A stretch of DNA of 64,000 nucleotides from Meghimatium bilineatum (lineage: Eukaryota; Mollusca; Gastropoda; Stylommatophora; Philomycidae): NCBI GenBank assembly GCA_034231615.1, contig CM067298.1, forward strand, positions 29,642,127 through 29,706,126, given 5' to 3'. The notes below the pieces were generated by a model. That model ran no database searches. It was not told where the DNA came from and worked only from the letters and a program-made list of their open reading frames with translations. Positions 1-64,000 of the stretch are shown one piece after another. Both the position numbers and the translations under genes were made by a program. Every line of letters starts with the position of its first letter. Position 1 is the first letter of the stretch.

Positions 1-644
1 ATTTTTTGTCATATGATGTATTCTCCCCCGAATGTTGTCTTCCCAGTGAACTCCGCTCTGTCTTGGGCCATGCGACTTGCATTTCCCAAAGATGTAATCA
101 TGTTATCTTTAATGTTGTCAGTCCATCATCTTACGGGTCTACACGTTCTCCTTTGCCCAGGTGCTCTGCCCTCCATTATTTGTCTTTCTAAACAGTTATT
201 TCTCTTTATATGACCAAACAGGTGTAATTTTCTTTTGCTATTGTGTTTAGTAACCAACACTCTGGCATCTTCAATGTGGTTTATATCTGTTTCGCTTTTT
301 CTCCTTCCATGATATTCTAAGCATCTTTCTGTAGCATTTCATCTCAAAGATGTTGATTTTCTTTGCTGCTTCTTCGTCTTTCATTCACTTGAAACATGTC
401 TATATGTCTGCCTCAGCGTTTCATGTTTAGAACACTCTTGAAGTATATGTTTGGCACTCTGTGCTGCATGTACACATAGCAGTGTTGCCAATCTTGAACT
501 TTGTATACATCTGACTGCGGAGTCGGTTGTGTCCTGTTCTGAGACGTAGAATTATAACTTGTTCTGATCTGTTCATAATGTGATAGTCATCTTGTGTTGG
601 TGTTTGTGGCTTTCTTATTGACTTGATCATCTGTTTTTTCTGGT
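1..644 (-). repeat. Segment A1: RTE-type LINE tail interrupted by a LINE-A 3' fragment (copy 1 of a 644-bp duplication)
   Basis: Nearly identical to 2208-2851 at a constant offset of 2207 (two substitutions seen, near 292 and 496). On the minus strand, 1-368 encodes RTE-type C-terminal pieces ([28 protein letters not shown]). 369-644 encodes the C-terminal tail of LINE-A ([31 protein letters not shown]). The LINE-A part has a deletion of about 100 bp near its 3' end that is shared with copy 2. The left edge may extend beyond the window. Confidence 0.85.
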
Positions 645-1440
645 TCACCATCTCTTTCTATCAACAATGAACAAAAATATATATATTTATTTTAATTGCA
701 TTGATTTTACATGTACAACTTCGAAAAAAAAATTTCATTTTCATTTTGAAAATTTTTTAAATTTTCATTTAAACATCTGGCTAGGTAGAGTACATAAACT
801 CTGGGCCATTCATCATGTGACATAATAGCTCGAGTATTATATCTCAAAAACAAAATCAATTATGAAGTGAATTCTTAATATTTTTGTCACAAAATAGAAG
901 TAATATTTTCTGTCTTAAACTTAAGGGATTTGATTATAAAAATATAGATTTAGTTATAGTTTGCAGTATGTAGATACTTTGGCGTAAATAAAGGAAATCA
1001 AATAATCAAACGTTTTTTTTTTATAATCATGTACATTCACGCCGTGGCTCACGTCACTCGATACTTACATACTACACACACACGATATAAAATAAAACTA
1101 ATCACAATGCATGTTTTTTTACAAATTAATCACAAAACACAGATCTAGTCCGTCTGTCGTGTCTCAACAAGGGACACATGGTGTGAGGGTGTTTGCGCAT
1201 CACATAAATTATTGGCATGTTTTGCTTTAAATATGGTGTGAAAAATTACCATTGTAACCTAAGAAAAGCAAATTATATTTTGGAAAATGAAATATCGAAA
1301 ATTCTAGGTTTCATAAATTCAGTCCAGGTATTTTGAAGCATCCATTTTTAGTCTGATATTTTCAAGAGCCGGGATTCCGGTTTGCGACCCCTAATATCTA
1401 TCTGTTCTATATATCTATCTATCTATTTATATCTATCTTT
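645..1440. other. AT-rich stretch, no gene seen
   Basis: No coding homology was recognised. A short degenerate TCTA/TCTATC microsatellite lies at about 1390-1440. Confidence 0.5.
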
Positions 1441-1870
1441 CTATATTCTTCAGCACCGAAAACGGTGCATAGGGCAGAAACCAGAACTCTCTAGTTTGAG
1501 AAATGCGATGCTGCTGTGTGTAATTCTTGTATGTTGTTGAGATCCATAATCATACCCTCTGTGATGGTTGTTCTGCGAAGAATCTCTCTTGGTCTTCCTC
1601 TTTTTCTTTTGCCATCTGGTACCCGTTTTAAGACTTGTAGTGACAGTCTGTTTTCATTCATTTTAAGTACATGTCCGATATAAGCCCATCATTTTCTTCT
1701 TGTTGTTGTAGAAACATATTGCTATTTGGTGTCTTCTCTTATTTGCATGTTTGACTTGAATTCTTCCCAACCAATAGTCTTCTAAGACATTTGTTTTCAA
1801 ATAAATTCAATATCTTCTCCAGTGCCTTTGTCTTTTTTCAACTTTCGCAACTATATGTCAACACAGATAT
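1441..1870 (-). mobile_element. RTE-type LINE C-terminal remnant
   Basis: Read on the minus strand, the tract encodes KRGRPREILRRTTI-like and TSLKTGTRWQ-like pieces, broken by stops and shifts. A sister copy lies at 35925-36160 on the plus strand ([16 protein letters not shown]). Only the tail after the reverse transcriptase is present. The next 340 bp to 2207 hold nothing recognisable. Confidence 0.6.
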
Positions 1871-2207
1871 CACATTAGAGTTGAACAGTCGTAGTTTTGT
1901 ATGTTTATTGATTGTTTTTTATTTCCAGATGTTTATTTACCCCTAATAGGCACTCAGAAAATATCATACAATTAATTATCTCACCTCATTCCTACAATTT
2001 AAAGACTAATATTGTGTTCACAGTGGACTAGAGTAAATCCTGGAAATAGTGAACTGTTTATGTAGAGTTCATTGATGAATCAACTACAGGACAGTCTTGC
2101 TTGTAGTATAAAACTGATTCTCAACCGACAAAAAATGTTTTTTGGGATAATTTTTCTGGTATGGCCCCCAGGGTAACTTAAAAATAAATTCTAACTTTTC
2201 TTTATAG

Positions 2208-2851
2208 ATTTTTTGTCATATGATGTATTCTCCCCCGAATGTTGTCTTCCCAGTGAACTCCGCTCTGTCTTGGGCCATGCGACTTGCATTTCCCAAAGAT
2301 GTAATCATGTTATCTTTAATGTTGTCAGTCCATCATCTTACGGGTCTACACGTTCTCCTTTGCCCAGGTGCTCTGCCCTCCATTATTTGTCTTTCTAAAC
2401 AGTTATTTCTCTTTATATGACCAAACAGGTGTAATTTTCTTTTGCTATTGTGTTTAGTAACCAACACTCTGGCATCTTCAATGTGGTTTATATCTGTTTC
2501 TCTTTTTCTCCTTCCATGATATTCTAAGCATCTTTCTGTAGCATTTCATCTCAAAGATGTTGATTTTCTTTGCTGCTTCTTCGTCTTTCATTCACTTGAA
2601 ACATGTCTATATGTCTGCCTCAGCGTTTCATGTTTAGAACACTCTTGAAGTATATGTTTGGCACTCTGTGCTGCATGTACACATAGCAGTGTTGCCAATC
2701 TTTAACTTTGTATACATCTGACTGCGGAGTCGGTTGTGTCCTGTTCTGAGACGTAGAATTATAACTTGTTCTGATCTGTTCATAATGTGATAGTCATCTT
2801 GTGTTGGTGTTTGTGGCTTTCTTATTGACTTGATCATCTGTTTTTTCTGGT
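2208..2851 (-). repeat. Segment A2: copy 2 of the 644-bp duplication
   Basis: Same nested structure and same internal deletion as 1-644. This copy keeps the continuation of LINE-A to its right (to 3563), whereas copy 1 breaks off at 644. The shared nested junction shows the two were copied as one block rather than inserted twice. Confidence 0.88.
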
Positions 2852-3563
2852 GGTAGGTGATTGATACATCTGGTTGGTCTTCGGCAGCACTTTTCTTAGC
2901 CAGCTAGTCTGCTTTTTCATTTTCTGGTATAACACAGTGAGAGGGTATCCACTGCATGGTTACCCTATACTGGTAAGACAGTTCATTAAGTAGTTTTTGT
3001 AAGTCTGTTAGTTTTCCAGACTAGAGAGCTTGAAGCACTGACCATGCATCTGTCAGGAGTACCACTGGCTGTGGGCCATGGTTGGAGTTCAGAAGTTTTT
3101 GGATTTCTGAATTTTCTAATTGCCTGGATTTCTGTATTATAATTATTGCAGAATTTCCTTATTGATGTTCTGATTGTATCTCTAGGCTTGTGTGGATATT
3201 ATATATATATACACCTGCACCTCCATTCCTCACTGTATTCTGTGCTGACCCATTTGTGTATATTCTGACCCATATGTTTTGTGGATATTTCTCATCCAGG
3301 AAACTGAGGGTGACTGTCCTTCACTGCAAACTGTTCTGTTTGTCCTCGCTTAGTATTCCTTTCATGTGTGCCTGAATGTATATTGGTATTCCATACCTTT
3401 CACTCCACTGGGTTTGTTCTGGTACAGACCTTAAGACGCTGTTAACTTCAGGTAGGTCTGTAAGTTGTCTACGGAGTCGGTTAGCTTGATGGATAAAGCT
3501 GCTTCTTTTCAGTTGCTCCATTGCTAGATTTTGGAATCTTTCCTTCATTCGATGACTTAACAT
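2576..3563 (-). mobile_element. LINE-A 3' fragment (RNase H and C-terminal tail, decayed)
   Basis: Minus-strand similarity to 31395-32450 of the full LINE-A, covering the RNase H domain and the [20 protein letters not shown] tail. Its 5' edge is in the linker before RNase H (SSFIHQANRLRRQL, at 3321-3563). Frameshifts and stops make it non-coding. 3564-3810 holds nothing recognisable. Confidence 0.8.
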
Positions 3564-3810
3564 ACACTGAAACTTTTCTGCTTAACATAATGACAATTAT
3601 GACTCTCAGCCAGATGGACACGTGAAGTTTGGATAAGACCCAGAATGAGGCGATATGTAACAGTTTTGAGTGACGAGAGACACATCTGCATGCGCAATGA
3701 GATTCTTACTTGACTGTCCAACTATGGGACATAGATTACAGTTGTGCTGAGCAAGAGCCTACCTACAAATCAGCACTGATACTGAGCATTCACTGCATAC
3801 TGAAATACAG

Positions 3811-5056
3811 AGTGTGAAAAGAAGTACACTAATAAGAGGAAAGACGTGGATGGAACTTGCTGAGAAAATTATACAAAGTGTATGCACACTGAATGATCTA
3901 GCACATGGTGCGGAATGGGTAAATGTTCCTGTGGATTGTCATACTTCTTTTTGCTTAGTGATAACTCTTGATAGAGAATATAGGAAGAAGTGTCCTATTG
4001 CTGTTGAAACTGATGTGCAGGAATTGATCAGTGAGAATTCCAAGGATGGCGATATGGTTATGATTTCTCTGTTCAACTTGCAGTTTGCAGATGACATTGA
4101 TCTTATGGTTGGTGGTGAGAAAGAACTTACTTTTAAATTTGAAAAAGCTTGCAAAACTTATGGTATGCAAATAAACATAACCGCTTGTGGAATAGTAGCA
4201 GTTTACCTTCCCGCATGTCGCGACTAAGGAGGTTATGGGATGGAGTTGGCTGTCCCATCCCATATAGTGTCAGTGACCCAAAGCCATGCTGAAGTCGGAT
4301 GTGTCAGGCCAAAAGGCACAGATATCACAGCAGTACTATAAACCATGACATAACGCATTCCGTTCTCCGGACGACATCCTGCTAATCTGCAGCGGTTTGA
4401 GAATGAACGCAGAAGAAGAAGAAGAAGAAATAAAAATCATGAAAAGCAAAATAATCATAAACAGAGATAATACGACTCCTGTTAACATCTGGGTGAATGG
4501 ACAGAAAGTAGAAGTTGATACTTTTACATACTTGGGTTCTTATATGAGCAGTGATGAAAGCACTAACAAAGAAATAAAGACTGGACTTGAAATAGCCTCT
4601 GCTGCATTGTCCAGATTAAATACCTTATGAAGAAGAATAAGTACAGAAGTAAAGATAGACCAATACAAATCTAATAATACCTATTCTTTTGCATGGCTGT
4701 GAGAGTTAATTGTAACGATAATGGAGAGGAGAAACAGGCTTTTGGAAACAAATGTTACAAATATTGTGCATCCATTATACAGAACATAAAACCAACATAT
4801 AGGTCTACATGAGAAACAAAATAAAACCACTTGCAGACTAACAAGAACATCTCATAGCAGTGATGAAGCATCACAAACTTGTGTGGTTTGGCCATGCGAT
4901 GAGGCACGATTTTCCCTTTCCAGAACTATCTTACGTGGAATAATTTAGGGTGGAAAAAAGAAGAGGTCAGAGGAAATTATGGATTGATAATATTAAAAAC
5001 TGGATAAGATTAAGATTCTCCACACGAACAAAGAACTGAGAGGCATGGCAAAATTT
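3811..5056 (+). mobile_element. RTE-type LINE remnant, split by a SINE
   Basis: The left half encodes the reverse-transcriptase catalytic region LQFADDIDLMVGGEKEL and YGMQI. After the SINE the frame resumes as IMKSKIIINRDN, VEVDTFTYLGSYMSSDESTN and LEIASAALSRLN, the classic post-YADD region. From 4860 follow MKHHKLVWFGHAMRHDF and VEKRRGQRKLWIDNIK. Several stops mark it as dead. It abuts a MITE on the right. Confidence 0.8.
4170..4431 (+). mobile_element. SINE (GAA-tailed, long type) inserted in the RTE-type LINE
   Basis: It interrupts the RTE frame between YGMQIN and IKIMKSK, flanked by an approximate duplication (aaataaac / aaataaaa). It ends GAGAATGAACGCAGAAGAAG, the 3' end shared with the other SINEs here. 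Related copies: 22160-22430, 23271-23317 with 25702-25925, and shorter ones at 47011-47158 and 54699-54857. No clear tRNA-type promoter boxes were recognised, so the origin of its head is open. Confidence 0.72.
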
Positions 5057-5373
5057 GGTGCATTAAAGGGAGATGTGGCCAGATTTTTATTGAAACAAAT
5101 ACACACATTATTCACAGAAATAACATATTGATAAGATGCATTTCAGAATAGCTAAGACTACTGGTGGATTCAACGATCTGCCACTGAGAGCCCCTCCACC
5201 CCTCCCCTTGGATGCTCAGAGGGTGGGGGGGTTGTAGAGGCTTCCATTGCATAACGTGCAGATCAATCCAAACCTATCAACTTTTTAATATAAGTTCAGC
5301 GAAGTCACAAAAGCTGAATGAAAATATGCATATTAAAAAGTTTAAATCTGGCTACATCACCCCATAATGAACT
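5057..5373. mobile_element. Fold-back MITE, decayed copy
   Basis: The ends (gcattaaagggagatgtgg at left; catcaccccataatgaac at right) are degenerate forms of the inverted ends of the MITEs at 51541-51836 and 57458-57750. The centre has the same GC-rich inverted core (cactgagagcccctcc / ggtgggggggttg) in an AT-rich body. Confidence 0.62.
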
Positions 5374-5499
5374 CAAAATGTGTGCACTGGTGTTTCCAGA
5401 GTAGCACTTCTATGACCTGAAGAGTTATGAGTTTGATGATGATGACATAGTTATTTACACTGATATGTTCTGTTGTTAGACATGTACATAGTTCATGGA

Positions 5500-6110
5500 C
5501 CTTCGCAGCGCGGTTTGTTGGGAATATTATTCGAGAGGAGAGTAGAACTTTCGCTGTAACTGCAAATAGCATGACAATAGAAATAATGACAGTTACCAAG
5601 GCCTGAACTGAATAGGTGCACAGAATGCAACTCATGTCTGCATTCTCAGTGACTCAATGAGCATGGTCAGGAAACTACAAACTGACTGTGTTCATGAACA
5701 GTGGCGTGATGCTGTGAAAGGTCAAGGTTGGAGGAAGTCACATTTATTTTTGTGCTTGGGTTTTGAAGGCAATGAGATTAGCAGGTTCTGCTACTGTATC
5801 AAATGACAGGCAATGGATTCCATCAACATGTTGAACTCGTTGAGAGAAATTGCACAATCAAACAAAATTTATAAAGATGATGTTTCCAATTCCATGTCCA
5901 GAATAAGGGAGATGGGTTTGAAATATGGCATCGCAAGAAACAAACATTATTATGGTCGGCAAAGAATGTTTATTAACCAATAAAGCACTTAACTGTCAGT
6001 TGTTGTGTAATTGTGAATATACTCAGAAGTGATTAGAGTATGCAGTGTATGATGATCTCTCGATTAACTACAGGCCAAAGAAATTAGAGAAGAAAGATTA
6101 ATAGATTTCA
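5500..6110 (+). mobile_element. LINE-D fragment: RNase H and C-terminal tail
   Basis: Broken-frame peptides LSDSMSMVRKLQTDCVHEQW and then FLCLGFEGNEI (the [PGH]xGxxGNE RNase H motif) are followed at about 5890-6000 by SMSRIREMGLKYGIARNKHY. The last motif recurs at 48010-48250, where it leads to a terminal CLDC. Non-functional. 6111-7490 shows no recognisable gene. Confidence 0.6.
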
Positions 6111-7490
6111 GCACATGAAACAACTTCACCATTGCAAACACTATATTCCAACAACAACCAATATGAATATTCATGTGGATGTCACCTTACGGCAAGACCA
6201 CAAATAATAATTACTATATCTGCTTAGAGAACAGGTAGAAATCATTTTATGCACCAAGATTCTCCAAAGTACAGATTGTGACACAGACCATGAACCTCTC
6301 ATGGCAAATTTAAAGTTAAAATTTGAAAAGGTAATTAAAGGTTCAATATGAACCATCTGCTTCAATACAAATAACATACAAGCAGAGTACAATTTTGAAT
6401 TCCACACAAAATTTGAAATGCTTTTAGGGGCGTAGGAAAACTAACACTTGATGAATTAACAATCCAAGAGATACTCTTATCATCACAGCACAAAACCTGG
6501 TACCCAGAAAATGACCAAGAAAAATGTCATTTTTCTAATGTCATTTCATAACCAAACTAAAATGTCCATATTCCCATCCGTGAAAACAAATGCAACATTA
6601 CGATTTCACTAAGGTTATCAGCTTGCAAAGCCCGAGATGTGTGTAGGGACACTAACTACATTCATGATACTTTTCTTCATCAGTCACGATTAATATAAAA
6701 CTGCTGTCCTAATCCTCAACTATATGGAACTGAGAAACCCAGAAATACTTTGCAATCAGAAAAATATTCCTCAAAAATGGATGCCATTACCAAAACTTTT
6801 GAGATTAAGTGGAATTGAACCAGGTTCATTCTAACGACACAGAGTCACCTTGAATTTACCAAAAATTTAGACAGGTTGCATAGAAAAATATTCACTTTAA
6901 CTCTAGAACATGAACTCTTGCTTAGACAAGCAACGGAAACAATAGTTAAATGATGTCTATTTCTGATTCCTGTGTTTTGCAGATGAATGATGTTAGTTTA
7001 CAATCTTTATTTCTTTGGTAAAAGAGTGCATAGCACTATTGTGTATAACACAAACTGCCAACAGCGGCTCAAAATACATTGAGTTTGTGACTGTAGTCAT
7101 CAACAGCATGCTATAGTTGTAGAAGCTGAATATTAATATTATTCAAAATAATTAAATCTTGAAAGAGACCTCCTCAACATTTAGCTGCTACTCAGGCTTG
7201 AGAAATGTTTCAGTGCACATTAATGATAATTTTAATATTAGTTTAATGATATCTTCAATTATTGTCAGATTATGATAAAAGTTTGGGTATGTACTATTTA
7301 TTGTGATTATTTTCTCTCATTTATATGAGAAGTGTTCGAATATAACCCACACATGCTGCATCACCTATGCCAGCATGTGAGGAGCATGACGGCGTCATCA
7401 CTGTTGTAATAATTACATCAATGAACACATAGTCATATTATCATTCTATTCATATGCTTAGTGTCCTGCACAGGCAGTCAACAACATGAC

Positions 7491-7800
7491 CAGTGTGATA
7501 ATGAATCCATCCAAATTTGACCAACAAGTACTGATTCAGTTTCTTACAGCTGAAGGATGTCAACTAACCAACATTCATCAAAGAATGCAAGAAGCGTATG
7601 GTGAATAATGTGATCGAAGACAGTAGTGAAGGATTAGGCAAGTATTTTTCGGGAGTAGCAACATGTAAAAAATTATCTGTAGTGGCCAAGTTAGTCACGT
7701 GTTGTTGTGACCATAGTACAGTTAATTGAAGAAAATTCGTATTATGGTCTGACTCCTACTGAAGAACGGGAAACAAGTAGTCCCAAACATTGAGCTAGTT
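7491..7800 (+). pseudogene. mariner-type transposase N-terminal remnant
   Basis: Peptides KFDQQVLIQFLTAEGCQLTN then IHQRMQEAYGE match the N-terminal helix-turn-helix of mariner-type transposases (K(F)EQR..IKFLxAEG...I(H)xRLxxVYGE). Frameshifted pieces VVVTIVQLIEEN and YGLTPTEER follow. No catalytic domain remains. It lies 100 bp upstream of the first exon in the window. Confidence 0.58.
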
Positions 7801-7899
7801 AAGTGAGCCAATTCTCAACCAGATAGCCCAGATGTTTTGGTATTTCTCCTACATAGCTTGTAACTAATATTTGTTCAAATAATCAACATTTTTCTACAG

Positions 7900-8041
7900 C
7901 ATGGCATGTATTACTTTTAGTGAGAATTCAGATATCATGAGATCGTGGAGGTCATTTAGAGCTAGTGGACATAAAATTGTCAACCACAAACTGTTTGAGA
8001 CCTCTGTAGTTTTTTTAATCCTATGTAGCTGTCTTCTTCTG
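7900..8041 (+). CDS. NaV2: NaV2 exon: end of II-III linker and DIII S1
   Basis: Follows a pyrimidine-rich acceptor (tttttctacag) and ends at ggtaagt. The first base completes a codon from an upstream exon; 47 codons follow. The peptide contains [20 protein letters not shown] then a hydrophobic S1 stretch [13 protein letters not shown], matching the NaV pattern of basic linker, (I/V)EHKYFE and S1. It joins in phase 0 to AFEDIYL of the next exon, reproducing the conserved S1-S2 loop. It begins about 100 bp after a mariner remnant. The previous (II-III linker) exon was not found in the window; that linker is poorly conserved, so it could be present and missed. Confidence 0.85.
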
Positions 8042-8330
8042 GTAAGTAATATCTGACTAATTAATTTTGATGAATTATTTTTATTATAATTTTTTATTAT
8101 TATCCACTATTCTTTGGTAATGTGTATTAGATTTTGTATTAAAATGTCACAGAATGGCAGTTCTATATTTCTACTTGCCGATATGGGAAGTTTTGGAGAG
8201 AAGATAAGAGATTGCAAAGTAAAGTTCTGCTCACTAAAATGCTTCCATTGGCATATCAGCATTATATGGATTGTGCATTTATGTGCTGATGTTTCCAATG
8301 TGCTACACTTAAAATCCTTACAATTTATGG

Positions 8331-8397
<67 letters not shown>

Positions 8398-9893
8398 TAC
8401 TACTATGCATTTGTTCTCAAACTCCTGTTGATTAACACAATGTAGTCCAGATAACAGAATACTTTGCATCATGGTATACAGATGTGCTATATCTGCACCT
8501 TTTCATCAGGTACATTAAACTTCAGCGTGGCTTTTGGTTACATTATTTTTATTGGCCAATATTAGATTTTCACTTTTGTTGTAGTAGGTATGGAACTAAA
8601 GCATCTTTTGGTGAGGCACACATCTTTAACCATGGATATAAGTCCATCTTTGTTAAATCAGGACATATGGCCACTAAAGAATAATAGTCTAAGTTCAGGT
8701 AATCCTGTCATAATAACCTCCAAGAGTACTTTTTGCTGTATTCTTGTTAATGGTCATGCTAAATCAGTGTTTCTCAACCTTTGTGAGACCGTTGCCTGAC
8801 ACAACAATTTTGTATCAAATAGAGAGTCCAGTTCAAACAAATTTTATAAACTCAATAATAACATTACAATTCAAAGAGAAGCTCTTATGGTCTGGTAGAC
8901 AAGTCAAAGTAATCCAACCCAGTGGTTGAGAAACACTGTGGTAAATCATCAGACTTTTAACAAGGAAAAAGTATAGTTTTCTCAAGGTTTATCTGCTGGT
9001 CTCCTCCTTACCTGTTGCTGCTGATAGAAGCAATATGATGATGATAGATTTGACTATTGTATGTACTAGATTATATCACTTTATTTTGCCACAGCAGTTG
9101 CACTGAACATTTGACATCAGATTGGGTATTCATCTGTATGTTGCCGGGACCAATAATAGTTTTCTTCTTTATACATCATCTCACCCTAGGTCTTGTCTCC
9201 ATTCCCTCCCTTTCTCTCGGTTACTCCATCTTCATCATCTCTGCCAAGATGCTGCTGATTTCCTATGTCAAGCTCACAAGATTCTGAATTTTATTTCTCC
9301 ATCGTTTTTATCCTGAAGATGTCCTGTCAGCATCTTGGCAACGTGTTCTTCCATTCATTAAACATAAATTTCATCACCTTAAACTGGATTTAATTTCCAT
9401 CCTCATAATACACAGACACTTCATATCCTATTGCATTTCTCTATCCTCCAAGTAAACCCTATTTCTAGTCCAGTATTTCCCTCTCTCATCGCATTCTGGA
9501 GGAATAGGAACCTTCATAATTTTCTGGTTCTTTCCAATTTGCGCACTTCTGCTGGTCACCTTGGTACTGTTCCTTGTCCCCGGCATTGTTTAACTTGCCT
9601 TTTTGTTATTCTAACTCCCAAGTTTAATATCCCTAAGTTTCATTTTGACATTGTGTACAGTTTCTTATGTGAGGACTGACTTGTGTATGTGGATGCATTT
9701 ATATGCTTGCACATATTTGTGTGGGTACCTTTCATACATGTATTTTTTACTTGTGTTTACTCATATATAGTTTTTGTTTGTATGTATAAATATATACATG
9801 TGCATTGCTAACATTTATGTGTGTACATTTGTGTATGATTTTTTTATTTTGGGACTGTGTACATATGTATGTATGTATATTTACATGTGTGTA

Positions 9894-9934
<41 letters not shown>

Positions 9935-11008
9935 GCGCGTGCGCGTGTGTGTGTGTTTGTTTGTTTGTGTTTGTTTGTTTGTGTGTAAATGTGATGTTTG
10001 TATGAAATGTTTGTATGTAAATATATATTTGTATATCAACATCTTTCATTGTTTTCTGTTAAATCCCACCTCCATTCCTAATGTTGTCAAATACTGGCAC
10101 CATTCTCTTCATTGTTTATTGGTAACCCCCTGCTCTGTTTGTCCTTGTATGACCTTCCACACACACACACGCTATTTATAGTTTTTGTGTGGTTTATGTT
10201 TTCAGTTATCATCCTTGAAATGGATTATTTTCTTGATCTGATTTAATATCTTTGGCATCTCTAAAATATATATCGATATTTGTATATTTTAATACTGTGT
10301 AGGATTTTGCTCACATTTCTAAATATAATTAACACATTTCCCCTAATATTTATATATTTCCTGTCTATTTATGTGCAGAGATGTCTTGGTATAGACATCT
10401 TTGTACATAAAAACAAGTTTGTGTTATTTTCATATGTTTTCGTTTCTTGAGAACGAAACATTTGGACTGCAATTTGAGAACAGTCCTTATTATTGTGTTT
10501 ATTGTTATTTAGTTTTTACATTATTTTGTTTATTTTGGTAGTTAGAATTACAGTAACATTATTAACTTAATATAGTCTTTATCTCAAACTTATATAGTAT
10601 ATTTCTACATTATCAAAGGTCTCGTTAGATCTATGAAATTCATTTAGCTATTGAACTACAGCTCCTGACATTCTCCTGAAGTTTTAATGTTGCATATATC
10701 ATATTGAATATGTAGGCCTAATATTTAAAAATGTATAAAATAGGTTAATAATAGTTTTACAAGTAGAAAATATACCGGTAAGATAGAATGAATTTACGTT
10801 CAACCAAAACGTCATAATCAAGATAATGACACACATACAGACATGAGAATGATATGAGAATAGAGTAACAAAATTTTAAAAAATACAACACTGAACATTT
10901 ACTCTGTTTGTGTGTCACTATCTTGATTAAGATCTTTTGCTTTAAATGTTGATTCATTTTATTTGGTTTTTGCTTTTGTAAAACTGTTATATAATCTATT
11001 TGATATTT

Positions 11009-11040
<32 letters not shown>

Positions 11041-14000
11041 GGTACACAGATTTACTGCACTCTCCCATTCATCTAATTTATGTCATACTGATTGTTTCAT
11101 GGCTTGCTTTAAAGTCACATTGAATCAATGAAAGTAGATCTTATTCCAGATGAACAGTTAGGCAAATAAGAAGGACTCTGGTCAGTATTTTGCTGGTGAT
11201 CAACAAGAGGTAAATCTTCCTTGGGTTGTGGCAGAAGTGGTGATTGCCTGTTCTTCTTCTTTCGTTCACTTGAAACATGTCTATATCTGTAATTCTGTCT
11301 CCTTAATAAAACTCACTGTCTTTTGTAGTTCATACAGTGTCCCATAGAGCTTTGATTCCAGTGTTGTTTCCTCTGGCCAATATGTCTGCCTCAGCGTTTC
11401 ATGCTCAGAACACTCTTGAAGTATATGTTTGGCACTCTGTGCTGCCTGTCCACATGTACACATGGCCGTGTTGCCAATCTTGAACTTTGTATACATGTGA
11501 CTGCGGAGTCGGTTGTGTCCTGTTCTGAGACGTAGAATTATAACTTGTTCTGGTCTGTTCATAATATGATAGTCATCTTGTGTTGGTGTTTGTGGCTTTC
11601 TTATTGACTTGATCATCTGTTTTTTCTGATGGTAGGTGATTGGTATATCTGGTTGGTCTTCGGCAGCACCTTCCTTAGCCAGTTGGTCTGCTTTTTCATT
11701 TCCTGGTATTCCACAGTGATTGCCTGTGATCTTATACAGTTGAACGATGGTAGCATCTTTCCTTTCTTGTGGAATAAAAATTCTGGGTATAACCTAGAAT
11801 ATCATTAATTGATGCGGGGTTGAATTATTTTAGTAGCTGCACAGAATTATATTACAACTCCAACAAAAAATTACACATTGGCTAGTTCAAACTGAAAATA
11901 TTCTATTTAAATAAGATTAACGTATAACTTCTCATGTCAGATACATTGAAAGCCACAGAAAGAATTCCACAAATATGTTGTCAGCTTTAGTAAATCATGT
12001 GCATTGTTAAATCTATACTGAGAAATACTTTAAAAAATGCACCACTTCAAGTATACTAATAACAAACTAATTATTTTTATTAAATTTGGTGACTCGCATG
12101 TTTTTAAATGTACTTGATAATCTGCAAGAGTTACCAGATTGGTTTTTAAATAACACATTATGTTGAAGGAGGATGTTTTGGGTTTTTAAATAACACATTA
12201 CGTTTAAGGCGGATGTTTTAGCAATTGGCATAAATAAAATGGTGACAACGCACTCCATTCTCTAGACTACATTCTGCTGAAAATCTAATAGGACCATGAT
12301 CCTGCTATAAGAGAGATGCAGTGGGAGTTGAGAATGAATGTTGAATAAGATAAAGAGCTAGCAAATGTAACAAAACCAAATGAAACAGTTATACATACTA
12401 GAAACATTTGTATGGTTAAAAAAAAAGGTAAAATAATGTTAGGTACTACATATAAAAAATGTATAAATAATTCACAAATTTTGCATCGTAAGGGATCCAA
12501 ATCATGCTAAAGGTAATTTAGACTTACTAAAATTTCAATTGACTCATTCTCATGTTTGTTTAAACAACGAAAATGGCTTAGAACAACATGCAAGGTGTCT
12601 ATAAAGTCGCTATGCACTGAATTTGAAATGCAATATATGTTCTGAATATGACATCATTGAATTTTGCGCATTTCCATTGTCCAGTGTAATGTATGGCTCA
12701 GCAGATTATTGTTAGCAGCAGAGTTAACTTTTGTTCACTGAACAAGAAATAAGTGTTGTGCTCGAATGACTTTACCAAATATATTTTTGTAGCATCTTAA
12801 ATTTTGTAGCATCAATAATGTCACAATGTAAGAATAATGCTTAATTTATGATTTCCCATTTGGTTTCCTTTGGGATACATATGTGTGTCAAGATTGCTGT
12901 ATTATACATGCATACTATAGTTTTAATGATTTTTGCACTTTTTTGTGTGTAAATTAAAATTACCACTTTATATAGTTCATTTTTTCCAACAGGCTTTTGA
13001 AGATATTTACCTCTATCAGAAACCCAGTCTGGAATATTTTCTTCAATTAAGCAACATAGTTTTTGCTGTCATTTTTACTATTGAGATGATTACAAGATGG
13101 ATAGGATCAGGTTTAACAGAATATTTCACAAATTTATGGACTCTCCTTGATTTTATTATTGTGTTGGTAAGTGTTTGGCTATTCATGATATAATGGTATT
13201 TATTTATATTTATTAATGCTAAGTTCTGTATTAAAGTATTGTGTTAATAATTAGTATAGTTACAAATATATTGCACATTTAGCAATTCAAGGGAGATAAA
13301 TTCTAAGGAAGACATGAACTGACTTCATTAAATTAGTACAGTCATCCCTCGCTACTTCACGGTTCATTTATTGCGGCCTCAGTACATCGTGGATTTCTAA
13401 AAACATATTTACAGTATCAGTATGTACACTTTAGTTACATCTACGTATGTTACACGCACGTATCATATTTATAGTATTTATACATTATTTTATGTACGGT
13501 ATGTTATTTATACTATTAATATTTTATTTACATATTTGAAACTATTCTTTAATGTTCTAATGATAACATATACACTTATATGGTTTCATATACACTAACT
13601 GATATTATACATACACAAAAAATGTACGTGTGTTAAAAATGAGAGGATGACACTACTTCACGGTTTTTTACTTATAGCGGCCGGTTCTGGTCCCTATTAG
13701 CCGCGATAACTGAGGAATGACTGTATTTGTAATGTCATATATTCACATGTACACATCAATCATGCCCTCAATCAAAATAGCTTTCATTTTCAACCAGGAT
13801 TCATTGAATATAGAATACATATTATATTATAAAATTAATTTAACTTTTATTAGTTTTATGAAAAATGACATTCTTTATTATATTGTTGCTTCATATATAT
13901 AGTCAGGCTCTGTGACAGCATGATGCAGAGTGTGTCAGCGACAGTCACGGTCTATGTAATGTGTCCTTTACAGAACATTGTCCTCACTGCAACTCTGTAA

Positions 14001-17000
14001 ACCTCTCGATTCGGTGCAATCTACCCAGCTTCATCCAGGTTCATATTCAGACTGTCATCGATACACTGTATCCATCATAGTATTGGTCTGCCCCTTGTTC
14101 TCTTTCCTGGAACTTTTCCATGATTAATTCATTAATCATGATCCTTTATGATTAATCTGTCTAAACCATTATGTCATTTTATATGTTCAAAATATGTTAG
14201 CTTGTTTTTTTTTAGTTTTGAGAAGCCAATCTTTTATGTTCTGATCTTTACAGGTATCTGCATTGGTTTGTCTTTCTGTCTAAGATATTCTTACAACCTT
14301 TCTATAACATTTCATTTTAAATGCTGATATTTTCTTTTCCCATTGTGAATGTCACTGCCCACCTTTCACAACCATATATTGCTGCCCCTGGAAAAATATA
14401 GTTTCTTTGAACAATAAAGTAACTTTGTAATAGAACAATTAAGTAACTTTGTTCTATTTGTCATAGATGTTTCATCTGTGATGTTTTTGTGACTACATTG
14501 CTAATCTCTTTCTAATTTCTGTTGAGCAGTTTCCTGTTGTGTTGATAGTTGGTCTGAGATATTCAAAATGTCTGACATTTTCTATTTGCTCCTTGTCAAT
14601 CACTATTATAGTGTGAGTACACCTCTGTTGATATGCACCTTTTTTTATTTTTTTATTTTTAAGGAAAATATTTTATGCCTCTCTATGATGTTTAACTGAC
14701 ATAATCATGTGTTCTAAACCTGTTAGTCTACTTGATATTAGTATGGTGTCATCTGCATACCTAATTTCTACAATCTCATGTCATCCAATATTTAGGGGTT
14801 GAAATTATTCATAATGAGGGTCCTCTCGTACATTTCTTGTGTTTCCTGCATATATGTTGAACAGGTGTGGTGAGAGGATGCATCCCTGTCTGACTCATTT
14901 TAGACCTCAAACCGATAAGATGTTTATCCCTTGACGTGGACATAAGCCTGTTGCTCCTGAAAAAGCATTAGAGTGAGAAAAAGGGGACGTGTGTGTAGCC
15001 CATGCTTTCCATTAAGTTCCATAATTTCTGGTGTGTTATGCAGTCAAATGCCTTTGAGTAGTCCATAAAACAGTTGTATGTGTCTCTATTGAACTCTCTG
15101 CACTTTTCCATTACATTTTTCATGTTAAAGTCAAAAGATGTGATCCCTAGTAAGATGTGGATGGTCATAGTACTGAGTTCAGTGCAGACAGTTATGCACC
15201 TCTACTGTTCAGTGAGCTGTGGCAAAATATTGAACATATTTATATTGCCTAGATAATCACTACAGCCAACAAATTTCAGTGCTGTTAGCTACATCCAGAA
15301 TAAGATATGCTAAATAAAATATTTCAGGGTTGATAGCTACATCCAGAATAAGATATTATAATCAAAAAATTTCAAGGTTGATAGCTACATCCAGAATAAG
15401 ATATGCTAACTAAAAAATACACAATCCAATTTTTATCTCATAGTACACTAAACAAGTTACTGATGGTTTGATCTGCAATCATCTAAATATGGCTAATCTA
15501 CAATTCCAATCATAATATATCAAGAAATATTACATTTTGCAATTAAAAACTAGTTTTGTTATTACTGTTTATGAGTTAATTTTTTTTTTTAATTTTAAAT
15601 TGGGACGTGGGTTAACAAAATTGGCTTTCTCTCATAGTACGATATCACTATAAAATATTAATTTGTTTAGGATCAAATATGGCTAATTTATATTTCGGAT
15701 CATACAACAAAGAATGCAAAATATAACACTCAAAACAATTTGTGTTATTGTTAATTGTGAACAAATATTTTTTGGGATAATTTCATTCTTAAAATACACT
15801 GACAAATTTGACACTAGAATTGAATTATTGCCTTAGGTATGTCTATTTAATTAATAATAACAGGAAACAAAGATGTTATAATTTTCCCAGTAATCTACAG
15901 ATCATACTTATAGAAAGTAAAACAATGAATATACACACTATTCAAACGTGACCCATCTGTCATGCAAGCTAACACAACAGTGAAGCAAGTTTTTTCATGC
16001 CCAGTTGTCTTTACAAAAACTGTCTTCGCACCTTTGTGTTCAACGGTGCGATTAGAAGGCATATCAAAGCAAACAGGTGTCTCGTCCATGTTTCCTATTT
16101 GAGATAGATCGTAGTTAAACCTCTTCCTCAGGTTGATAGTGAAACGTTGAAAGCGAATCAATTTGTGTTTCTAGCTCCTTCTGCAACTTTTGTGCCAGCT
16201 TAGTGCGTGTTCGTAGACACAAGTGATGTCTGTTCATGAAGCGATTGCACATCCCATTGACGCAACAAAGTCCCCAGGTTTGTGTTTCTGAAATGCATTA
16301 TCTTTCAATATCGAGAGCGCCCTGATTCAAATATTGGTGCAGGTTATAATTAATCCGTTCTGCCTAGACTCCATTATCCATTCGGATAATTTCTCCTCCA
16401 GGGAATGAAGCTGTACTGCCACGTGATGCTCTCTTTGACCTTGGCATCAGAGACAATTTTTCCTTTTTTTTTCCTCCATTCTCGCACTTGCTTTTCGTTC
16501 ACAATGAAGTGGTGGGAAGCCATGGAATTGTTGGATTTCTCCACAAAAGCAATAACATCCAACTTAAAACCAGCAGTATACAATGTTTGTTTATGTCCAG
16601 GCATCCTTCTTATAAAACACGAATAAAATCTCAATGACAATAAAAATGTATGAACTGGAAGCTAAACTACTTGTGCAGTATTCTTGGCTAGCTAAGTCAC
16701 CAACTTATATTTTGTTAATTAGTCCAGCCCACTGAGGCTGCAGATTGACTAATGGCCCTACCCATTTCAATTCGGCTCAATAAATCCAAGTTTCCCTCAG
16801 ATTTTGATGATGCCATTCAGATAAGTGACTGAATGCAATCTTTCTTTATAGAAGACTTGAAACGAAGTTCCAAATCACAACACATCATAGGCATTTTGTT
16901 GTAAAATTCTGCCGTAAATGATACCCTCCCCCAATCACTGCACATTTAGTGAAAGACAAGATCAATTTCACAATCCTCTGTCATGTTTATTTTATTACCG

Positions 17001-20000
17001 TATTTTCCCCACAAGGTAAACATACGAGTATCAAAGTTCAAACTCTTCTGTATCTTTTAAAGACAAACGCGATCTGGCGGTGCTGTTTATTTCGCCGTTC
17101 ATCGTTTCTCGCTTAGATGTCACTGTCTGCTGTATTTTCACTGTCGCTGAGCCCTGTGGCAAAATAGTTACATAGTAATTACTATTCACTAGCACAATTC
17201 CACGTCATAACGCTGGGACATAAACAATTCGTTCAGGATGATCTGTTGTTCCAAAGTCTCCCCACGTCATAAACCGTCTATAGACGGAATACAGTTGCCT
17301 ATTACTGCACCTTCATTCTTGACTGCATTCTTTGTTGACCTCAATCCGAATAAAATATTACGAAAATTTAGGAAATATTCATAAGTATTAGATTTCCAAA
17401 GTGAAACTTTAATCTACTCAATATTATCAAAAGGTATAACTCTATTTTCTGAATAGCGAAGTGCAAGCTTATCATTGCTGTCACTAGGCCTATCTGATTT
17501 TTCAAAAACAAAAGCAATGGGAGCAGTTTTATAATTGTTTAGCTCTTACCTATTAGGTCTAGGCTTATTTCTTTTCCGATTTTCAACAAACCGGTAATCT
17601 CAACTGTTAAAATCAAGAACACTGCTGTTTATCTTCACTTGAAATAACATCTCCAATTATGAAACTCAAAGAATAATAAAACCTGATGTTTACTAAATTT
17701 TTGTGCTCTCTTGCTAGTGGAACAATGGGATTTAACTAGCGATTTTGTTAATTTCTGGAAAGTTGAACCTACCGTGTTCAAATTTTAATTTGTAATAAAT
17801 GTCACATGTCTAATCACATAGTAACATGAGGGGTTCCTTTCATTAGCCAAATAGCCGTTTAAACAGCTAAATAATACTAATTCATTTACGATCCAGACAA
17901 AGCAAATTTAAATGGCATATCTGCAAGACCAATATGTCATGGATTCGTCTGGAAAGGGGGGGGGGTGTTTCTCTGCCACGATATGTCGTGTTTATGTACA
18001 GGATGAGTTAATAACCTTTTCAGTTTTAATTTTTTTTCCTCTATAAGCTTTGTTTTTGAAAATGCTTCTTTATTTGTATTTTTTTATTCTCAGAAAATAT
18101 AAGTGATGAAGCTTGTGTTTCAGTTTGTGTAATGAAGGGGTTTTTTCAGGGGTTTCTTTTATACTCATAAGACTCAAATTCCAGCACCATGCATGCTTTG
18201 AGCCGAAAAAACCTGCTCAGATAGTATTATATGTAGAAAGCATATTTCATCATTTTGTATCTGGAGAGCTAATAATTTCAAGCCTGCAACCATTTGATGG
18301 TATCAATTTGGTACATATGACCAGAAAGTTTATATGACTTTAATACAGCTAATGAAGTTGGAATATTGTTATTGCATAACTATTGACTTGAACAAAGAAG
18401 TATAATAAAATTACTGTATGTGAGCATTATGTGAAAAATATTGTTTGAGATAGATCGTATTTACCAACAGGTTTCATTATTAACTGTCATTGGAGACCAA
18501 ATAGGGCTTGGTAATGTAGCAGCATTCAAGTCATTAAGGACTTTACGTTCACTTCGACCTCTCAGAGCAATATCAAGATGGCAAGGAATGAAGGTGATAT
18601 TGTTATGAATAAAGATGAATAATGTTCATAAATTACAGATTGTTGAGTCAGAAGCTTTATAGATTTTTTTAAATGTAGATCAGGTGTAGGCAAAATATGC
18701 CCTGCTAGACTAATTCAAAATTACTACACGCTGTGGCCTCAGAGCTCACAAAATATCACATCACAAGCTATTACTGGAACGCACTTCTTTTTTTGTAAAA
18801 GAAGTAAATGACAACACTAAACGGTAAAGAAGAAATTATTGCACAAAATCTGTGATGTTGCAAGTGCAACACATGCTCAGAACAAATGAAAAGGAGACAT
18901 AGGAAGAGAATGTTATTCTGCACCTTTTAATGGTTGAAATTAAAGACATCAAGGTGATAATAGCTTCTACTTTGAACACAGGGTGATAATTTTGATCGCA
19001 GAAATATTAAAAAAGCTATTCAGCTATTGCAGCAATTTAGTGAGGCTTCAATCTTGGCCTGAATTTGGCCCACTGATAACAAAGATGTTGCCCACCTCTG
19101 AAATAGACTCAGAAAATTGAATTTTAATAGAAGATCCATTACTCTATGTAACACTTTCTTATTCTGCGTTCGCTCTCATATAAAATACAACGAATATATC
19201 GTGTGATTTCCGCCACAGAGCGTGAAGTACATTGTACTGCAAGTTCCACAGTAAAACTGTTATTTGCACCTTGGTTGGCCACATTGTGGTCTGGACATCC
19301 GAGGCCCAGCACATCTGTTTTCGTAATGCCTTTAATTCGGGTAGTAGGCTTTCCTAGTCCGTGACAGTCTGCCTGTCAGTCGACAGGCACGCTAGTGTGT
19401 AGTGACTCTTCGCCGAGACAATTGTTGTTCACGTCTATCTCGCACGAGATGTTCCACCATCTGTGAACTTGCCTTGTGTAATTAGACATTCTGTGCCCAT
19501 CGGGTACTGAACCTTTTCTCATCCGCGAGCCTGATTCCGGATGAGGAAGAGCTCGACAGAAGAGTTGGACCCTTGCTCTTTTACCTTCTTAGCCGAGGTG
19601 TTGTTCACCGACATCGTGAACTCCTCGCCAAGTTTGAGTCTCACACCACGCATTTGAGAGCAAGGCGTTCTCGAGCTGAGCGACCTTGTCCCATTTACGC
19701 CTGAGCCCATCAGGTATGGAACCTTTTCTCTCTGCAAGTGTATTTCCGGTATAGGAAAGCTTGACATTAGAGTTAGGCCAGGTCTTCTTGTTTTGCTGGG
19801 CACCCACAATTGGGTCTGGGTTTCTGCCCATAAGGAGCACAGGTAACTAGAAACTTTTCTCAAGCTAACTGAGCTTGTAGTTCCGATTTCCTTGGAACAT
19901 TTTCACTTTCTGTTTGCAGTTGGCGCTGCCCTCTGGCGCTTTTCGCCCTTTCATTGTACGCAGTATGAAATCTATTTGTCTCTCACCATGCATCTACCAT

Positions 20001-23000
20001 TGCATGCCATTTTCATTGGCCACCCTTCCAATTTTCGGACTCGACTGACTAGGGTCACTGTGTCTCGACAGTGCCTCTGCATGTGTTGGTGCTGGTGTGT
20101 CTGAGATATTTTCTGTCTCTTTTGCAGTCAGATCTCTTTCCATCTGCTATGTCACCATTATCGGACACGATCCCCAAATGATTAAGCCAGAATCAGCACG
20201 CGTCGCTGTATTTCTGTTTCGAGGGTGCACCGTGAGGAGGTACATTTGGGATCTTCGTTATCTGCTAACCCTGGGTCCGCTAAAAGTATTGTGTTCCCTT
20301 TGCACCCTGTAACACTTTCTGCTTTTGTTGCTTTATTTTTTTTTCCAAAGCTCCAATTTTAACTATCAGTAATGATTGTGCATTGTAATGCTTGGCTGTC
20401 AGGATTAATCATGAAAACTGCAACTATCTTCAGTTATATTAGTCTCTTGTAATGATTTCAAATAGTGACTAACACTTACAGCACTAGGTATGCTCTTGTG
20501 CATCCATTATATTGCCAGACATATGTTAGCTTTATCCTTTTAGCATCTCTGTATGTTTTAAATTAATATTTTTAAATTTATCTTTATATGTGAATAATTT
20601 GGATGTGCACTTGAGAGCAAACAATACATTTTCTCTTGCTTCATTCACTCCCTTGGAATTTGCCTATATCTGAAAATGTGTTTCTTCTATAAACTTGATA
20701 TTTTTTAAGTTCATGCAGAGGTCTATAGAGCTTTGTATCCAGTGTTGTTTTTTGGGGCCAGAGTGTACAGTAATCAATGTTTGATCTTGAGTTAGACAGA
20801 GATGTATTAAGTCCTCATTGCTTTCCTGAATACTTTTTTTTTAAAGATTGCAACAGAAAGAAGTGATAGAGTAAATAGATGCAAATTAACTAACTCTTTG
20901 TCCATCATAATCGACAATGACAGTCCAGCTAAAAACTTGGATGATGACGTTTGCGGTGTGACTAATGAGTCTTATGCATGCCTAGATATTTCTACCACAG
21001 TCAAGTGTGGGGGGGGATCTATGGAACATTAAGCAGTGCTTGCCTTTCTTCTAGCACGTTTTTCTTGTGCAGTACTATGCCTTAGATTCTCTGCAGCTTT
21101 TGCACCACTCTTCACTCTGTGATACCACTCAGATCTGTATTGTGCAAGACTCCCATTAATGCGTGTCTATGTTGAAGTGAATCAGTGATGTCTTAAAAGT
21201 ATCTTTAAAACACTTCTTCTGTCACTCAGTATTATGGGAGTGAGTATGGAGTTCTCCATATAACAATGTTTTTGGTAGATGATCATCTTTCACATGGATC
21301 ATGTGTCCTGCCCAGCATGTTTGTGCCTTCATCCACATTGTGTTGATCAACTTCATTAACATTGTCATTGACTAACTAGCTATTCATATAAAGACTGACT
21401 GCCTGTATTTCTTCACTCTTTCATCTGTATAATGAATATTTTGACCTTCAGTTTTATGCTCACTGTAATGTTGCAGATTTCCTGAATGTATCTAATTATT
21501 TTTTTTGTTTCAGATTGTAGTTAATGCTCTTATGAATGCCATCCCAGCCATTATGAATGTGTTCCTGGTCTGCATGGTATTCTGGCTTATTTTTAGCATT
21601 ATGGGCGTACAGTTTTTCAAGGGAGAATTTTACAGGTGTATTAACACTACATCTCTTGATGTGTTTGACTACGAAGTTATCCCGAACAAATCTGTCTGTC
21701 TTGAATTGGTTGATGGGGATTGGCAAAATCCAAATGTGAACTTTGATAATGCAGCTATTGGTTTTCTTGCATTATTTCAAGTGGTAGGTGCTAGTTTTTT
21801 ATGCTTATTTACTCATGTTAATAAGGTAGTCAACATCATCTTCGACTTTCAGACTACTGTCAAAAAGCACTCTCAAACATTTCAATGTGCTAATTTTTTT
21901 CAAAGTGTGTGCACACAAAGTAATTTAGGGTGTTGATGTATTTACATTAATGAATATTAATGAAAATACATTAATATGTGGTTAATGAGAGAGAACCACA
22001 TTATGGATGCTATAAATGGATTCACTAATGTACTTGAGTCACTACACCACCTTCCTATGCTGTCTAGCTCACATTGTAATTCCTGGATATGCATATTTCT
22101 TGATTAGAACTTATAAAATAGTTTGAAGGAACACAAAGCAGCAGAAGAAAAATAATAATCTTATGCATTCCCAAACTCCAGCAAATTAGCTTGATGTAGT
22201 TCAGAGAATGACATGTGTTGTGTCATGGTTTACAGTTATCTGCGATATTTGCACTTTCAGCCGAACACACACATCAGACTTCAGTGTTGTTTCTGGGACA
22301 CTTTGACCCTATGTAAGATAGGATAGCTAACTGCACCCTCAAAACTTCTGTAACTCTTTTATGACATGATCGGAAGGTTAACAGTGTTGCTATTCTTTGC
22401 TTCCCTTTCAGCCCTAGCACACAAGTGAAACATAATAATCATAATTTTGTTGGCAAAGTGTAATTTTATTTAAAAACAAAATAATGTTCAAGGGAAAGGG
22501 TTTGAGCCAAATGTAAATTCAAGAATTAAATACATTTCTGAGTTTTTTCACAGTTCTGTAATCGCAAAGCATACCCCCTATATTTTGTTATTATAGTGCG
22601 ATGTGAACAAAATAAAACTCAATGCACATTTTCATTGGTAAGTGTATGATAGTTTGTGCATTGTTTTAATTTTATTGCACAGTGTAAGAAATTACATCAC
22701 TTGCAGAACGTTAGTACAACTGCAGGATACTGCTAGACTTTAGGACTCTGGGATCGGTGGTCAGGTTTAGGTATAGTGTTTGCAATAAATCTAATGCTAG
22801 TACATGTCCTACCCCTTCTCAGTGGCATTCCAATACAATAAAAACTTTTATGGGCGCAAATTCTTAAAAACTGAACATGAAGTAGTAGGGGGTATGCTTT
22901 GCGATTACTGTTCCTTTTTCACATGTAGCAAACAATTGAAAGCTTATGCTTATACTTTTTATTAAATGCAGGCTACCTTTGAGGGATGGATGGAAGTGAT

Positions 23001-26000
23001 CAGCAGTGCTGTGGATACTACTGAGGTAAGCATTCAATATATGCACAGTGTGCATCATTCAAGTAAATTCTGAATGGTTTCTTAAATATAATTAAGAATA
23101 GTGTATCAATTATATAAACTCGTTTGAAATCTTTACACCAGTGATAGGAGTGCAGGGATAAATTTCCCAATTGGGGTAAACTTTTAAAAAATTTCAGAGG
23201 TAATGATGCCCAAAATAATTCACAAATTCATATTCGAATGAAAACTTTGAAAAAGTCTGGCAAAAGGCAAAAACTCTGCTTCTTCTTCTGCGTGTCTTCT
23301 TAGTACAATTCCTGCTATAGTCCGTTCAGATTCGTTTGCCGAGATGTTAAATTATTTTTATCAAAAACTTATTGTTCATTTGGATTGATCATTTGAAGTT
23401 AGGTTTAGAATAATAATGTCGCTATAGAAATATTTTTTTATCAAAGAAATGTGATCCAGTATCAAAGATACCTTATTTAACCTATATTAAAAAAAAGTTA
23501 ATCTAAATTATAAACAACCGCTGGATTATGTAGATGCTTACATCTCACAGCTGATTATTAAATATAAAGGCATGACCCTCACGGTAGAATGTGCACCGTT
23601 CTAAAAGTAGTTGTTTCCACTGTACATTTGTATAAAGCAATGTTACATATGGAAATTCCCGTTTAGCACCAAATATTATTTTTCCTGAACTTAGAATTAT
23701 GTGAAATCAAAAACGGCTATTGACTCGATTTCAAGTCACAAGTCAGAGGCACGTCTCAATATTTACAGAAAGTAGGCGGCACTAAGCATATTACCTTCTG
23801 CAAGTCTATGTGAGAATGAATCTGAAAGCGAAATATTTTACTGAGCATAACATTGCTATAAAGATTTATCAATACTTCTGCAGAGAGCGTAAAAAGGGAC
23901 ATCTTTATTGTTCTTTATCAAATCCTGAGAAGAGAACAATGCATATTTTAGGTTTGTGTAAACGTTCATTTGATCGAATAGTGGAAGCAAGCGGATATTT
24001 ATTGCCAACAAATTCACGAAAGCAAGGAAGGAAAGAAAAGATAGACAGTTTCGATAAGGACCTAGTAAAAAGAGAAATATGTAGAATGTTTGATAAAAAC
24101 GAAGAAGTGACACTTAGAAAGTTGAAGATTTGGCTGAAAACTAATAACGACATTGAAATATCAAAAACTTTATTATGGAAAACTGTAAGAAATGCAGGCT
24201 TCACCTTTAGAAAGTATGCTGGTGGAAAAAACATTATTTGTGAAAAGCCACATCTGGTAGCTCTTAGAAGCAAGTATTTACGTGAAGTGAAGGGAATGCG
24301 CGAGAATGGTTATGATATTGTGTATTTAGATGAAACTTGGATCAACGCTCATCATACAAATGAAAAGGAATGGCAGTTAGCAGATGGAAGTATTAAAAGA
24401 TCAGTACCAAGTAGTAAAGGGCAACGTTTGATAGTTGCACATGCAGGTAGCAGACATAATGGGTTGTTGCAGAATGCTCATCTAATTTTCATTTCAAAAT
24501 CCATTGACAATAGAGACTACCACTCCGAAATGAATGGGCACATATTCGAAGACTGGATCGAAAAAAGTATTCTTCCAATATTAGATAGACCTTCTTGTCT
24601 GATAATGGACAATGCTTCATACCATAACGTAGTGAACGTAGAAGATAGAATCCCAACATCATCAAGTACAAAAGATGCAATCAAAACGTGGCTCATAAAA
24701 GAACACATACCAGTTACCGACAGGTACTTGAAACCCGAATTGCTTAACCTTGTAAAACAGACACAACGAACAAAGATATTTAAAATAGACAAGTTAATTG
24801 AAGAACATGGTCATAGATATTTGAGACTACCTCCATGTCATGCACACTTAAATCCTATAGAGCTAATTTGGGAAAAAGTTAAAGGACACGTAGCATCTAC
24901 AAATACAACTTTCAAATTATGTGATATTGAGACACTTACAAATCAGGCTCTATCAAATATACATAAAGAGTACTGGGTGAAATGTGAGGATCATGTGTTA
25001 CGCCAAGAAGAGGAATATTGGAAAAAGGAAGGTTTGTTGTTTGTTCAGCCGAAAACAGTAATCGACCTATTTGACTCGTCTGATTATGAATGATCATTAC
25101 TCTGATTAAGTCTACACTAAAAAAAGTTTGATTTGCAAAATTTACAAGTTGATTTGTAAAACATTTCATTGCTCAATACCACCCAAGCAATTCAAAAAAA
25201 TGTTATAAGCAAACCATCAACCATTACTTATAAAAATTAGCCTGCTTGATTCAATACAGAAGTTCAGATATCTTGGATCAACTATTACAGACAAAATTTC
25301 CTTACATGAAGAAATATATGTACTTATTTCAAAGGCAGCGACAACATTTGTGAAACTCACACCAAGAGCATGGAACAATATCAAATTGACTCTACGAACA
25401 AAAGATATATTTTAAATTTTTTTACACCTGCCACCATGTAAAATTTTGTGAACACGCCTATGGGTCATCATTGCACTAGATTACTGTAAAATATTTTGTT
25501 TATGGTCGAAATAATATTTACATGGGCAAACATCAAAAGAATTCGCCGCTTTCAAATAACCGTTACAGCTAGACATCAAGTAACACATATGTTTTCGCGA
25601 CATGGACATTTTAACAACGTATGCCAAAATTCATGTGAAATCATCAAGAACTTTTTGAATTATAAATCATAACATCTCGGCAAACGAATCTGAACGGACT
25701 ATAGTTAACAAGATGTAGTCCAAGAGCGAAATTCATTGTGTCATGGGTTACAGCTTGCCTGCAATATCAGAACCTGTCTGTCTGACATATCTGACTTCTG
25801 CATGGGTTTTTAAGTCACTTTTACTTATGGGATGAGTTAGCCTACTCCACCTCCAAACCTCCTTAGTTACCTATTACAACATGTATGGCAGGTCACATTG
25901 TTGTTAATATTTGCTCCCATTTGGGGCTTTGACAACATGCTGATGTACTGACCAGCAGCTTGAGTGATACATCTTATTAATGTTCTTGAGGAAACTATTG

Positions 26001-29000
26001 GACATCTTAAATATTAGCTGGACTACAGGGGAAAATTCCACAAATCTGAAATATATTATGGTCCCTCTGCTTAAACCTGAAAAAGATGGAAAAACTATTA
26101 GCTACATACCAATTAATTTTACAAGTTGCTTATGCAAAACAATGGAGGCATGATAAACTAAGACTAAAATTTCACATAGAAAGTAGAAAATTTCTTGCAC
26201 TACAGCAGGTTGGTTTCAGACAATGCTACTCCGGGAGAATCAAACTACATACCTAACACAGAAATCAAGGATGCTTTCTAAGAGAAGTAGGTATACTAAA
26301 GTATAAAGGTTACTATAAAATTCTATTAATATTAAAAATAAATAACTAAGAATAAAACAAAGAACAAGGACAATTTTCCAAATTACTGTCCAACAGGGAT
26401 CTTTCTTCAACTCGAGTGTTGTCGTTTCCCAACATGGCTCATACAGAGAGAATTGACAATTCTCTATGTTCCCTCTCATATCCAAGGGCATAGAGAGAAA
26501 TGATGTCATTCTTACATGAGATTTGTTCGCTAACTGCGAAGCTTCTTGTTCGAGATAGGCACAATCTACATACTTATTTGGGTAATAAATGCAATGGCCT
26601 AGTGCCAAAACATAGACAGTGCTTGGCGATGGATTCGGAGGCCACCTCAAGCAGACAAGGCAACTGCATGAGAAATGCACAGGTCAAATCCCAGATACCT
26701 GATGTGTTTGGCAAAGCAGCACCTCGACTAGGAGTGTATCAATCCAAGTCTAATTCAACTGTCGCAGTTGCCAAACTTGGCTTATACAGATAAAACTAGG
26801 TCTGAGACCTAGGTACACTGAGAGTGGTAATGGAATAATGTTCCTACACAAGGAATAGTTCACTGGCTGCAAAGCGTCTCATCAGCAGAAATATGCACTG
26901 GATGATCCCGGCAAAATTCCAGCTCCTTTCATAACATATTCCCCCTCTGGTTACAATGTTTCTTCAATAGGCATTGCATTAAGAGCTTGAGAATTGACAG
27001 GATCAAAATTAGCTTTTCCTGATTAACTAACCAAACCACAGAAGTAATGGTTATTTCAAAGAAATAAAATAACACACCTTGCAAGATCAAAGTGAATGAT
27101 ATAGTATTAAAACAGGTCCACCAATTCAAATATTTAGACACAACTATTACAGCAGATGGAAGAGGTTCAACAGAAATAAGAAGCAGAATAGGGCTGGCAT
27201 TTTTTGGCCATTTCATGAGACAAGAAGGTTTAAAGAAGATATTCACAACAGGCAAGATTGAAGGCAATAGAGACAGAGGGCGATAACGTGAGAAAATATT
27301 TAAACATTTGACAATCTGGCACAGCAGGGAAACAACAACGAGCTTGATACATAATACTGGAGACAGAGCTGTGGAGAGCTATGATCGCCTACGCCAGCCG
27401 GTCTGGCACCTGATGATGATGATCACTTCTCAGGAATTGCGTAGCCAATAAAACTATTATCTTTCTTTCTTTTCTTTTCACTTCATACACTTTTATGCCT
27501 TGTAGCGTCAGGGTAGAAAAGTTCTCTGGATACTGTCTTTTTTGTGTGCTTCATATATATTTTTGTTCTCATTTATTCTGTTTCTGTAATCCATAATGAT
27601 TGTCGTCTTCTGAGAAATTCCATGTTTTCTATGAGCCTTTTAGTTCTATACTTGTCAGATTTCTAAACCAGTCACAATGTTGTTTCAGAGTCTCTGAATT
27701 TTTAAACCATATTCTAATTTTTCTAATTTATCACATTCAGAAAAGAAATCACATATTCCATTTAGAAAGCACTGAAACACTGAACTTTACTCCATTTAGA
27801 CACGCAGGGATTGCCAATCACCATATCTGGAAGTTCTCTGATATTTTCTCGTATATTCTTATCATATTTACAATTGGTGGGGTGTTGTCTTCAGAACTTT
27901 ATTATTTCATTCCCAGAAGACTCCAACTCTCAATGATATAGAGTGTTTGGAGAAGAGGCCTTCCTCTAAGAGGAAATAGAACATAACTGTATAGATTGAA
28001 GAACACTGGGCATGATAGTAGATACAACTGGGAGGGGACTTAAACCAAACAAAAATAGTCATTATCTCATTTCAGTGTGATTTCTGATTTTTTTTAAAGA
28101 CCATTGCGGAAGGGAGGTGGCCCTCTATTTTATTGTTTCCCATTACTGAAAGTCATTTTCTTTAGTTGGGGGGGGGGTCTACATTATTGACTTTGGGTCT
28201 TCTACAAGGTGAGAGCCTCACTCTATAATCGTATAATCAACTATGGCTTTGATGTTGTATAGTGGTTGGCTTAGTAGAGGGGAAACCTTTTGATCCGCAT
28301 GCAGGGTGTTATTTGTAGAAATTATGCATTTTTTTATATGCAATAAAAACTATTTGTAGTTGATAAAAGAGTATAGATTTGTTAAAATATTCTAAGACTA
28401 TATCTGTGTGAACACTAACAATTGGTACTGACAGCATACATATCCATAAATACTATTGATATCAATTCAAACCAATAGGTAGATCTGCAGCCAAGATTTG
28501 AATCAAGTCCAATGGCATACACTTATTTCGTTACATTTATTATCTGCGGTTCCTTCTTCTCCATGAATCTCTTCATTGGTGTCATTATTGACAACTTCAA
28601 TGTCCTGAAAAAGAAGGTAATTCAAATATTTGAATGTTATTAATTTATCAAGACAAAGTTGACACATACATGGATTGGTTTTATTGTGTAAAAGAATCAA
28701 AAAGACAGTCATCTAATTTGAATGATTTGTCATCCAGAATCAAAATTTATAAATTATGTATAAAAATGAGAAATCTTCCTGTTATTTCATAAGAGATTTT
28801 AAATATGTTGCAATTGTCTTCTTAAATTAAGACATTTGATTATACAATATTGGAAATGTTAAATTGTCTCATATTAATAATTTTTTTTTAAATTAATGGC
28901 AAAGATAACATAGTTCTATACCTGTTTCTTGATTCTTGATTAGAAACTGGCCTCACAGCATGTGGGGCATTCCCATAAATGCTCCGATCTCTGTTCCAGC

Positions 29001-32000
29001 AGCCATCCGACTCGATGGTGTTTCGAGTCTAATGCTGCCGAAACAGATGTCGACATCAGGGCACAACTCTGGCCCTTGCGACAGGTTTCTTTGTTGTTCC
29101 GCCCACCCATGCCGTGCTTGCAACTAGTTCTAGCACAACATCGGTCTATTGGAACAACATGATAACTGTTATCAAAGGTTACGACTACGGGATTGTAAAG
29201 ATGATGTGCCATGAAGCTTCTATAAGAAGATAACCTCAATATAAAGGCATGTCATCTACTAAGGTTTTCTGTTGCATGGGTGGTTTATCTAGTGAGCCAT
29301 TGGTGAGATCCACATATGCAACCGCATGTGCAAAACGGACCTACCTTTTTTTCAGAAAGCGAAATGAAATAAATCTTCCCTAAATATTTCCTTTGTCCAT
29401 CAGTGATCAGAGGTTGAGATATTTAATTTAGGAGTGTTGTATGGGTGGGGGCTTTCAGTTTGTGGTACGCACATTGGAAAAGGGGGGGCTCTCAGTGGGT
29501 GGCACGCACATCTTTGCATCCGGCAGCAGTCCTTATGGCTGTGACAGACTTACCGTACCACATCTTTAACAAACTTGCGATTACATTAGCCATTTTGTTT
29601 GTAGGACTCAATCGGTAGTCTGTGATGTCTCACAATTTCGGATCAGTGCTGATTTTATAAAACGTTTGCCGGGATAGGACCCTTCTTCTGTAGAAGTAAA
29701 ATGTTAAAAGGAGAATATTAAAAATACCATTGACAGCAAAAATTGAATTAAGAAGTGCTAAAAATAAATTTCAAAGAGATTTGACTCCTAAACAGCATTG
29801 TAATGAGAAAGCTGTTTTTAACCACATAAAGTGATAATAGTCTGAAAAAAAACTACAGGTAGTAGTTGAAGGAGTGGTTGCTGGCAGCAGGAAAAAGGGC
29901 TACCCAAGACAACAATGGACAAAAGACATTTCAGAATGTTTAATCATGTCTTTGGCTACAGTAGCTCAATTTGCTCAGAGTTGTGAATTGTTTAGAATGT
30001 CCATTAATTATGTTCAAGACTATGTTCTGGGAAGAATGTCACCTGAATAATAATAATAATTCATTTTGAGTTTGTTTATTTATACCATGTCTTCTACTCA
30101 CTTTATTGCAGTATGAGGGAAGCTATCTTGATGCATTTCTAACACAAAATCAGAGGAGCTACTATAATACTCTAAAGAAACTTGCAAAAAAGAAGCCGCA
30201 TAAATCCATAAAAAGGCCACAGGTTTGCTGGTAGTTTGTAATGTTTCATATTCCTAGAAGAAAATCTCTGGTAATCTACATAGAAACTATGGATGCTAAA
30301 ATAGATGTAAACAGTGCTTTTTTCTGGGGATATGCCTTATCCCTACCTTTTTTCTCAGGAATATTCTGTTATTTCAGATCTGTTCATTATTTTGTAATGG
30401 ACCCAAAAATATCCACGCAGATAACCTACTTGTACATTGAAAACAAACCAATACAAGAATGATAACGTGAAAGACACAATAATCAACATATTGGGTCCTA
30501 TTATCAACTCGTTTTGTCTAGAATTTTGAACTAAAAATGTCATTTGGATACTGCACCAATATAGAAATCAGATTTAACGATCTCAAGTTGACAGATGCCC
30601 ATACAATTTATACCGAAAGAGTGTTGCCCATTGCAAAACAAAACAGGGTATCTAATTTCCCCATAGAGGGTCGCCCACTTGCGTAAAGTCCTTTCCCATT
30701 GTAAACTTACCGCTCTGATCCCAAACAACATCATTTATCTTGGATGATGCAACTTTTATCATGAATTTGTATTGGCTAGTGATTCAAAGCAGAGTAAGCG
30801 CAGTGACCATTGATCAGAGGCATCAGCCAAGATAAGTGAGACTATAACAATTGGCACAATGGATTAAATAGGTGAAAGGCTTGCCTTTTCTGGAACATTT
30901 ATGCAGAAATGTGGACATTCGTGAATGAAGTAGAAAGTATACGAATTAGTTGTGCTGTGAGTTGGATTAAACCTTTTGTAGATTCTAGATTCCAGATAAG
31001 ATCATTCAAAACTTGGTGTCCACAAAGATGAGCTAAGGGAAAAAAAAAGAATGCTTTCTAGCCAAATATTGAATTTTTGTAAAGTAGGCCCCCTATGTTT
31101 CATATATCAACATTTTTATAAATATTTTAAAATTAAGTAATGAATTGTGTTTGTACATATTTGGAGGGGGGGGGGGTAAACTTTAGGCAATTTTACACTA
31201 AATAAACGTATGCCTACCTTTTTTCCTAGACAAAAACAATGGGTGTAAATGATAAATAATTTAAAAAATGGTTATAGAAAAGCTTTATATGAGTGAAACT
31301 GTTCACCAGGTCCTGATGTCAGCCTCATACTAGCTTGACTTTGATATTTACCAAGTTGTTCTTCTTCTTCTTCTTTCGTTCACTTGAAACATGTCTATAT
31401 CTGTAATTCTGTCTCCTTAATAAAACTCACTGTCTTTTGTAGTTCATACAGTGTCCCATAGAGTTTTGATTCCAGTGTTGTTTCCTCTGGCCAATATGTC
31501 TGCCTCAGCGTTTCACGCTCAGAACACTCTTGAAGTATATGTTTGGCACTCTGTGCTGCCTGTCCACATGTACACATGGCTGTGTTGCCAATCTTGAACT
31601 TTGTATACATGTGACTGTGGAGTCGGTTGTGTCCTGTTCTGAGACGTAGAATTATAACTTGTTCTGATCTGTTCATAATGTGATAGTCATCTTGTGTTGG
31701 TGTTTGTGGCTTTCTTATTGACTTGATCATCTGTTTTTTCTGATGGTAGGTGATTGGTATATCTGGTTGGTCTTCGGCAGCACCTTCCTTAGCAAGTTGG
31801 TCTGCTTTTTCATTTCCTGGTATTCCACAGTGAGAGGGTATCCACTGCATGGTTACTCTATACTGGTACGACAATTCGCTAAGTAGTTTTTTCAAGTCTG
31901 TTAGTTTTCCAGACTGGAGAGCTTGAAGCACTGACCTTGCATCTGCCAGGAATACCACAGGCTGTAGGCCAGAGTTGGAGTTCAGCAGTTTTTTAGCTGC

Positions 32001-35000
32001 CACACTAATTGCCTGGATTTCTGCATCATAATTATTGCATAATTTTCCTGTCGGTGTTCTGATTGTATCTCTAGGCTTGTGTGGATATTCTATATATACA
32101 CCTGCACCATTCCTCACAGCATTCTGTGCTGACCCATCTGTGTATACTCTGACCCATATATCTTGTGGATATTCCTCATCCAGAAAACTGAGGGTGACTG
32201 TCCTTCGCTGCACACTGTTCTGTTCGTCCTCGCTTAGTATTCCTTTCACATGGGTCTGAATGTATATTGGCATTCCATGGCTTTCACTCCACGGGGTTTG
32301 TTCTGGTACAGACCTTAAGGGGCTGTCAACTTCAGGTAGGTCTGTAAGTTGTCTACGGAGTCGTTTAGCTTGATGGATAAAGCTGCTCCTTTTCAGTCGC
32401 CCCATTGCTAGATTTTGGAATATTTCCTTCATTGGATGACTTGGCATACACTGAAACGTTTCTGCTTGAATTAGTACTTTTGTGTCTCTGCGTTCGCCAA
32501 GTGTTTGCATTCTTCCCATTTTCTGCATCTCTGCTATGGGTGTTGATTTCATTGCTCCCAACATTATTCTAAGTGCCTGGTTTTGCACTTTATCTAGATC
32601 TTGTAATGTGGTGTTTGATGCAGGACACCACGCAGCTGAACCATATTCCAGGTGTGGTCTTATGCCTTGCTGGTAAACTTTACTGAGTATATTTCCACTG
32701 GCTCCCCATGTGGTTCCACTTAGTTTTCTCAGGATAGCTAACTTCCTCCTGGCTTTTGTTGTTGCTTTGTTTATGTGCTGCTTCCATGTCAGCTTATCAT
32801 CAAAAGTAACTCCGAGGTATGTGGGTTGTTTGTCTTCTTTCAATAGCTCTCCATCTATCTTGATATGACAAGCTTTTTGTTTTGGTGAGAGGGTAAAGAG
32901 TGTAGTGCTGCACTTATCTGTGTTAATGCTGACACACCATCTATTTGCCCATACGTTTAGGGCATCGATAGCTCTTTGTATTTGTTTAATGGCCACTGTT
33001 GCATGTTCTTCCATGCACCAGATCACCAGGTCGTCAGCATACATTGCCACTTTGATCCCGTGTGGTAGTTCAGAAACTAGGTTATTGATGTAAACCAAGA
33101 AAAGTGTGGGTGACAGGACTCCTCCCTGGGGGACTCCATGACGTAGTAGAACTTTCTTGCTCTTGCGATCATCTAATTGTACCCTGGCTCTTCTATTATG
33201 CAGGTATGCTTTTACTCATTTGTACATTCTTGAGCTAACCCTGCAATTTCACAATTTCTTTAGGAGCCCTTCTTTCCAGACCTTATCAAAAGATTTCCTG
33301 AGGTCTATCCATGCTGCTAGTACCAGTTTCTTATCTTGGAATGCATCCTCAATCTCTTGGGAGATGTAGGTTGCCTGATCTTCAGTAGAGTAGCACTGTC
33401 TGAAACCTGCTTGCTGTGATACCAGAAGGTGTTCACTTTCAAGGTACCACTGCATCCTAAGATTGATAATGCGTTCCATTGTTTTGCATAGACAGCTTGT
33501 GAGGCAGATGGGCCTGTAGTTGGAGACTGTGTTGTCATCTTTTCCTGATTTGAGGAGTGGTATCATTATTGCTTCTCTCCACGCCTGTGGTACATTACCA
33601 GTGGACCAGCTTGTGTTAAAGATCTGCAGTAGCTTTGCTCTTGCTGCAATTCCCAGGTTTCTAATCATTTCATTGGACACTCCATCAGCTCCAGGGGACT
33701 TATTCATTTTCAATTTGGATATTGCATGCTCCAGTTCTCTCATTGTGATTGGTGCCTCCATGACTTCAGGTATAGGTTCGTCTTGTCCAATGTTGTGCTC
33801 TCTCGAACCTCCTGTTGTTTGTCTGGGCTGACTTTGACGTTATTGTCTTCTGCAAAGGAATCTGCAAAGTAATCAGCTGCATGTTTACCTGTTAAAATGT
33901 CTCTATCTTTATAAAGTGTGATCCTGGTATTTCTCCCTGTACCTTCATCATTTAGTTGTTTTACAAGTTTCCATAATTTCCTAGTATCTCTTTCTAGGTT
34001 CAGCGACTCTGTTTTTTCTTTCCAGCTGCTCCGTCTGGCTTGTAACTTGGCTCTTTGAAATTTAGCCTTTGTTTGCTGATATTTGTTGTGATGTTCTTGG
34101 CTAGGTCTGTTCTCAGCCTGCTGTCTAGATGTTTCCATCTCATTTTGCAGCTTTTCCAGTTCATCATTCCAGTAGGTTTTGTAGTTTTTACGTGCCCCCC
34201 TGGGTATGGTTTTACTAGCAGCATGTAGTATACATCTATTAAATTCACTCACTGCTCTATTGATGTCTTTGTCCAAGTTCGTGTCCTTAGCTAGAACACT
34301 GGTTAAATACATTTTCCAGTCTGCCCTTTTATAGTTCCACCTAGTGAGCGTGCTGCTGTCCTTGGTAAATTCATTGTGGATTTCCAGAAATACTGGTCTG
34401 TGGTCACTACCCCTAAGCTGCTTTCCAACAACACGTGTGATGTTCCATTCCAGGCCTGGTGAGTGGAATGCCAGATCTGGTGTAGAGGTGGTGTGCCATG
34501 CTCTCGAGTAGAAGGTTGGTGAGTCTGCTGGCTGGTTAATAAGTATGAGATTATTTTCGTGTAAGTATGAGAATATGATCGTAGCCCCAGCTCTGAGAGT
34601 GGCTGTTGAAGTCACCACACACCATAAGTCTCTCTTTGTCTGGAATTGTGTCTAGTGCCAATGGATTATCATTTGGACAGTAGTAGTTCAGGAGATGGAA
34701 TTCTGCACTGTCTGTTTTTAGGTGGAGCATCTATTATTCTGCCCCTTCCATATATACTTCCAGCTGACATGCGCTGATATTGTTTTTAGCAAGTGTCAGA
34801 ATTCCACCCTTTCGCCTGTCCTTTCTGTCATACCGTTATCACTGGTAGCCTCTGATTTTGAAGGCTATGTCGCTGCTGAGGTGTGTTTCTTGGATACAGC
34901 ATATATTAACTTGTTCTTCACTGAGGACATTTTCAAGTTCCAATTTTTTGCTGTATCCATCTCTTTTACTGTTGACACCCTCAGCATTCCAGTGCATTAT

Positions 35001-38000
35001 TTTTATTGGTCGTTTGTTTGTTTGGCCAGTAGCTCTATTCCCTTGCCTCCTGGCTCCTCGGGGCAATTGAGAAGGACTTCCAGTAACTGAGGTTGGGCCC
35101 TTTTGAGGTATAGGGCCCGGCACTGTCCCTGCCTGAATGTCCGCCACAGGGCAGGCACCATAACTATTTATAAATACAGACATGTTTCCATTGTGTTTTG
35201 TGCGTGGCATCCTGATTATCTGTGCGCCTTTTGGCTGGATGCCTCCGTCTTAAGCACTCTGCTTACTTGGGCAGGACTATGGTCCTGCTCGAGTGGGACT
35301 GCCCGACCAGTCTTAGTTTCCAACCCCTGATGGCTGAACTAAGCCCCATCACCACTTCACAGTGCTGGCCTCGATGGGGTACCAAGTTGTAACTTATAAG
35401 AGAAATATTGTAATATTAAATCTTATATTTCACAGTCTGTGTTATTGTAGTTGAGTGTGTGTCCATATTTATCTAGCTTTCTATACCCCACTGCGTAGAA
35501 TGCTCCTTCAATAGGCATTACACTAAGCCGAAAGCTGAAGTCTCCTGGGTATGAAAGAAAGCTCTGAGAAACCACCCCACTGCATATGGGAAGTAAGAGC
35601 AAATTGCTCACAATTCCTGGAGATAGCAACCTTCTAGCTTTGTGCATAATGCTCACACTCTATGCCTTTGACACATTGGATTGTGTTTTCTGTATAGTTT
35701 ATTTCCCATATACCCCTACTTTCAATCACCAAATAATACTGCTAGGAAACAGCCACCTGTGGACGCAACTGGTAGAGGATCTATATCCCCCAAGTATGAC
35801 ACAGCCGATTTTCACCATTAGTTGCCAAAAAACAGTATCACTAAGTGTAATAAATGTAATTCTATCTATGTATGTGCTACCAAAAAGCAATATAATTCTA
35901 CAATAATAAGAAAAAAACAATGAAAATATATCAGACATGTACTTAGAATGAAGGAAAACAGACTGTCAAATATTAAAATGAGTATCACAAAAGAAAGAGG
36001 AAGACCAAGAGAAACTCTTCGCAGAACAACCATTAAAGAAGGTATGACTGGGTCTCAACAACATGCAAGAATTACACACAGCAGCTTCACATCGCTCAAA
36101 CTGGAGAGCTCTGGTTTCTTTCCTATGCACCGTATTCAGCGAGGAACATAGAAAGATAAATAAATATGACATAAATTAATACTTATGTTGACATTTTCAT
36201 ATACCTTCATATCAAACATTGTATTTTCTAACACATTTGTTGCAGCAAACTCGTTGTGTTCAATGTCTCGAAGTCAGTTTTCTGTACTACTGTATTTTTT
36301 TACTTATAACTATTTATGTTGCACATTATTTTTTCAGAACAAGTTCCAGCTGTTTTTATATAGCTTGGCAATGAGCAGCCGTTTTGAAATGGGCATTATG
36401 CTTATTATATTCTTGAATATGGTTGGCTTGGCTGTAGCTCACTACCGTCAGCCTTTAGCTTTGACAGAGGCACTGGAAATGATGCACATCATCATCACAC
36501 TAATTTTTTTGTTGGAGGCATTAGTAAAAATTGCTGGATTACAGTCCTACTACTTTCGTTTTGCATGGAATATCTTTGATTTCAGTATTGTGGTGATGTC
36601 AGTGATTGGTGAGTGTAAAAGTATTCTTTTTTGTTTCTTCAAAGTACATACAACAATTGTATTTTGGTCTCATCCTTCTTTGAGAGGGAATTGTATTTTA
36701 ATGATATTGTATTTTTCAATACTTGTTCAGCTTCAATTAGTTACAAAATTCTTTTAAAATTATTTTTAATCCATAAGAAATTTCTAACATTATCTTATTG
36801 CAAACCCTGTGGATAATGTAGATGCAATTATCATCTGTCAACACATCAGCTCTTTCATTTCCCCTGACCCCAGCATGACCTGGACAATAGATCCATGTAA
36901 TGCTCTGTGCATTGATGAGAAGAGTAACCCATTCAATTCTGATCATACACTTTTCTATCTGGCGCAGCATACTTTGAAAGTCTGAAAGAATCACTGAGTC
37001 TATTGGTGGTTGTGTCACCAGCCAAGTGAGAGCTGCTGTCACCACTTCTATTTCCATTCTCATACTCTATGTTGTAGTGAGGTACGCAGCTGACTTCTTA
37101 GATAATTTCTTGCAATTTTGGTAGGCCACAAAACCCCAACCACACTTGTTTGTTTCTTGTGTTACTGAGCCGCCTGTGTAAATTATCATATCGTATGGCT
37201 TCTAGTGCTGCAGTCTGAGTTCTTGGATAATTCCCTCTGTTCTGTTGGCAGCTCAGTTGCGACACTCTCTTCCCATCTGTATCACAACTGTTGCGAATAA
37301 CTTTCTCTTTTTGCTAAAGATCATCCATTCACAGCCTCCTCCCACTTCCTCCAGCTCACAAACTCTAAGTAGGGTATCTTCTGCTTCTGCCACCCAGAAC
37401 CTTCCTCTCTTGAAACGCCTTACTTTTGTGCTGTCTAGAGATTGGTGTAAGAAGTGATGATCATTATTGGAGACCTTGAGAGATGATGATATTTTGTTCA
37501 CCAATGGATCTGTGCTTCATGGCGGCTGAAGGTTTTACAGCCAGCTATCGTGCTTAAACCATCATGAACAGCAGCGCATATGGATCAACTACATGAGAGT
37601 GGAAGTCGAGTCTGCCACTGCTATCCTCAAATGGCTCCCTGAGACCTCAATCACCAGAGTAGTTATTGTGTCATACTTCCATCCATGCTACAAAAGATCA
37701 AAAATGGCCAATATCAATATGAGTGAATGATATAAGATCCCCATCAAGGCCAACTCCTTGACGTGGAGATGGGGCTTAGTCCAGCCAACAGAGGCTGGAA
37801 ACTAAGATTGGTCAGGCCAACCCAATATCAAGCAGGGCCACAGTCCTGCCCAGGTGCTAAAATCAGAGATATCAGACCGAGAGGTGCACCAGCAACCATG
37901 GTATCATGCAACCCGAATAGTTGACATGTCTGCACACAAAAATTGTAAAAACTGTCATGGTGCTCACCCTGTGAAGTTCCCCCAGGCAAGAGCAGTGCCA

Positions 38001-40614
38001 GATTCTGAACCTCAACAGAATCCACCCCCAGCTACTGGAGGTCCCTCTAGTCTACCTTGTGAAGCGAGGAGGCAAAAGAGGAAAGCGACTGGCCAACCAG
38101 ACAGGACCACAACTCCTCTGAATATTATGCACTAGAATGCAGAGGGAGTTAAAAACAAACAAAATCGAACTAGCAAACACCTTGTACCAGAAAGAGATTA
38201 GTATTTGCTGCATACAAGAAACCCATCTCAACAAAAAAATAACCTTCAAAATATGAGAGTACCAATGCTTTAGAGTAGACAGGAAAGATCAGAGGAAAGG
38301 CGGCATACTAACGCTGGTCAAGGATAACATCAGCACCATAGAAACAAAAAACAAAAGAGAAAGACGCCAAATTCCAGATGATTCACATAAAAGACAACTC
38401 CCTTGAACTCGACATACTAAACTTCTACTGCCCAAATGACATCCCACTAAACATGACCAGTATTAACATCCCAAACAAACACTTTCTGGCAGTGGGAGAC
38501 TTTAACAGCAACTACCAAAGCTGGGGATATAACAATTTAGACAGAAGGGGAGAAGAGATAGAAAGTTGACAAGAGGATAATAGCCTAATCCTCCTGAACA
38601 ATCCACAGGATCCACCAACTTTCTACTCCAGAAGATGGCATAGCACCTCAACCCCAGACCTGGCATTCTGCACCTCAGAACTTTCTGGAATAATGGAAAG
38701 AACAATAGGTGAACAACTTGGTGGGAGTGACCATAGTCCATTTATCATCCAAGTGAACAAAACAACAATTACAAGACCAACTAAGCCAAGATGGAACTAC
38801 AAGAAAGTAAACTGGCACATAAATAAACATAGAGCAAACCTACTAACAAAAGACATACAATTAACAGACAGAGACATCAACACAATTATCATGGAGTTTA
38901 ATAAAGGAATACTTCAGGCAACTAAGGAGACAATACCAAGAGGAGCAAGGAAGAATTATGTACCATATTGGACCAATACACTCCAAAAACTACAGGAAGA
39001 ATTGTCTGAGATACGTAATATGGCAGAGACACAACCATCCCAAAAGAACCACATTGCTCTACAAAAAATCAAAGCAAAGTTCACTAAAGAAAAGATAGAA
39101 ACACAGAGAAGAAGCTGGAGGGAAAAAACTCAAAAATTACATTTTGAAAAGAAAGGGAGAAAACTGGAAACTAACCAAGCAAATAAATGATGATTGCAAT
39201 ACCCAGCAACAAAAAATTACACTGTAGGACTCAGGTAATCTCTACTGTGGCAAACACCTGCTGGATACTGGTACAGCAATTAATGAAGCATCGAGGCTGA
39301 GATTTTAAGAATTCTATGTTAAGTGTGGTAGTAGTAGTAGAACTGAACACCTGCATGGAGAAATGTGAATAATGTCTAATCAGCGAGTCACAGGAACCAT
39401 TGTCATCTGCTTGGGGAGACTGAGCAGTAATGAGGCTATCTGAAGTTCCATGATATCGGTTCGTAACTAATTTCCTGCAGAAATTTATGATTTTAATTTT
39501 ATGCTCTTTGGTGATCCATGAAGTTTCCATTGTATGCTGGATGCTTTGTTGCATAGCTCAAAGTGATAACACAATCAACAATGCATCGCTCGCTGCTATT
39601 CACAACAGAAATACAACACCTCCGCATGGTAATACTGCAAGTGGTTCAAACTTCACCATTTCTTTATTCCTTACGGTTGTCAGCCAACAACCATGGTAAC
39701 CACTGAGAACGCACCTGCCGAGACTTCAGTTTCTCTCGAATTATTTGAACTGTCCTTAATGGCACATACATATAAATACATATAAATAAAGAGGTGCTAA
39801 AAACACTTAATATGAAGAAAGAACTACTGAGAGAAATAAAGATCAGGCAAATAAAATACTTTGGACACATTAAAAGACATGACACCCTATTGAAGACCTT
39901 ACTTGAGGGTAAAGTCAAAGGGAAGCGAGCAAGAGGTAGGCAGAGATACAAGTGGGAGAGTAACATTACACGATGGACAGGTTACAGTCTAGCAGAGTGC
40001 ACCACCAAGACAAGAGACAGGAGATGTTGGAGATACGTTGCAGCCAACCTTCGTTGCGGAGACGGCACTTCATGATGATGATAATGGCACAGATAATTCA
40101 TTATCTAGCGAACATAAACTCCATCAATGCTCAACCTGTATTGCTGCATTGATCTTGGCGATGACTTCTTCTGTCACAACAACATGTGTTCGACCCAGCC
40201 ATGGAATATTATTCATTACCTGTCATCCTTCCAGAAACATTCTTGTCCAATCATTTATTGTTGTCTTCGACACACATTTTTCACATACTCTACCTGTATT
40301 CTTTGATTGTTGATTGACATCCTTCGGTTGTAAGAAATTGAGTCTCAGCTCATTGGTCCAATTTTAAGGAATTCCTTATCACTCTGGCCATGTTGTTGAT
40401 GCATGCACCATAAATTAAGCATATGGAGAGAATGATCATGTGACCATCTGTTCATTCATATGTGTCTGTTACTTCAATGATAACATCTTCATACTCCTCG
40501 CTTGCTGGCATAGGTAGTGCAACATAGGTGGGTTTCATTTGAACATACTTCCATCTTCACTGGATTTGTGTAGCATAGCTTCTGTTGTACACTGTCTGAT
40601 GGTATGTGTACCGG

Positions 40615-40666
<52 letters not shown>

Positions 40667-43600
40667 CATACATACATACATACATACATACATACATACA
40701 TACATACATACATACATACATACATACATACATACATACATACATACATACATACATACATACATACATACATACATACATACATACATACATACATACA
40801 TACATACATACATACTACATACATACATACATACATACATACATACATACATACATACATACATACATACATACATACATACAAACAAACAAACAAACAA
40901 ACAAACAAATGAGGTAACATCAAAATGTTTCAGGAGTTGGTGGATTATATAGAAATATGTAACAATATAATTATTTACACTACATTTCCATCAGTTCTTT
41001 TCAGCAACTACACACTTTTGCCAACATGAATATAGCTGCAGGAAACATTCGTGGAACCCATTCTGTGACACCTCTCTTGGCTGTCTTTTCGCATTGGCAA
41101 TAAGAATTCATATAATATACATGCTGTTTTTCCATCGAAGTTGACGATGACCATCCAGCTCAACTGGAATCATGACGAGGATGATGTTGTCTGCAGTGTG
41201 CCCGACTGTGACTAATGAATAGACTTTTTGTTTGCCACTTCCCTATCACCACAAGACTTGGTGTGTGAGACTCACACATTATATACATGCATACATACGC
41301 GCACACACATGTATATAAATGCATAAATGTACCTCTCCCATAAATGAAATGGAAAAAATTACAGGCATCATTCCTTAACATACAGGCAAGACACTAAGAC
41401 CATGGTCCATGCAGAAACGTACAAGAGCATGCCAGCACATCCAATAAAGGCCATATACAGTAACCTAGCCAGTGGAAGGCTGAAGAGGAGCAGTTTTATT
41501 CACTGATCAAAAAAATTAAACAGAGAATATAAGGAAGAACTACCATACATAACAAGAGAGATAAAACCAACACATTTTCCTGGTCCATGGGAGCATTATC
41601 AAAATCTCACTATCAGAACCACCATACACAACTACACTATGATAAAAAAAACTGAATACTCATCAAAATAAAACAATAGTATGCAACAATGATTGCAGAT
41701 ATGTACCCCAGAGAAGCATGGATTTATCAGCAACCAGAGCAGTGAAGAATGAAGTCGCTGGAGTATACATAAAATATCCAGAAAAAGAAAATGAATCCAC
41801 ATGTTCACCAACTGGAATATTCTGCTCCAACTACTCTGCAGAAGTACAGGCTCTAAATATTGCTGCAGAAATAATTAAAAACACAAAAAGCCAATGTCAA
41901 CAGTTGTGGTGTTTCTTACTGATGCTATGTCTGTTGTAAAAACCCTTTACAGCAATAAACTGCCAGACCTGAAGGAAGTGAACATCCAAAGAAGGGTAGT
42001 ACTACAGTGGATACCATCCCACCATGACATACCAAAAATGAAGAGACAGATAGACTGGCAAAGGATGGAAAACATCCGCCTTGAGAAGTTTGTGGTCTGT
42101 GTCACAGTCAACACTTTTGAGGGTCTTGACACATAGAATGCTTATTCCATCTGTGTTGGAGTAAGATGTGTCCATATATCCTTTATAGATATGTTGCAGC
42201 CAACCTTCGTTGCGGAGATGGCACTTAATGATGATGATGATATAACCTTTGTGCATGATGTATGTATGTGGTTCTTAGTTGCCGCTATAAGTACTTGTAT
42301 TAGAATTTAAGTTTTTGAAACAATGCCTGCTCCATAATTTTTGGAAAGTTTTTCCTGTCCCAGGTTGGGTATGTGTTAAAGGTGTTCAGTGGTTCAGGTT
42401 TTGTAGATCTGTATCCGTGATTGATTTATGAAGCAATTTTTCTAAGTTTAGGAAGCTACTACTATTTTGTTGCTGTTTTGTAGGTCTGCTTAGTCTTTGG
42501 TTCATTTGATAACTCTGTAAACATTTGAATTGTGCATACTGTGAGAATTTGTTTAATTTTTTTCTTTCTTCTACTGATGGTAAACCTGTGCATGTTTCTA
42601 TGATTTGGGTAATTTTCTTACCTCTTGTTATAATTCTATGATTGCGGTTTTGTATTTTTGAGATCTTTTGAATATTACTTTTGCTGCAGTGCCTCATGCT
42701 GACACTCTAAGCTTCACTCGTTGCTGTCTTTCGGTTGTATAAGTAGTGTTTTATCCAGAAGTGCATGTGCCTACTCAATTTGTTTTGTTGTAATTTAAGA
42801 AAGAGTCCATATCTTTCCACACACAATGAAAGGCTTTTTTCCATGTCTACAAACACCACAGTATCTGTTTGTTTTCCTGGAATGCATCTTCTACTTCCTG
42901 GGCAATTAGTGTGATCTGGTCTTCAGTTGATTTACACTTTCTGAAACCAGCTTGCTAATTTTTCAGGATTTTTTTTTCCTAGGAACCACATCATTTTTTT
43001 GTTTACCAGGCGCTCCATCATCTTGCAAAGACATCTGTTCAGACTTAATAGGGCGATAGCTGCCCACCTTGTTTTTTTGTTTGCCTTTTTTAGGATGGGT
43101 ATCATTAAAGCGATTTTCCACATCTGTGGCACTAAGCCTCTATCCCAACAGTTGTTGACAAATTGTATTTTGGTTTTCAACACTTCCTTCTCTAACTCAT
43201 GAAATTCATCGGTCCAGTAGGCCCACAGTTTGTATTTTTTTTTCTAGTACCTCTTAGTATGGCTTGCTTGTAGAAATGCAGAAGCTAGGAAATGTGCAGC
43301 TTTGTTCACATTTTTAATTCTGGGATTTAAAGTTTTTGTGAATGTGCCTGTCAGGTCAGGGTACTTATTCCAATTTGCTTTATTGAAGTTCCATTTAGGG
43401 TGTGGTTGTGAGACCAGTGGAATTGTGTGATTAATGCTCATGGTGAGTTTGATGGGGCAATGGTCACTTCCACCACGCTGCTCCAGCACTTCCCTTATGT
43501 TATTTTAGCTAAAGCATCTGTTGCAAAGGTTTATATGGTGTGCCATCTTCTAGAGTAGAAAGTTGGAAGGTCTTCAGGTTCATTAAGCAGTTGAAGTTTC

Positions 43601-46600
43601 ACCTTTCACTGCCAGTCTTACACTGCCTCTCCTCTATTAACATGTTCTGCATACCCCCATCTCTCTGAGTGTCTGGCTATTAAAGTATCTGATCACAAGA
43701 AAGTTATCTTCTGTTGTATTGTGTACAAAGACAGTCTCTTATCCTGTGGGTAGTAATAGTTAATACTGTAACCTCTTTAGTTGGAAGGGATAAGCAGGTT
43801 CAGCTTGTTCTTCAGTATTTATTATGATTTCTGAGGCAACTACCGGTATATTGTTTTTAACCAGTATGAATTCCCCTCCTTTATGCCTCCTTTCTCTGTA
43901 ATCCTGAAATGTTTGATAACCTCTGATCTTGAATCTGTTGTTTGTGAGGTGTGTTTCCTGTAAGCATGCTATATCAATTCTCCCTTTGTGTAATTGATTT
44001 GTGAGTGCAGTCTTTTTATTTTACAGACCTTCAGCATTCCATTGCAATATTTTTAATTGCTTATTCTTGTCTTTGAAGTCTGTATCATGATCTTTAGGTT
44101 TGAACTAGTAATTGTTTTCCTCTGGTATTTTTTTCTGGCGTCACAAATTGAGACACAGCAGGTAACACAAATCGCTGAGGGTGGGCTCCTTCAAGGCTTA
44201 GAGATTGGCACTCCTGGTGGGATTCCACAGATGAAGCACTAAAACGAATTGTCTGTAACATTTAATTTGACATATGAAGTCAATGCATAGCACTGTGGTT
44301 TTCAGTCTTGGCAGTTATGCCCAGGCTGGACTAGACTACTGTTCACCTTATGATGGTTCAGTATCTCCGTCTTTTATCTTATTGTTTAGTCAGAATGCGT
44401 TTTCATAGCCCATAGCCATCCAAAGATTGTCCACACGACAGTGAAGGTTTAATTTTGGAGTTTTTCCTTCTCCCAGACAGCTTGCCTACCAGGGTTAATG
44501 AGCACCATCTGCCGGCGGTTGAAGCCATAGTTATTCTCTCATAGGATCATTTTTGACAAGGGTTCATTATCCTTCCTCTGTGACTAGTTCTTGTGCTCTA
44601 AGACACCACCCATTTAGGAATGGTGGTATAAAATTGTATTCGTCTCTGTTGTTCCACTATCCGTGTTTCTCCCTAACCCTGCCCAATACACACACCGTCA
44701 CATTCCTAGGCATAGTATCAGTAATCCCATGCCAGCTACATGTGCTTAGGTTGTTGATTATTCTCCTCGCACATCGGACATGTTCATAGGTGTTCAGATC
44801 TCCATTTCACTAAATCTCTCAGGGTATAACAGCTGATGGTTCTGGTTCTATGTTGGTTCACTGCTCTTTTTGAAAATCTTTGTCGGGTGTTCTCTACAGC
44901 CATGCCCATATTCACTCCCAATTCTTGCATTCTCGATATTGAGTCATGCCCATTCATCTCAGAATTCTCTGATCGTGCAGACTCACAAAAAGCAATGAGT
45001 TTGTCCGCTCAGTCCATAGGCTGACCATCTGTTATGGTAGCGAGACTAGCTAATTGGTCGGCCGTTCATTTCCCTCCTTTCCTACATGTTCGGGGACAAA
45101 GATAAGGGTTAGTTTTCATAGTGATACCCGCATTTTAGCTCTCTCAAATGACTCCACCCAACCCCTATGTACATCACCTATTTTAACTTTCTGAATCATA
45201 TTCATTGAGTCATTTAGTATGCACATATGGGAATAGGCTTGCGATTGCCAATTAAGTGCCTGCGTTAGGCAAATACTTCCATTGTAGACTGTTTGACTGT
45301 TATGGTAAAGGCTCCACTGGCTTCGTACACTGTTCTTCCATGTGATCTGGTGGTGAAGGCCCTTGCGCATCAGTGATGACAGATGACTGACCTGTTCGTG
45401 TAAATCACAACATCTTGTCATCCGCATGTTGAAAGATAAGTGCCTTGACTTCAGCATCCACTCTCACAGGACTGTGTTCCCTGGACTCTAGTCAGTGTAA
45501 TGACAGTTTTGACTGCCTCTTGAAAGACCATAGGAATAAGCTCATAAACATGAGCTTATATCAGCTCATACTCGCTTGATGCTGTTCGTCATTGACATAT
45601 GAGGTATTTCATTGGGATGTCAGCGCATCATGCTATCCATAAAGTTTACTGCATTTCCATAAAATTAATCTAGTAGTATGCGTATAACTTAAGTGAATTC
45701 AAGTGCTTTAGGCTGTCTTAATTACATGAAATTATTTACAAAATTAAATTTTTTAAATTTGATTGTTTTTTTCTATAGGTGTGTTTCAGCCACTTCTTTC
45801 CAGATTAAATTTTGGTAAGCACCATTTATGTAGAAGATGTCTTAAGTGGTTGTAATATGCTACAATTAAACATTATTTGTCATTTTTTGTTGGTAGCTGC
45901 TGTGATGTGAGTTAATTCATTTAAAAACTGCATAGAGGTAACTTGTTATCTAGAAATTGTGGCAAGATTTAACTCTCCCAGTAACTTCTTAGGGTTAACT
46001 TGTTGACTAGATATTGCTGCATAAATTAACTCTCCAAGTAACTTCTCAGGGGTAACAAGTCTAGATATTGTGACAAGAATTAACTCTTTTATTCACGGAT
46101 CCAAAAAACTAAACAGAAAATACTATGATGAACTACCAAACATAAAATAAATAATATATTTCTCAAAAGTTCTGTGGAAGCAATATCAACATCTCACTAT
46201 CACAACCACCATAACCAACAACTACACTATAAGAGAACTGAATACTCTCCAAAATAGAACAATAGTATGCAACATGATTAAAGATACATACCCCAAAGAA
46301 GTGTGGATACAAGTATACATTGATGGATCAGCAACCAGAGCAGTGAAGAACGGAGGTGCTGGAGTGTAGATAATTATAAAGAAAATGAAACCATATTTTC
46401 ACCAACCAAAATCTTTGCTCCCACTACTCTGTGAAAGTACAGGAACTAAGCATTGCTGCAGAAATAATAAAAACACAACAAACTAATGTCAACAGGTGGC
46501 ATTTCTTACTCATTCAATGTCTGTCCTACAAACCCTTGACAGAGATAAACTGCCAGACCTGAATGAAGCCATTTGAGAAGTGAGCATCCAAAGAGGGGTA

Positions 46601-49600
46601 GTACTACAGTGGATACCATCCAGCTGTGGCATTCCAGGAGATATTAAAGGCAGATATGCTAGCAAAAATGCAGCAACACCGGAACAAAAAGACCAAGAAA
46701 TAACTTACCAGAAAAAGAAGACTCTCATCAAAGCTATCAGGAAAGTCGACCACCTAAAGGACAAACACCTCAATCTTGACAGAGCTGATAAAGTTATCAT
46801 CTTCCACATGAGGAAAAGATACAACAGATTAAATAGCCACTTAAATAGACTAAGATTGGTTCTATCACCTTTGTGTCCATGTGGGCAGGCAACACAGACT
46901 GTGGAACATATTCTACAAGACTGCATTAAACTAAACCAGTTACAGGAGTAGCACTGACCCACAGAGACATATATCCACAGGAAGCTGTATGGGAGCACTG
47001 GGGAGCTTTCTTCTTCAGCATTCATTCTCAAACTCCTGCTGGATCTGGCAGGACCATGGTCCTACTAGATTTCCAGCAGGATGTGGTCCAGAGAATGGAA
47101 ATGCATTGTGTCACTGTTTTATTTGCGCCAATGGCCAGACACATCCATCTTCGGCGGAGGGGAGTTTTCAAATACAGCAGCATTTATTAATGGTTGGTTG
47201 GTTGGTTGCTGATCCAGCGGTCCATGGACTCATGCCCTTTGACCCAATGCCATTAAATTGCATTATATTGCTGGGAAGTCTGGATTTTCAGCCCACCCCG
47301 GGCCAGAGCCAGATAATAACTATCACACCTCCAGGAAGGTAATTTTCAACCTATGCACTGCTCCGGGCCACTGCAGCCAAGATAGGGTTCACTGTGCTCA
47401 TTCCCCAACACCAAATGACTACTGGTTATGCCGAACTTCTCTATTGCTCCAGGCACGCAACCAAATGTTCAAGTCAAAAGGATTGTCACGTCCTGAGTCA
47501 CTGTGCCTCTATGATGTATCTCAGCCATAGGAAAAAACAGTGCTGTCAGTTTCTCCTCCCCAGTGCTGCACAGTACATCTCTGGCTCCCTCCCAACCACA
47601 GAGGGTGCATACATATATTCAAGTAAACATGAAACACATTTCAACAACAAAATTACAGCATAATAAGCATAATTGTATAGATGACGTGCCATGAAGCTTC
47701 TATAAGAAGATAACCTCAATATAACGGAATTTCATCTACTAAGGTTTTCTGTTGCATGGGTGGTTTGTCTAGTGGGCCATTGGTGAGACCCACAGACGCA
47801 ACCACACGCGTAGCATTTATTGATAAAATCAGATTTGCTGTTAAACTATGAACGAGAAGAAGCATTCTTCCAATAACTTGTCAGAGGTAATTTACTAGCT
47901 AAATACTAGAAAGACAAGTTCTTCCAGTTGTTATTCTTATTGTTCTTGCTATTCTATCAATGACTTTGCAGAGGAATGGATCAGGCTAATGTTTTGAAAT
48001 CCTTATAAGAAACAGCAGGCACAAATGAAATTAATGAGGGGGATAATTCCATTTCAATGTCCAGAATAAAGGACTGGGCTTGAAATGTGATGTTGCCAGA
48101 AGTGAGTGCTACTGTGCGCATAGAAGAATGTCAACCAACAGAGAACTGGAACTGTCAATAATCATATAATGATGAATACAATTAAATTTAGGTTGGAACA
48201 CCTATGGATGTGTCTGGATTGCAATTATGATGATTCAACTATAGAGTACAAACCCTATAGCACTCATCTATTTTAATGTTTATTTTAATGGTATTCTATT
48301 TATAAGATTTGAACTGATGTATTAATTGTTTGCTGTACATCAATTTTAACTTACTCTTGTGGATTTCCTAACTGCTAAGATTTCTTTATTATGTACACAG
48401 AATTTCTGAATTAATCACATAGCTACTTTTGAGTGCTTTGAATATATATTTTCATGATTTTCTTCATTTATGTACTCAGAAATTATTCAATAACAAATGC
48501 ACAAATCACAATGAGATAGCATTGGACTTGAATTTGTTATTCTGTCCTGTTTCATGGGCTATTGAATTTCAGCATTTATATTTTATTAAGTATTAAATAA
48601 ACACTGTTTTATTGTAACTTTGACACATATTGTCTGACTGCACCACATACTCCTTCATAAATAACAATATATATACTATTTAGTAAACTTTATTTACTAT
48701 ATTTAATTGACATAACGTGATACATCAGCCAACTATAACATAAAATTAAACCACTTCCATACATGCTGTCTGAAATCATTGATCCGAGTCATAGGCTATC
48801 ACTGAATAAAAAGCTGAATATACTGAAGTCCTCATCAAAACAGCTGATATATGATGAATTTACAAATGGCAAGTTGCTACTGGACAAAATAAATGCTTCA
48901 AAGATTTTCTAAACAGTTTTCAACATTAATACCGTTATTCCCTTGTATACACTGAATTCCTTAATATGGCACAGTAACACCACTAAAGACAGACAAATTG
49001 TGGAGGAAATTCAGTTGCTTAGACAGGCAGGATATATTATGTTTTAGAAATACTAAACAGTTAGCATCCTTATGTCTGATTCTTTTAGTTCTAGCGGGAC
49101 TTCCGATATAACAGGCCTGTGTGCAGCATCGCTGAGCAAGATCATTCCGACTACTGCTGTGATTTTTATTGGTCATTTATTTATACTTTGTTTCACCAGC
49201 CAATGAAAAACACAGCAACAGTCAGATTTTCCGTATACATGGATGTAAAATAGGTTAGTAATCAGGCCTGATATCCAAGAACCCAGTTTTAGTCATTGCT
49301 TACATCATGCATGGCAGGTTACAGTATTGCTATTATTTGCTCTCATTTTTGTCCCTGGAAAAAAAATGGATGGAGCATATAATGTGATCGTTAAAAATAT
49401 CCCAGATAATCATACATCAAGTATAACAGATTTCTAACCAACATCAACAAATTTTGAGTGCAGAAGTATTTCTGATCTAAGACAGAGCAAAGAAATCCTC
49501 CATTTCACCTACTAGAATATAGTTCCAAATGCTCTATTGAAGTCATTATTATCCTGTCATTCCATGTGATATAGGTAGTAATTGATTCAACATTCTATCT

Positions 49601-52600
49601 GCAGTGCCATGTATCAGATCCACTGCTGGCTCTCTACCATGCCACTATGTAAAATTATCCAGTAATCTCTTTCTCTGACACCCTTTGTCTCTTCTCCCCT
49701 CAATTTTGGATGTTGTTATATTATATTCCAAACATTGTCTCCTGGTGTGGCCAATAAATGTGAACTGTTTTTCGTGATGTTAGGAAGTAACCTTATTTTT
49801 GTGTCAGTCTTCCTCAAGGCCCCTTCATTTATTTTGTTCTAGCTGTCCATGGGATTCGCATCATTCCTCTAAAGAACCACATCCCTATGGACCATAGTTT
49901 CCTACTACTGAATTATAGAGCATACAAATTGCTGCAGGCAACAGGGCTTACAAAATTGCTGCAGACTTATTAAGCAAATGTTAGCAAGTAGTATTTCTTA
50001 CAAATTTGTTTATGTATTACAAGCCTCAACGTTATACTGTTCTGTTCTTTGCAGAAGTCTATTCTCACTGTAAGTCTATAAATTCTGTGAAAGTTTTCTC
50101 GCTTTTTCCATTGTCATATTTGAAAAGTCATAATTATCCTGTGTCCATCAACATTTTAGGAGACCCATCCTGCCATTATTTCTTCCATGATTAATCTTTC
50201 TAACCCATTGTTTCTTTTTATATGCCCAAAATATGTTGATATTTCTTGATTAGTTTGAGGATGCAATCTTCCTGTATGTTCAGGTCTTTGCAGACATCTG
50301 ATTTGGATAGCCTTTCAGTCCATGATATTCTAATAACTATTTTGTACTAATAATAATTTATTATTATTTAAAAACAATTATAACCAGCCAGGTCATAGGA
50401 ATATCACATTAGAGACATCAACACTTAAAGCTTTGCTAATGCCTCTATCCTCATTTAATTGGATGGTTGTAGAAAAATCATGACAGGACCATTACTTAAT
50501 GTTATCAATCCAAGATTTGCTTTTCCACATAGTCTCTTTCCTTCCTTAACTGTTCTTTGTATAATATGAATAGTGTTAGAAAGTTAATTGTATCTCATTT
50601 CAGGTCCAAACTGAGCATACTAATGTTATTTCCCTACTACCAAAAGTGTTTCTTCATAACCTGCAAGTTTGTCTATATTTGTTGCCAAACGGATTATTTG
50701 CAATATCTTCTACATAACTGATTTCTCACAGACATCCTAAAGCTTGAGTCCTTCTCAGACTATTCTAAAAAATTTAGAGAAGCTAGCATGAATAAAATAT
50801 GTGATGAGATTGAATGTGGTGAACCAAAAGGCACAAACTATTGGAGTTTCTATCATAAACTGCAGCACATCACACTTAGTTTAAAATAACTAATCATAAC
50901 ATGAGATCTAGAGCAAACAAAACAGAAGAATCATTAGACTGCACAGATCAGACAATAAGCTAAAGTACTATCTTGTCACATTAAATTTATGTTTTAAAAT
51001 TGGAAAAAGTGCTATAGAGACAGTTGAATTGATGAGACAAGTTTATGCGGATCAATTTTTATCTCATGCACATATTCAGGATTCAAAACAGGTGTGAAAA
51101 TAATTACCGATGACACTAGGCCATGACAGAAAATGTCTTTTTATAATGATGAGCTTATTGCCAAAGTCAGAAAACAGATACATGAAAATTGTTTTTTAAA
51201 TGAGAGGATGATTGCAAACTGTATCTGCCAATGTGTAAGTATTTCAAAATGCCTATTGAAGAGGATTTCCAGAGTCTGATCCGAGCATTCAGCACTTAGT
51301 CCATACTGCATGATAATACACTGACTCACAAGGCTTTATATTAATTTGTAGCAAAAAAAGTGTATATTCTCAATCACTCACATACTCTCAATTTGTGGGC
51401 CCTCACTGCCATGATTATTTTTTATTCCTAAAACTAAATCACTAATGCTGGTCATTCCAATATTTTTTGTTGCTACTCGCTGTATTAATGCCAAAAATGG
51501 ATTAATGTGACTAATAATCTGGTAAAATGATAGTCTTTGCGGTTCATTACAGGGAGATGTGTCCACATTTTTAACTGTACTAACCATCAATTATTTAACT
51601 AAACGAACTTTCGATAAAGACTTATAAACCACCACATCTCTGTGTGCAACACACTGAGAGCGTCCTCTCCCTCCTGGATTACCCTGGGGGTGTGGGGTTA
51701 CCTCAGTCTGTTATGCGCAAATCGATTCATCTACAGCAGAAGTTGCGTCCCTTTAATCTCTAAGTCATGGAAGCTGTATGAAATTACACATATTATTAAA
51801 ATGTTGGAATGTGGACACATCTCCCCGTAATGAGCCACCTTTTCTTTTGTTTTTCAGTCTCATTATTTCATTTTCAGACAGTATACCAATACCAAACAGG
51901 ATGTATAATAATAAGTAGATTGCAGAAATGTAGAATGTAGCAAACATATATGTATATTGTTTTGTACTTACTGCTTCACTTGATATTAGGCACTGATGCT
52001 CTTTTTTTCTTGTATGTACAAGCAGTGGTTTTATTTTAACTATATACTTGATAAGACTGTAGGCCAGAATCTTTTCAAACAATTCATTTAAAATAGCTTC
52101 TTTTTCATTGCAGGAGGCTTTGTGAACACAGCAATGACATTTTTTCAAGTGATACCATCACTTATGCGAATTCTACATGTCTTTCGGATGGGCAGTGTTT
52201 TGCGATTAATAAAAGCAGCTAAAGGCATTCGTAAACTTCTTTTTGCCCTCGTCATCTCTTTACCCGCAATATTCAACATTGGAGCTTTGCTTTTCTTGAT
52301 CATGTACATGTATTCTATTCTTGGGATGTCTACATTTGGCGTAATTAAACTTAATGGTGTTTTAAATGAGATTTCTAATTTCCAAACATTTGGACACAGT
52401 TTTTTACTACTGCTTCGACTGGCAACCTCCGCAGGCTGGAATGATGTTCTCGAAGCATTGCTGATCAAAGTCCCAAATTGCAATCCACATTACTTCACTC
52501 TGCCAAATGGCAAGCTTAAACAATCAACTTATGGAGACTGTGGAGTTCCATATTTAGCAATACCATACATGGTCAGTTACGTTGTTATTGTGTGGCTCAT

Positions 52601-53390
52601 AGTGATTAACATGTACATTGCTGTAATTTTGGAGAATTTCAACCAAGCTCATGAACAGGAAGAGGTGGGAATTACAGAAGATGACTTTGACATGTTCTAT
52701 ACTGTCTGGGAAAAGTATGATCCATATGCCACACAGTTCATCAAGTATGAACAGCTTGCAGATTTTGTAGGTGATTTAGAACCACCACTTCTTATCCCTA
52801 AACCCAATGAAATTGCATTGGTGACTTTTAATCTCCCTATCATGGAGGGGGAAAGAATACACTGTTTGGATATTCTGGTAGCACTTGTAAGACATCTCTT
52901 ATCTGATGTGCAAGAGTCATCTGAGTTGAACACACTCAAGGAACAAATGGAGTTGAAGTTTGCTCAAAATTTCCCTTCTCGAGTCAATGTCACTGTGAAA
53001 TCGAGCTCTATGCAGAGAAAGAAAGAGGATGTTGCCGCTAGAACTCTTCAAAGATCATGGAGAAGTTTCAAAGCACAGAGAGCCATGAGGAACATCACTG
53101 CCCTTGCGGTACAACAGAGGGTTCGACGTATGAGCAACATTTGTCTCAGATCGCGTACAATTGTAATGACCAATCTGAGTAACAGAATTAGTATTGCTCT
53201 TGCCAATTACTTCAGTTTACGTGAAGAAGGTTTAAGTTTAAGCTTGAATGCATCAAATTCTGGAAGTCCAAATACTATTGAAGAAACCAAGATAAGCGAT
53301 GACTACGATCAATTAAAACAACAGTCTGGAGAATATATATTCCACGGTGGAAAGGACACTGCTTTAACTGCTAGTGAGACAGATGTGTGA
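7900..53390 (+). CDS. NaV2: NaV2-type voltage-gated cation channel gene, 3' part (10 exons)
   Basis: Ten exons (7900-8041, 12993-13166, 18471-18593, 21514-21783, 22972-23025, 28479-28616, 30112-30222, 36338-36608, 45779-45814, 52114-53390) join with GT-AG introns and matching phases into one open frame of 864 codons plus TGA. The product is a plasma-membrane pore subunit of the voltage-gated sodium-channel family: domain III S1-S6, the III-IV inactivation linker, domain IV S1-S6, an EF-hand-like region and an IQ motif. The visible filter residues are Glu (DIII) and Ala (DIV), the second half of DEEA. In insects, channels of this class (DSC1/BSC1) are known to favour calcium or mixed cations; the selectivity of this one is inferred. 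Domains I-II and the promoter are upstream of the window. Introns run from 1.2 to 9.2 kb. A NaV1 channel is excluded by the DIII Glu. A voltage-gated calcium channel is unlikely given the IFM-like linker and the S6 motif [12 protein letters not shown]. Confidence 0.94.
8334..8399. repeat. (ATT)n microsatellite
   Basis: About 22 uninterrupted ATT/TTA units 290 bp inside intron 1. The poly-Ile/poly-Asn frames through it are artefacts. From here to 9889 no gene or recognised repeat is seen. Confidence 0.95.
9890..9990. repeat. (GT)n and (GTTT)n microsatellite
   Basis: A GT run (about 9898-9930) is followed by alternating GT/GC and then GTTT units, in a broader T/G-rich area (9700-10030) with GTAT-type words. 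Potential Z-DNA-forming purine-pyrimidine alternation. The remaining intron to 11239 holds only AT-rich sequence and an (AT)n run at about 11017-11040. Confidence 0.9.
11240..11727 (-). mobile_element. LINE-A insertion, 5'-truncated, with 12-bp target-site duplication
   Basis: The direct repeat GTGATTGCCTGT occurs at 11240-11251 and 11716-11727. Between them lies a minus-strand LINE-A 3' end starting with its (GAA)n tail. The residual frame 11281-11616 (111 aa, [20 protein letters not shown] ... [20 protein letters not shown] ... ETELQI stop) is uninterrupted, so the insertion is young. It gives the cleanest view of the LINE-A C-terminal zinc-knuckle-like motif. Confidence 0.93.
12141..12220. 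repeat. 40-bp tandem duplication
   Basis: Two adjacent copies of a 40-bp unit starting ggtttttaaataacacatta, differing at a few positions. It directly precedes a SINE remnant. Confidence 0.85.
12222..12350 (+). mobile_element. SINE remnant
   Basis: Contains degenerate versions of CTCTGGACTACATCCTGCTG, GGACCATGGTCCTGCTAT and GAGAATGAACGCTGAA from the 54699-54857 SINE. The tail is corrupted. Old copy in intron 1, same strand as the gene. Confidence 0.65.
12993..13166 (+). CDS. NaV2: NaV2 exon: DIII S1-S2 loop, S2 and S3
   Basis: 58 codons, phase 0 at both ends, between acceptor ttttttccaacag and donor gtaagt. It starts [11 protein letters not shown], the acidic S1-S2 loop of domain III. S2 follows, with the [13 protein letters not shown] signature (the conserved Glu countercharge in FxxEM), then S3 with TLLDFIIVL (the S3 Asp countercharge). 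S4 follows in the next exon without a gap. The match to the NaV domain III template runs along the whole exon. Confidence 0.95.
13339..13723. mobile_element. Tigger/pogo-like MITE, 385 bp, TA target site
   Basis: The left end CAGTCATCCCTCGCTACTTC and the right end (reverse complement CAGTCATTCCTCAGTTATCG) are imperfect terminal inverted repeats, each next to TA. The subterminal parts repeat the CACGGTT/CGCGG-type words common in Tigger-like elements. There is no coding capacity, so it is a non-autonomous deletion derivative. It starts 172 bp after the exon ending at 13166. Confidence 0.78.
13900..15185 (-). mobile_element. RTE-type LINE remnant (RT region)
   Basis: On the minus strand, 14968-15168 encodes [20 protein letters not shown], the RT motif with its catalytic Asp, preceded by [14 protein letters not shown]. 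From 14880 down to 13900 follow degraded post-RT regions. A homologous piece lies at 50010-50345 in the same orientation. The element is heavily decayed. Confidence 0.72.
15271..15417. repeat. 48-bp tandem repeat, three copies
   Basis: The core tagctacatccagaataaga recurs at exact 48-bp steps (about 15286, 15334, 15382) with small changes. No coding frame or known function. Confidence 0.88.
15895..16640 (-). pseudogene. pogo/Tigger-like transposase remnant
   Basis: The minus strand starts with an N-terminal helix-turn-helix ([20 protein letters not shown] ... [15 protein letters not shown]). Then, after a shift, comes [12 protein letters not shown] (second DNA-binding part). The start of the DDE domain follows: [20 protein letters not shown] with the first catalytic Asp, and [20 protein letters not shown]. 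The second and third catalytic residues are missing: the frame is cut at about 15895. 16641-18470 shows no other gene; a T-rich tract sits near 18030-18080. Confidence 0.8.
18471..18593 (+). CDS. NaV2: NaV2 exon: DIII S4 voltage sensor
   Basis: 41 codons, phase 0 at both ends; acceptor ttaccaacag, donor gtgata. The peptide [19 protein letters not shown] keeps the regular every-third-residue Lys/Arg series of domain III S4 (one K, then R at each step) and runs into the S4-S5 linker QGMK. Unlike the DIV sensor, no gating charge is missing here. Confidence 0.95.
19147..20320 (-). mobile_element. GC-rich 1.15-kb retroposon flanked by a 13-bp target-site duplication
   Basis: TGTAACACTTTCT occurs at 19147-19159 and 20308-20320. 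The 1148 bp between are clearly richer in G+C than the surrounding intron. Read on the minus strand, the insert ends GAGCGAACGCAGAATA, close to the SINE 3' end GAGAATGAACGCAGAAGAAG. Inside, a segment of about 62 bp is repeated imperfectly (19494-19557 and 19706-19767, sharing gcccatcgggta / gaaccttttctc / tccgg / aggaa / cttgaca-like words). The only frames (114 and 83 aa, minus) match no family I know. It may be a non-autonomous element or a reverse-transcribed RNA. Confidence 0.65.
20870..21480 (-). repeat. Unclassified interspersed repeat, likely LINE debris
   Basis: The stretch around 20905-21010 (tccatcataatcgacaatga then gtccagctaaaaacttggat) is similar to 41130-41260 (tgacgatgaccatccagctc). 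21150-21380 looks like decayed LINE sequence in minus orientation, but no diagnostic motif survives. Confidence 0.4.
21514..21783 (+). CDS. NaV2: NaV2 exon: DIII S5 and pore turret
   Basis: 90 codons, phase 0, acceptor ttttttttgtttcag, donor gtaggt. It begins [20 protein letters not shown] (S4-S5 linker and S5) and continues [20 protein letters not shown]. An extracellular turret follows with three cysteines counting the one in S5, an N-glycosylation sequon (NTTS) and [10 protein letters not shown]. It ends in the pore helix FLALFQV. The next exon supplies the selectivity-filter loop. A longer reading frame continues past the donor but is intronic. Confidence 0.95.
22160..22430 (-). mobile_element. 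SINE, long type, decayed
   Basis: Minus-oriented relative of the 4170-4431 SINE: gtgttgtgtcatggtttaca, cagacttcagtgttg and the aggatagctaact block occur in the same order and spacing. The 3' end lies near 22160 (gcattcccaaactccagc). It sits in the intron before the P-loop exon. Confidence 0.65.
22558..22908. mobile_element. 351-bp element with perfect 23-bp terminal inverted repeats
   Basis: GTAATCGCAAAGCATACCCC... at 22558-22580 is the exact reverse complement of 22886-22908 (23 of 23 bases). The AT-rich interior has no coding frame. The structure is that of a MITE or fold-back element. No target-site duplication could be fixed, so the superfamily is unknown. It ends 63 bp before the filter microexon. 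Confidence 0.75.
22972..23025 (+). CDS. NaV2: NaV2 microexon: DIII P-loop with filter Glu
   Basis: An 18-codon exon, phase 0, acceptor ttaaatgcag, donor gtaagc. It encodes [18 protein letters not shown]. The residue at the selectivity position (codon GAG, 22981-22983) is Glu. NaV1 channels have Lys in this ATFKGWM motif, and Glu is characteristic of the invertebrate NaV2 group. The exon lies 64 bp after a 351-bp inverted-repeat element. It is too short to show up as a stand-alone ORF. Confidence 0.93.
23271..23317 (-). mobile_element. SINE 3' end, left piece of a SINE split by a DNA transposon
   Basis: cttcttcttctgcgtgt matches the reverse complement of the SINE (GAA) tail. The rest of the same SINE resumes at 25702 after the transposon. 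Joining the two at the TA gives the SINE order without a gap, apart from decay. Confidence 0.7.
23810..25093 (+). CDS. Transposase, DDE type, Tc1/mariner (ITm) superfamily with DD83E spacing
   Basis: A 427-aa uninterrupted frame starting at ATG 23810, about 490 bp inside the left end. An N-terminal helix-turn-helix-like region ([20 protein letters not shown]) is followed by a basic second DNA-binding part ([30 protein letters not shown]). The catalytic core has [12 protein letters not shown] (first Asp), [10 protein letters not shown] (second Asp) and [16 protein letters not shown] (Glu). By my count 83 residues separate the second Asp from the Glu, against 34 in classic Tc1/mariner. An insertion between them is rich in Lys/Leu. 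This spacing recalls the recently named DD82E (Sailor) group, but that assignment is from memory. All catalytic residues are intact. It would act on the 32-bp terminal repeats by cut-and-paste. Confidence 0.93.
   Translation: MRMNLKAKYFTEHNIAIKIYQYFCRERKKGHLYCSLSNPEKRTMHILGLCKRSFDRIVEASGYLLPTNSRKQGRKEKIDSFDKDLVKREICRMFDKNEEVTLRKLKIWLKTNNDIEISKTLLWKTVRNAGFTFRKYAGGKNIICEKPHLVALRSKYLREVKGMRENGYDIVYLDETWINAHHTNEKEWQLADGSIKRSVPSSKGQRLIVAHAGSRHNGLLQNAHLIFISKSIDNRDYHSEMNGHIFEDWIEKSILPILDRPSCLIMDNASYHNVVNVEDRIPTSSSTKDAIKTWLIKEHIPVTDRYLKPELLNLVKQTQRTKIFKIDKLIEEHGHRYLRLPPCHAHLNPIELIWEKVKGHVASTNTTFKLCDIETLTNQALSNIHKEYWVKCEDHVLRQEEEYWKKEGLLFVQPKTVIDLFDSSDYE
25230..25415 (+). mobile_element. LINE fragment carried inside the DNA transposon
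   Basis: An open stretch in the transposon's 3' non-coding part encodes [20 protein letters not shown] followed by [18 protein letters not shown] and LTLRTKDIF then TAA. This is the post-YADD 'FxYLGSTI...' region of RTE/CR1-like LINEs. No LINE tail or target duplication is seen, so it was probably captured by the transposon rather than inserted later. Confidence 0.72.
25702..25925 (-). mobile_element. SINE, right piece (body and 5' part)
   Basis: Continues the SINE begun at 23271: tgtcatgggttacagc, tatctgacttctgcatgggt, gggatgagttagcctactcc, aacctccttagtta and catgtatggcaggt match the other long-type copies in order. It gives the pre-insertion target of the DNA transposon. Confidence 0.75.
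25975..26280 (+). mobile_element. LINE-A-like RT fragment
   Basis: Plus-strand frame pieces [35 protein letters not shown] and [12 protein letters not shown] align with the RT fingers of LINE-A ([15 protein letters not shown] / [15 protein letters not shown] / [12 protein letters not shown]). Then stops follow. 26281-27075 contains only unrecognised, probably repeat-derived sequence. Confidence 0.7.
27080..27420 (+). mobile_element. RTE-type LINE 3' end with TGATGA tail
   Basis: Encodes [34 protein letters not shown] and [11 protein letters not shown], the post-RT region of RTE-type LINEs with an internal deletion. It ends in tgatgatgatgatcac, a simple tail of the RTE type. 27421-28478 shows nothing else. 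Confidence 0.75.
28479..28616 (+). CDS. NaV2: NaV2 exon: DIII S6
   Basis: 46 codons, phase 0, acceptor accaatag (weak pyrimidine tract), donor gtaatt. It starts [10 protein letters not shown], the conserved sequence after the DIII P-loop. S6 follows: [20 protein letters not shown], then [13 protein letters not shown], with the hinge Gly/Ser and the inner-gate Asn typical of sodium channels. The preceding intron of 5.45 kb carries the intact DNA transposon. Confidence 0.95.
28940..29240 (-). mobile_element. LINE-D C-terminal fragment
   Basis: The minus-strand frame ends [20 protein letters not shown], matching the terminal zinc-binding motif (RSEHLWxCPxC) that closes the LINE-D polyprotein. 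It overlaps the left edge of the repeat at 29193-29337. Confidence 0.5.
29193..29337. repeat. Interspersed repeat, copy 1
   Basis: About 145 bp (tgccatgaagcttctataag, cctcaatata, ttctgttgcatgggtggttt) is repeated at 47678-47815 with few changes, in the same orientation. The family is not recognised. Confidence 0.8.
29855..30050 (+). mobile_element. RTE-like LINE C-terminus with (TAA)n tail
   Basis: Encodes [40 protein letters not shown] and [13 protein letters not shown] then TAA, directly followed by taataataataatt. This is the typical ending of an RTE/CR1-like LINE. It lies 60 bp upstream of the inactivation-linker exon. Confidence 0.68.
30112..30222 (+). CDS. NaV2: NaV2 exon: III-IV inactivation linker
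   Basis: 37 codons, phase 0, acceptor tttattgcag, donor gtttgc. The peptide [20 protein letters not shown] continues [17 protein letters not shown]. It aligns over its full length with the NaV fast-inactivation linker (IFMT then the YYNAMKKLGSKKP-type tract). At the IFM position it has Ala-Phe-Leu (30133-30141). The central Phe is kept and both flanking residues differ. The acceptor is only about 60 bp from the end of an RTE-like fragment with a TAA tail. Confidence 0.93.
30223..31348. other. Intron stretch, no feature recognised
   Basis: Left part of the 6.1-kb intron 7. No coding homology or repeat was recognised. A run of G (about 31165-31175) and AT-rich filler are present. Confidence 0.4.
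31395..35210 (-). pseudogene. LINE-A polyprotein (EN-RT-RNase H), inactivated
   Basis: Order on the minus strand: short Pro/Arg-rich leader; APE-type endonuclease ([20 protein letters not shown]; then after a frameshift [10 protein letters not shown] and [13 protein letters not shown]); RT ([69 protein letters not shown]); RNase H ([56 protein letters not shown]); then [17 protein letters not shown]. At least two frameshifts (near 33740-33760 and between 34618 and 34839) and two in-frame stops between 33249 and 33098 kill it. RNase H places it in the I-like group of LINEs. Confidence 0.93.
35305..35379 (-). ncRNA. Candidate HDV-like ribozyme fold at the LINE-A 5' end (copy 1)
   Basis: Numbering from the first base of the element: P1 1-6 with 31-36 (CCCCAU/AUGGGG), P2 10-15 with 70-75 (GGCCAG/CUGGUC), P3 16-18 with 28-30 (CAC/GUG), P4 43-48 with 55-60 (UCAGCC/GGUUGG). 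P1 and P2 form a pseudoknot with the HDV strand order P1, P2, P3, P3', P1', P4, P4', P2'. CUAA at 64-67 could be the J4/2 segment holding a catalytic C. Caveats: position 1 is C rather than the usual G, and CUUAGU 37-42 can instead pair with ACUAAG 63-68. Self-cleavage is inferred, not shown. Confidence 0.5.
35735..35785 (-). mobile_element. LINE-B-type 5' end fragment
   Basis: gccacctgtggacgcaactg followed by gtagaggatctatatccccc corresponds to 63485-63527 at the 5' terminus of LINE-B (gccacctgtggacgcgcctg). Only about 50 bp remain. The surrounding 35391-35920 is otherwise unrecognised. Confidence 0.5.
35925..36160 (+). mobile_element. RTE-type LINE C-terminal remnant
   Basis: Encodes [20 protein letters not shown] then [13 protein letters not shown] and [15 protein letters not shown]; sister of 1441-1870 on the opposite strand. 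It lies 180 bp before the DIV S1-S3 exon. Confidence 0.65.
36338..36608 (+). CDS. NaV2: NaV2 exon: DIV S1-S3
   Basis: 90 codons plus one base; acceptor cattattttttcag, donor gtgagt. It starts [21 protein letters not shown]1 ends in [15 protein letters not shown]2 carries [19 protein letters not shown] and S3 is [15 protein letters not shown]. The sequence AMSSRFE and the HYRQP loop recall NaV2/BSC1-type channels more than NaV1 (from family memory, not a search). An open frame extends upstream of the acceptor, but no homologous residues are encoded there. Confidence 0.94.
36737..37500 (-). mobile_element. LINE-D fragment: linker and RNase H
   Basis: The minus strand encodes [20 protein letters not shown] (pre-RNase H linker), [19 protein letters not shown] (Gly instead of the catalytic Asp in xTDGS), [19 protein letters not shown] with the conserved Glu, [19 protein letters not shown] and [18 protein letters not shown]. 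It resembles LINEs I associate with molluscan genomes. Frameshifts and the D-to-G change mark it as dead. Confidence 0.75.
37739..37813 (+). ncRNA. Candidate HDV-like ribozyme fold at the LINE-A 5' end (copy 2)
   Basis: Co-linear with 35379-35305 without gaps. P1 CCCCAU/AUGGGG is unchanged. P2 is GGCCAA/UUGGUC: pair 15-70 is A-U here and G-C in copy 1. P3 is CUC/GAG: pair 17-29 is U-A here and A-U in copy 1. P4 is CCAGCC/GGCUGG: pairs 43-60 and 46-57 are Watson-Crick here and wobble in copy 1. Two full compensatory changes support the pairing. The candidate J4/2 CUAAG is identical. Confidence 0.5.
37739..39260 (+). mobile_element. LINE-A, second copy with intact 5' end, 3' part missing
   Basis: Starts CCCCATCAAGGCCAAC exactly like the first base of the full LINE-A, with the same leader (GATGGGGCTTAGT) and then decayed endonuclease ([14 protein letters not shown], [47 protein letters not shown]) and the post-endonuclease region ([26 protein letters not shown]). 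Similarity stops near 39260, before RT. Loss of the 3' rather than the 5' part is unusual and implies a later deletion. Sense orientation to the host gene. No target duplication seen. Confidence 0.88.
39757..40091 (+). mobile_element. RTE-type LINE insertion, 5'-truncated, 10-bp target-site duplication
   Basis: TAATGGCACA lies at 39757-39766 and 40082-40091. The insert encodes an open C-terminal stretch: [69 protein letters not shown] then TGA and a tgatgatga tail. The last 50 bp recur at 42188-42240. The frame is intact over 93 codons, so the insertion is fairly young. Confidence 0.92.
40617..40908. repeat. Compound microsatellite (TA)n-(CATA)n-(CAAA)n
   Basis: About 44 bp of TA, then about 220 bp of CATA units with one slip (catactacatac near 40813), then about six CAAA units. 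All six frames through it are open and give YIHT/YVCM-type repeats with no biological meaning. It is the longest simple repeat in the window. Confidence 0.97.
41100..41300 (-). repeat. Unclassified interspersed repeat, second copy
   Basis: Shares the tgacgatgaccatccagctc / gtgactaatgaata type words with 20905-21010. No coding assignment. Confidence 0.4.
41375..42090 (+). mobile_element. LINE-C fragment: RNase H
   Basis: Shifted-frame pieces [57 protein letters not shown] and [12 protein letters not shown] give the D-E-D order of a LINE RNase H. It parallels 46090-46960 on the same strand, including the upstream aattaaacagagaatat block. Dead. Confidence 0.75.
42188..42240 (+). mobile_element. 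RTE-type LINE, minimal 3' end
   Basis: tatgttgcagccaaccttcg through gatggcac followed by ttaatgatgatgatgat is the same terminal 50 bp ([11 protein letters not shown], stop, TGATGA tail) as 40028-40081. It shows how short RTE insertions can be. Confidence 0.8.
42300..44530 (-). mobile_element. LINE-C remnant (endonuclease to RT)
   Basis: Right to left on the minus strand: endonuclease start near 44040 ([12 protein letters not shown]), [12 protein letters not shown] and [15 protein letters not shown] (43244-43489), RT fingers [20 protein letters not shown] (42932-43183), and the RT thumb/linker [20 protein letters not shown] (42386-42697). The catalytic YADD area is lost. Many stops. The RNase H part is absent here. 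It lies in the 9.2-kb intron 8. Confidence 0.78.
44560..45480 (-). mobile_element. LINE-D fragment: RNase H
   Basis: The minus strand encodes [40 protein letters not shown] and [18 protein letters not shown] (RNase H motifs, with Asn-Asp for Thr-Asp), broken by shifts. It is related to the 36737-37500 and 5500-6110 pieces. Confidence 0.65.
45545..45650 (-). mobile_element. LINE 5'-leader fragment like that of LINE-B
   Basis: gagcttatatcagctcatac then tcgcttgatgctgttcgtca corresponds to 63296-63345 (gagcttatagcggctcatac then tcgcttgaagctgcccgtca) in the LINE-B 5' leader, same orientation. About 90 bp align. It lies 130 bp upstream of the 36-nt exon. Confidence 0.65.
45779..45814 (+). CDS. NaV2: NaV2 36-nt microexon: DIV S3-S4 loop
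   Basis: The 36 bases sit between acceptor ttttttctatag and donor gtaagc. Joined in phase 1 on both sides they encode [13 protein letters not shown], linking S3 (VVMSVIG) to the S4-bearing terminal exon ([15 protein letters not shown]). The splice sites are good and the phase is the only one that keeps the frame open. Sequence in this loop is poorly conserved in the family, so support comes from splicing logic more than homology. A longer or alternative exon elsewhere in the 15-kb interval is possible. Confidence 0.72.
45937..46088. repeat. Tandem repeat, about 57 bp, nearly three copies
   Basis: The pattern taacttgt..ctagatattg......aattaactctcc.agtaact tct.agggg is repeated with 10-20% divergence between copies. 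A distant further copy lies near 47870-47920. It starts 120 bp after the microexon. Confidence 0.75.
46090..46960 (+). mobile_element. LINE-C fragment: RNase H and C-terminal tail
   Basis: Shifted RNase H pieces ([18 protein letters not shown]) are followed by the open frame 46580-46951: [58 protein letters not shown] and [17 protein letters not shown]. This gives the LINE-C counterpart of the terminal CxC...EHILQxC motif. A SINE follows directly. Confidence 0.78.
47000..47169 (-). mobile_element. SINE, short type, with 11-bp target-site duplication
   Basis: Element 47011-47158 between GGGGAGCTTTC (47000-47010) and GGGGAGTTTTC (47159-47169). On the minus strand it starts CCGCCGAAGATGG and ends GAGAATGAATGCTGAAGAA, like the copy at 54699-54857. 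It carries the palindrome GTAGGACCATGGTCCTGC. Confidence 0.9.
47678..47815. repeat. Interspersed repeat, copy 2
   Basis: Partner of 29193-29337. 47170-47677 in front of it is comparatively GC-rich and may belong to the same element, but no homologue is visible in the window to prove it. Confidence 0.78.
48010..48250 (+). mobile_element. LINE-D C-terminal remnant
   Basis: [12 protein letters not shown] and [11 protein letters not shown] are degraded forms of the SMSRIREMGLKYG...CPxC ending. No intact frame. 48251-49264 is AT-rich with nothing recognised. Confidence 0.5.
49265..49360 (-). mobile_element. SINE 5'-part fragment
   Basis: tttagtcattgcttacatca, tgcatggcaggttacagtat and tattatttgctctcattttt parallel the far end of the long-type SINE at 25855-25925. 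Confidence 0.55.
50010..50345 (-). mobile_element. RTE-type LINE remnant
   Basis: Non-coding similarity (catgattaatctttctaacc, tatgcccaaaatatgttgat, gtctttgcagacatctgatt, atgatattctaataact) to 14120-14300. Same family and orientation, very old. Confidence 0.6.
50740..50890 (+). mobile_element. Unclassified LINE linker fragment
   Basis: Encodes [20 protein letters not shown] then [20 protein letters not shown], resembling the segment between endonuclease and RT in several non-LTR elements ([15 protein letters not shown]). Too short to classify. Confidence 0.4.
50970..51130 (+). pseudogene. mariner-type transposase N-terminal remnant
   Basis: [20 protein letters not shown] then [13 protein letters not shown] matches the mariner N-terminal HTH (FxxGKSAxETxxMIxxAYGDExLSRxxxFEW). 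Then the frame breaks (DDTRP is visible in another frame). No catalytic part. Confidence 0.62.
51541..51836. mobile_element. Fold-back MITE, best-preserved copy
   Basis: Ends GGTTCATTACAGGGAGATGT and (reverse complement) GGCTCATTACGGGGAGATGT, continuing GTCCACATT on both sides: about 28-bp terminal inverted repeats. The centre has a GC-rich inverted core (actgagagcgtcctctccct / ggggtgtggggttacctcag). No ORF. It lies in intron 9, 280 bp before the terminal exon. Confidence 0.85.
52114..53390 (+). CDS. NaV2: NaV2 terminal exon: DIV S4-S6, EF-hand region, IQ motif, C-terminus
   Basis: Starts after tttttcattgcag and runs 424 codons to TGA (53388-53390). Order: S3-S4 linker; S4 ([19 protein letters not shown]); S4-S5 and S5 ([19 protein letters not shown]); pore with TSAGWND, whose filter Ala is GCA at 52431-52433; S6 ([20 protein letters not shown]). 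An acidic EF-hand-like region follows ([18 protein letters not shown]), then an IQ-type calmodulin site ([16 protein letters not shown], about 53035-53085) and a Ser-rich tail. Relative to the usual FRVIRLARIGRILRLIK pattern, S4 has His for the second Arg (52176-52178) and Ser for the fourth (52194-52196). The single large 3' exon is intact, which argues for a functional gene. Confidence 0.96.
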
Positions 53391-53527
53391 TGTGGTTTGT
53401 ATATTTATAAAGTTATAGTAGGTCTATCTGTAGAAGTAGGATTTGTATCAAACGCACAGTAATGAATAATCCGTTATGCCAGAATATGTTTGACTTACTG
53501 AAATGACATTGGCATAATTAGATATGT

Positions 53528-53533
53528 AATAAA
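53528..53533 (+). other. Candidate polyadenylation signal of the NaV2 gene
   Basis: AATAAA lies 138 bp after the stop codon, in an AT-rich stretch. It would give a short 3' UTR. A second AATAAA lies at 54007-54012 and could define a longer UTR. The choice between them cannot be made from sequence alone. Confidence 0.5.
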
Positions 53534-54687
53534 ATACTTTCATTTTATATATATACAGATTACTCATTTGTAATCCTGCACCTATTCTGACAGAGCACAA
53601 ACTCTAACCTAGAGCTTCTTGCACAATGTTAGCAAGATCATGTGTGCCATGTCAGAGAGACACTGTAGTTGGACCAGACATGCGTTCCACATGAGAATTA
53701 ACTCCATCACTAAAACTGCTCTTGGATGAACAAATTAGGTTAGAAGAAAGTGTGAAAAAAGTGTGAAAACACAAGACAAATTCAAGGAGAATGTGAAACA
53801 GGAATGAAAAGAGATGAACTACCTCTTGAACACAACATAGAAAATAACCAAAGACAGAAAGGAATGGCAGGCTTTTATTACTGCCTTAAGCACCATGAAG
53901 GTAATTGTAGCAATGATGATAATACAATTTATCATGCTATCAAAAATATGACATGAGAGTGTGCATGCCTGCAAGATTAATTATAACTGTAAGCATATAT
54001 GTAGAAAATAAAGTCCTGTCTTTCCATGCCATTGAGATACACAGGAAATAAATATAGTGTTACGCCTGTATTTTTCTTTGACAAGCTACACATTAGGGAA
54101 AATGTGCTCAACATTCCACCCAGTTTCTTTTACTTTTGAAAATTTTATCAGATATCTATTTCTTGCTGGGTAACCATTTGTGATTGCAAAAATTATTAAA
54201 CTTAGCTATGGAAATTGAACCAGGATAACATAACTAGCGAGTCATTTACTACATCTCTTATATGTGAGATTTTATCTGAAAAATTATATCAGAATCCCAT
54301 GGTATGATGCAGTAAATTTTGTATTAATTCTGTGTTTATAAACATTATAGACACTTGAAATGTTTCCACAGTAATGCTAATAATAGCATATGTACATATG
54401 TGAAATAGAAATCCATTTCTGCAATCTTAATTCATAGCTGTTCATTAAAGTATTGTAGACATAAAAAATGTCTGTCCTGAAGAAAATGTCACAGAAAATT
54501 TCAACAAATGACTCAAAAGCCATGCTTAACCTTTAGCAAGCTAGATTAAAAAATACAAAACGTCTCTTTTTCAAAACGGATTTTTTTTTGAAATTTTTTT
54601 TTATTGATGATGACTGTTTTGAAAATGTGATAATTTTTTGGTTGTTAGAGATATTTAAATAATATTTGCACATATCAATAAAGAATT
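53534..54687. other. 3' flank of the channel gene, nothing recognised
   Basis: AT-rich sequence that may be partly 3' UTR if the second poly(A) signal at 54007 is used. No coding homology. Confidence 0.4.
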
Positions 54688-54868
54688 GAATTATGCATCC
54701 GCCGAAGATGGATGTGTCGGGCCATTGGCGCAAATATAACGGCGACACAACGCATTTCCATTCTCTGGACTACATCCTGCTGGAAATCTAGTAGGACCAT
54801 GGTCCTGCTATAAAAGAATTCAGCAGGAGTTTGAGAATGAACGCTGAAGAAGAAGAAGAATTATGCAT
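54688..54868 (+). mobile_element. SINE, short type, complete, with 11-bp target-site duplication
   Basis: GAATTATGCAT at 54688-54698 and 54858-54868 flanks a 159-bp element (54699-54857), which starts CCGCCGAAGATGGATGTGTC and ends GAGAATGAACGCTGAAGAAG. With the copy at 47011-47158 it fixes both ends of the family. It contains the palindrome GTAGGACCATGGTCCTGCTA, also seen in the LINE-A leader (GCAGGACCATAGTCCTGCC), so the SINE may derive in part from LINE-A. Confidence 0.93.
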
Positions 54869-55584
54869 ATATTGGTGTAATTTATGTACGTGTGTGTGTG
54901 ATACCAGACGTATGAGAAAGTGTTAAAGATGTTTTTCACAAAAAAACATATATTTTATAACAAATAAAGAGGGAAAAAATTAGTAAAAAAATAATGTACC
55001 TTACTTATCGAATTCCTTGGCAACACTGTACAATAAATCACACGCAAATCTGTTGTATTTATGTTCTTTCACTGCGAAATTATCAAAATATTGCCGGGGG
55101 AACTGTATAAAACATGTAGATTTGCAGTAAAATCGTTCTTTGAGCTTAAGCCTAGAGTCATTTTTGGTGCCACTTCAACATATTTGATATAAAACGTAGA
55201 AGTCCCCAAACCAACACGGCATTCTGTATATTCACTGCTGTGAAACTAAATAACCTAATAATTCATGATTCAAGCCACGATTCAATGTTATTTTATTCAA
55301 AATACGATGAAAGAAAGGTCTATAAAACTGATCCACCATCATCATATCATGGCATCGTACCGGTGTGCAGATGTGGTCAGATTAATTGCTATAACGTGTA
55401 TCTTCTGGCTAGCCATTGTTACAATGATCATGTCGGACGAAGGAATTAACCGGCTTCGATTGCGCATGTTTCCCGAGTAACCAATCAGGCAGCGGGGCGT
55501 CTATTATAACAATATATCATTGGATGGAGAATGGCGACTAGCGCGACCGGTGTTAATATAGGTGCGGTGAAGGTTAAATCGGTA

Positions 55585-55705
55585 ATCTCACCGAAAGGCC
55601 ATATCATATCCAAGATGTAAACAATGTTGCAATACATTTTGTTCTCTGAAATATATCCTGCTAATGTGCATGAGTCTGAGAACGAATGCAGAGAAGAGGA
55701 AGCTA
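55585..55705 (+). mobile_element. SINE remnant
   Basis: tctctgaaatatatcctgct, aatgtgcatgagtctgagaa and cgaatgcagagaagaggaag are degraded forms of the SINE 3' half. Confidence 0.55.
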
Positions 55706-56118
55706 CATTCTGCAGTGTTGATCTTGTATCTTTGGAAATAGTTGTTTAATGTATGGTAAATGGTGCCCTGTATGCAAATCAACATTTTAGCAATTATTAT
55801 GGAGACCACAGTGAATCTGAGTAACCAGTAGGTGAGAGATAGACCTAAAATAATATATGTATATGGCCTGTGCAGCATTATAAAAGTTTCACATAAATAT
55901 ATTAACAGAGTTATCATTTCAACTCAAAAAATGTTTTACAAGAATAAAGCAAGTCAGTAAAACAGACTAAGCTACGTATACAACAGGCAATAAATGACCG
56001 GATGGACAGGAGGAGAGGGGAAAGTGTTTATCTGAGAGTTGGAAACATGTTCAAGGTCAGAAATTAATGGTCACAGTTAACTGTGAAAATAGGATAATCC
56101 CACAGAATTATTGTTTCT

Positions 56119-56226
56119 AATCAATGAAAGTCAATTGAAAAATCATGTAATACCCAAATTAAAAGCACTGAAAATCAATGAAAGTCAGTTGAAAAATCAT
56201 GTAATACCCAAATTAAAAGCACTGAA
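56119..56226. repeat. 54-bp tandem duplication
   Basis: Two adjacent copies of a 54-bp unit (tcaatgaaagtcaattgaaa ...) with a single visible difference, so the duplication is recent. Confidence 0.92.
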
Positions 56227-56503
56227 ACATAGATATCAGGTAGATAAGTAGGTGAAGAGCTTACCTCTCCATTGAAGAGGATCACTCCTTTCAACCAGTG
56301 GACAATGTCCAAGAAGGCTATATCAAGACATGCAACCAAAAAGTGTTAGAGGTAGGAAGACCTCTAATGTATGCTTCTAGTATATGCTTTTAAAGTGACA
56401 GTTATCGTGGTAGGTAGGTACTGAATTTATCTCTCTTTTTGAGGAGCCTGCTCTTTCAACCAGCAGACAATAAAGTCCAGTTAGATTGTATCAGAATACA
56501 CTA

Positions 56504-56600
56504 CCATAAAACATTAGAGGACAAAGACCCCAAGTTTACTAACACATAGCTATCATAAAACATTAGAGGACAAAAACCCCAAGTTTACTAACACATACCG
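56504..56600. repeat. 49-bp tandem duplication
   Basis: Two copies of ataaaacattagaggacaaa ... aagtttactaacacata, nearly identical. With the 54-bp duplication 300 bp earlier it marks a slippage-prone flank. 56601-57457 holds nothing else recognised. Confidence 0.9.
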
Positions 56601-57457
56601 TAGCTATCATAAAACAAACTGAAGTATATGGCATCAGGGAACCTGGTTAATGTTACGGTGTTTGTGCACTGCTTGAGAGATCTTTCTGTGCACAAATGAC
56701 TATTGACCACAATGCAATTATGATGCTCCTAACATACAAATGAGATTATGTTTAAGTCAGGGGTTAGATGTTAGTGTAAGAAAAAAACACAATTATAAGT
56801 GAGGCTAGAATGGTAAGTAGTCATCACAGTACCCTAAGTATTTTTATTTAGTTATTTCCCCTACCTCTTTACAGTTTGACAATTGTAAATTACAATTACA
56901 CAAAGGTAAGGTAAAGGTAGATCCCATGGCAGCAACCTGCCACCGAGAATGGAGATAACTCTTCATGTACTAAGCAGCAGCAACAATCAGAAGTAGTAGC
57001 CAGTTCACTAGCTTGCTGTCTTTACATCCCCTAACTCATGCATAAGGTACTTATTTACAGCTCAGGTACCTATTAAATGGAACTTATTTATAACATTTTG
57101 AATTTATGTGGTGTATCAGTTTGTGTTCCCTCTTGAAGATTATTTTATTTTCCTGCTCAGAATAAATGCCACCTCTTATTAGACAATGTTTTTCTCTTAT
57201 GGAAATTTGCAAAGATAAAATATGTATTATAACAGCAAAGACATCTGTAAATCCTCAATGAAAGATTTGTCTATTGACTCTCAAAATTGTGGGCTGTCCA
57301 ACAGAAGCAATATCTGGAAAGAAACTCTAATCACATGGGCAGCTTCATTTAAGAAAAGTATAATGAAATAGAGAAATATGCAAACATAAATATTTTGTGA
57401 CTTGATCACATAGAATGCTCATTCATGAGAGATACTGCTCAACTAGTTACTTTTCTA

Positions 57458-57750
57458 GGTTCATTACGGGAATCAGTGGCTACATTTTAACGGAACAAAT
57501 CATATATTATTTAACAAAACAAACTTTTGGTAAAGACACATAAACTGCAGCATCCATTGTTCTGCGCACAACTCACTGAGAGCCCCGTCCCCCTGGATAA
57601 CCTTGGGAGGTGGGGGACTCTCAGTGCATTGCGCGCAGATCAATTCATTGGTAGTAGAAGTTGCATCTTTTTAATCTCAGTCACGAACGCTGTATGAAGT
57701 TGCATATTTTTAAAAAGTTGTGATGTTGCCATGGTTTCCTGTAATGAACC
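57458..57750. mobile_element. Fold-back MITE, third copy
   Basis: The ends ggttcattacggg and cctgtaatgaacc are inverted. The centre is a near-palindrome: tctgcgcacaactcactgag ... ctctcagtgcattgcgcgca, with cccc/gggg arms. It aligns throughout with 51541-51836. Confidence 0.83.
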
Positions 57751-58013
57751 TTTTTACTTAACGACCTTCAAAACAAAAAGGTCATACACACATCATTATT
57801 TGGTGATGAAATATGTTTTCTTATGTTAATAATGATGAGGGAATGTGTTATCAAATGTGTGAGTACTTATGATTTGTTTGTTTTTTATGATATGAGTGTG
57901 CGTTTCCTTGGTCATACTTTGTGAGAAAGCAGTTGGTTTGTGAGCATCTGTTAATAAATGACTGTTTAATGCAGATATGTAATTAACATTGTTGTAATAC
58001 ATCATTTATAGCT

Positions 58014-58062
58014 CTTCTTCTGATTTTGTTCTCAAACTCCTGCAGATTAGCAGGACTTATTT
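58014..58062 (-). mobile_element. SINE 3'-tail fragment
   Basis: cttcttctgattttgttctcaaactcctgc then agattagcagga equals the reverse complement of the SINE terminus only. Confidence 0.6.
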
Positions 58063-58336
58063 GGAGAATAGAAGTTACTTATCGGTGAATACAGGTGTCC
58101 GTCAGTAACAAGATATAACGTGGAACTATTTTTTTCTGTTCTTAATAAAAGTTGGAAAGATCTAAAGAATTAACATAATTGTACTCTGGTTTTTTTTCCT
58201 CATATGCACTAGAATCCCTCTCAGCAGATGTGTCACATGCTGAGATTATAACTCAAATCACATAATTCCATAGCTCATGGGTAAATCACTAGGAACATTA
58301 ATGTGTTTGTAAACACACTATTGCCACCTTTTTTTC

Positions 58337-58570
58337 TGCTTCTTCCATTCACTTAAAATGTGACTACATGCTTATCTGTAATTTTGTCTCTTCAATAATC
58401 TTTTTGTTTCATACAGAGATCCTAGAGCTTTGACTCTAGTGTTGTTTTTATGAGCCAGTATGTTTGTCTCAGCGTCTCATATTCAGGAAATTTTGAAGTA
58501 TATGTTCTGCAGTATGTGTTGCCTGTCCACGTGTACACATGGCTGTGCTGCCAATCTTGAATTTTGTGTA
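58337..58570 (-). mobile_element. LINE-A 3' fragment, left piece, split by a TIR element
   Basis: tcttccattcacttaaaatg through gccaatcttgaattttgtgta follows the LINE-A 3' end. It stops inside the C-terminal coding region at attttgtgta and resumes at 63964 (tatatgttactgcagagttg), giving a 21-position gap-free alignment across the join. More decayed than the 11252-11715 copy. Confidence 0.88.
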
Positions 58571-59045
58571 GGGTAACTGGGGGCAAAGTGTTGCACGGGG
58601 CAAAATGCAAAAGGTGTTTTTTCCCGGTTCTATGGCATTTCTTGTCAACACATGTGCATGACTATGGCAGATGCCAACATTGCAATCTTTGACACAACGA
58701 AGTTTGATAGGTCAGGGATAAGTCAATTTTCAACAATGCGGAATAATATTTTTTCACTGTGCTCGATCTATTTTTTTGTGCACCTCCTCACACTCTACCT
58801 GCTGTTATCATTAATATCTTGATTTTTTGTTAATGTTTAAACTGAAATATATGTTGTGTTGTTAAGTAATTAAGCACATTATCTTGTCAGGCTGTTTTTT
58901 TTTCATCGAAATTTATGATAATTGCTAACTATTTATTTTTGGGTAAAGTGACGCCAATTATTGGAGCAAAGTGGCGCATTCACAATGTATGGAAAAATTG
59001 TAGATTAGATGTCGTGAGGAAGATGACGTTCTAATGCTAGGAGAG

Positions 59046-59050
<5 letters not shown>

Positions 59051-59083
<33 letters not shown>
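59051..59083. repeat. (TA)n microsatellite at the LINE-B insertion site
   Basis: About 16 TA units directly before tatggttat. It overlaps the left target duplication of LINE-B, so the LINE integrated at the edge of, or helped create, the array. Confidence 0.93.
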
Positions 59084-59085
<2 letters not shown>

Positions 59086-62000
59086 TTATTCTTCTTCTTC
59101 TGCGATCAGTTTCCTATGCTCATAAGTCTATACAGGAAGGTGGGCCGCCTCCATGAATTCAGTCATCTGCAGGAGGTCCTCACGGTTGCCCCACAGCTTC
59201 ACCTTCAGATCTGTCTCTTGAGGCCATATTTTGGTTCTCACGTCATCAAATAGTGGGCATGTCTGCAGAATATGTTCTGGAGTCTGGGGACCCTTTTGAC
59301 ATGGGCATTAGTCAGTTTGGGCAGCCTTAATTTTGTGGAGATGTGCTTGTAGTCTGCAGTGTCCTGTGCGAAGTCTAAAAATTGTGGTTTGTTGTGACCT
59401 GTTTAGCTTTAGAATAGGGTCCTGTGGAAAGTTACTGCCTGTTCTCTGACTCCATGTATGTTTGTATTTTCCTTTGATGAGGGTTTTTGCTTCAGTCAGT
59501 GATATTCTGTGCTGGAATTGTTCCTTTTTTGCACCTGCTTTTGCCAGTCTGTCAGCTCCTTCATTTCCTGCTATTCCACAGTGTGCAGGGATCCACTGCA
59601 GCACAACTTTATTGTTGGCAGATAATTGATTTAGAAGTTCTACAGTTGTTTTTGTTAGGAGATCTTTAGGTTCCTTTTGGATGGTTTGGAGTACTGACAT
59701 GCAGTCACAAAAGAAGACTATGTTAGCTCCTTTGAGCCTCCGTTCCTCTAGAGCCTTTGATGCTTCCAAGATTGCTTGTAGCTCTGCCCTGTAATTTGTT
59801 GATAATTTGCCAGTAGCGATTGAGAGTTCTAGTTTTGGGGTGTTTGGTATGAGTATTAGTATCCCAGCTCCTCCTTTCTTTACTGCACCCTCTGATGATC
59901 CATCTGTGAAGACATGAATCCACTGTGAGGTAGGGTATTGGGTGTCTAGGTGATAAAGTGTTTTTGCCTTAAGGGCAGTAGGGGTTTCCATAGTTTTGCT
60001 CTCAATGCCTGGTATTGTAAGTTTTGCAGTATATATAGGTGAAGTGTTTGTGATGTTGCAATATGCTTCTAGCTGTTCCCATTCATCCGGATTGTTGCTG
60101 GTTACTTCTTTATTGGCTTTCATAAGTTTTTTTGATAGGTGATTGAAGCTTGGTCTTTTTAGTCTGTTTTTTGTTAGTTCTTTTGTTTTTTCATGCATAG
60201 GGTGATGTTTCAGGCGTCTAAATTTTTCTGTCATTATTGTGATTTTCTCATCCCTGCGGTCTGTTAGGTTTTGTAATCCTGCTGTTGCTTCCATTGATGT
60301 TATAGGTGTGCTCCTTAGTCCTCCTGTTATGATTCGGAGACCTGCATTTTGAATTTTGTCCAGCTTTTGAAGATTGGTATTTGCTGCTGTTGCATATGTG
60401 GTCAATCCATATTCCAGAGTTGGACGAATGTGACCTACATAGACTTGTCTTATGGTTTTTATGTTGGCTCCCCAATCTGTCCCAGATAGTTTTTTCATTA
60501 TTTGTAGTCTGCATGTGGCTTTATTTTCTGTCTCTTCAATGTGTGATCCCCAAGTAAGTCTTTTGTCAAATTTTAGCCCCAGGTAGACTGGGCTGTTTTC
60601 TTTTGGGAGTGGGGTATTGTCTAGAGTGAGAGTATAATTTTCAGGCTTTGTGGAGAGGGTGAAAAGTGTAGTGACGGTCTTACTTTTGTTTATTTGAACA
60701 CCCCAGGTTTTTGCCCACTCTTCAACTTTGTTTATTGCCTCCTGCATTCTAACTTTTGCAACTCCAATGTATTCTGATTGGGTCCAGATAGCAAGATCGT
60801 CTGCATGGAGAGCTCTATGTACATATGGTGTGAATAGTTTTGGCAAATCATCTATAAAAACTATAAAGAGTGTGGGGGACAGAATTCCTCCCTGTGGGAC
60901 ACCTTCTGTTATGTTGACCATTTTACTTTTCATTCCCTGGAGTTTGACTCTTGCATGTCTGCCTCGTAGGAAGCTTTTTATCCACTGAAACATTTTGCAT
61001 CTGATTCCTTTCTGGGCAAGTTTTAGCAATAGCCCCTCTTTCCAGACTTTGTCAAAGGCCTTTGTGAGGTCAAAGAAGGTAGCTAGGAGTTTTGATTTTT
61101 TCTGGAAAGCATCTTCTATTTCCTGGGCAAGGTATGTTGTTTGGTCCTCAGTGCATCTGTGTTTTCTGAAGCCTGATTGGCAGTCATCTAGAAGATTGTT
61201 TTCCTCCAGGTAGTTTAAGAGTCTGTTATTCACCATTTTTTCCATGACCTTTCCTAAGCAACTAAGTAGACTGATAGGGCGGTAACTTGTTTTGTTGGTT
61301 TTTGGTTTTCCTTTCTTGGCAATTGGAATTATTTCTGCCTCTTTCCATTCTTCTGGGAAGATCCCTTGCGCCCATGATTCATTAAACAGGTCTAGGATTC
61401 TGCTTCTACCCACAGGACCTAGGTGTTGGAGCATTTCATTTGTGATTCCATCGGGTCCAGGGGCTTTCTTCTTTTTTAGATTTTGAATTGCCATGTTAAG
61501 TTCTGATTTGTGAAAAGGTGAGTTCATTGTGCCTGGGCAAGGTTGATGTTTATTTACAAGGTTTTTTGTCTCTCGTCTTACTTCAGCAGTTCTTGTTCTA
61601 GTTATCTTAATTTTGCTTTCTTCAGCATAGGAGTCTGCTAGAATATTTGCAGCTTGTGTGCCAGTGTAGGACTTCCCCTTGTCTTCTATGATGATACTAC
61701 TTTGGGGGTTGTTTTCTTCATTGAGGCACTTGATAAGTTTCCACATATTTGTTGAGTCTTTTTCCATGTTGAGTGTTGCTGTTTTTTCTTTCCAGCTGGA
61801 TCTAATGCTGTTTAGCTTTTCTCTCCTGAAAATTGCTTGCAGTCTATTGTGTTCAATGATATTGGTTTCTGTTGGTCTAGTTTCCATCTTGGATCTTGCA
61901 GCAGAGGCTTCATCATGCATAGCCTGGAGTTTTTTGTTCCAGAAGGGTTTGTAGTTTTGTCTTCTTCCTCTAGGTATACTGTTGTTGGCAGCTTCCAGGA

Positions 62001-63541
62001 TTATTCCTGTTATTAATTTTGCATCTTTCCGTATATTTCTTGCTGTAAGATGTGTTATTAGTTTTTCCTCTGTACGGCGTTGGTAAGTGTCCCAGTTAGC
62101 CTTCTTGTAGTTCCAGCTAGCGATTTTGTGTTGTTGCTTTTCTGTCTTGTGGTTCCCCTTTATTGTTAATATTACGGGCTTGTGGTCACTCCCACCAAGC
62201 TGTTGTGCCACTATTCTTTCTGTCACAAGTTGGATGTCCTCTGTTGCAATGGCAAGATCTGGAGTGCTCTGAGATTTCCATCGTCTGGAGTAAAAGGTTG
62301 GCTCTGATAGATGTTCATTTATAAGGATTAGCCTATTTTCTATCATCCAGTCTTCTATTTCTTCTCCTCTCAAGTCCATAGTTGGGTAACCCCAGTTTGG
62401 GGAATGACTGTTGAAATCTCCAACTATAATATGATTTGATGATGTGAGAGGTATTGTCCTGAGGTGTAATTTTTTGTTGTTTGGGCAGTAGAAATTTGTG
62501 ATAATCAGTGGTTCTGGGGTTGTATGTAATTTGATGGTGAGATGTTCTGAGTCCTCTGGGTTACGTGCGATTTCTGTAGTAGGTATGTTATTTCGTACCA
62601 TTGTGATGATCCCTCCTTTGTGGCCTAATCTATCTAATCTGAAGCATTCAAAACCTCTGATGGAGAATCTGTTGCTGTCATTAAGATGTGTCTCCTGAAT
62701 GCACAAGACATCAATCTTTTGCTTTTGAAGGAAATTCTGCAGTTCTAGTTTCTTCTTAGCCACACCCTCACTGTTCCACTGCATAATTTTGATTGTGTTT
62801 TTGTTGTCATGATTGGTTTGGCCGGTTGCTCTACTCTGTTTAATCCCGGGTCCCCGATACACAGAGTCATCATCAGTAGCTTTTGGTGGACCCATTCGAG
62901 GCTGGGGGTCCTGAGCTCCTCCTGCCTGGCGATGAATCACAGGGGCAGCCCCACTTCGTGTAACGAATCCGAGCATAGTCATTAACTGTATAATGCGTAC
63001 ATGTCCCATTTCCATTGCTGGGTACCCACGCCTGTTCAGGCTGACATGTTCCGTCTTCGGTGAGGGAAGTTATGGAGTCTTCCTATCCATGTTCTTGGAC
63101 ATCCTAGCACTGCCCGCAAGACATCGGAGGTTTGTGGAGTGGACTTCTCCTATTTTACTATCAGGGTTGTCTCCCATAGCCTCTCCATCTCCCGATGGTG
63201 ACTGCAAGGCAGCAATTTTTTGGGGAAAAAAAAAATCCCCCCCCCCTTTCCCAACGTGCTCCTGGCATGGAGTTGTAACTCCACACCAACAGCGTGAGCT
63301 TATAGCGGCTCATACTCGCTTGAAGCTGCCCGTCACTGGACACATGGGGTATTTCAGTGGGGATATCAGCACCGACTGATATCCCGCCCCGTCCTGGTAG
63401 GCAACAGCACCGGTTTCGTCCGCGGCTGCTTAATTGCAGCAAACACTCCATATATGGACATTTATGGAGTGCCCTCCACCATCCGCCACCTGTGGACGCG
63501 CCTGGTAGGGGTCGGTAGCCCCCCCCAGGATATATGGTTAT
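59078..63541 (-). mobile_element. Full-length LINE-B, 4440 bp, with 12-bp target-site duplication
   Basis: ATATATGGTTAT at 59078-59089 and 63530-63541 bounds 59090-63529. On the minus strand: a GC-rich 514-nt leader starting CCTGGGGGGGGCTACC, one long ORF, a 38-nt trailer (ending CTGATCGCAGAAGAAGAAGA). No ORF1. The leader contains stem-forming words (CCUGG...CCAGG, CUCCAUA..UAUGGAG). Antisense to the channel gene, 5.7 kb past its stop. Confidence 0.94.
59128..63015 (-). pseudogene. LINE-B polyprotein (EN-RT-RNase H), one internal stop
   Basis: 1235 codons from ATG 63015 to TAA at 59308-59310, then 59 more in-frame codons to TAG at 59128-59130. APE endonuclease from about residue 75: [111 protein letters not shown] (His for Tyr in YADD, both Asp kept). 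RNase H from about 1034: VFTDGSSEGAVKKGGAGILI, RAELQAI, FFCDCMSVLQ, IPAHCGIAGNEGADRLA. The stop falls just before CPCQKGPQTPEHILQTCPLF, so only the terminal cysteine motif is cut off. I-like LINE group by domain content. Confidence 0.95.
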
Positions 63542-64000
63542 AACGATCATCATCCAACCTTGCAAAGACATTAGCTTTAAAATGGACCTTACAAACTATT
63601 TTTTATCTTTATATTTTTTGGGGGATTAAAGTTGCGGATCTAGGTCTGTTTATTCAATCTATTCTTAGAACATATTTACACAGTGCTAGATCTGTCACAG
63701 TGGCAATCTCCATCCATTTTATAGTGGTTTGTACCACTTTTTTGCCTGCGTAACTTTGTCCCAAAAAATGGGCAAAGTGATTTTTTTTACATATGTTCAG
63801 AAATTCTCATTCTACTTTCTACACATTATTGTATGTTTTCAACCATCACTAATATAAGATGGATGGATAAGCTATACCCTGATGGCAGTGTGGTCTCTCA
63901 TAGTTAAGTCTAGTTGTCAATACGTAAAAATGTGAAAAGTGTAACGCTTTTCCCCGGCTACCCTATATGTTACTGCAGAGTTGGTTTTGTCCTATTCTCA

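Follow-up and report, generated by a model that had tools for sequence, protein, structure and literature searches.

The DNA analysed here, called the window throughout, is a 64,000-nucleotide stretch of the Meghimatium bilineatum genome (1.6 Gb in 32 contigs). It contains exons of a voltage-gated-type ion channel gene, with an Ion_trans domain in all three of the frames tested and a GPHH domain in one, and it also contains two copies, on opposite strands, of a LINE that we call LINE-A. The sequence-only reading of this DNA proposed that the two copies begin at the same base, that their first 75 nt (the head) align without gaps and that in copy A this base lies at the inner edge of a target duplication. 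All three observations were borne out: the common first base, C1, is at 37739 (forward strand) in copy B and at 35379 (reverse strand) in copy A, the alignment of the heads is ungapped over 75 nt, and the exact sequence CAACTTGGTA adjoins C1 of copy A on its 5' side and occurs again after the (GAA)n tail at 31349-31358. The features of the two copies are as follows.

31349..31358, no strand: target duplication, 3' side of copy A
31359..35379, reverse strand: LINE-A copy A with its two ends and a (GAA)n tail
31395..34651, reverse strand: LINE-A ORF pieces of copy A (endonuclease, reverse transcriptase, RNase H; by Pfam), frame broken
34839..35249, reverse strand: N-terminal ORF piece of copy A, starting at element nt 131
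35305..35379, reverse strand: LINE-A head of copy A (head alignment, model R1)
35380..35389, no strand: 5' member of the target duplication of copy A, adjoining C1
37739..37813, forward strand: LINE-A head of copy B, the candidate HDV-like ribozyme, from C1 to the 3' end of P2 (head alignment, model R1, descriptor scan)

The broken frames of copy A scored above the Pfam cut-offs for reverse transcriptase and RNase H, whereas the endonuclease reached 24.9 bits against a cut-off of 27.4. As the N-terminal frame begins at nt 131, there is no evident room for a separate ORF1. A sister element, LINE-B, lies on the reverse strand at 59308-63069 and has endonuclease, reverse transcriptase and RNase H in one frame of 1,253 residues, with 41% identity to LINE-A over 550 residues. 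Among 120 of 525 LINE-B relatives, the eight that had organism names were all from gastropods. LINE-A is probably a single-ORF endonuclease-reverse transcriptase-RNase H LINE of the Ingi clade. In Batillaria and two sacoglossan gastropods Ingi sequences are described as very numerous and other non-LTR families as few (PMC11203168), and LINE-A resembles these gastropod elements in having RNase H and in belonging to a type that is very numerous in some gastropods. It differs from them in the ribozyme candidate described below, as that survey reports none and its main text does not contain the word.

LINE-B has a fixed 5' start of its own (window 63529 downwards, reverse strand), which consists of CCTGG, a G run of variable length and then CTACYGACCCCTACCAGG. 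The start is the same in the window copy and in 12 of 12 further copies (L140-L151), which were taken from the 39 other places scored. Its CCTGG/CCAGG could form a short P1, but no HDV-like fold was made out. Elsewhere in the window there is a 644-bp direct repeat (1-644 and 2208-2851, 99.7% identity), parts of which match LINE-A 3' regions at 93-94%, and an open frame of 435 residues at 23786-25093 (forward strand), which we take to resemble a DDE-type transposase.

LINE-A heads are abundant in the genome. A pattern for nt 34-68, with at most two mismatches allowed, matched 4,923 plus 4,914 genome places, and the reversed control matched 0 plus 0. DNA searches with the two heads gave 2,628 and 919 candidates, of which the best 40 in each case were scored; these copies were 95-98% alike. 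The head was present in all 60 of the loci kept from these two BLAST searches. Reading of loci L001-L090 gave 91 heads, comprising 55 distinct 75-mers; 82 of the heads had distinct upstream 30-mers, and these are not all independent (L044 and L051 belong to one composite). L010, which has a 1-nt deletion, was dropped by the ungapped filter. In the 82 heads homology sets in sharply at base 1, which is C in 76 of them. Information content was 0-0.6 bits per column in the 25 upstream columns and rose to 0.95-1.9 bits in the element's first 12 columns. Upstream there is a weak signal, T-rich and then A-rich, at -15 to -10, whose position would suit an endonuclease site bordering a 10-14-bp duplication on its distal side.

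One composite, with two distinct 75-mers, accounts for ten of the 60 BLAST loci; these lack C1-C3 and are homologous from nt 4. In L044, L046, L048, L049, L050 and L051 (around locus position 1500), TGG replaces C1-C3 and the common upstream sequence is an antisense piece of LINE-A ORF2. The composite may have multiplied as such, or an insertion into another copy may then have been duplicated.

LINE-A coding similarity was found within 1.5 kb downstream of 61 of the 82 heads and was not found in the other 21. An exact repeat of the 9-13 nt upstream of the head occurred within 1.5 kb downstream in 17 of the 82, and in 15 of these the repeat was 11-13 nt long; the 15 leave out L019 (9 nt) and the doubtful L005 (also 9 nt). 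The result was a set of 15 short elements of 198-624 nt that have the LINE-A head and 11-13-bp target duplications touching base 1. Their tails are GA-rich in 13 cases (12 clearly of the GAA type found on LINE-A and one GAAGAAA), L004 ends in an A run and L015 has no tail. The short non-autonomous derivatives with GAA-type tails and exact duplications are L008, L014, L027, L029, L032, L036, L039, L054, L060, L071, L077 and L079. The head is also found on elements of about 204-217 nt that either end in an A run (L004, L019) or are tail-less (L015).

The sequence-only reading also held that the head forms helices P1, P2, P3 and P4 in the order of the hepatitis delta virus (HDV) ribozyme, with P1 and P2 making a pseudoknot. 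We examined this structure in an alignment, A5, of 75 distinct heads, composed of the 55 distinct 75-mers and 20 older copies (20 of the 39 other places of one further search). The arrangement was upheld, P2 and P3 by covariation and P1 and P4 by pairing only. The parts of the fold are given for copy B, all on the forward strand, with the fraction of A5 cells that pair.

37739..37745, forward strand: P1 5' strand, nt 1-7, pairing with 37768-37774 (92.1% of cells paired)
37748..37753, forward strand: P2 5' strand, nt 10-15, forming the pseudoknot with 37808-37813 (97.6% of cells paired)
37755..37757, forward strand: P3 5' strand, nt 17-19, pairing with 37765-37767, with L3 between (97.3% of cells paired)
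37765..37767, forward strand: P3 3' strand, nt 27-29
37768..37774, forward strand: P1 3' strand, nt 30-36
37775..37780, forward strand: J1/4, CUUAGU, nt 37-42, which could pair with 37801-37806 and so bury C64
37781..37786, forward strand: P4 5' strand, nt 43-48, pairing with 37793-37798 (93.3% of cells paired)
37793..37798, forward strand: P4 3' strand, nt 55-60
37801..37806, forward strand: competing helix, 3' strand (ACUAAG, nt 63-68)
37802, forward strand: C64, the putative catalytic base in J4/2 (C-U-A-A); 74 of 75 A5 rows have C here
37808..37813, forward strand: P2 3' strand, nt 70-75
37832..37849, forward strand: GCAGG..CCTGC hairpin beyond the 3' end of the head, nt 94-111 (75 of 82 heads have the pattern)

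The HDV and drz-agam ribozymes have the helix order P1-P2-P3-P4, a nested pseudoknot and C-N-A-A in J4/2. The LINE-A head has the same order and the same nested pseudoknot, and C64-U-A-A occupies the place of J4/2 and fits the C-N-A-A rule. Unlike the HDV ribozyme, it lacks a P1.1 of two C-G pairs. P1 starts with CCC, and the consensus heads of five subfamilies (at least three rows each) keep P1, P2, P3 and C64. The downstream hairpin, whose counterpart in copy A is at 35271-35288, has an inner pair that is compensatory between subfamilies (C-G in 54 of 75, U-A in 19, U-G in 2) and may belong to the 5' UTR fold.

The two compensatory differences between the window copies from which the proposal began, A-U to G-C at 15-70 and U-A to A-U at 17-29, are real and also distinguish two subfamilies, and covariation at P2 and P3 is present over the 75 distinct heads. 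Standard pairs make up 94.6% of the 1,642 cells of the HDV-like structure. Double changes affected 70 cells, against a shuffle mean of 27.9; none of 500 shuffles reached this value and slid versions of the structure gave at most 7. Only 5 pairs had any double change, a number that 238 of 500 shuffles reached and that some slid versions equalled or passed (up to 7); the 25 further pair types are likewise no more than shuffles give (216 of 500). P2 varies at 10-75 (GC/GU), 11-74 (GU/GC/AU), 12-73 (CG/UG) and 15-70 (AU/GC), and has 36 double-sided and 36 one-sided changed cells. All possible stems were tested. Of 1,891 stems of six bp, 9 had at least 90% of their cells paired, and P2 headed these when they were ranked by covarying cells; in the same ranking P3 headed the 90 three-bp stems, out of 2,278, that reached this level of pairing. 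The complete fold is beyond RNAalifold, which gave P2, P3 and a small hairpin outside the model but neither P1, which conflicts with P2, nor P4.

Few of the double changes are independent: there is about one at 15-70 and one at 17-29. Seven column pairs were at least 90% paired and had five or more double-changed cells, of which only 15-70 and 17-29 lie in the structure; as the other five fall outside it, linkage within subfamilies must be strong. Nucleotides 17, 20, 29 and 50 change together between subfamilies and the copies have common ancestry, and hence P3 has about one event behind it. In a third subfamily (L068, L078, L090) the G-C of one subfamily at 15-70 is combined with the U-A of the other at 17-29. 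Thus, the two compensations were separate events or have been separated by recombination.

The folding energy of copy B was better than that of 200 of 200 shuffles (z -2.98) and that of copy A better than 177 of 200 (z -1.34), and folding energy alone is not decisive. No minimum-energy fold contained P2; a program limited to nested pairs has to choose between P1 and P2. A descriptor composed after the structure had been seen found one place, copy B, on both strands of the 64-kb window and none in eight one-strand 64-kb Markov sets; we read the missing of copy A as owing to the two G-U pairs in its P4. Model R1 gave the copy B head 106.4 bits, by construction, and a further match at window 16689 (14.1 bits, E = 0.55) was taken as chance. 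From the alignment, the HDV-like fold is well supported.

Searches with existing models and variant patterns gave little. The Rfam HDV family had no match at gathering score in the window and none at E ≤ 10 in 35200-37900. The best match, to Rubella_3 (28.8 bits, cut-off 35), runs antisense across the downstream hairpin and the 3' portion of the copy A head and was put down to chance. Searches with RF01788 found no match in the genome, nor any in 14 control genomes, and so carry no weight. A pattern scan of IMG/VR gave 44 stretches in which the best model R1 match had E = 2.5, again chance, and the IMG/VR protein scan gave five loci that matched the RNase H part only (26-38%). When the 3' strand of P1 in the pattern was changed at three places, with the same P4 and J4/2, 14 genome places were found, which we presume to be degenerate or recombinant copies. 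A pattern with a changed J1/4 matched 0 genome places, which tells little.

Known LINE ribozymes offer close parallels. It had been thought that no HDV-like ribozyme was described for an RNase H-bearing LINE, a claim that falls, as the trypanosomatid L1Tc and ingi elements have RNase H and possess HDV-like ribozymes, experimentally active and contained in the first 77 or so nt (PMC4035085). The LINE-A head resembles the L1Tc ribozyme (L1TcRz, Pr77) in occupying the first 77 or so nt of an endonuclease-reverse transcriptase-RNase H LINE and in its CCC start. L1Tc itself begins with CCCTGGCTCAGCCGG, as given by a printed primer. Both heads are also kept in short non-autonomous derivatives, which in the trypanosomatids are NARTc, RIME and SIDER; NARTc and RIME are derived from L1Tc and ingi and retain Pr77 (PMC4035085). 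A further likeness lies in the effect of downstream sequence on folding, which is described for Pr77 (PMC4035085; PMC4748587), L1Tc being proposed to switch fold once downstream sequence is made (PMC4035085). The host of LINE-A, unlike that of L1Tc, is an animal. In L1Tc, Pr77 is promoter and ribozyme together, with a downstream element CGTG at +25 to +28; in LINE-A, by contrast, CGTG is one base off (24-27) and present in only 33 of 82 heads. Homology by letters was not significant over the 28 nt of Pr77-type sequence compared, as 815-3,375 of 20,000 shuffles scored as well for the four head consensuses, and with CCC kept 3,127-9,430 of 20,000 equalled the likeness. The Pr77 letters in J1/4, L3 and P4 differ from those of LINE-A.

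Among other elements, Baggins has RNase H and R2 lacks it. Baggins is listed with the elements that are cleaved at the 5' end (PMC3774820). The LINE-A head is like the R2 ribozyme in its place at the 5' end of a non-LTR element, a P1 of 6-7 bp, a P2 of at least 5 bp and a catalytic C (PMC3774820; for LINE-A, a candidate), and R2 likewise has short derivatives with a 5' ribozyme (PMC3414825). R2 inserts in the 28S gene and its ribozymes have a J1/4 of 0-2 nt (PMC3774820), whereas LINE-A lies at many sites and has a J1/4 of 6 nt. A search of the open-licence literature gave no HDV-like ribozyme paper mentioning gastropods, and among the matches listed the papers that joined HDV-like ribozymes and ingi concerned trypanosomatids or R2 and no animal Ingi element.

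Four weak points had been conceded when the ribozyme was proposed: the C at position 1, a long J4/2, the want of a clear P1.1 and the competing 37-42/63-68 pairing. All four are real features of the head, but the first is no weakness because in related trypanosomatid ribozymes cleavage was mapped before C1 (PMC4035085), and such a C is normal there. P1.1 is at best one pair, G22-C37 (53 of 55 distinct rows), its second place being U-U in 54 of 55, and J1/4 is 6 nt (CUUAGU) unless P4 is extended. The competing helix is near-invariant (97.8% paired) and would hide C64; its addition stabilised P4 by about 5-6 kcal/mol in five of five sequences. A structure containing this helix paired 94.7% of cells, against 94.6% for the HDV-like one. 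Its double-changed cells numbered 34, and P3, a helix present in both structures, contributed 30 of these. The competing helix itself had no double-sided change and four one-sided changes in 450 cells, and covariation therefore speaks neither for nor against it. Its invariance is partly selection, as part of the rows were retrieved with a pattern fixing these letters.

Could the head act without cutting RNA? It might combine an internal promoter, its start site fixed, with a 5' UTR that has a pseudoknot and that binds an element protein or aids translation. A fixed start site alone would also yield uniform 5' ends, P1.1 and J1/4 fit a ribozyme poorly, and the L1Tc precedent of a promoter with a CGTG element has its echo in the 33 heads noted above. 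The remaining 49 of 82 heads do not have CGTG at 24-27, however (AGTG in 34 and AGAG in 10), the covariation in P2 and P3 acts at the RNA level and C64-U-A-A sits where J4/2 should be. We consider this account unlikely as a replacement for the ribozyme; given that promoter and ribozyme coexist in L1Tc, a promoter may be an addition rather than an alternative.

It is much less probable still that the head in fact folds into P1 and a P4 hairpin lengthened to 12 bp, in which AA is bulged (37-48/55-68), and makes no use of the pseudoknot. The energy gain and the near invariance of both strands of the extension would suit such a hairpin, but the retrieval pattern accounts for part of that invariance, the extension has 0 double-sided changes against the 36 double-sided cells of P2, and the compensatory change at 15-70 has no explanation without P2. 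We give hardly any credence to the last account, that a once active ribozyme persists in LINE-A as a decayed or domesticated relic. The weak P1.1 would agree with decay, and some trypanosomatid SIDER ribozymes are inactive despite adequate folding (PMC4035085). Against this, the five subfamily consensus heads keep P1, P2, P3 and C64, and the best 40 copies from each DNA search are alike, at the 95-98% given above.

The LINE-A head begins at a fixed base, has a covariation-supported fold, has been amplified and is retained in short derivatives. We think it likely, judging from these sequence features, that the first 75 nt are an HDV-like self-cleaving ribozyme of the L1Tc/ingi kind that releases the element RNA at C1, and we would read the near-invariant pairing as a competing or later fold of that ribozyme. 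LINE-A would be transcribed from its own promoter or within a host transcript, and the head RNA would fold into P1-P2-P3-P4, the step for which the alignment gives support. C64 would then serve as the catalytic base for a cut directly before C1. The released RNA would begin exactly at C1, which fits the junctions read, the composite apart. Target-primed reverse transcription would insert the element with a duplication touching C1 and with the same first base, the arrangement seen in the sequence.

A bolder proposal, which we put forward only tentatively and hold to be possible rather than probable, is that the ribozyme at the 5' end is an ancient possession of the Ingi clade, common to its kinetoplastid and animal elements. 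In this genome the LINE and the short elements derived from it would have carried the ribozyme to nearly 10,000 places, giving many host transcripts the potential to cut themselves. The near-invariant CUUAGU/ACUAAG helix would serve as an inbuilt off switch, hiding the catalytic C once the cut had been made.

If the LINE-A head is active, the L1Tc/ingi ribozyme would be extended from trypanosomatids to an animal element and, if the clade assignment holds, the Ingi-type ribozyme would have a new host group. Whether LINE ribozymes are inherited with the LINE clade or arise repeatedly would then become testable. The thousands of fixed-start copies, together with the short derivatives, form a rich natural set of mutants. 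Activity would also mean a genome full of potential self-cutting sites, and would raise the question of how host transcripts cope with them.
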